Virus record (IMG/VR): IMGVR_UViG_3300031566_000298
Span: 1-27,439 of that record
Length of the DNA stretch: 27,439 bases
Strand: one strand, 5' to 3'
Source: a virus
The position numbers were made by a program, and so were the translations under genes. Position 1 is the stretch's first letter. Every line of letters starts with the position of its first letter. Shown here piece after piece: positions 1-27,439 of this stretch. The notes below the pieces were generated by a model. The model was not told the origin of the DNA, searched no databases, and saw nothing but the letters and a program-made list of their open reading frames with translations.

Positions 1-29
1 CGCACTCCATGACCTGAAGGGGGACGGCA

Positions 30-662
30 ATGGCTGACAAGCAGGTTGGCTTGGCATCAGGCGAACTGCTGGTTGCAAGGGAGTACCTACGTAGCTTCGA
101 CTGGCTGAAGATGGCGAAGAATCCCAAGATCCTCTCGTCCCAAGTGGAGGCTGTTCTGGAGCGCGTGAACAAGGCCATAGACCTGCTGGAGCCGGATGGG
201 GACGCGCTCGCGGCCGAGATTGCATCCATGCCGCGCGAGGCGGTGCAGGCCGAACTTGCCGAAGCCGGAATCGACCTCACCTGGCACAAGCAACAAATGA
301 GGGCCTGGATGGAATTAACGCGACGCGCCGAGGCCGCGGAGGCTGAGAACAAGGGGCTGACCGAGGCCCTGCGGCTGGCGAATGAGGACGCGAGGGACCT
401 GGCAGACCTGGCTCGCGAGGAGTGGTCTGCATTGGGCAAGTCGGTGGCGCTCGTGAAGTCTATGGTTCCGGTGAGGTTGCCAGAATGGGCGTTGGTGACA
501 GCGCTTGAGGCATTGTCTGAAGAGGAACCTGCCGCTCTCGTCGCCCACGAGGCGCGGGAGAAGCCGATCCCTCCTGCTCCCTGCGGCGCTCATGTCGTGT
601 GCGCTGAGTGCATCAGCCGCGATCATTGCACGGGCGAGGAGACGGGCAATGGACATACTTGA
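30..662 (+). CDS. Hypothetical coiled-coil accessory protein
   Basis: The 210-residue product matches no family I recognise. An acidic, alanine-rich helical segment at about residues 88-132 looks like a coiled coil. Its core (residues 98-117) is nearly repeated in the protein encoded at 926-1342, so the two genes share ancestry or have recombined. The tail carries the AHEAR motif (172-176) that recurs in the next two genes, followed by a Cys/His-rich end with C185, C191, C194 and C200 that could bind a metal. The ATG follows a GAAGGGGG ribosome binding site. The end overlaps the next gene by 14 bases. The gene is convincing; the function is unknown. Confidence 0.75.
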   Translation: MADKQVGLASGELLVAREYLRSFDWLKMAKNPKILSSQVEAVLERVNKAIDLLEPDGDALAAEIASMPREAVQAELAEAGIDLTWHKQQMRAWMELTRRAEAAEAENKGLTEALRLANEDARDLADLAREEWSALGKSVALVKSMVPVRLPEWALVTALEALSEEEPAALVAHEAREKPIPPAPCGAHVVCAECISRDHCTGEETGNGHT

Positions 663-933
663 CCTGCGGGACTGGAATGACCACTGGATACGGCGGCGAG
701 TCGGCGTCTGGCATGAGGTCAGGTTTCGGTCTGCTACGGCGAGGGGTCCGCGGCTAGCAATCCGATACAGTTCCTGCGGGAGGGTGTTCGATCCCTACGA
801 ATTCGTCTACGCTTGGGGCATCAAACGCGGTCAGATGGTCGTGAGTAGCCACAAGCCACGGCGCAATCTCTGCGCGATATGCAAGCGCTTCGCCGCCCAC
901 GAGGCGCGGAAGAAGGAGGCCCAAGGTGAGTGA
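649..933 (+). CDS. Hypothetical small protein with CxxC and AHEAR tail
   Basis: This encodes 94 residues. I chose the ATG at 649 because GGGCGAGGAG lies just upstream and the overlap with the preceding stop is short, although the frame is open further upstream. The protein is basic and has a CAIC pair at 75-78 plus C43, a possible partial zinc site. It ends in an AHEAR-type tail (83-87) matching those of the two flanking proteins, encoded by the same 15-base DNA repeat. The stop overlaps the GTG start of the following gene. No function can be assigned. Confidence 0.65.
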   Translation: MDILDLRDWNDHWIRRRVGVWHEVRFRSATARGPRLAIRYSSCGRVFDPYEFVYAWGIKRGQMVVSSHKPRRNLCAICKRFAAHEARKKEAQGE

Positions 934-1342
934 GTGTCCCGAGTACACGCATGGGGACTGTCGGTTGCGCCCAGAGGACTATGGGTTAGACCTGTGCGAC
1001 CAGGGCGAGGATGACCCTGACATCTGCTATCGTTTCCAGCACACCCGCGCCGAGGCTGCGGAGGCCGAGGTCGAGCGGCTGAAGGAGGCTCTGCGTCTGG
1101 CGGAGCATGAGGCCCTAGGTTCTGACGCTCTTCTCAATCATGCCGTTCCGGTTATCGTGGCGGCCAGACGGTATATCGCAAAGGGGAACAACGGAACTAC
1201 AGAGCCTTGTGGCCCGCACTGTGCTGGGTGTGAAGGGCATGGGATTTGTGGCATAGAGCAACTGGCCGTGAGCGTCATGGAGTATGATTCACTGTTTCGA
1301 ACCGCCCACGAGGCGCGGGAGGAGGAGGCCGGAGGTGAGTGA
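926..1342 (+). CDS. Hypothetical Cys-rich coiled-coil protein
   Basis: The product has 138 residues and starts at GTG behind AAGGAGG (913-919). The N-terminal part is Cys-rich (C4, C12, C24, C34) and leads into a charged helix at about 40-62 whose sequence parallels residues 98-117 of the first protein. A second cluster (C95, C99, C102, C108) resembles a metal knuckle, and the end carries AHEAREE. The N-terminal plan of MxxCP, spaced cysteines, then a C[YW]R[FY]Q stretch entering a helix is repeated in the protein at 2675-3043. The two look like divergent paralogues. Function is unknown. Confidence 0.7.
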   Translation: MSECPEYTHGDCRLRPEDYGLDLCDQGEDDPDICYRFQHTRAEAAEAEVERLKEALRLAEHEALGSDALLNHAVPVIVAARRYIAKGNNGTTEPCGPHCAGCEGHGICGIEQLAVSVMEYDSLFRTAHEAREEEAGGE

Positions 1343-1345
1343 GCG

Positions 1346-1756
1346 ATGATCCTGTTCAAACCTGAGATGGCGGAAGCTATCCTGGCAGGACGGAAGACCG
1401 TGACTCGCCGACGCGGCAAGAAGCGATGGAAGGTGGGAGCCATCCACCAGTGCTACACGCGGCCAGCGTTCGCGCGGCCACCGGGGAAGCCGTTTGCCAA
1501 GGTCCGAATCGTCCATCTCTATGAAGAACGTATGCCGATGTACAGCGCGAGAGAGATAGTGGCTGGCCTTGCTGACTGCAAGGATCATTGGTCGCGGAAA
1601 GATGCACTCCAGCTTCTCAACAATGAAGTGGCCTATGAGGGCTTTGGATGTTGGGGTGACTTCGCTGGAGCCTGGGTTGATATGCACGGGGAGGCGGCAC
1701 TGGGGGAACCCTGTTGGAGAATCGAGTTCGAGGTGCTGGAGGCCGGGGGTGACTGA
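1346..1756 (+). CDS. ASCH-domain protein, putative RNA-binding or modified-nucleoside hydrolase
   Basis: The 136-residue protein opens with LFKPEM, then AILAGRKTVTRR (residues 11-22), the signature start of ASCH-fold proteins (a PUA-like beta barrel), which are common as single small genes in phages. Some bacterial ASCH proteins (YqfB type) hydrolyse N4-acetylcytidine; others are thought to bind RNA. I cannot tell which applies here. The size is typical of a stand-alone ASCH protein. The ATG is preceded by GGAGG, and its last base overlaps the next start as TGATG, so the two genes are translationally coupled. Confidence 0.75.
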   Translation: MILFKPEMAEAILAGRKTVTRRRGKKRWKVGAIHQCYTRPAFARPPGKPFAKVRIVHLYEERMPMYSAREIVAGLADCKDHWSRKDALQLLNNEVAYEGFGCWGDFAGAWVDMHGEAALGEPCWRIEFEVLEAGGD

Positions 1757-2265
1757 TGCCACCGATGGCGGGCTGTCCCTATGCTCCAGGTAGCCTGTGC
1801 GAAGTCACGATGCAGGCCTGCACTTGGACGGCATCCCGCTCCTGGTGTCCGTGGTATCGGGAGGAACAGGCTCGCCTTCGGCTGGTACTGGATACCTGCC
1901 GTGGCTGGTCCAGCCGCCGCCGACAGGGAAAGTGGTGGGAACCCTTCGCGTGGTGTCACCTGCCGCCTGTGCCGGTGCGGTGTTTCGGGTGGCCCCAGGA
2001 CTGTCCGCTGCACTGGGAACGGCAATACAAAGAGCTTCGCCGCGCCCTTGGGAAGAGGCGTGTTGCTACGTGCCAGCGGTGTGGGCGCACGTTCTTGCCA
2101 CACCAGGAGGGCAAGACACGCGTTTCGCGGTTCTGTAGCGCACGCTGCAAGAACGCTGCGTCGTCCGATGCCTGGCGGCGGAAGCGGGGTATCCCGGTGA
2201 GGGAACGTAGAAGCGCGGCGGATCGGGAGCAGGGGAGCCTCGTGCTGGGGAGAGGGGATGACTGA
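1756..2265 (+). CDS. Cys-rich protein with C-terminal zinc ribbon
   Basis: There are 169 residues. The N-terminal 90 residues are unusually rich in Cys and Trp and match nothing I know. The C-terminal part has a clear four-cysteine zinc module: C106xxC109G, then FCSARC with C127 and C131. This resembles the zinc ribbon in many small phage and HNH-associated proteins, followed by a basic tail. A similar CxxC plus YCSxxC module opens the homing endonuclease at 26596. The start uses the TGATG overlap with the preceding gene. A nucleic-acid-binding role is plausible but unproven. Confidence 0.7.
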   Translation: MPPMAGCPYAPGSLCEVTMQACTWTASRSWCPWYREEQARLRLVLDTCRGWSSRRRQGKWWEPFAWCHLPPVPVRCFGWPQDCPLHWERQYKELRRALGKRRVATCQRCGRTFLPHQEGKTRVSRFCSARCKNAASSDAWRRKRGIPVRERRSAADREQGSLVLGRGDD

Positions 2266-2449
2266 ACACCAGATGCGCGTGGCGAGGGGGATCCTCCAGC
2301 TTGTCGAACTGGACAGCATGGAGGACGCGGCGGAGATCATGGCTGAGGCGCTGATACTCAAGGCCCAGCAGCAGCGGTGCCAGCGGCGAAAGGAAGCGGC
2401 GGGGCGCAGGCGAATTGACACCGCCCTGGCGGCGGGGAGGAGAGGATGA
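2258..2449 (+). CDS. Small helical hypothetical protein
   Basis: This encodes 63 residues, predicted almost wholly helical, acidic in the middle and strongly basic at the end (QRRKEAAGRRR). The ATG overlaps the end of the preceding gene by eight bases, and the purine-rich GGGGAGAGGGG just upstream can serve as ribosome binding site. No cysteines or known motif. The support is its place in an unbroken chain of overlapping genes. Function is unknown. Confidence 0.6.
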   Translation: MTEHQMRVARGILQLVELDSMEDAAEIMAEALILKAQQQRCQRRKEAAGRRRIDTALAAGRRG

Positions 2450-2682
2450 TGCGAAGGTTTGGACCGAAGCGAGCAGACCATCCGAGTGTAGGGGCACTGT
2501 GTCCTGCATGTCGGGTGCCATTCAGGGCTGGGGACTATACCTGCCTGGTGGCCTATGGTCCTGGGGATGATCCCGAGGAACAGGAGAAGGCGGCGCAGGG
2601 GAGGGCGTACAACGCTGCGTCCGCGGAAGTGCATTGGGCTTGTGCGACCGGGGAGAAGGGCGAGGAGGCCCAAGGTGGCTGA
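2446..2682 (+). CDS. Small putative zinc-binding protein
   Basis: The 78-residue protein has a CPAC pair (C19, C22) and a later VHWAC element (H63, C66). Together they form a plausible four-ligand zinc site around a GPGDDPEEQE loop. I recall this general layout (CxxC, GPGDDP, then H..C) from small conserved phage proteins of unknown role. The ATG overlaps the previous stop, behind GGGGAGGAGAGG. The last codons overlap the next GTG start with a GAGGAGGCCCAAGGTG junction almost identical to the one at 911-928. Confidence 0.65.
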   Translation: MMRRFGPKRADHPSVGALCPACRVPFRAGDYTCLVAYGPGDDPEEQEKAAQGRAYNAASAEVHWACATGEKGEEAQGG

Positions 2683-3043
2683 CTGTCCCTTTCGACAAGG
2701 CACACCTAGCCGTTTTCTGGAGAGTGGCCCGGTTGATGCACAGTGGTGGTGTGAGGCGCTGGGCGCAGAGGCGCCGGCGATTCTCGGCATAGACTGTGAC
2801 CCTTGCCCAGCAGAGGGACATGAAGTCTGCTGGCGCTATCAGCGCGGCAGGGCCAAGCAGCTAAAGGACTTCCTGGAAACGACGAGGGTCCTAGTAGAGC
2901 AGCAGGCCTCATTTATCCGTGATCTCTTTTATGGGTGGGGGTCGCGCAACGAGGCATCTTGGCGGAATTGCCTTCGTGCGCACGAAGAATGGCAGACGGC
3001 GCAGGAATGCCCGGCGCCGAAGAAACTGCCCCCGGTCGCTTGA
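2675..3043 (+). CDS. Hypothetical Cys-rich protein, paralogue of the 926-1342 product
   Basis: This encodes 122 residues from the GTG at 2675. That start is preferred because AGGAGG lies seven bases upstream and the same junction architecture starts the gene at 926. The N-terminus MADCP, a Cys cluster (C41, C44, C52) and the following VCWRYQ helix parallel MSECP and ICYRFQ in the earlier protein. A C-terminal RAHEEW is a weak echo of the AHEAR tails. The stop codon lies within the -35 box of the promoter at 3040-3068, so this gene closes the accessory block. Confidence 0.65.
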   Translation: MADCPFRQGTPSRFLESGPVDAQWWCEALGAEAPAILGIDCDPCPAEGHEVCWRYQRGRAKQLKDFLETTRVLVEQQASFIRDLFYGWGSRNEASWRNCLRAHEEWQTAQECPAPKKLPPVA

Positions 3044-3068
3044 CAGACGAGCAGCGACAGGGTATAAC
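3040..3068 (+). promoter_or_regulatory. Near-consensus sigma70-type promoter before the packaging genes
   Basis: A perfect TTGACA -35 box (3040-3045) and a TATAAC -10 box (3063-3068, five of six consensus bases) are separated by exactly 17 bases. Transcription would start near 3075, just inside a non-coding stretch. The -35 box overlaps the stop codon of the preceding gene. A match of this quality is rare by chance in such GC-rich sequence. It recurs, equally well formed, at 19927-19954. Confidence 0.8.
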
Positions 3069-3074
3069 AGATTA

Positions 3075-3198
3075 GCGTAATCAAGGCCCCTGGCCCGTTG
3101 TGGTGGGGGAAGCCAGTCGGCAGCACGTGAGCCGGCTTCTGCGCTGAGGAACGGGAGTCATGACCCGAACCTGAGCCCAGGGGCCGGCTTTGTCTTTT
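3075..3198 (+). ncRNA. Structured leader RNA upstream of terminase, ending in a U-rich tract
   Basis: The non-coding leader folds by eye into nested helices: GGCCCCTGG 3085-3093 with CCAGGGGCC 3177-3185; CCCGTT 3094-3099 with AACGGG 3150-3155; GAAGCC 3109-3114 with GGCTTC 3134-3139. The outer helix is followed almost directly by GGCTTTGTCTTTT, so the whole fold could act as a factor-independent terminator. A small alternative hairpin, CGGG 3152-3155 with CCCG 3164-3167, would compete with the second helix. It matches no RNA family I recognise. It could be a leader regulating packaging genes or a stable small RNA. Confidence 0.55.
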
Positions 3199-3226
3199 GG
3201 GGGATGGGAGCGGGACGATAACTGCC

Positions 3227-3904
3227 ATGGCCGTCTCTGACCGCATACCGTGGGAGCGCGTTGATGGTGAGTCGGACTCCGCCGTCCGCGCTTTTGACTG
3301 TTACCGCCTGCTGGGCCCCAACCGCACACTCCCCGATGCTTGGCTCGTCTACGTCGGCAAGCTCCGCAAGCACCCCAAAAGCCCCAAGCGGGCACCACAA
3401 GCCCCCGGCTATTTCAAGGCGTGGTGTAACAAGTTCGGCTGGGTGGCCCGTGCGCAGGCATGGGACGAGGAGATGCGCCTGGCGTTCCGCGACCAGGAGC
3501 TCGACCGCGAACTGGAGGAGCGGGCGCGTGAGCAGGAAGAGGACATGGCGGCCCGGCGCCGCCGCCGCGCTACCCGGCACGAAGCGGAGGCCGTGGCAGG
3601 TCGCGTCTTCCACTCGCTGCTTGCAGAGATCGTAGACCATGCGGCGCTCGACAAGCTGAAGTTCGCCGACAAGCTCTTCCACGCACCTCGCATGTCCATA
3701 GTCATGACTTCGGCCCTGCGGCAGGCGCGGCTGGAGGAGGGCAAGTCTACAGAGAACGTGCAGCTCGGCATGGAGGAGCGGCTGGCTGCGCTGATAGGGC
3801 AGGTAATTCGTAGTTATGTGCCCCGTGAGCACTGGGACGAGGCGGCTGAGAAGATCGTAGAACTGGTGGCGGGGGAGAATGGCAAACTCACCGGCATTGG
3901 CTGA
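3227..3904 (+). CDS. terS: Terminase small subunit-like protein
   Basis: The 225-residue protein has the layout of DNA-recognition small terminases that precede large terminases: an N-terminal segment with a YRLLGPNRTL element and a KAWCNKFGWVARAQAWD element (about 64-80) that resembles the helix-turn-helix region of these proteins, followed by a long charged coiled coil (about 81-125) with a poly-Arg patch. It would bind phage DNA and load the motor. I start at ATG 3227; the frame is open back to a TTG at 3197 inside the upstream U-tract, which is unlikely to be used. The end overlaps the large terminase by 26 bases. Confidence 0.75.
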   Translation: MAVSDRIPWERVDGESDSAVRAFDCYRLLGPNRTLPDAWLVYVGKLRKHPKSPKRAPQAPGYFKAWCNKFGWVARAQAWDEEMRLAFRDQELDRELEERAREQEEDMAARRRRRATRHEAEAVAGRVFHSLLAEIVDHAALDKLKFADKLFHAPRMSIVMTSALRQARLEEGKSTENVQLGMEERLAALIGQVIRSYVPREHWDEAAEKIVELVAGENGKLTGIG

Positions 3905-5330
3905 GCGCGTGGAGCGCATGAAGGCGCGCGTCAAGGCCGACCTGCACTCGGCGGGGGGCGGGTACGACACTATCGACTTCCAGCCGCACGCAGGCCAGCG
4001 ACTCCTGCTCGATTCCACGGCGCGGTTCCGCGTCCTGGTCGCACATCGGCGTTGGGGGAAGAACTGGGCCTGCATTTGGGATGCGTGGGAGCAACTGCGG
4101 ATACTGCGGCAGGAAGAGCGCCCGTTGCTCAGCCCCAAGGTCGTCGTCTGGTTCGTCTTCCCCACCTACCCACTCGCCGAGGAACTCTGGAACGACTGGA
4201 AGCGGTTCGTGCCGGCCGCTGAGGTAACCCGGAAGCTTGAGCAGAAGCCCTATCACATGGAACTCAAGGGCGATGTCCATATCTCCCTACGCACGGCCGA
4301 AGACCCGGACAGTTTGGTCTCTGCAGGAGTTGACCTGCTGTACATGGTCGAGGCGGCCCGCATGAAGAAGGCTGCTTGGCTGACTGTCCAGCCGACGCTG
4401 ATATCGCAGGGCCGCCTCGGGCGCGTGGTGTTCAACTCCACGCCGAAGGGTATGGGTTGGCTGCATGAGATTGACCGCATCGCACATGACCCGCTTTACC
4501 CCGACTGGGAGGGCTGGCGCATCCCGGCGTTCGCGGCCGATGGCGTGACGCGGAACCCCTACAGCGTCATCCCGTCCACGGAGCGGCTGCTGGAGGAGCG
4601 ACAGCAGTACCCGGAGCGATGGTGGCGACAGGAGTTCATGGCAGAGTTCCTATCGGGCGAAGGGGCCGTCTTCCGCAACATCCGCCAACGCATGGCCGCC
4701 GCGCCGATCCCGCCGAAGCATCCCCTGGTCTGTGGTGTTGACCTGGCGAAGCATTCCGACTTCACAGTCTTCGCCGTCTTCGACGCTGACGGGCGCATGG
4801 TCGAAATCGAGCGCCTGCGAGAAGCCAGTTACCCGATACAGGTGGAGCGCCTGCTTTCCCTCCTGAACCGCCTGCAGGTCGCCAAGTGCGTGATCGAGTC
4901 CAACGGCCCAGGCGAACCGTTCTACGACATGGTGGTGACCGAACTGCATACGCGCCGCCAGGAGTTCCAGCGACAGCCGCAGGTCATTCCCTTCGCCACC
5001 ACAGCGCAGAGCAAGCGGCAGATGGTGGATGCACTCGTGATCGCTTTCGAACAGGGCAAGATCACGATTCTGCCCGACGAGGAACTGGCGAACGAGTTCG
5101 AGGCCTTTGAGATGACGGCGGGCGCTGCGGGCAACGTGCGGTTCGCGGCACCCGAGGGTGGCTGGGACGACCGGGTAATGGCCTGCGCGCTTGCCTGGAC
5201 GGAGATAACGAAGGCGGCCCCGAGGATCTTCCCCAAGGGCACGTTCCCCCGTGGACTGCAGGATGCACTGCCGAGGCGAGCGCCAAGGCTAGGCAGCGAG
5301 ATCATCGGGCAGCGGGATCCGTTCATGTAG
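3879..5330 (+). CDS. terL: Terminase large subunit (packaging ATPase and nuclease)
   Basis: This 483-residue protein is the genome-packaging motor. The N-terminal ATPase shows a Walker A-like HRRWGKN (56-62) and a Walker B-like DLLYMVEAA (152-160) with the catalytic Glu at 158. STPKGMGW (187-194) fits the coupling motif. The C-terminal RNase H-like nuclease begins at CGVDLAKHSDFT (D288), continues with VIESNGPG (E340) and ends at GGWDDRVMA (D430/D431), the expected acidic residues. The usual Ser/Thr of the P-loop is Asn62 and the Walker B Asp is Val157, both unusual. The ATG follows GGGGGAG and overlaps the small terminase gene. Confidence 0.93.
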   Translation: MANSPALAERVERMKARVKADLHSAGGGYDTIDFQPHAGQRLLLDSTARFRVLVAHRRWGKNWACIWDAWEQLRILRQEERPLLSPKVVVWFVFPTYPLAEELWNDWKRFVPAAEVTRKLEQKPYHMELKGDVHISLRTAEDPDSLVSAGVDLLYMVEAARMKKAAWLTVQPTLISQGRLGRVVFNSTPKGMGWLHEIDRIAHDPLYPDWEGWRIPAFAADGVTRNPYSVIPSTERLLEERQQYPERWWRQEFMAEFLSGEGAVFRNIRQRMAAAPIPPKHPLVCGVDLAKHSDFTVFAVFDADGRMVEIERLREASYPIQVERLLSLLNRLQVAKCVIESNGPGEPFYDMVVTELHTRRQEFQRQPQVIPFATTAQSKRQMVDALVIAFEQGKITILPDEELANEFEAFEMTAGAAGNVRFAAPEGGWDDRVMACALAWTEITKAAPRIFPKGTFPRGLQDALPRRAPRLGSEIIGQRDPFM

Positions 5331-5354
5331 TAGGGCGGCAACTGGGAGACACAA

Positions 5355-6851
5355 ATGCCTGCCAGGAAACCGGAAACGACAATGGTCTATGGCGTGCCGA
5401 CGCTCTCGGACGCGAAGCGCGCCTATGGCACCCCCGGTATCCGCCGACTGGGCGGTGTGATCTATGAGGAGTTCCTGCGCGACCTTCAGGGCACCAAGGG
5501 CCGGGCTATCTACAAGGAGATGGCGGCAAACTGCAGCGCGGTGCGTCGGGGCCTGCGGGCTATCCTGCTGCAGATACTCTCTGCCGACTGGTCGGCCCAG
5601 GACGCAGTCGGGCCCGATGCAGAGGAGGCCACGGCATTCCTCGAATCGTGCATGGACGACATGAGCTTTACCTGGAGCCGCACGCTCGGGGAGGCGGCCC
5701 GCGGCGCACTGACCTACGGTTGGGCCTACTTCCCGATTCAGTACAAAGAGTGCCTGGGCCCGGGCCAGAAAGACGGCTCAAAGCGCAGCAAGTACAACGA
5801 CGGCCTGGTGCGCTGGCGCAAGTGGCAGCCCATCGGACAGGACACGCTTGACCGTTGGGAGTTCGACGAAGACGGGGGCGTGCAGGGCCTCTGGCAACGC
5901 GACCAGTGGGCGGGCACCGCTGGCGAATACATCCCGATCTCGCGCAGTCTCCTGTTCACCAACGAGGGAGCGCTGGGGAATCCCGAGGGCGAGTCGCTGC
6001 TCCGTTCCGCCTACGAGCCGTATTATCGGTGGAAGCGGATGCGCTTCTACGAGAGCGTCGGCGCCGAGCGCGACCTGGCCGGCATACCGATGATTCAGAT
6101 CACCAGTGAGACCCTGCCGATATGGGATTCGACGAATCCCGACATGGCGGCGCTGCTGTCCTACCTGAAGGACATGGTAACGACGGTGCGTGTGGACGAG
6201 CAGAGCGGGCTCATTATCCCCTATGGCGCGCAGTTGTCGCTGCTGTCCTCGGGCGGCGCCAAGCAGTTCGACGTGGACAAGTCGATCAGGCGGCTCACCT
6301 GGGAGATACTGGGCACCATGCTCGCGCAGTTCCTGGAGCTGGGACAGACAGAGACAGGCAGCTACAGCAAGAGCAAGTCAGATCAGGACTTCTTCCTGTC
6401 GAGCATCGAGACCATCCTAGTCGGCATGATAGCGGACACGATCAACCGCTATGAGGTGCCGCGGCTGTTCGGACTAAACGGCGACCGCTTCAGGCTGGAG
6501 GCGTTGCCGCGACTGGTGCCCGGGGACATCCGCACTCCCGACCTGACCGAGATCGCCGAGCCGCTGGGGAAGTTGGTGACGGCGGGCTTGATTACTCCCG
6601 ATCCGCTGCTGGAGGCCTGGTTGCGTCAGCAGGGGCGGCTGCCTGAGCAGGAGGAGGAAGCCGACGCCGGGGCTGAGGGCGGCACACTGGCGAAGGCCGC
6701 TGGTGGCATGTCGCGCCTGAACTTCATGCCGCGGCTACGAAGTTGGTGGCGGGCGCGGCGTAGGCAGCGGGCTACTGAGAAGGCCAAGCGGGAGGGAGAG
6801 GAAGTGCTGAGCTACACGCTGGACGACATCCTGGGGAAGGAGGGCGACTAA
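5355..6851 (+). CDS. Portal protein, Mu gp29-like (DUF935)
   Basis: The 498-residue product has the features of DUF935 / Mu gp29-like portals: an N-terminal helical part (REIL-like RAILLQILSADWSAQ around 69-83), a GALTYGWAYFPIQY core around residue 120, a PISRSLLFTNEG segment with GNPEGESLLRSAY (about 212-224), and the SKSKSDQDFFLSSIE stretch (about 339-353) before the wing and stem. Portals form the twelve-subunit channel at the capsid vertex and dock the terminase. The C-terminal 70 residues are charged and low in complexity. It lies 24 bases after terL with a GGGAG ribosome binding site. Confidence 0.9.
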   Translation: MPARKPETTMVYGVPTLSDAKRAYGTPGIRRLGGVIYEEFLRDLQGTKGRAIYKEMAANCSAVRRGLRAILLQILSADWSAQDAVGPDAEEATAFLESCMDDMSFTWSRTLGEAARGALTYGWAYFPIQYKECLGPGQKDGSKRSKYNDGLVRWRKWQPIGQDTLDRWEFDEDGGVQGLWQRDQWAGTAGEYIPISRSLLFTNEGALGNPEGESLLRSAYEPYYRWKRMRFYESVGAERDLAGIPMIQITSETLPIWDSTNPDMAALLSYLKDMVTTVRVDEQSGLIIPYGAQLSLLSSGGAKQFDVDKSIRRLTWEILGTMLAQFLELGQTETGSYSKSKSDQDFFLSSIETILVGMIADTINRYEVPRLFGLNGDRFRLEALPRLVPGDIRTPDLTEIAEPLGKLVTAGLITPDPLLEAWLRQQGRLPEQEEEADAGAEGGTLAKAAGGMSRLNFMPRLRSWWRARRRQRATEKAKREGEEVLSYTLDDILGKEGD

Positions 6852-6853
6852 GC

Positions 6854-7270
6854 ATGGGCAAGCGGCGGAAGCGGACACTACGGAGCATCTTCGCCGACAT
6901 CTGGTGGCAATGGCGGGCTTGGTGTATCCGGTCGGCCTACCGCAAGCTGGCAAGGCAGCCCGTACAGCCTGCACCAGAACCGGAGGCATCCATCGAGATT
7001 TATGAGGGCACAGACCTGTGGCATCGGCCTTATGACCTGCACATAGACGTGGGCACTTTTCGGAACCTGCTGCCCCTGCTGAGAGAGCAACGGAAAGAGC
7101 CCAACCTGGAGGTGGCAGACCTGGTGCAGGAGGCAATCACCGGGGCGATTGCGGGGGAGGCGAAGCGGCGCGGCCTGGTCTTCGCGGGGCGTTTTGAGGA
7201 GGGCGATGACGTCGTCGTGCAGTGGCGGGCGCCGGCTGAAGCGGCACGACTGCTGGCGGAGGAAGGCTGA
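6854..7270 (+). CDS. Hypothetical protein between portal and protease
   Basis: This encodes 138 residues and begins two bases after the portal stop. The N-terminus is strongly basic (MGKRRKRTLR) and rich in Trp, possibly an amphipathic or membrane-proximal helix, followed by a Pro-rich linker (38-46) and a more regular alpha/beta region to the end. I recognise no family. Its place in the head operon suggests a structural or assembly role, but nothing in the sequence proves it. Confidence 0.7.
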   Translation: MGKRRKRTLRSIFADIWWQWRAWCIRSAYRKLARQPVQPAPEPEASIEIYEGTDLWHRPYDLHIDVGTFRNLLPLLREQRKEPNLEVADLVQEAITGAIAGEAKRRGLVFAGRFEEGDDVVVQWRAPAEAARLLAEEG

Positions 7271-7282
7271 GGGAGGTGACAG

Positions 7283-7591
7283 ATGTCTGAGCAACTGAGT
7301 GAACCCGTTCCCGGTCGCGAATGGCAGGCTGAGTTTCCGTTCGGGCGCGGTAGTTGGCTACCTGTCGTCGGGATGACGTGCGACGAGGTGCTGCTGGCAG
7401 GCGATCATGTATTCCGATGGCATGGCACGGCTGACCTGAAGCCGTCCCCGAACGTGCGCCTGCGATACCGCGTGCCTGTGCGCGGACAGCCGATGGTATG
7501 GCGTGCGGAGGGGCCGGAACTGCTGCCGCTGCTTGCGCAGGACATGGGCCTGCCGGAACTGATGGAGACGATCAGGGCGGCGATGACGTAG
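7283..7591 (+). CDS. Hypothetical small head-region protein
   Basis: This encodes 102 residues behind a clear GGGAGGTGA ribosome binding site. It is acidic and mostly beta in character, with several paired aromatic and charged positions (GRGSWLPVVGMT, HVFRWHG) and a helical C-terminus. No known motif. The conserved-looking spacing to the portal-side gene and the protease gene suggests a small structural or assembly accessory protein, but I cannot name it. Confidence 0.7.
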   Translation: MSEQLSEPVPGREWQAEFPFGRGSWLPVVGMTCDEVLLAGDHVFRWHGTADLKPSPNVRLRYRVPVRGQPMVWRAEGPELLPLLAQDMGLPELMETIRAAMT

Positions 7592-7605
7592 GGCAGGAGG
7601 GTGTA

Positions 7606-8457
7606 ATGCCAGTGAAGCTAGGCGAAGAGGGAACCCTGGGCTGCACGGGCGACAAGCCGTGGCCACTCGTGAACGTGAATACGGGCAAGAAGGAGGCCTG
7701 CGCCGGCCCTGATCGGGCTACCGCGATACGTGCGGTGCAGGCACGGAACATGGCCCACGCTGGCCTGCTGAAGCGGACGTGGCAGCGGGTCTATCGGGCG
7801 GTCGTGGGAGAAGCTAGTTCCGCTGGAAAGTCTGATACTGGTACTGCTGCCAGCGTCACCGCTGGGGCTATCGATGCCTATGGGCTCCAGGCCAGCCTCG
7901 CTAGGCGCATTTCGGATATGCGCTCTCAGAAAGTAGACCGTGGCGTGCTGACATTAGACCTGCCCTGGGTTCGCCTGCACGGGGCCCGGATTTGGACAGA
8001 GCCACAGGAGCCACCTTGGGTTGAGCTTTCCCGCTCCGTGCGCATCGTCAAGCAGGACGAGGAGAAGCATGTCGCCCTGAGCGTGACGATGGAGCCGGCC
8101 GACCCCGCGGAGATCGCGAACTGGGTGCGGGACGGGAAGAAGGACCCGGCGCCGCGGGGCGTGGATAGTCAGGGGGACTGGACATTCGCCGAGGACATCG
8201 AGAGGGCGGCCTACGGTTTCATGGGCCGCTACCGCCAGGGCACGGGCATCAAGCTGGGGCATGAGGGCGACTTCATTCCGGCGGAGATCGTGGAGTCATA
8301 CCTGGCGCCGGTGGACTTCGACCTGGAGAACCAGCGGGTGGTCAAGGGCTCATGGCTGCAGGCGCTGCGGTTTCCCGACCGTGACCTGTGGGAGCTCGTG
8401 AAGCAGAACATGGGCGGCTGGAGCATCGGCGGGCGAGCAGAGAGGAGTGAGGAATGA
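7606..8457 (+). CDS. XkdF-like prohead protease (protease part only)
   Basis: The 283-residue protein carries the XkdF-type phage serine protease domain: VDSQGDWTFAEDIERAAYGF (186-205), LGHEGDF (217-223), VESYLAPVDF (229-238), VKGSW (246-250) and GWSIGGRAER (271-280). H219 and S273 are the likely catalytic pair. This class cleaves scaffold and capsid during head maturation. ATG 7606 follows GCAGGAGGG; the frame is open upstream to 7498 but overlaps another gene. The protein stops right after SIGGRAER, whereas related proteins commonly continue into an EISxVxxPAN segment. That segment is found at 20334 instead. An N-terminal module (1-110) with C13 and C32 is unassigned. Confidence 0.85.
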   Translation: MPVKLGEEGTLGCTGDKPWPLVNVNTGKKEACAGPDRATAIRAVQARNMAHAGLLKRTWQRVYRAVVGEASSAGKSDTGTAASVTAGAIDAYGLQASLARRISDMRSQKVDRGVLTLDLPWVRLHGARIWTEPQEPPWVELSRSVRIVKQDEEKHVALSVTMEPADPAEIANWVRDGKKDPAPRGVDSQGDWTFAEDIERAAYGFMGRYRQGTGIKLGHEGDFIPAEIVESYLAPVDFDLENQRVVKGSWLQALRFPDRDLWELVKQNMGGWSIGGRAERSEE

Positions 8458-8942
8458 GACTCAACGCCACGCACCAGATAGCCGAGCAGAAGATTCGCGC
8501 CTACCGGCGCACTGACCCGGCGGCCGCCGCCGCCTACAGCCTCCGGTTCTTCGCGGTCTGCCCCATGTGCGGAGAAACCATGCGTATGCCCCGGGAGAAT
8601 GTCGTCACGTCCATGCGCACCCTGCTCTGCCACGCTTGCCAGTGGTCGGCGCAGATCACGGAGGCGCAATGGCGCAGCGCGCCGGAGTACGGGCTGAAGC
8701 CGGTCTGCGAGTTGGCCTTGGCGGAGAAGGAGGCCAGACAGGCGGCCGAGAGGGCGGCTTTCGCACGACGTTCGCCTGAGAGAGGCGGTTCGTCGAGGTG
8801 GGGACCTGCGCCCAGGGAGGCGACGGAAGCGCCTGCCGAGGGCCCGCGTGGGGCGCATGAATACCCCGCAGGAGAGATGAGGCAGGGCCGAGCTGGGAGG
8901 AAAGGGGCGCGGGGTGGTAGCGGAGAGCCGCCGACAGACTAG
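8454..8942 (+). CDS. Zinc-ribbon hypothetical protein with disordered tail
   Basis: This encodes 162 residues. ATG overlaps the protease stop as ATGA, so the cargo begins in direct translational coupling to the head gene. A four-cysteine ribbon is clear: CPMC (C36, C39) and CHAC-type (C59, C62). Residues after about 100 are Arg-, Gly- and Pro-rich and probably disordered. This tail runs 29 bases into the next gene, so the exact functional end may be earlier. No function is assigned; a nucleic-acid or protein-binding adaptor is possible. Confidence 0.6.
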   Translation: MRLNATHQIAEQKIRAYRRTDPAAAAAYSLRFFAVCPMCGETMRMPRENVVTSMRTLLCHACQWSAQITEAQWRSAPEYGLKPVCELALAEKEARQAAERAAFARRSPERGGSSRWGPAPREATEAPAEGPRGAHEYPAGEMRQGRAGRKGARGGSGEPPTD

Positions 8943-9828
8943 GATCGGGCTGAACCTGCTGACGTGCAATCTGGCGGAGCAGCCGCTTCACCTGGTGGCG
9001 AGCAGGTACGCCGTCCAGAGCCTGCTGGAGAGCGACATCTGGGAATACGACTGGCGCCTCCAGATCGTGGACAACGGGAGCACCTGCCCGCAGACGGAAC
9101 GCTGGCTCGACGAGCTCCAGCAGACGGAGCTACGCATCGCCGTGGAGAAGGTCGGCCAGAACCTGGGCATCGCCAAGGGCCGCAACATCGGTTACCAGCT
9201 TCTCGCCCTGCATGAACCCGAGTTCGTCGTGGAACTGCATACCGACCATTTCTTCCCGCCGGCGCAGGACGGACACGGGCGGGATATAAGCTGGCTCGGG
9301 CCCATCGTCGAGCACATGCGACATCCGGCGAGCGCGCAGGTCGGGATTGTGGGGCCGGCGCTTCTGAGCGACGTAGTCAACTGGCGGGTGGGGAGTGCTG
9401 GCGTTTCGTACCATTGGCCTTATGAGCAGTTCCGCGATGCTGTGGCGAAGCGGTGTCTGGCCTTCCGCCACTCGCGCAAGGTCGTGCCGGGGCTGACGCA
9501 TCCCGCGGTCAAGCGGTGGTCCATGCTGGAGCAGATCGGCATACGCCAGGATGGGCTGCTGCATTGCTACGACCCGAACATGCCAGGCCGACAGAACTTC
9601 GAGGACACGGAGGAGGCCTTCCGGGCATGGAAGGCGGGGTGGCAGGTGCTGATCCACTTCGGGTCAGTGGTGTACCACCACTATCATTTCCAGCGACTGG
9701 AGTTGACGAGCCATCCCACCGACTACGACGCGAACAACTACTATTGCCAGGTGAAGCACGGGCCGGACTTCATCACATTCGCAACCACGACGCTGGGCGG
9801 CTGGCTGGACAGGGCTTACAGGAGGTGA
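8914..9828 (+). CDS. GT-A fold glycosyltransferase, family 2-like
   Basis: The 304-residue enzyme would move a sugar from a nucleotide donor to an acceptor. It shows the family 2-like signatures VDNGS (52-56), QNLGIAKGRNIG (82-93), and a metal/donor region VELHTDHFFPP (106-116) in which the usual DxD appears as TDH. A downstream FEDTEEAFRAWKAGW (229-243) is typical of the acceptor-side catalytic Asp/Glu helix, and VYHHYHF (253-259) supplies metal-binding His. There is no membrane segment, so it acts in the cytosol. Start is GTG behind GGGAGGAAAGG. It is the first of at least five glycosyltransferases in the cargo. Confidence 0.85.
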   Translation: MVAESRRQTRIGLNLLTCNLAEQPLHLVASRYAVQSLLESDIWEYDWRLQIVDNGSTCPQTERWLDELQQTELRIAVEKVGQNLGIAKGRNIGYQLLALHEPEFVVELHTDHFFPPAQDGHGRDISWLGPIVEHMRHPASAQVGIVGPALLSDVVNWRVGSAGVSYHWPYEQFRDAVAKRCLAFRHSRKVVPGLTHPAVKRWSMLEQIGIRQDGLLHCYDPNMPGRQNFEDTEEAFRAWKAGWQVLIHFGSVVYHHYHFQRLELTSHPTDYDANNYYCQVKHGPDFITFATTTLGGWLDRAYRR

Positions 9829-9831
9829 GCC

Positions 9832-10173
9832 GTGCGGACAGGTGAGTTTGCACACAGACTGACGAAGGCCGAAGTATCAAACCGGGACTGGGGTACGGTG
9901 GACAAGAGCCGCCTGCCCGCGGCCTGCTTCCTCTGGGTCGAGGACGCGGACAAGAAAACGACCTGGCATCTGCCCGTGTACGAAGGCGCGGGGGCAATCG
10001 GGGCGGACGGGATGTACGAACGCCGCGGGGCGCTGAATGCCAACGCGGTGCGGGCGGCGCGGGCTGCGGTCGGGGGAGCGCGGACGGGTCAGGCGATGCA
10101 GGTGCCTGCGTCGGTGCGTTCCACGCTGGAGCGGCTGATGCGCATGGTGGAGTCACAGGGCGAGGGCGAATGA
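9832..10173 (+). CDS. Phage capsid-protease-associated small domain (DUF6582-like)
   Basis: The 113-residue protein has the pattern DWGTVDKSRLP (19-29), ACFLWVED (31-38), TWHLPVYEG (44-52), then N..AVRAA and GGARTG near 70-90. I recall this as a small domain commonly fused to phage prohead protease or scaffold proteins. Here it stands alone within a glycosyltransferase cluster, so it may be a displaced part of the split protease. GTG start follows GGAGGTGA, three bases after the previous stop. The family name is from memory and should be treated as likely rather than certain. Confidence 0.65.
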   Translation: MRTGEFAHRLTKAEVSNRDWGTVDKSRLPAACFLWVEDADKKTTWHLPVYEGAGAIGADGMYERRGALNANAVRAARAAVGGARTGQAMQVPASVRSTLERLMRMVESQGEGE

Positions 10174-10364
10174 GGGCTGACCATCATCCGCTGAAGCAGG
10201 CAGGAGGGGCCCTGGGCTTGGCCTGCGGTCTCGCGGGAGGCTTGCTGTGCGGCAGGGCGTTGTGGGTAATCCCGGCGGCGTTGGTCGTATGCTGCGTTGT
10301 TCTACTGTACGTCTCAGCGGAGGCTGACGACCGGGAGGACGACGAGCGATGGAGGAATGATTGA
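10170..10364 (+). CDS. Small membrane protein, two hydrophobic segments
   Basis: This encodes 64 residues starting at an ATGA overlap. Two hydrophobic runs, about residues 11-28 (Gly/Ala/Leu-rich) and 32-49 (VIPAALVVCCVVLLYV), look like a helical hairpin in the membrane, followed by a charged tail (EADDREDDERWRND). It is the only evident membrane protein in the window. In a phage this could be a holin, a superinfection-exclusion protein, or a membrane anchor for the glycosyltransferases; nothing decides between these. Confidence 0.6.
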   Translation: MRADHHPLKQAGGALGLACGLAGGLLCGRALWVIPAALVVCCVVLLYVSAEADDREDDERWRND

Positions 10365-10375
10365 AGGAGGCGGCG

Positions 10376-10843
10376 GTGGACGAGACTGAGTGGCACGAAT
10401 GCACGTTGCTTGACTGCCTGGGCCGTTGGCAACTCGTAGACGTTCAACAAGGCGTCGGCAATCCGCCAACGGGGCCATCCGAAGCGAGTACGGACTCGAC
10501 ATGGATACTGTGGACTGTAATCGCAGATCCTCTCTATGGTTGGCGGCGGTATTTTCTCGCAATGGAAGACCCAGAGGACGGTTACAGGAGTTGCCTAGGG
10601 ACGCTATATACGAAGCACGAACAAGGCAAGCCCGGAGTCGGAGGGCTAGGCATATGGGGGCAGATGACGATTGCCCCATCTGGTGAGACGATCAGCTTTG
10701 CGGCAGGTCAGAGCCGCGCGGATTCGCCGCCACTATTGGTCGTGGGCACAGATACAGATGACCCTTGGTATCCCTGTTTCGTAGCGTCGTGGAATCCACC
10801 AAAGAAACAGACCCAGGAGCCGCCATGCGAATCCACGCCATAG
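10376..10843 (+). CDS. Hypothetical protein, lower-GC insert gene
   Basis: This encodes 155 residues. I take the GTG at 10376 because AAGGAGG (10364-10370) sits five bases upstream; an upstream TTG at 10361 is in frame but would bury that site. The protein is rich in Trp, Asp and Pro with beta-like stretches and matches nothing I know. Codon use looks less GC-biased at third positions than in the flanking glycosyltransferases, which suggests separate acquisition. Its end overlaps the next gene by 19 bases. Confidence 0.6.
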   Translation: MDETEWHECTLLDCLGRWQLVDVQQGVGNPPTGPSEASTDSTWILWTVIADPLYGWRRYFLAMEDPEDGYRSCLGTLYTKHEQGKPGVGGLGIWGQMTIAPSGETISFAAGQSRADSPPLLVVGTDTDDPWYPCFVASWNPPKKQTQEPPCESTP

Positions 10844-11754
10844 GCTTCGACTTCCTCAAACCCTACTGCGAGGAGTACGCCGAGTTCGTGGAGGACCCGG
10901 CCCAGGCCGACTTCGTGCTCTCCATGAACAACGCGGGCGGCCCCGGCTTCGCCGTCATCGGTATGGCGCGGGCCACCGCCGACAAGTACGGCAAGCCCTT
11001 CTGCTGGTGGACTATCGAAGACCCGAACTCGCACCTGGCATATCTGCCGCAGGCGAAGAAGGCCGACTACGTGTTCACGTCAGACAAGGCGCTTATCCCA
11101 CAGTATCGGCAGGCGGTGGGCCATGACCGCGTGTTCTGGCTACCACTTGCGGCGAGCGAGAGCATACACCGGCCGCTGCCCCTGGCAGACGACGCGGCGG
11201 ACTTCGTGTTCTCTGGCAACTGGTATCCCTATGGCGCGCGGAAGTGGGGCGACCAGACTGTCATCCTCCCGCTTGCCCGGGCTGGCTACAGCATGGCGAT
11301 CTTCTCCTATGAGGAGCCGCCATACCCTGAGCTGAAAGCCTTCTGGCGGGGCGGGACCTCCTGCTACACGACGGCAGAGCAGTACACACACGGCAAGGTG
11401 GTGCTGGGCGCCAACTGCCAGCGCAGCGGCATGGACGGGATAGCAAAGACGTACATGACGAGCATGCGGACGTTCGAGGCGCTGGCGTGTGGGAAGGCGT
11501 TCCTGGCGCCGCACTCTGACGCGTACGAGGCGCTGGGGTTTCACCAAGGCTACCATATGGGGGTTATCATAGACCCAGGCGCTGCTTTATGCTGGGGTGA
11601 GCACTCAATTCGCAATGATAAGTGCCTGTCAGACGCCGCAGTTGAGATGGCAGAGGCGGGCCGCGCCTTCGTCGTCGCCAACCACACCTACGGCCACCGA
11701 CTGCGGCGCATCGCGGCAGCCATCGTGGCGAAGGCTGAGCCGGAGGACTTGTGA
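10825..11754 (+). CDS. GT-B fold glycosyltransferase, CgeB / Glyco_trans_1_2-like
   Basis: The 309-residue product resembles CgeB-type group 1 glycosyltransferases: an N-terminal Rossmann half with WTIEDPNS (62-69) and YVFTSDKA (82-89), a linker FSGNWYPYGARK (129-140), and the C-terminal donor-binding stretch MRTFEALACGKAFLAP (214-229) followed by SDAYEALGF. This matches the 'R.FEALACG..L..P..D....LGF' pattern of the family. No signal peptide or membrane segment. I chose ATG 10825, behind CAGGAGC, although the frame is open to 10765. CgeB itself acts on the Bacillus spore surface; here a virion or cell-surface target is inferred. Confidence 0.82.
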   Translation: MRIHAIGFDFLKPYCEEYAEFVEDPAQADFVLSMNNAGGPGFAVIGMARATADKYGKPFCWWTIEDPNSHLAYLPQAKKADYVFTSDKALIPQYRQAVGHDRVFWLPLAASESIHRPLPLADDAADFVFSGNWYPYGARKWGDQTVILPLARAGYSMAIFSYEEPPYPELKAFWRGGTSCYTTAEQYTHGKVVLGANCQRSGMDGIAKTYMTSMRTFEALACGKAFLAPHSDAYEALGFHQGYHMGVIIDPGAALCWGEHSIRNDKCLSDAAVEMAEAGRAFVVANHTYGHRLRRIAAAIVAKAEPEDL

Positions 11755-12020
11755 TAACCTACTACGCCTGGGCGACGACGGCGGCGGGTATCTACCAGCA
11801 AGGCCCTATGAAAGGGCAGGGCTATCCTCGCCGGACGCTGTTGACGGCGGGCGGGCGCGTGCTGATCTGTCGGTTGTTGGCAGTGGCAGATGCGCTGAAA
11901 CCCGAGGGAACAGAAGTCGTGGCTCTGGCGCGCCTGCCGTTGCACTGGACTGACGCGCTGGAATGGCACGAGAACGTGAAGAAGATACTCATCGGCAGCG
12001 GTACGCTGGTGATTCAGTAG
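11751..12020 (+). CDS. Hypothetical protein
   Basis: This encodes 89 residues starting at GTG overlapped with the preceding stop (GTGA). There are two short hydrophobic strands (VLICRLLAVADAL, ILIGSGTLVI) and a LPLHWTDALEWHENVKK segment, with no known motif. It could be a compact alpha/beta protein. Only its coupling to the glycosyltransferase upstream supports a link to the cargo. Function is unknown. Confidence 0.55.
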   Translation: MITYYAWATTAAGIYQQGPMKGQGYPRRTLLTAGGRVLICRLLAVADALKPEGTEVVALARLPLHWTDALEWHENVKKILIGSGTLVIQ

Positions 12021-12030
12021 GTGGGGTACT

Positions 12031-12249
12031 GTGCGACATTGTGGCGATACTAAAGCATGTAGGCCATACGGGAAGTCTGGCCGAAAGGGTAGGGACAAAG
12101 ACATCCCGACGAAGAGCCCCCTGCCAAAGGCCAAGGCAGGGCTGTTATACACACCCGATCAGTGCGGCCTATACCGAATAACCGGGCCTGTTCGGTTTGT
12201 TGTTGCAAACGGAGCACCTAAGCCAGTGCGAAGAAGAAGATCGAGATGA
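12031..12249 (+). CDS. Doubtful small basic ORF
   Basis: A 72-codon frame opens at GTG with a weak GGTGGGG ribosome binding site. The product would be very basic (net-positive tails KSGRKGRDK and VRRRRSR), with a more protein-like middle (AGLLYTPDQCGLYRIT). Base composition is less GC-rich than in the surrounding genes, and the frame contains a perfect hairpin at 12119-12141. The stretch could equally be non-coding. I list it because otherwise about 250 bases would be empty. Confidence 0.35.
   Translation: MRHCGDTKACRPYGKSGRKGRDKDIPTKSPLPKAKAGLLYTPDQCGLYRITGPVRFVVANGAPKPVRRRRSR
12119..12141 (+). repeat. Inverted repeat / RNA hairpin
   Basis: CCCTGCC (12119-12125) and GGCAGGG (12135-12141) form a perfect seven-pair stem with a nine-base loop. 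It is followed by CTGTTATAC, not a true U-run, so it is at best a weak terminator or an RNA stability element. It lies in the weakest coding stretch of the cargo. Confidence 0.4.
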
Positions 12250-12268
12250 CACTAGGCGGAGGACTGAC

Positions 12269-12469
12269 ATGGAGATAGTCGTTGATCTGGTTGACCACGT
12301 AGCAACCATAGACGGCATGGAGACGCAGTGTCCTTGTAAACGCTGCAGTAGTAACCGGCGACGTAAAGTCCAAAGGAGACTCGCGAGTGTGAACCGGACG
12401 CTGGCGTGGATGAGGACTTGGCGACTAGAGGTATACCGGCCGGAGCAAACGGAGGCTGGAGATGGCTAA
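12269..12469 (+). CDS. Small basic Cys-motif protein
   Basis: This encodes 66 residues from an ATG behind AGGCGGAGGA. Residues 21-26 read CPCKRC, followed by a strongly basic helix (SSNRRRKVQRR), a plausible metal-binding and nucleic-acid-binding mini-protein. The three visible cysteines (21, 23, 26) are too few for a full zinc site unless a His or a partner chain contributes. The stop overlaps the next ATG. No family recognised. Confidence 0.55.
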   Translation: MEIVVDLVDHVATIDGMETQCPCKRCSSNRRRKVQRRLASVNRTLAWMRTWRLEVYRPEQTEAGDG

Positions 12470-12692
12470 AGCATTCATGTGCGACATCTGTGCCAAGGGC
12501 TTTCCTCATTCCCCGCTTACCTATCGCCGCAGGGTCACCATAGTTCGTTCCCTCACGGCGGAGGTCACCCTTGAACTCTGTCGCGATTGCGCTAATGAGT
12601 TGGTGACAGAAACCGGCGATGCCATGACGGGATTGGAGGACTGGAGGCGACCATGTTCCCTAACGAGCAGGCCGACACCGCACGAGTCGTGA
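12462..12692 (+). CDS. Small zinc-ribbon protein
   Basis: The 76-residue product has a clean four-cysteine ribbon: CDIC (C7, C10) and CRDC (C40, C43), separated by a beta-type segment (RRVTIVRSLTAEVTLEL). This is a common fold in small phage proteins and is usually linked to nucleic-acid or protein contacts. Start overlaps the previous stop. The last 40 bases overlap the following GT-D gene, a longer overlap than elsewhere, so its C-terminus may be poorly constrained. Confidence 0.6.
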   Translation: MAKAFMCDICAKGFPHSPLTYRRRVTIVRSLTAEVTLELCRDCANELVTETGDAMTGLEDWRRPCSLTSRPTPHES

Positions 12693-13414
12693 GGCGATTG
12701 GCCGAAGCCATCCTGCACAAGGAGCCATGCAGCCTGATCTCCATGGCAGACGGGGAGTCCGCGCTTCTCTGGGCGGCGAAGGGCTTCGGGCAGTTCCATT
12801 ACCTGAGCGCGTGGGGGTTCTCCGCGGCAGACCGCCTGGGCGTGGCAGAGCAGTTGGCGGCGGCCATCCCGAAGTGCGACATCGTGTGTCTTCCACGTTC
12901 CGGCCCGCTGGCGAAGCGCCCGGACATGGGGCCGAAGCTGATGGAGGCGCTGAACCTATGGGGCATCCAGCCCAAGCCCGAGGCGCTGATCGGGGACTCC
13001 CTGATCTGCTTCTATCTGATGTTCGACGGCTGGCTCTGGTCGCTTATGGAGAACAGGAAGGTGCTGGTCGTCACCGGCGAGCAGGAGGCGGTGGTGGCTG
13101 CCCTGAATGGACGGCAGCCGCCTACTGGGCTCGCGGGCTTCGCCGGGCCGGGGTTCTGGCGACATGCGGACGCGACTGGGATATTCCTGACTGATGGGGT
13201 CGCCGGATCCGCCAAGGCGCTTGAGGAGGCGGCGAACTTGCCATGGAAGCCCGACCTATGCCTGCTCGGGGCCGGATCACGGGCGGCGCACCTTGCCGTG
13301 GAGTTGTCACAGATGCATCAGATGCCGGTCATTGAGCTGGGGTGCGTGTTCTCATGGTTCCACACCGCCAGCGAGCCAGCGGAGATGTTCAGATGGTACC
13401 AGGAGGGGGGCTAA
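12653..13414 (+). CDS. GT-D fold glycosyltransferase-like protein
   Basis: The 253-residue protein looks like a GT-D domain enzyme: an N-terminal helix, then CSLISMADGESALLW (26-40), which fits the 'R/M-x-DGE' donor/metal motif of GT-D proteins with D33-E35, and a Rossmann-like C-terminus with PDLCLLGAGSRAAHLA (about 203-218) and VIELG. In the founding GT-D enzymes the domain extends O-glycans on serine-rich adhesins in Gram-positive bacteria. A role in adding a sugar to a protein-linked glycan would fit. ATG 12653 follows GGAGGCGA. Confidence 0.68.
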   Translation: MFPNEQADTARVVRRLAEAILHKEPCSLISMADGESALLWAAKGFGQFHYLSAWGFSAADRLGVAEQLAAAIPKCDIVCLPRSGPLAKRPDMGPKLMEALNLWGIQPKPEALIGDSLICFYLMFDGWLWSLMENRKVLVVTGEQEAVVAALNGRQPPTGLAGFAGPGFWRHADATGIFLTDGVAGSAKALEEAANLPWKPDLCLLGAGSRAAHLAVELSQMHQMPVIELGCVFSWFHTASEPAEMFRWYQEGG

Positions 13415-13415
13415 C

Positions 13416-13481
13416 GTGAGTGATCCTGGAGGTTTGATTCTGCCATTCCTGCGAGGAGAGGACAGATGCGAATCGTGGTAA
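13416..13481 (+). CDS. Possible 21-residue micro-ORF
   Basis: GTG at 13416 sits nine bases after AGGAGG (13401-13406), an excellent ribosome binding site with no other obvious client, and gives 21 residues (MSDPGG, then LILPFLRGED) before TAA. It overlaps the next gene by 16 bases. It may be a leader peptide that couples translation across the gap, or chance. It is too short to judge from composition. Confidence 0.25.
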   Translation: MSDPGGLILPFLRGEDRCESW

Positions 13482-13669
13482 GGCCGAGGCTCTTTGGTCT
13501 CTTGGGTTATACCGCAACCTGCTATAGCAACCAGGGCATTAGCCAGGCGAAGATCAGTGCAGCAGAAGCAGACCGCCTCTACTGGGACCCGCGCTTTCGT
13601 GGCGGTGCGTGGACGATCCCCTTGGGTGTTCCCAGGGATTTCGATCCATTTGAGGGAGCAGAGGAATGA
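13466..13669 (+). CDS. Hypothetical small protein
   Basis: This encodes 67 residues from an ATG behind GAGGAGAGG, overlapping the next gene by ATGA. It shows alternating aromatic and small residues (FGLLGYTATCYSNQ, RFRGGAWTIPLG) but no motif I know. Base use is less GC-biased than in the flanking glycosyltransferases. It fits the pattern of short unknown genes placed between the enzymes. Confidence 0.55.
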   Translation: MRIVVRPRLFGLLGYTATCYSNQGISQAKISAAEADRLYWDPRFRGGAWTIPLGVPRDFDPFEGAEE

Positions 13670-14682
13670 GAGTCGTCTACACATACGGCCTCCTTGCCGG
13701 GGGTGGCTGTGAGCGGCGCACCGGGCAGTTGATGCGCTGGCTGCTCGACCGGGGCGATGACGCGTGGCTGCTCGGAACCGGATGGGCCGAAGCCGGCCAG
13801 GCGATGATGCTGGAGCAGTGCCAAGTCCCTGCGGATCGCATCATCATCATGCCAGGCGACCAGTTGTCAACCGGCTCATATGAGGAGTTCCTGAGCGAGA
13901 ACATAGAGCGCCTGGAGGCAGACCTGATCGACGTACAATGGACTTCCTGCCTGCCTTCTCGTTGGACGCGGCCATCCGTGTTCACGATGCATGGTATCAC
14001 GCAGCCGGTTCCAGCCCATGCCCCATTCAGCAAGATCATCTGTATCGAGAACCTGCCGAGTGGCCATCCGGCCTACCATGGCGAGTCAAAGACGAAGATA
14101 CAAGTTATCTGGAACTGGGTTGATCTGCAGCAGTTCCCATTTCAGCGCGACCTCGGCGAGGGGGCCTGCTACGTCGGACGCCGGTTCAAGGCGGCGAACG
14201 CGGTGAAGGTCTGCGCGCTCGACCCTGGCGTCACGATAGACGGCTACGGCACGGACTTCGACCTATCGGTGCCGCAGTTCCCGCCGAACCTCCGGTGGCT
14301 CGGTTACGGCAAGCCCGAGGAGTTTATCTATGACTATCGTGTCGTCTTCGGCTGCGCTCTTGCCGCGGTGGAGGGCCTGGCGGCTGGCCGTCTAGTGATC
14401 GCCGGAGGCTGGCAGGGGTATGCGGGCCGGCAGACATACGGACACCTCGTGCGGCCTCACCTGCTTGAGCGCATGAGCGGAGACCAGTTCACCGGGCAGT
14501 CGCAGAGTGACGCCGTGGAACCGACGGCCGAGGAGGTGTACCGCGAGTTCCAGTTGGCCATGGAGGACGACATGACGGAGCAGCGGCTGCAGAACCGGGC
14601 ATGGGTAGAGCAGCACCACCATCCCGACAAGCAGATGGAGAAGGTGCGGCGGGTCTACGAGGAGGCAATAGGTTGTGAGTGA
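13666..14682 (+). CDS. GT-B fold glycosyltransferase, family 4-like
   Basis: The 338-residue product is a GT-B enzyme. The N-terminal half has the glycine-rich acceptor-side turn GLLAGGGCERRTGQL (8-22), QWTSCLPS (91-98) and VFTMHGITQP (105-114); a linker IWNWVDLQQF (148-157) matches the 'N.VDl..F' hinge of family 4 enzymes. The C-terminal half ends in CALAAVEGLAAGRLVIAGG (230-248), the position of the E..ACG..vv donor motif. It is cytosolic, with no membrane segment. ATG overlaps the preceding stop (ATGA), and its end overlaps the nitroreductase gene. Confidence 0.82.
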   Translation: MRVVYTYGLLAGGGCERRTGQLMRWLLDRGDDAWLLGTGWAEAGQAMMLEQCQVPADRIIIMPGDQLSTGSYEEFLSENIERLEADLIDVQWTSCLPSRWTRPSVFTMHGITQPVPAHAPFSKIICIENLPSGHPAYHGESKTKIQVIWNWVDLQQFPFQRDLGEGACYVGRRFKAANAVKVCALDPGVTIDGYGTDFDLSVPQFPPNLRWLGYGKPEEFIYDYRVVFGCALAAVEGLAAGRLVIAGGWQGYAGRQTYGHLVRPHLLERMSGDQFTGQSQSDAVEPTAEEVYREFQLAMEDDMTEQRLQNRAWVEQHHHPDKQMEKVRRVYEEAIGCE

Positions 14683-15265
14683 CCCATACCAGGCCCGGTA
14701 CCTGGAACATCTGCAGCGGAAGGCGGCCATGATCGCGAGTGACTCGGTCCCAACAGAGACATCGCTCACGGACCAGAGGAGAAGCATTCGCGTCTTTCAG
14801 GATAGGCCGGTCCCCGAGCTGCTATTGCATGAGATATTCGAGGCGGTGCGGGCCGCGCCGCAGTCCTGCAACCGGCAGGCGCTGACGCTCTCGGTCGTGC
14901 CAGGCTCCGAGGTCGGCGGCTGGCTGCTCGGCGGCAGGGGATGGGCAGAGAAGGCCCCTGTCATTGTGCTGGTGTTCGCGGACCTGGCGGCCTACAAGTC
15001 GCCGTATGCGGCCACACACATGCCTTGGGTGGACGCTGGGGTCGCGCTCGGGACGATAGTCTACGCCGCCTTCGCCTGCGGGCTGGGGAGCTGCATTATC
15101 AGCTTCCGCGTAGACCCGGAAGCCGAAGTAGGGTTCCGCGCCTTGTTCAACCCACACGGGCGGCTGTTCTGCGGGGCGGTGGCCCTGGGCTACAGCGGGA
15201 TCACGCCGGACATGCCCGAGAAGAAACCCCTGTCGGAATTAGTGGAGCGTTGGGATGGTAGTTGA
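14675..15265 (+). CDS. Nitroreductase-family flavoprotein
   Basis: The 196-residue protein shows the nitroreductase plan: RRSIRVFQDRPVP (35-47) with the FMN-phosphate arginines, AAPQSCNRQ (60-68), a long helix WVDAGVALGTIVYAAFACGL (118-137) with GSC, and ALGYSG (170-175) followed by KKPLSELV (183-190). Enzymes of this fold bind FMN as dimers and reduce nitro, quinone, enone or iodotyrosine-type substrates, or perform other redox chemistry. Its place between a GT-4-like and a GT-D-like gene is unusual. It may alter a glycan or nucleotide-sugar group, but the substrate is unknown. GTG start is coupled by GTGA overlap. Confidence 0.82.
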   Translation: MSDPYQARYLEHLQRKAAMIASDSVPTETSLTDQRRSIRVFQDRPVPELLLHEIFEAVRAAPQSCNRQALTLSVVPGSEVGGWLLGGRGWAEKAPVIVLVFADLAAYKSPYAATHMPWVDAGVALGTIVYAAFACGLGSCIISFRVDPEAEVGFRALFNPHGRLFCGAVALGYSGITPDMPEKKPLSELVERWDGS

Positions 15266-16022
15266 CCTGTCCGTGCGGCATTTCATCACGGTCGAGGACC
15301 TGCTTGAGGACATCATCCATGCCCTCCGGGAGGGGCGGCCCTTCAGCTTGACGCGTTGGGCGGATTCGTCGAACTGGATTATATCCCACGGCCGAGACCC
15401 TACCCCGGAGCTCATCTACCGGGAGGGGCGCATGACGCAGGCTTGCTTTGAGGAGTACCGCCTGGCATTCCTGCGGGGCGTGAGCGAGTGCGACGTACTC
15501 GGGGTATTCGCCAACGACCTGTGGACAAAGCAGATGATGGCGCAGGCTGAGCTGGACATATCCGGGAAGCGACTCGTCTTCGCCTGGTGCAACAAGCACA
15601 TTCAGTCGCGGCGCGAGTGGGCTGACGAAGTGCTTGGGGGGGAATGGCGGACAGTGCTGGTCGGCAACCGGATTCCTGTCTATCGGCCTTGGCTGGAGGA
15701 GCGGTTCCCCAGGCTGCAAGTTGTCCATGCCAGCACGGCACAGGACTGGCCGGAGGTCGCCGTCTGCATGAAGGCGATTTGGGACTTGAGGCCCCAACTC
15801 GTGATTGCCTGCGCCGGATGGTACACGTCCTGCCTCGTCGGGGCAGCGAGGCGGGCTGGCGCGGTCGGACTATCCATGGGACACATGCCCGACTACCACA
15901 TGGGCGGGCACTTCCCGCCCAACACCGAGTTCCCCCGGGGCATTGAGGGCAATGAGGCGCACTGTAAGAAGTACATTCATAACACCGACTGGATACCGCA
16001 GAGCCGGGAGATCGACGTATGA
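15255..16022 (+). CDS. GT-D-like protein with altered DGE motif
   Basis: The 255-residue protein resembles the GT-D-type product at 12653 in layout: helix, then FSLTRWADSSNWII (30-43) at the place of the R-x-x-DGE motif, and a Rossmann-like C-terminus PQLVIACAGWYTSCLVGAAR (about 177-196) with VGLSMGHMPDYHMGG. The motif here is ADSS: the Asp is kept, but Gly and Glu are lost. It may use a different donor geometry, be inactive, or act as a partner of the intact paralogue. The C-terminal HMPDYHMGGHF is strikingly His-rich. ATG overlaps the nitroreductase stop. Confidence 0.62.
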   Translation: MVVDLSVRHFITVEDLLEDIIHALREGRPFSLTRWADSSNWIISHGRDPTPELIYREGRMTQACFEEYRLAFLRGVSECDVLGVFANDLWTKQMMAQAELDISGKRLVFAWCNKHIQSRREWADEVLGGEWRTVLVGNRIPVYRPWLEERFPRLQVVHASTAQDWPEVAVCMKAIWDLRPQLVIACAGWYTSCLVGAARRAGAVGLSMGHMPDYHMGGHFPPNTEFPRGIEGNEAHCKKYIHNTDWIPQSREIDV

Positions 16023-16032
16023 GGAGGCGACG

Positions 16033-16581
16033 ATGGGACTGAAACTCAACCTGGGGTGCGGGACGGATCTGCGCCAGGGGTGGACCAACGCTGATCGCAT
16101 CGCTCTGGCTGGCGTGGATATTGTCTGCGACCTGGACGAACAGTGGCCGTGGGAGGACGACTCGGTAGAGCAGGTGTGGGCATCGGACGTATTCGAGCAC
16201 CTGCGGGACAAAATGCACACGCTGGAGGAACTATGGCGCGTCTGCCGGCATGGGGCGATCTGTGAGATTGAGACTCCAAACGGACAGTGGAACCTGTGCC
16301 AGTGGGCGGACCCCACGCACCGCACTTCCTGGGAGCCGGAGAACCTGGAGTTCCTGCGGCCGGGCCACTTCTGGTACTTCATCACGCCAGCGAAGTTCGT
16401 GACGCTGGAGATGAGGGCCGAGGCAGGGCGCATCTACTGGAAGCTGGCGGCCTACAAGGAGTGGGACGAGGAACTTGAGAAGCTGCACAACCACGAGGCG
16501 TATCGGGCATGGCAGGAGACGCGAAGCCGCACGGCAATGGCGGCGTCTGAGGAAAAGCTGAGAAGGGAACCGGAGCGATGA
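16033..16581 (+). CDS. SAM-dependent methyltransferase (class I)
   Basis: The 182-residue enzyme has LNLGCGTDLRQGWTNAD (5-21), a class I SAM-binding motif, and DLDEQWPWEDDSVEQVWASD (33-52) followed by VFEHL, the pattern of small 'LNLGCG..' methyltransferases seen in polysaccharide clusters. Their targets are usually sugars. It likely caps or decorates the glycan made by the neighbouring transferases. ATG 16033 follows GAGGAGG; the frame is open upstream but would overlap the GT-D-like gene. The C-terminus has an acidic and basic helix that runs to the overlap with the next gene. Confidence 0.8.
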   Translation: MGLKLNLGCGTDLRQGWTNADRIALAGVDIVCDLDEQWPWEDDSVEQVWASDVFEHLRDKMHTLEELWRVCRHGAICEIETPNGQWNLCQWADPTHRTSWEPENLEFLRPGHFWYFITPAKFVTLEMRAEAGRIYWKLAAYKEWDEELEKLHNHEAYRAWQETRSRTAMAASEEKLRREPER

Positions 16582-17492
16582 TTCAATACCAGGACCTCGC
16601 CGACCGAATGAATGCGGCGGCCGCGCAGATGACGGAGCCGCAGAAGGAGGCCTTCCGCCGCAGCGTGACCGCGCGCAACCTGGCGCCGCCGGAGAACGCG
16701 GAGCTCTGGCTGGCGATCCATGACGGCATCGGCGGCGATGCCTATGACGGCGCGCTCTCCGTACCAGAAATGCGGGCGGCGATGGAGGACCTGCCACTGG
16801 ACTCCTGGGCGACGCTCAACAACGTGATCTTCGTGTTGCACCGGGGCAACGTGTTCGACGAGCAATGGGAGGCTATCCCTGGAGGCGGCATCGAGTACAA
16901 GTTCGCGCCGCGCTACCAGATCTTCCTGGAGCAGTTCGAACAGGAGGCTGCGCGGATCCGGGAGGCGACTGGTGAGAACCGAGTGTCGGTTCTGGACGTA
17001 GGCTGTTGGCAGGGCACATTGATTTGCACGCTACTCCAGCGCGGTTACCGCGTCGCAGGAACAGATATTTGCGCGGAGACAGGGCCGGTTGTAGAGGAGC
17101 GCGTCGCGATGTTGCGGCCGGAGCATGCGGCTCGTTTCATTAGGTTTGATCGCGAAGGGGATCGCCCGGTTATCTCAGGCTGGGCTCACCGGATACTCCG
17201 GTCGCTACCGCCATTCGATATAGTGACTTGTCAGGAGACGCTGGAGCACGTCCCGACGGCCGTCCTACAGCAGACCTGCGACGCCATCCTGCATAGAGCA
17301 ATACATGCCGTCCTGATTACCGTGCCCGGTTGGGATGACGGGTGGCCCCTGCATCTCCGGGTGTTCACCATCGCCGACTTCGAGCGGCTGTTCCACGCCG
17401 ACAAGAACGAGATGATAGTGCTGCAGGAGCCGGGCGGCGGGGTCTATACGACGGTGCTTGTAAGGCCACAACATGGAGGAACAAATGACTGA
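16578..17492 (+). CDS. SAM-dependent methyltransferase with N-terminal extension
   Basis: This encodes 304 residues starting at an ATGA overlap. The first 125 residues are an unassigned helical extension; the catalytic part begins at VSVLDVGCWQGTL (136-148), a class I SAM site, followed by VAGTDICAE (159-167) and FDIVTCQETLEHVP (213-226), typical of Methyltransf_11/23-type enzymes. The end (TIADFERLF) is also common in these. With the smaller methyltransferase before it, two O-methylations of a glycan or acceptor are possible. No membrane or export signal. Confidence 0.82.
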   Translation: MIQYQDLADRMNAAAAQMTEPQKEAFRRSVTARNLAPPENAELWLAIHDGIGGDAYDGALSVPEMRAAMEDLPLDSWATLNNVIFVLHRGNVFDEQWEAIPGGGIEYKFAPRYQIFLEQFEQEAARIREATGENRVSVLDVGCWQGTLICTLLQRGYRVAGTDICAETGPVVEERVAMLRPEHAARFIRFDREGDRPVISGWAHRILRSLPPFDIVTCQETLEHVPTAVLQQTCDAILHRAIHAVLITVPGWDDGWPLHLRVFTIADFERLFHADKNEMIVLQEPGGGVYTTVLVRPQHGGTND

Positions 17493-17925
17493 CTCTGAAG
17501 TAGCTGCTGATATGGATAGACGTTTCGTACTCTTGTTCTCAAACTACGGCTACGCGCCTTTCGTCGCCATGGGTGAACTCCTCGGGTATGGGCCTCCTGG
17601 GCAAGTGCGAGTACGGCTTCTCATGAGTTGGAACCTCAAGGGCCTCATCGGTGTTCCTGCTCTCAGGGAGGATGGCAGTCACCGGAGCATGTACTTTGAG
17701 TCGTACAATCGCGAGACTTGGGAAGACGCGGAGAAGCCAACCGTCCTCGTCTGCATGGAACCGGGCCTTGGGGGTCCACGCCAGGTATTAGTCAAGGATG
17801 AAGCACTGGCCAAGGATATCATCTACGAAGCCATGACTGGGATTCAGCTTTCGCTTGATGGAAGCATGACCCGTGCGGGGTTGTCCGATGAACAGAAAGC
17901 GGCCGTACTGAGAGTGACGACGTGA
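17485..17925 (+). CDS. Hypothetical protein, lower-GC insert gene
   Basis: This encodes 146 residues. I prefer ATG 17485 over 17473 because GGAGGA (17475-17480) falls between them at the right distance. The protein has a compact alpha/beta look (RVRLLMSWNLKGLIGVPAL, TVLVCMEPGLGG), with no motif recognised. Third positions are visibly less GC-rich than in the flanking enzymes, as in the genes at 10376 and 13466, which suggests independent acquisition. Its stop overlaps the next GTG. Confidence 0.6.
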   Translation: MTDSEVAADMDRRFVLLFSNYGYAPFVAMGELLGYGPPGQVRVRLLMSWNLKGLIGVPALREDGSHRSMYFESYNRETWEDAEKPTVLVCMEPGLGGPRQVLVKDEALAKDIIYEAMTGIQLSLDGSMTRAGLSDEQKAAVLRVTT

Positions 17926-18902
17926 AGATCATCCTCCTGGGCGGCGTGCTCTCGTTCAGCGGCGTCGAGCAGCACATGCTGACCTTGGCCCTGGCCCTTC
18001 GCCGGCTGGGGCATGACGCGCAGATCATGGGCCTATGCAACGCGGGCGGGTTCGACCAGATCAGGGGCTGGACTGACCCGGAGGGCCAGGTGCCTGTCTA
18101 CTGGGCAGAAGGGTGGCCGCTGAATGCCGCGGGGGCGCGGCAGATGCTGCTTGACCTGGCGCCGGACATCGTGAACGTGCAACTGCCCGTCTCGCCGGCG
18201 GCGATCCCGGAGCCGGCTGACTTCGCAGTCGTGGGCACGGCGCACGGCATGTCTAGCCTGCAGGGACGTATCCCGGACTGTCGCTCTATCATTGCCCTGG
18301 ACAAGCGCATCCTGCCGGAGCTACGGTCCTTCGCGGGGCAGAGCGGTATCCCCGTGCAGGCCGTCTGCAAATGTGTGGATCTGAAGCGGTTCAAGTTCCG
18401 GGACGACGCGGCGAAGCGCAATGGCGCCGCCTATTTCGGGCGCGTGGACCAGACCAAGGTCGGCGTGTTGCCCGGCTGGGTTGGCTGCGGGACGATGGAC
18501 GTATACTGCGACGCGCCTGGGGCCGACGTGTTCCGCGTGAACTTTCCGCTACCGCAGTTCGCTATCAAGGGGCCGGCGCGGGCTGAGGATGTGCTCTATC
18601 AGTACCGGATTGTGGCAGCCTCGGGAACCGGCGCGATAGAGGCGATGGCCTGCGGGGCCCTGGTGCTGGTGGGGCCGCTGGACGCGGGGAGGCTGGCAGG
18701 CTGGCGGGACAGGGGCTATGCACCGGGTTATTTCTATGACGAGGGCGGGGCGCGTGAGGTGCCACGGGACGCGGACAGGCTGAGGGACGACAGGCTAGCG
18801 ACCGAGACGGCGCGTCTATGCCGGAAGTGGGTAGAACGTTGGCACGACGCGGACACGGTGGCAAAGGAGTTCGTGCAGGTTTATGAGGAGGCGGCGAACT
18901 AG
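17922..18902 (+). CDS. GT-B fold glycosyltransferase, family 4-like
   Basis: This 326-residue enzyme is a GT-B transferase: GGVLSFSGVEQHMLTLALAL (7-26) is the N-terminal glycine-rich loop and helix, VGTAHGMSS (104-112) is the first-domain motif, CVDLKRF (151-157) is the hinge, YFGRVDQTKV (171-180) opens the second domain, and GTGAIEAMACGALVLVG (235-251) is the donor-binding E..ACG motif. It is related in plan to the 13666 product but not a close copy. It is cytosolic. GTG start overlaps the preceding stop, and the gene ends three bases before the next one. Confidence 0.85.
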   Translation: MKIILLGGVLSFSGVEQHMLTLALALRRLGHDAQIMGLCNAGGFDQIRGWTDPEGQVPVYWAEGWPLNAAGARQMLLDLAPDIVNVQLPVSPAAIPEPADFAVVGTAHGMSSLQGRIPDCRSIIALDKRILPELRSFAGQSGIPVQAVCKCVDLKRFKFRDDAAKRNGAAYFGRVDQTKVGVLPGWVGCGTMDVYCDAPGADVFRVNFPLPQFAIKGPARAEDVLYQYRIVAASGTGAIEAMACGALVLVGPLDAGRLAGWRDRGYAPGYFYDEGGAREVPRDADRLRDDRLATETARLCRKWVERWHDADTVAKEFVQVYEEAAN

Positions 18903-18904
18903 CG

Positions 18905-19651
18905 ATGAAGATCGTAGCCGGCGGCATCCTGCGTGATCGCTGGACGGTCGGGGCCTACCTGCAAGCTATGGCCGTGCTGGACACGACGGGGCATGAGGTG
19001 ACCTGGGCGTGGGTGCTGGACGACACGCCTGCGGAGGTCGTCCGCGCCTACGTCAGCGATGCCGTCACAGTCGAGGTGAGCAACCTGCCGGGGCCTATTT
19101 ACCATCGCCAGGGCGGTATGCCGCAGGAGCGCAATCGCCTGCATGCCCGCCTGGCATGTCTGCGGAATCTCCTGCGGGACGTCGCCCTACAGGCCGGGGC
19201 CGATGCGCTGTTCTCCGTGGACTCGGACATTTTGCCGCCGTCAGAGACATTGCTGCGCCTGATTGACTGTGCCCACCCGTGGGTGGCGGCCCTGGTGCGG
19301 AACAGTGCTATCAGCGAGGCCTGGAACGTCTACCACCTGCTGCATCCCGAGCAGGGCGGCCTCATAAATCACTTCCTGCCGACGGGGACGAACCCGAAGG
19401 GCGAGACATGGCCGGGGCCGGAAGGCTGCGGTCACGACCCGCGGAACGCTGCGAAGACGCCAGACCTGTGCGCTGGCGCGGTCTGCCTCTACCATAGGGA
19501 GGTGCTGGAGAAGGCGCGGTGGAAGGCGACCGCCCATGGTGCCGGGGAGGACACGGGCTTTGGCCTGGAGGCCTTCGCCGCAGGATACCGGGCCTGGTAC
19601 CTGCCCATCGTGTGCAGGCATCTGACGATTGACGGGGTAGGGGATGCGTGA
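18905..19651 (+). CDS. GT-A fold glycosyltransferase with DSD motif
   Basis: The 248-residue protein has a GT-A layout: an N-terminal nucleotide-binding strand, an R..RN.L region (76-90), the metal site FSVDSDILPP (103-112) with D106 and D108 as the DxD pair, and GEDTGFGLEAFAAGY (214-228) providing the acceptor-side acidic residues, then VCRHLTIDG (236-244) with a likely metal-binding His. This resembles family 2 and Anp1-like transferases. It is the last enzyme of the cargo. ATG lies behind GGAGGCGG; the end overlaps the next gene. Confidence 0.83.
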   Translation: MKIVAGGILRDRWTVGAYLQAMAVLDTTGHEVTWAWVLDDTPAEVVRAYVSDAVTVEVSNLPGPIYHRQGGMPQERNRLHARLACLRNLLRDVALQAGADALFSVDSDILPPSETLLRLIDCAHPWVAALVRNSAISEAWNVYHLLHPEQGGLINHFLPTGTNPKGETWPGPEGCGHDPRNAAKTPDLCAGAVCLYHREVLEKARWKATAHGAGEDTGFGLEAFAAGYRAWYLPIVCRHLTIDGVGDA

Positions 19652-19901
19652 CAGCCTGCGAGCAAAAGACGTTCTCACCTTCCAGGAAGCCCCGCGGAAG
19701 GCAGGCGATCCGCCGCCAATCCCTCTGCGCTGCAAGTGTGGCCGGGTCGTTGGTGAGTTGAGCGGAGTCATAGGCAGCGGCTACTATGAGATCAAGCACA
19801 AGTGCAAAGGTTGCGGCGGTTGGGCCGTCTTCACCGTGCGGGATGGGGCGATCTTCTGGACGCGGACCGAACCGGCGCAGCGGCGACAGTGGCCTGGTTA
19901 G
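19644..19901 (+). CDS. Com-like zinc-ribbon protein
   Basis: This encodes 85 residues. Four cysteines in CKC (C30, C32) and CKGC (C54, C57), with an intervening YYEIKHKC stretch, give a zinc ribbon that resembles the Com translational regulator of phage Mu, in which a similar ribbon binds mRNA of the adjacent modification gene. A link is only suggestive, but it is worth noting here because the gene is followed directly by a large structured RNA region. Its start overlaps the glycosyltransferase by eight bases. It is the last cargo gene. Confidence 0.55.
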   Translation: MRDSLRAKDVLTFQEAPRKAGDPPPIPLRCKCGRVVGELSGVIGSGYYEIKHKCKGCGGWAVFTVRDGAIFWTRTEPAQRRQWPG

Positions 19902-19926
19902 AATGTTAGGGTAGCCGTGATTCCGG

Positions 19927-19954
19927 TTGACATTCCTGCCAGACGTGGTATAAA
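19927..19954 (+). promoter_or_regulatory. Near-consensus sigma70-type promoter before the capsid block
   Basis: A perfect TTGACA (19927-19932) and a TATAAA -10 box (19949-19954) are separated by 16 bases; transcription would start near 19961, where the structured RNA begins. Together with the promoter at 3040-3068 it divides the late genes into a packaging-plus-cargo unit and a capsid-plus-tail unit. Confidence 0.78.
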
Positions 19955-19960
19955 TATGTT

Positions 19961-20082
19961 TGGATTGCGGCGGGCATATAGGATAGGTAGAGCTTGGGGA
20001 TGCCCGCCCCAGGCGGCTGAGCGATACGCCGGCCTGCGAAAGCTCGAATAGGGCTCGACCTTCGGCCTGTCCCCGCAATCCA
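19961..20082 (+). ncRNA. Multibranched structured RNA, unknown family
   Basis: The stretch is closed by a ten-pair helix, TGGATTGCGG (19961-19970) with CCGCAATCCA (20073-20082). Inside it, CGGGCAT (19971-19977) pairs with ATGCCCG (20000-20006) directly next to the closing helix. CAGGC (20010-20014) can pair with GCCTG at 20032-20036 or at 20065-20069, and GGC/GCC (20015-20017, 20028-20030) extends the first option. The result is a compact junction RNA of about 122 bases that starts at the predicted transcription start. I recognise no known riboswitch or small RNA. No convincing coding frame crosses it on the + strand. Confidence 0.6.
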
Positions 20083-20265
20083 GAGACAACTGCCGTTCAT
20101 GCCTTGCGAGGCGGCATGGGTAGTAAGCGGTTCTACGGGAGCCGTGCGTACGGGGCCGCTCACGCTCTGCGAGGCGGCCCCAAACTAAAAACTGAATGAC
20201 GTCGCTCTCCAATAGGCCTTATGGCCGGGGAGTGCGGGCCATCTAGGGCCTCCAGTAGGGACCAC
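20083..20265 (+). ncRNA. Leader RNA with hairpins and a short direct repeat
   Basis: This part of the leader contains CATGCC (20098-20103) with GGCATG (20113-20118), and GGGGCCGC (20152-20159) with GCGGCCCC (20174-20181), an eight-pair stem. The 11-base sequence TGCGAGGCGGC occurs twice (20105-20115 and 20168-20178), each time running from the loop into the 3' arm of one of these hairpins, so the two may be duplicated binding elements. A short A-rich break follows at 20182-20192. No gene is supported here. Confidence 0.5.
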
Positions 20266-20307
20266 AAGCGGTCCAGCAACGAAAGTTGCCGGGCCGCTTT
20301 TCTGTTT
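20266..20307 (+). terminator. Intrinsic terminator with GAAA loop, probably an attenuator
   Basis: Arms 20266-20280 and 20285-20299 form a fourteen-pair stem with one A-C mismatch (20275/20290) and one G-U pair, capped by a GAAA tetraloop and followed by TTTTCTGTTT. This is textbook factor-independent terminator geometry. It lies downstream of the promoter at 19927 and only 27 bases before the scaffold gene start, so it would stop that promoter's own transcript unless overridden. GGACC (20259-20263) can pair with GGTCC (20270-20274) in the 5' arm, a mutually exclusive anti-terminator. Confidence 0.75.
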
Positions 20308-20333
20308 GGCCCGGCGCAAGGAGGCGATTGCTC

Positions 20334-21200
20334 ATGGGACGACTGCGGGCGCTCGAACTCAGCGAGATCAGCGTCGTCGAGCACCCCGCAAACCGCAAAC
20401 GCTTTTTGCTTCTGAAGCAGCACGATCCCACGAAAGGGGACACGGAAATGCCTGACATGCAGTTGTCGGAAGCGGAGGCCAAGGCGCTTGAGATCGCCCT
20501 CTGTACGCCGCTGGACAAGGAGGACGAACTGCTCAAGGCCGCGGGTGACCTCCCGGCGGATAAGCTCGCCATCGCCAAGGGCCTGCTGCGCCTCTCGGCA
20601 CATACGGGCCTGAAGGGTGATGCTCTCCAGGAGCTTGCCGCGAAGGCCGGCATTGGCTTTGCCAAGCCGGTTGAGAAGGCCGACCCGGAGCCGAAGCCAG
20701 ACCTGAAGCCTGATGCCAAGCCGGATCCTGAGCCGAAGCCAACGCCCGGCCTCACTAAGGCCGACGTGGATGTCGAGCTCAAGAAGCGCGACGAGACCAT
20801 CGAGAAGCAGCAGGGACAGATCACCGCCCTGACTGCGAACATCGCCAAGCGGGATGCGGACGATGACGACCGCGCAGTAGCTGCGCTCGTGGCTGAGCAC
20901 GGCATGCCTGGCGACAAGGACAACCTCACCAAGCTCGTCAAGTCGATGAGCCCCGAGATGCGCGAGATGTGGGCTTCGAGCCAGAAGTCCGCGCGAGCCG
21001 CACTGGCCCTCGCCGAGAAGGGCACCCGGACCATCGTTGGCGCTGCCCCCGAATCCGCACAGGCCAAGCTGAACGCGCTCATCGCGAGTGCCGTTCAGAA
21101 GGCCGGCGACAAGCCTGACATGGACGCGATCCTGAAGGGCATTGACGCCGAGCACCCCGACATCTTCGCGGATGTGCGGGCTGAAGCGATGGGAGGCTAA
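20334..21200 (+). CDS. Scaffold-like head protein with XkdF-type N-terminal segment
   Basis: This encodes 288 residues from ATG 20334, nine bases after AAGGAGG. The first 28 residues (LSEISVVEHPANRKRF at 9-24) match the short segment that usually follows the protease domain in XkdF-like proteins. After a linker, residues 39-110 are helical; 112-140 is a Lys/Pro/Asp repeat region; 140-180 is a probable coiled coil; the rest is Ala-rich helix. This composition is typical of internal scaffolds placed before decoration and capsid genes. An in-frame ATG at 20448 behind AAAGGGGA could start a shorter scaffold lacking the N-terminal segment. Confidence 0.75.
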   Translation: MGRLRALELSEISVVEHPANRKRFLLLKQHDPTKGDTEMPDMQLSEAEAKALEIALCTPLDKEDELLKAAGDLPADKLAIAKGLLRLSAHTGLKGDALQELAAKAGIGFAKPVEKADPEPKPDLKPDAKPDPEPKPTPGLTKADVDVELKKRDETIEKQQGQITALTANIAKRDADDDDRAVAALVAEHGMPGDKDNLTKLVKSMSPEMREMWASSQKSARAALALAEKGTRTIVGAAPESAQAKLNALIASAVQKAGDKPDMDAILKGIDAEHPDIFADVRAEAMGG

Positions 21201-21202
21201 CC

Positions 21203-21631
21203 ATGGCAACCAGACAGCCCGTCATCGACGCGATCCACACTTTCGTTGCGGCTGAGAACCTGACGGCCGCGCAGTTCCACTTGGTGCGGATCAGTTGCTG
21301 GTCCGACGTGTACAACTCCCCGCTCATTTCTCTCTGCGGCAACGGGCAGAAGATGTGCGGCATTCTCGCCGACGTGACCCCGCAATGGGGCGTGGGCGCT
21401 GTCGTCCGCGTCGGCAAGTACCCCTGCGTGCTGCATGAGGCGTTGGCCTGCAGCCGTTCCTGGGCCTCGACTGCACTAGGGCACGCCCGCGGTGCCGTCG
21501 CTCTCGACTGGGTGGGCGGAATGGCCCACGAGCCCGGCGTTCTCTCTCCTACCCCCACAGGCCATGAGAAGGGGACGCTTGACCTTGAATGCTTGAACCC
21601 GTGGCATGCCGATGCCGGGTTCCAGGAGTAG
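21203..21631 (+). CDS. Putative head decoration protein, cysteine-rich
   Basis: The 142-residue protein lies between scaffold and major capsid genes, the usual place for a decoration or cement protein. Its layout, GNGQKMCGILADV then GAVVRVGKYPCVLHEAL, a small beta barrel with glycine turns, resembles DUF2190-like decoration proteins. Six cysteines (including C32, C45, C52, C75, C83) are unusual for such a protein and could bind metal or form cross-links in the mature shell. ATG lies two bases after the scaffold stop behind GGGAGG. It is a plausible acceptor for the cargo glycosyltransferases. Confidence 0.68.
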   Translation: MATRQPVIDAIHTFVAAENLTAAQFHLVRISCWSDVYNSPLISLCGNGQKMCGILADVTPQWGVGAVVRVGKYPCVLHEALACSRSWASTALGHARGAVALDWVGGMAHEPGVLSPTPTGHEKGTLDLECLNPWHADAGFQE

Positions 21632-21645
21632 GGAGGCCATAAGCA

Positions 21646-22689
21646 ATGCCTGACAAGCCTGGAGTACACGCGCAGCATACCAACGTCTGGCTGAGCAACA
21701 TGGCCTCCAAGTGGATGGTGGAGGACCGACAGTTTGTCGCCGGCCAGATTTTCCCGATTGTGACCGTCCAGAAGCTCACCGACCTGATCGCGCGGTATGA
21801 CCGCCGCGACTGGTTCCGCGCGCATGACGTGCGCCCGCGCGCACCTGGGTCGGAGAGCCAAGGGACGGGGTACGGCATCGGCTCCGGCAGTTACTACTGC
21901 CGGGAGTATGCCGTACACAAGGACATCCCGGACGAGGAGCGCGCCAATGCGGACCTGCCGTTCAGGCCCGACATGGACTCGACGCAGATCATCACGCAGT
22001 TGCTGAAAATCAAGCGCGACTACCTCTTCGCCCAGTTCGCCTTCGCGGCTGGGGTGTGGACTACGCAGTTCGCCGGCACTGTGGCGGCGAGCAACTACGG
22101 CGCCGGCGGGATGCAGCACTGGAGCAACTACCTGACGCCCTCCACGCCGATTCAGGACGTGGAGTACGCCAAGCAGTACATGCACCTGCTCACTGGCTTC
22201 CAGCCGAACACGCTGGTCGTGAACAAGTGCGTGTGGGGCGCTCTGAAGCATCACCCCCAGATCATCGCCCGTTACCTACAGACCCAGGCCGTACCTCAGT
22301 TGACCCCGCAGCTCGTGGCGAACGTCTTCGAGCTTGACCGGGTTATCGTCGCGGAGGCGATTATGAACCATGGACCGGAGCAGGGCCAGTGGATCGGACG
22401 CCCTGTGTTCGGCAACCACGCTTTGCTTGCATACGTGCAGCCAAGCCCGAGCACCACAATGCCCTCGGCCGGCTACACGTTCGCCTACACGGGCGCGAAC
22501 CATCAGGGCTATGCCGTGCAGATCGAGCAGTTCCGGCTGGCCAACGACTCCAAGTCGGATCGTCTCACGGGCAACTTCGTGATCGACCCGCACGTCGTCG
22601 AGCCCGACCTCGGCGTGTTCATCCAGAACATCGTGGCGCCGGGATTCTGCCTCGGCGAGGTGGTGGCGAACATCACGGGCTTCAACTAG
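21646..22689 (+). CDS. Major capsid protein
   Basis: The 347-residue product fits a HK97-fold major capsid protein by position, size and layout: an N-terminal arm ending near SNMASKWM, VAGQIFPIVTV (31-41), IARYDRRDWFR (48-58), a long spine-helix region DMDSTQIITQLLKIKRDYLF (109-128), a P-domain part with FQPNTLVVNKCVWGALKHHP (about 185-204), and a C-terminal GVFIQNIVAPG. This matches the general style of capsid proteins in phages with MuF-like and DUF935 genes. It would form the shell with the decoration protein. ATG follows GGGAGG; a strong hairpin follows the gene. Confidence 0.85.
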   Translation: MPDKPGVHAQHTNVWLSNMASKWMVEDRQFVAGQIFPIVTVQKLTDLIARYDRRDWFRAHDVRPRAPGSESQGTGYGIGSGSYYCREYAVHKDIPDEERANADLPFRPDMDSTQIITQLLKIKRDYLFAQFAFAAGVWTTQFAGTVAASNYGAGGMQHWSNYLTPSTPIQDVEYAKQYMHLLTGFQPNTLVVNKCVWGALKHHPQIIARYLQTQAVPQLTPQLVANVFELDRVIVAEAIMNHGPEQGQWIGRPVFGNHALLAYVQPSPSTTMPSAGYTFAYTGANHQGYAVQIEQFRLANDSKSDRLTGNFVIDPHVVEPDLGVFIQNIVAPGFCLGEVVANITGFN

Positions 22690-22707
22690 AGGCCCTAAGT
22701 GAAGCTT

Positions 22708-22761
22708 GACGGTGGGCGGGAGGATACCCGTACAAACTGCCGCCCCCTCCTGCCCACCGTC
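22708..22761 (+). repeat. Long inverted repeat after the major capsid gene
   Basis: GACGGTGGGCGGGAGG (22708-22723) pairs with CCTCCTGCCCACCGTC (22746-22761): sixteen pairs with a single G-U, and a 22-base loop. No U-tract follows, so it is not a standard terminator. A stable 3' barrier protecting the capsid mRNA, or a processing site that sets capsid protein excess, is the simplest explanation. It fills most of the 92-base gap before the next gene. Confidence 0.7.
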
Positions 22762-22781
22762 TGCCAAGAGAAGGAGGACCA

Positions 22782-23132
22782 ATGCTCGTTAGATTGCTGG
22801 AGCAGATGTTTAGCGACCGCTGGCATGTAGCCGGGGAGGTTCTGAGGCTGCCGGAGGGCCACCCGCTGGTTTCCGGCCACAAGGCGCTGGCGATAGACGA
22901 CGACGACCCGATATTCGCCTGTCCGACATGCGGGCGGATGTTCATCAGCCCTGAACTGCTCGCGCAGCATGCCGAGGAGAACGGGTGCTCCCTGCAAACT
23001 GAGGCGGGCGGCGCCGCGGAGGGCGTTCAGGCGGACGATACGCCTGCAGACGAAACCGACGAAGAGGCGCCCCCGATTGAGGCCCCGCCTTCTATCAAGC
23101 GGCGTGGGCGGCGGCGGGGAGTCAAGGTGTGA
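22782..23132 (+). CDS. C2HC zinc-finger protein after the capsid gene
   Basis: This encodes 116 residues from an ATG behind AGAAGGAGGA. CPTCGRMF, then LLAQHAEENGC, gives a C2HC finger with C47, C50, H63 and C69, unusual in a phage head operon. The N-terminal part (1-45) is a small beta-type domain; the tail is acidic (DETDEEAPP) and then strongly basic (KRRGRRRG). Position suggests a head or neck accessory factor, and the basic tail could contact DNA. I recognise no family. Confidence 0.65.
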   Translation: MLVRLLEQMFSDRWHVAGEVLRLPEGHPLVSGHKALAIDDDDPIFACPTCGRMFISPELLAQHAEENGCSLQTEAGGAAEGVQADDTPADETDEEAPPIEAPPSIKRRGRRRGVKV

Positions 23133-23557
23133 GCCATACCTACACCGGCGATCCCGCCGTCAGCAACGTCGCCTGGGTGCGCTGGAAGATCGGGGACACC
23201 GGGCCCAGCTACTCCGGGTATGGCTGGGTCTTCACCGACGAGGAGACAGCCCGGGCCATCGCCGACGCGGGCGGCAATATGCTTATGGCCTGCGCCTCCC
23301 TGTTGGTCACCTGGGCAATCCGTCTCGCCTCCCAGCCGGACTTCCAGATCGGGCGCTTCGGCGAGAGCAGCAACGCGGACGCCGCGGCGGCCCTGAACAC
23401 GAAGGCCAAGGAACTGCAGGCTGCGGCCAATGCCCAGATGGCCGGTGCCTTCGCCGGCGGGATCAGCGTCTCGGACAAGGCCGGGCGGGAGGCCAATACC
23501 GACCGCACGCCGAGCGACTTCCGACGCACCCAGTTCGACAACCCGGAGGGCTGGTAG
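23129..23557 (+). CDS. Head-tail connector (adaptor) protein
   Basis: The 142-residue protein begins with RWKIGDTGP and FTDEETARAIADAGGNMLMACASL, continues with FQIGRFGESSNADAAAALNTKAKEL, and ends in a disordered tail. This helix-rich layout with 'IGDT', 'DEE', 'GN....A' and a late small-residue helix is typical of connector proteins that bind beneath the portal ring. GTG start overlaps the zinc-finger gene stop. The connector, MuF-like, closure and gp10-like genes follow in the usual order. Confidence 0.7.
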   Translation: MSHTYTGDPAVSNVAWVRWKIGDTGPSYSGYGWVFTDEETARAIADAGGNMLMACASLLVTWAIRLASQPDFQIGRFGESSNADAAAALNTKAKELQAAANAQMAGAFAGGISVSDKAGREANTDRTPSDFRRTQFDNPEGW

Positions 23558-23560
23558 CGC

Positions 23561-24562
23561 ATGGCCATCCCCGCCGCGGTGTTCGACCCGATGGAGGCCG
23601 AGCTCGTCCACTTCTACGCCCGGGCGCAGACGCGGCTGCAGGCGGTGATCACCAATGCCAGCGCGACTCCATTCGCGCGGCGCCGGGCCGAACTCCTGGT
23701 CCAGCAGATCGAGTCCATCGCTTCATCGCTGGAGGAACATCAGCGCGGCTGGAGCGTGAAGAACCTCCCGCGCTCCTACCGCGCCGGCGTCAATTTGACT
23801 GCCCAGGCATTTCGCCTCCCCGTGTTGCCATCCATGACCGTCATGGATCGCCGGTCTATCGAGGTCGCTATTGAGCGCGTGATCTCGGACACGTCTGGCG
23901 CCCTGCGGAGCATCGCCCCCTATGCACAGCGGGTATGGGTGGACACTCAGCAACGCCTCATTCAAGAACAGTCATTGGCAGAGTTGATCGCGGGCGGGCG
24001 GGTTGAGGGGCTGGGGCCGCGCGAACTCGGCAAGCGCATTAGCGCAACGCTGCAGGACGCCGCTTCCGAGCGCCTGGAGGGGTTCGTCATCCCATCCCTG
24101 CGCGCCGACCTGGAACGCACCGCGAGGGGTGAACTCATCGGCATCACTTGCCGCGATGGCAAGTTGCGCCACTACAACCTGCGCTCCTACGGTGAACTGG
24201 TGGCGAACACGGCGACCCGTATGACTGCCACGGAGGGCGCGCTGAATGCGACTATCGCCAATGGCGGCGACCTCGTGCAGATCACCGTCCACAGCGGGGC
24301 CTGCCCCATGTGCTTGCCCGTGCAGGGGAAGGTCTTCTCCATCACAGGGCAGACGCCGGGTTTTCCTGTCCTGACCAATGAAAACAAGACCCCCCTCCAT
24401 CCGAAATGCCGCCATGAGACCATCGGCGTTGACGCGGACTTCCTACGTGAGCGCGGCGTCTACGGCCGCATTCAAGAACTATCTTCGCAGAAGCGCCCCA
24501 TCCAATCTGCCCAGGACTATGCCACGAAGCTCAAGCGCCCCGCTAAGAGGAAGGCGGCCTGA
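23561..24562 (+). CDS. MuF-like minor head protein
   Basis: This encodes 333 residues. An N-terminal helical part with EAELVHFYARAQTRLQAV leads into a long helical middle, and the C-terminal part has the Mu F signature: VHSGACPMCLPVQGKVFSI (243-261) and LHPKCRHE (279-286), with paired Cys and His as a likely zinc site. In Mu and SPP1 (gp7) such proteins associate with the portal and enter the head in a few copies. It is unusually far from the portal gene: about 16.7 kb away, across the cargo. Start is two bases after the connector stop. Confidence 0.85.
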   Translation: MAIPAAVFDPMEAELVHFYARAQTRLQAVITNASATPFARRRAELLVQQIESIASSLEEHQRGWSVKNLPRSYRAGVNLTAQAFRLPVLPSMTVMDRRSIEVAIERVISDTSGALRSIAPYAQRVWVDTQQRLIQEQSLAELIAGGRVEGLGPRELGKRISATLQDAASERLEGFVIPSLRADLERTARGELIGITCRDGKLRHYNLRSYGELVANTATRMTATEGALNATIANGGDLVQITVHSGACPMCLPVQGKVFSITGQTPGFPVLTNENKTPLHPKCRHETIGVDADFLRERGVYGRIQELSSQKRPIQSAQDYATKLKRPAKRKAA

Positions 24563-24942
24563 TGCGCGACATCCGCCGCTATTTCATCCACGTCATTCAG
24601 CTCCTCCGTGGACCGATTGGCGATGAAGGAGTTGGCAAGGACGGATACGGCGAGCCGCTCACCCAGGCAACGCCAGAGACTCTCACGCTGGACGCGCGGG
24701 TCGAGTGGGACAACCGCCGCGTCATGGACGACTCAGGGCAGGAGATCGTCTGCGCCGGCATGGTCTTCCTGCGTCATTCCTACCCCGACCCGGCCACCGG
24801 CGCCGATATTGAGCTGACGATTGGCGGCCAGGACCGGATCGTCTTCGAGGACCGAGAGCACCCCATCGTGACGCGAAACCGTTGCGAAGGCTGGGGTTGG
24901 ACAATCGACCCCGGCAGCCACTGGGAGGTCTGGATACGCTGA
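24562..24942 (+). CDS. Putative head closure / neck protein
   Basis: The 126-residue product is mostly beta (LTLDARVEWDNRRVMDDSGQ, VCAGMVFL, IELTIGGQDRIVF, GWTIDPGSHWEVWI) and lies between the MuF-like and gp10-like genes, where head-closure (stopper) proteins occur. This assignment rests mainly on position and size. Its start shares one base with the preceding stop, and it ends with the same TGATG arrangement, so the three genes are tightly coupled. Confidence 0.6.
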   Translation: MRDIRRYFIHVIQLLRGPIGDEGVGKDGYGEPLTQATPETLTLDARVEWDNRRVMDDSGQEIVCAGMVFLRHSYPDPATGADIELTIGGQDRIVFEDREHPIVTRNRCEGWGWTIDPGSHWEVWIR

Positions 24943-25382
24943 TGGCTGGCGGCATCAAGTGGGACGAAGCCAAGGCCGAGAAGATGCGCCAACGGCTAGA
25001 CAAGCTGGCGGGGGGCTACTCGTCGGCAGCGTTTCGCGCCGCAGGGCAGGTGGCCCAGCAGGTCATCAATGATGCCATCAACATCGTGCCGACCGTCCCG
25101 CTGCGCACCGGCAACCTGCGGAGCAGCGGAACTTTCGAGGTCTTCTCCGGTGGCCTCACCTGGCGCAGCGTCCGCCTCGTCGTGGGATTCAACACGCCCT
25201 ATGCGGCCGCGGTCCACCAGGGAGGCTGGAAGACTGGTCCGCTGGCAGGCAAGAAGATGACTAACTGGAGCGAATCGGGCTCGGGTCCTTACTTCCTCTC
25301 TTCGAAGTTGCAGCGCTTCCGGGTGCAGTACGTCCGCGTATGGGGCGATAAGGTCGCCCGATTGCTGGGGATGAAGCCATGA
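24942..25382 (+). CDS. HK97 gp10-like neck / tail-completion protein
   Basis: The 146-residue protein shows the gp10 family plan: an N-terminal helix (EKMRQRLDKLAGG), AINIVPTVPLRTGNLRSSGTF (about 48-68), a beta sheet with RLVVGFNTPYAAAVHQGG, and a C-terminal GPYFLSSKL helix. These proteins sit at the head-tail joint. I chose ATG 24942 (TGATG overlap) over the in-frame ATG at 24882. Confidence in the family is good. Confidence 0.78.
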   Translation: MAGGIKWDEAKAEKMRQRLDKLAGGYSSAAFRAAGQVAQQVINDAINIVPTVPLRTGNLRSSGTFEVFSGGLTWRSVRLVVGFNTPYAAAVHQGGWKTGPLAGKKMTNWSESGSGPYFLSSKLQRFRVQYVRVWGDKVARLLGMKP

Positions 25383-25618
25383 CGAGCGACATAGAGGAAT
25401 ATCAGGCTCGCCTGCGGGCAGAGAAGCCGCGAGTGACCAGTGCGCTGGCCGTCGGCGATGTCCGCGTCACGCGCCTGGAGGGTGGCGGCATCGGCGCCGT
25501 CTTCGACTTCGAGTTCACGGGGCCGGCACCGCGGCTCGACCGACTGCTTCTAACCCGCCTCGTGCGGGGGTTGGTGGCTCTTGGGGACCTGGGGGATGAC
25601 CGTGGACCTACTGCGTGA
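25379..25618 (+). CDS. Hypothetical neck-region protein
   Basis: This encodes 79 residues starting with an ATGA overlap. A charged N-terminal helix is followed by two beta strands (GDVRVTRLEGGGIGAVFDFEF) and a short helix LDRLLLTRLVRGLVALG. No family recognised. It overlaps the next gene by 23 bases. Position suggests a small neck or tail protein. Confidence 0.6.
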   Translation: MTSDIEEYQARLRAEKPRVTSALAVGDVRVTRLEGGGIGAVFDFEFTGPAPRLDRLLLTRLVRGLVALGDLGDDRGPTA

Positions 25619-26009
25619 GCTCTTCGACTGGATTGCCAACCAGCTTGTTCTCAATAGGGCGGTCGAGTGGCACTGCGGCAGCCTGCCGCCGGAGACATCC
25701 GTACCGGCCGCGGTGCTTCTGGAACGGGGCGGCATCCCGTCGCTCCCGGTACTGCGCGGCAACGTAGGTGAGCGCCTGTTTCAAGTGCTCACCATTGGCA
25801 CCACCTACTTCACCACGCGGGCGCTCGCCGTCCGCATTCACGACTTGCTCAAGGACCTGCCCGGCGTGGCGCTCGGCGACAATCACGCTCATGTAATCGA
25901 GGCCGTGAACGAACTGCAGCAACTCGCGGGAGACGAGCGCTTCCGCTTTCAGCTCAGCGCGGACTATGCAGTCCGCGACACCGCGCCCGCCACATGGTGG
26001 GCGCACTAG
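25596..26009 (+). CDS. Putative tail terminator / tail completion protein
   Basis: This encodes 137 residues. I prefer ATG 25596 over 25581 because it begins the helix MTVDLLRELFDWI and overlaps the preceding gene less. The layout, N-terminal helix, beta strands around TIGTTYFTTRALAVRIHDLLKDL and FRFQLSADYAVRD, resembles tail terminator (gpU-like / DUF3168-like) proteins that cap the tail before head joining. Its place just before the tail tube supports this. The ribosome binding site is only a weak GGGGACC. Confidence 0.6.
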   Translation: MTVDLLRELFDWIANQLVLNRAVEWHCGSLPPETSVPAAVLLERGGIPSLPVLRGNVGERLFQVLTIGTTYFTTRALAVRIHDLLKDLPGVALGDNHAHVIEAVNELQQLAGDERFRFQLSADYAVRDTAPATWWAH

Positions 26010-26021
26010 AGGAGAGGAAGC

Positions 26022-26582
26022 ATGTCTGCAACAGCACTGCCGATCTTGGGCCCCTGCCAGGTCTGGTATGGGCCGGCCGGGGCGGAGACCGAACTGGGGA
26101 AGACGCACAACGGAGTGAACTTCCGCTGCGTGGAGGAGGCCGTTGATATTTTCTACGACCAGTTCGGGACCACACCGTGGGACTCCATCACCGTAGGGAA
26201 ACCGACTGAGATTGAGACGAACTTCGCGAACCTGTCGTATGCCCTGCTGGAAAGACTAATGCCGACGGAGGCTACCCACTACGGCCCCGAGGTGACGCCG
26301 ACGCCGTATGCGGGCGACGACGCCCTCGACATTTGGGTCGGCATCGGGACGAGCCACCGGGACAATGCGCAGAGGTTGATATTGATCCCGTATTGGAATG
26401 GGATTCCGAGCACGGACATCGAGGACCGGATTTATGTGCCGCTGGCATTCCCGCGCATCAACCTCGACTGGCCGTACAACGCTACCGACCAGCGCGTCGT
26501 CAACTGCACGTTCAAGGCGTTCCCCGTGAGCCAGGCCGTGCCGCGGATTTGGTTCATGGGTGATGAAAATTTGCTGCCCTAG
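26022..26582 (+). CDS. Major tail tube protein
   Basis: The 186-residue product starts behind AGGAGAGGAAG and is beta-rich, with early ILGPCQVWYG, VNFRCVEEAVDIFYDQFG, then an acidic-loop region and late VNCTFKAFPVSQ. The strand order and size match tube proteins of the gpV / gp17-like superfamily, and the place after the terminator and before the assembly-chaperone region is standard. It forms stacked rings of the tail. Whether the tail is contractile is not shown here. Confidence 0.72.
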   Translation: MSATALPILGPCQVWYGPAGAETELGKTHNGVNFRCVEEAVDIFYDQFGTTPWDSITVGKPTEIETNFANLSYALLERLMPTEATHYGPEVTPTPYAGDDALDIWVGIGTSHRDNAQRLILIPYWNGIPSTDIEDRIYVPLAFPRINLDWPYNATDQRVVNCTFKAFPVSQAVPRIWFMGDENLLP

Positions 26583-26595
26583 GCTAAGGTACTGA

Positions 26596-27342
26596 GTGCC
26601 GACTGCAATCTGCAATCAGTGTAGAACAGAGTTCTATGCCGCGCCGCATGAGATTGCGGCCGGGAACGGTCTCTACTGTTCGAAGGCCTGTTTCGGTATG
26701 GCCCATCGCAAGCACCATCCGGGCATCATGGTGAGAATGGACCCGGACATGGCCTGGGCACTCGGACTGTTGGCATCGGATGGATCAGTTTCAAGACGAG
26801 GCCAAGTGACTTTGGCCGTGCGCGAATCAGATCGCGAATTGGCCGATAAGCTCATGAACGTGCTTGGGTTTGGGGCTATCCATATCTATCCGCATTACGG
26901 CGGATTGAATGCCGAACCTTTGGCCACTTGGCTTTGTAGTTCTCGGGGACTCGCCGAAGAGCTTCGCTCCCTAGGCTTGACCGAGACGAAGACCTACGAC
27001 CTGACTTGGCCGGAATGCATTTGCGGATTCGAGGCCGACTTCCTCCGCGGCTATTGGGATGGCGATGGTAGTTTCGGCACCATGCGGCACGGTCGCACCG
27101 GGATAGTCTATCCCATAGCGCAGATCACAGGATGTTCTGAGAACTTCTTCGGAACGCTGCATGGAGTTCTGGCAAAGGTCAGCGGCAGCAGGAGCAAGCT
27201 TCAGCGACACGCGAGGGGCTACTTCCAACTGTTCTACGGCGGCAATCCGGCCTGCCGGATCATGGGTTACCTGTACAAAAACGCGCCAGAAAGCTTACGC
27301 CTGAATCGGAAGTGGGCACTGGCGCAAGCGCTTATAAACTGA
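26596..27342 (+). CDS. Free-standing LAGLIDADG homing endonuclease with zinc-ribbon N-terminus
   Basis: The 248-residue protein has two LAGLIDADG motifs, ALGLLASDGSV (55-65) and FLRGYWDGDGSF (149-160), with the catalytic acids D62 and D156, so it would act as a single-chain enzyme. An N-terminal ribbon (C6, C9, C28, C32, as CNQC and YCSKAC) probably aids DNA binding. Such enzymes cut intron-less or intein-less homologous loci and are copied in by repair. GTG start lies 14 bases after the tail tube stop. Less GC-rich codon use and its place in an otherwise standard gene order point to a recent insertion. Confidence 0.88.
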   Translation: MPTAICNQCRTEFYAAPHEIAAGNGLYCSKACFGMAHRKHHPGIMVRMDPDMAWALGLLASDGSVSRRGQVTLAVRESDRELADKLMNVLGFGAIHIYPHYGGLNAEPLATWLCSSRGLAEELRSLGLTETKTYDLTWPECICGFEADFLRGYWDGDGSFGTMRHGRTGIVYPIAQITGCSENFFGTLHGVLAKVSGSRSKLQRHARGYFQLFYGGNPACRIMGYLYKNAPESLRLNRKWALAQALIN

Positions 27343-27361
27343 GCGGGAAAGGGGCGAGGAA

Positions 27362-27439
27362 ATGGCTGAACTCGATCTTGACGTTTTGGCCGTCGAGCCA
27401 CTGGTCGTGAAGGTCGGTGGCAAGTCGTATTCCATGGCG
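27362..27439 (+). CDS. Start of a tail-region gene (partial)
   Basis: Only the first 26 codons are in the window: MAELDLDVLAVEPLVVKVGG, then KSYSMA. The ATG follows GGGGCGAGGAA. The beta-type opening with 'VKVGGKSYSM' resembles N-termini of small tail assembly chaperone proteins found after tail tube genes, but this is too little to be certain. Confidence 0.5.
   Translation, partial: MAELDLDVLAVEPLVVKVGGKSYSMA

Follow-up and report, generated by a model that had tools for sequence, protein, structure and literature searches.

A glycosyltransferase and methyltransferase cassette in the head module of an environmental phage and its possible role in virion glycosylation

Why a phage should carry a long run of sugar-transferring and methylating enzymes among the genes that build its head is the question raised by this locus. 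The window analysed here comprises 27,439 nt (IMG/VR record IMGVR_UViG_3300031566_000298, positions 1 to 27,439), and all coordinates refer to it. The cassette at 8454-19901 lies between the gene for an XkdF-type prohead protease and those for the scaffold and major capsid proteins (Table 1). We propose, with a probability of roughly 0.6, that its enzymes build a methylated glycan stepwise in the cytosol on a virion protein.

Layout and enzymes of the cassette

The cassette is tiled almost without break by 21 same-strand ORFs, nearly all of which overlap the next one or lie 11 bp or less from it, with a single 51-bp gap. A codon-usage gene caller retains 17 of them, and the initial annotation's count of about 22 coupled genes is therefore a fair one. 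Its enzyme list is confirmed by family matches as well: five GT-A/GT-B transferases, two GT-D-like proteins, two SAM methyltransferases, and one nitroreductase-family protein.

Table 1. Features of the window, with coordinates and supporting evidence
Feature	Position	Strand	Evidence
Terminase small subunit (TerS)	3197-3904	+	phrog_6299 E 1.3e-9
Terminase large subunit (TerL)	3879-5330	+	phrog_2 E 7e-32
Portal protein	5355-6851	+	phrog_113 E 1.7e-58
XkdF-type prohead protease, left boundary of cassette	7606-8457	+	PF14550 E 5.5e-17; start from codon caller
Putative Zn-ribbon protein, cassette start	8454-8942	+	paired CxxC motifs
GT2-family (GT-A) glycosyltransferase, core	8914-9828	+	PF00535 E 1.9e-6
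Unknown 113-aa protein	9832-10173	+	identical in L003
Small membrane protein	10170-10364	+	hydropathy maximum 2.7
GT-B glycosyltransferase (Glyco_trans_1_2 + DUF3880), core	10825-11754	+	PF13524 E 1.2e-10
Unknown 89-aa protein	11751-12020	+	distant relative starts G011 and L007 cassettes (blastp E 2e-6, 5e-6)
GT-D-like glycosyltransferase, core	12653-13414	+	PF22882 E 2.6e-17
GT4-type GT-B glycosyltransferase, core	13666-14682	+	PF13439 E 5.6e-4, below curated cut-off; orthologues 37-47%
Nitroreductase-family flavoprotein, accessory	14675-15265	+	PF00881 E 5e-18
Second GT-D-like protein, accessory	15255-16022	+	PF22882 E 3.8e-14; 25% relative in G004
SAM methyltransferase 2	16033-16581	+	PF08241 E 2.6e-6; also G004 (59%), L045 (45%)
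SAM methyltransferase 1, core in four lineages	16578-17492	+	PF13489 E 4e-7; GCWQGTL motif invariant
Second GT4-type glycosyltransferase, accessory	17922-18902	+	PF13439 E 1.6e-8
GT-A glycosyltransferase, DxD, core, final enzyme before scaffold	18905-19651	+	sequence-only match weak, E 0.015
Small putative Zn-binding protein, cassette end	19644-19901	+	weak orthologues in L002, G004, G008
Sigma70-like putative promoter, cassette/scaffold gap	19927-19954	+	TTGACA-16-TATAAA, 11/12
Conserved hairpin leader upstream of scaffold	20254-20316	+	75-96% identical to L002, G004, G008, G011
Scaffold protein, N-terminal EISVVEHPAN segment, right boundary of cassette	20334-21200	+	orthologues in lineages reaching scaffold
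142-aa head decoration/head-fibre-like protein, candidate acceptor	21203-21631	+	position before MCP
Major capsid protein (MCP)	21646-22689	+	phrog_1005 E 1.6e-68
Minor head protein	start 23561		right of cassette

Among the core enzymes, the GT2 has orthologues at 38-98% in every lineage covering that gene, and a structure model of the first GT-B matches GT4-type GT-B structures (PDB, E 5e-9). The core GT-D-like protein is the most conserved enzyme of the cassette (65-83% between lineages) and keeps the DxE in 'ADGE' across orthologues; its match is to the related family PF22882, 'GT-D-like', with NF040628 below cut-off and no PDB match by sequence. In the final GT-A enzyme the sequence VDSDI, which includes a DSD motif, is invariant, and the low-confidence model (pLDDT 57) has a GT-A-type fold matching COLGALT1 (E 2e-5). 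A tie to the GT25 enzymes of mycobacteriophages Che8 and Firecracker, hinted at by this fold match, was rejected after profile comparison gave it no support. The putative Zn-ribbon protein that opens the cassette has orthologues in G008 and G011 (about 44%, blastp E 4e-24).

All of the enzymes look soluble, with no multi-TM enzyme called in the cassette by hydropathy. No nucleotide-sugar, flippase, or polymerase genes were seen in it, as had been claimed, and the epimerase (PF01370) and NTP-transferase (PF00483) families are likewise absent from 10 related records in searches whose controls worked. The sugar donors probably come from the host.

The initial annotation also held that the cassette is expressed together with late structural genes. 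Co-expression with the capsid genes is only partly supported, because a promoter-like element of their own precedes scaffold and MCP, downstream of the cassette. Equivalents of this element occur in L002 and G004, and weaker ones in G011 and G008. A scan of the window for known RNA families gave no convincing match.

Conservation and variation among related phages

A search for the cassette in related phages, as the initial annotation had suggested, found the core order GT2, GT-B, GT-D, GT4, methyltransferase, GT-A at the corresponding site in three further lineages. The G011 cassette, at 1440-8488 of that contig, is compact and has six enzymes. A fifth lineage (L045), from another metagenome, has a reduced set consisting of GT2, GT-B, methyltransferase 2, an extra methyltransferase, and GT-A. 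All related records are fragments, and in every related-terminase contig that reaches far enough beyond the protease the GT2 gene follows it. Four of the five lineages encode a small membrane protein between GT2 and GT-B, with equivalents in G004, G008, G010, and G011.

The accessory enzymes vary in presence. The second GT4-type gene is present in L002 and L039 and survives as a 30-aa remnant in G004, where the nitroreductase-family gene is a 35-aa remnant; an accessory ATP-grasp enzyme is found in L039. The G004 cassette also encodes a PF04989 rhamnosyl O-methyltransferase (E 8.6e-45), which points to sugar methylation. Between near-identical phages the cassette genes diverge more than the capsid genes. 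The dN/dS of the enzymes in close pairs (0.09-0.30) indicates purifying selection, and their catalytic motifs are invariant. The fixed core order, this selection, and the soluble nature of enzymes unaccompanied by export or polymerase genes together argue for the proposed glycosylation pathway.

Beyond these lineages, tblastn against 50,697 phage records returned no relatives of GT2, GT-B, GT-D, or GT-A, and a host and prophage search of genome contigs returned none of GT-B. The sole match in a terminase search of genome contigs (27%) was in a Myxococcales MAG.

The junction between protease and scaffold is empty in MT835491 (178 bp), and holds five small genes in Salgado and nuclease genes in Kovu. 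Since Salgado, Kovu, and Ottawa carry other accessory genes there, some of nuclease type, position alone is no proof of a virion role. The idea that the cassette had split a single protease gene was rejected, as cassette-free MT835491 already has a separate adjoining protease and PAN-containing scaffold.

Comparison with known glycosylation systems

A cassette of this kind inside the capsid operon had been considered new, and in this respect the initial annotation is not supported. In Firecracker (Corndogvirus, cluster O) the order is portal, O-methyltransferase, three glycosyltransferases, protease, and capsid, the enzymes being gp33-gp36. As in the window, an O-methyltransferase and several glycosyltransferases form one block within the head module, although the enzymes number four, against six to ten here, and the block precedes the protease instead of following it. 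Cluster O enzymes are reported to modify the capsid and the tail tube (PMC11600133). The capsid of Che8 (cluster F) is reported to be glycosylated (PMC12363180, PMC11256854). Che8 gp108-gp110 comprise GT2+methyltransferase, GT2, and GT25 genes; they resemble the cassette in being phage-encoded soluble glycosyltransferases, one fused to a methyltransferase domain, but they lie at the right end of the genome, outside the head module, are of GT25 and GT2 types, and share no similarity with it. No blastp or significant hhalign match connects the Firecracker or Che8 glycosyltransferases with those of the cassette, and a weak methyltransferase similarity is the sole link to the mycobacteriophages. 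The cassette is placed with the Che8 and Corndog systems in kind but, as their glycosyltransferases show no such match, not in family. It shares with them soluble glycosyltransferases clustered with a sugar-type methyltransferase, and this cluster lies within the head module in five lineages, the window included. What is new here is the larger cassette and its enzyme families, unrelated to the mycobacteriophage ones; placement in the head module was already known.

Two further systems offer comparisons. Streptococcal Fap1 (SRRP) is O-glycosylated stepwise in the cytosol by several glycosyltransferases, GT-D and GT-A types included (PMC5063993), whereas the GT-D-like proteins of the cassette match the related PF22882 and neither a Gtf1/2-type priming pair nor a secretion system is recognised. 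Chlorovirus PBCV-1 encodes glycosyltransferases that build atypical glycans on its major capsid protein (PMC7826918). It differs in being a eukaryotic virus with multidomain glycosyltransferase proteins. The PBCV-1 capsid glycan carries methylation.

Alternative functions and the proposed pathway

One alternative is that the target is a glycan of the host envelope, such as LPS, capsule, or a wall polymer, whose modification would block superinfection or change the surface type. Rhamnosyl O-methyltransferases, GT2, GT4, and GT-D-like proteins are common in bacterial surface-glycan loci, and a small membrane protein recurs within the cassette. We nevertheless consider this unlikely: family scan and hydropathy found no flippase, polymerase, polyprenyl-phosphate transferase, or multi-TM glycosyltransferase in the window cassette, including the Gtr-type pair of seroconversion flippase and multi-TM glucosyltransferase, and the neighbours of the cassette are virion genes, not lysogeny genes, though no contig extends to a lysogeny region. 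We give slightly less credence to glycosylation, and methylation, of modified phage DNA bases for restriction evasion. Phage glycosyltransferases with such a role are known from T4 and its relatives, and G010 and L010 have DNA methyltransferase and PAPS-reductase-like genes upstream. T4 BGT is among the matches of the GT-B model, along with many other GT-B enzymes, and these matches do not tell protein acceptors from DNA or small-molecule ones. Against this, the thymidylate-synthase/hydroxymethylase family (PF00303 type) is absent from 10 fragmentary related records, where controls worked, and PF12851 (Tet/JBP) was not found in such records in a search run without a positive control. A pathway with six to ten steps of sugar or methyl transfer, encoded between protease and scaffold, would be unusual for DNA modification. 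Across these contigs, every one a fragment, neither base-hydroxymethylating nor serotype-conversion genes were seen.

The least probable of these alternatives, in our judgement, is that the product is a small molecule, or a modification of RNA or a host protein, that serves counter-defence, the cassette occupying an accessory-gene hotspot by chance. The junction is indeed an accessory site, as MT835491, Salgado, and Kovu illustrate, and the nitroreductase-family and ATP-grasp enzymes are atypical for simple glycosylation. However, these two are accessory only, and the stable core consists of transferases and a methyltransferase in fixed order, as an oligosaccharide pathway would have.

What the data support is a multi-step pathway of soluble, phage-encoded enzymes for building and methylating a glycan, conserved in the head module of five lineages, and to this extent the initial proposal is supported. 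A virion protein is the best-supported target, given the likeness to cluster O mycobacteriophages and the recurrence of such placement in unrelated metagenomic phages, L065 (TerL, four glycosyltransferases, portal) and L046 (MCP, GT-B, GT-A, tape measure). During infection, soluble transferases would draw on host nucleotide sugars and add them singly to a structural protein of the phage, so that an oligosaccharide grows there, and one to three SAM methyltransferases would then methylate sugar hydroxyls; which enzyme primes, in what order the others act, and which sugars and acceptor are used are inferences. Candidate acceptors are the major capsid protein, the 142-aa decoration or head-fibre-like protein, and the tail tube. 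The Kovu gene at the position of the 142-aa protein is annotated 'head fiber' and shows weak similarity to the G004 orthologue (E 0.007). A conserved LSPTPTG in the 142-aa protein was weighed as an O-glycosylation site, which we do not claim.

The likely benefit would be a particle surface that is shielded or altered, and the loss, gain, or replacement of single genes may give related phages different glycans. We hold it possible, albeit doubtful, that the head surface bears a long glycan, methylated and possibly containing rhamnose, made by a lineage-wide, phage-encoded pathway of up to ten enzymes, and that near-identical phages of the same habitat change glycan type by swapping individual transferase and methyltransferase genes. 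This would be a prokaryotic equivalent of the way chlorovirus capsids are glycosylated, with variation resembling serotypes.

Most of what is known of phage virion glycosylation comes from mycobacteriophages, in which its influence on immune recognition was the subject of study. That an uncultured environmental family carries a larger and variable cassette, unrelated to theirs, in a similar place suggests that phages have repeatedly acquired virion glycan pathways, and it offers a concrete set of enzymes with which to ask what role particle glycans play in nature.

Organization and recurrence of the cassette

The window, an IMG/VR record (27,439 bp, without end repeats), is probably a fragment. 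Its genes share a single strand: terminase, portal and XkdF-type protease come before the cassette, and scaffold, 142-aa protein and major capsid follow it, then the minor head and tail genes. The cassette consists of 21 packed ORFs, 17 of which were kept by a codon-usage caller. After the putative tail-tube gene lies a homing-endonuclease-like gene (phrog_4645), where identity to the related contig L002 falls.

Scans of viral contigs revealed that the cassette arrangement recurs in a small phage family, comprising the window kin (L002, L003), a second lineage (G004, made up of L005 and L013; L004, L006), a third (G008, L010, G011, L007, L008), a fourth (G010, L031) and a fifth from a separate metagenome (L045). 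Contig L039 has GT4b, GT-A, scaffold and capsid in common with this family, and G011 carries a complete compact cassette with the protease on one side and the scaffold on the other. The common order is Zn protein, GT2, small TM protein, GT-B, GT-D, GT4, methyltransferase, GT-A, small Zn protein and scaffold, with some small genes missing in some lineages and the G010 sequence stopping before GT-A; L045 retains GT2, GT-B, MT2, another methyltransferase and GT-A. GT-D is better conserved between lineages (65-83%) than the major capsid protein (38-50%). A tblastn search of 50,697 phage records gave no match to GT2, GT-B, GT-D or GT-A.

Positions of cassette genes and other features in the records named
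Feature	Record	Positions	Remark
Protease	window	7606-8457
Cassette	window	8454-19901
GT2	window	8914-9828
GT-B	window	10825-11754
GT-D	window	12653-13414
GT4	window	13666-14682
Nitroreductase family	window	14675-15265
Second GT-D-like	window	15255-16022
MT2	window	16033-16581
MT1	window	16578-17492
GT4b	window	17922-18902
GT-A	window	18905-19651
Promoter-like element	window	19927-19954	11/12 matches
Folding stretch	window	19957-20250	closing stem GGATTGCGG..CCGCAATCC
Homing-endonuclease-like gene	window	26596-27342
Cassette	G011	1440-8488
Tape-measure gene	G011 (L028)	15795-18551
PF23140 protein	L045	1894-2313	phage GP4 fiber I gp80-like
N4/N6 methylase gene	G010 (L026)	892-3372
EISLVDR..AAN segment with in-frame TGA	G004	~21160-21305	L013 minus strand, ~7232-7377
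gp18	Salgado (L011)	11212-12333
gp20	Kovu (L035)	11185-12318

Genomic site and transcription

The protease-scaffold junction is an accessory-gene site that is filled in this family by the glycan cassette, since only 178 bp separate the two genes in MT835491, a distant relative without the cassette, and Arthrobacter phages Salgado, Kovu and Ottawa carry other accessory genes there, several of nuclease type. We rejected a splitting of the protease gene by the cassette, because the EISVV..PAN segment accompanies the scaffold in those relatives that were examined. In G004 the corresponding segment (EISLVDR..AAN), located before the scaffold, contains an in-frame TGA, possibly through an assembly error; an internal ATG may serve as the scaffold start. 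The 'RNA ligase' annotation of Salgado gp18 and Kovu gp20 seems incomplete, as both possess an XkdF-protease-like C-terminal part (~110 aa, 28-30% identity). Over a 50-aa stretch, the window protease is similar to part of the tape-measure protein of G011 (54%, E 2.6e-9).

The initial annotation had proposed expression together with late structural genes. A separate promoter-like element precedes the scaffold, followed by a conserved hairpin leader; L002 and G004 have similar promoter-like elements, and those of G011 and G008 are weaker. A general promoter scan, whose rule leaves out TATAAA, found no excess over chance. The cassette may be transcribed from upstream along with terminase, portal and protease, and co-expression with the capsid genes can only be presumed, because these appear to have their own transcription start. 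Past the promoter lies a strongly folding non-coding stretch (379-nt fold, z -4.4 vs shuffles) with no Rfam match, the main part of which was not found at the same site in relatives.

Enzyme content and variation

Family searches bore out the enzymes originally listed: five GT-A/GT-B transferases, two GT-D-like proteins, two SAM methyltransferases and one nitroreductase-family protein. The set looks soluble and its catalytic motifs are present. Two glycosyltransferase assignments are weak on sequence alone: GT4 matches under the Pfam cut-off, yet can be aligned with GT4b, and GT-A has an invariant DSD motif and a low-confidence model resembling GT-A enzymes (top match COLGALT1, E 2e-5). The GT-B model is a GT-B fold of GT4 type. 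Epimerase and NTP-transferase families were not found among 10 related records.

Nitroreductase, second GT-D, MT2 and GT4b are accessory genes of the window. G004 has remnants of two of them, alongside an additional GT-D and a gene of the PF04989 rhamnosyl O-methyltransferase family; GT2 is duplicated in G010, and L039 has an ATP-grasp gene. Separately, L045 encodes a PF23140 protein between protease and glycosyltransferase genes, and an intein-like insert that matches LAGLIDADG interrupts a DNA N4/N6 methylase gene of G010. When the window is compared with L003 and L002, identity in structural DNA mostly ranges from 83 to 100%; it drops to 70-77% in the second half of GT-B and to 83-94% in GT4b/GT-A. 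Across three close pairs, cassette proteins averaged 86.7% identity vs 95.0% for structural proteins (Mann-Whitney p 0.014, indicative only, as genes are non-independent). The enzymes are under constraint, since dN/dS is far below 1 for every one.

Known systems and proposed function

Such a glycan cassette inside the capsid operon had been thought new; this is not supported, because comparable genes in other phages make the placement recurrent and the kind known. Corndog-group phages encode an O-methyltransferase and three glycosyltransferases within their head module, where the block is flanked by the portal and protease genes, and PMC11600133 states that these cluster O enzymes modify capsid and tail tube. 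Che8 has three glycosyltransferase genes, one with a fused methyltransferase domain, and its capsid is described as glycosylated in PMC12363180 and PMC11256854. In contig L065 four glycosyltransferase genes separate terminase from portal, and in L046 a GT-B and a GT-A lie between capsid and tape measure. The cassette of the window family stands apart in size, enzyme families and diversity.

Host nucleotide sugars would serve as donors, the sugars would be joined stepwise onto protein, and methyl groups would be put on them; for the methylation of sugars, support comes from the PF04989 gene in G004. By analogy, head-surface proteins are the favoured candidate acceptors. The cassette is real, conserved and functional-looking, and most likely serves virion glycosylation with methylation.
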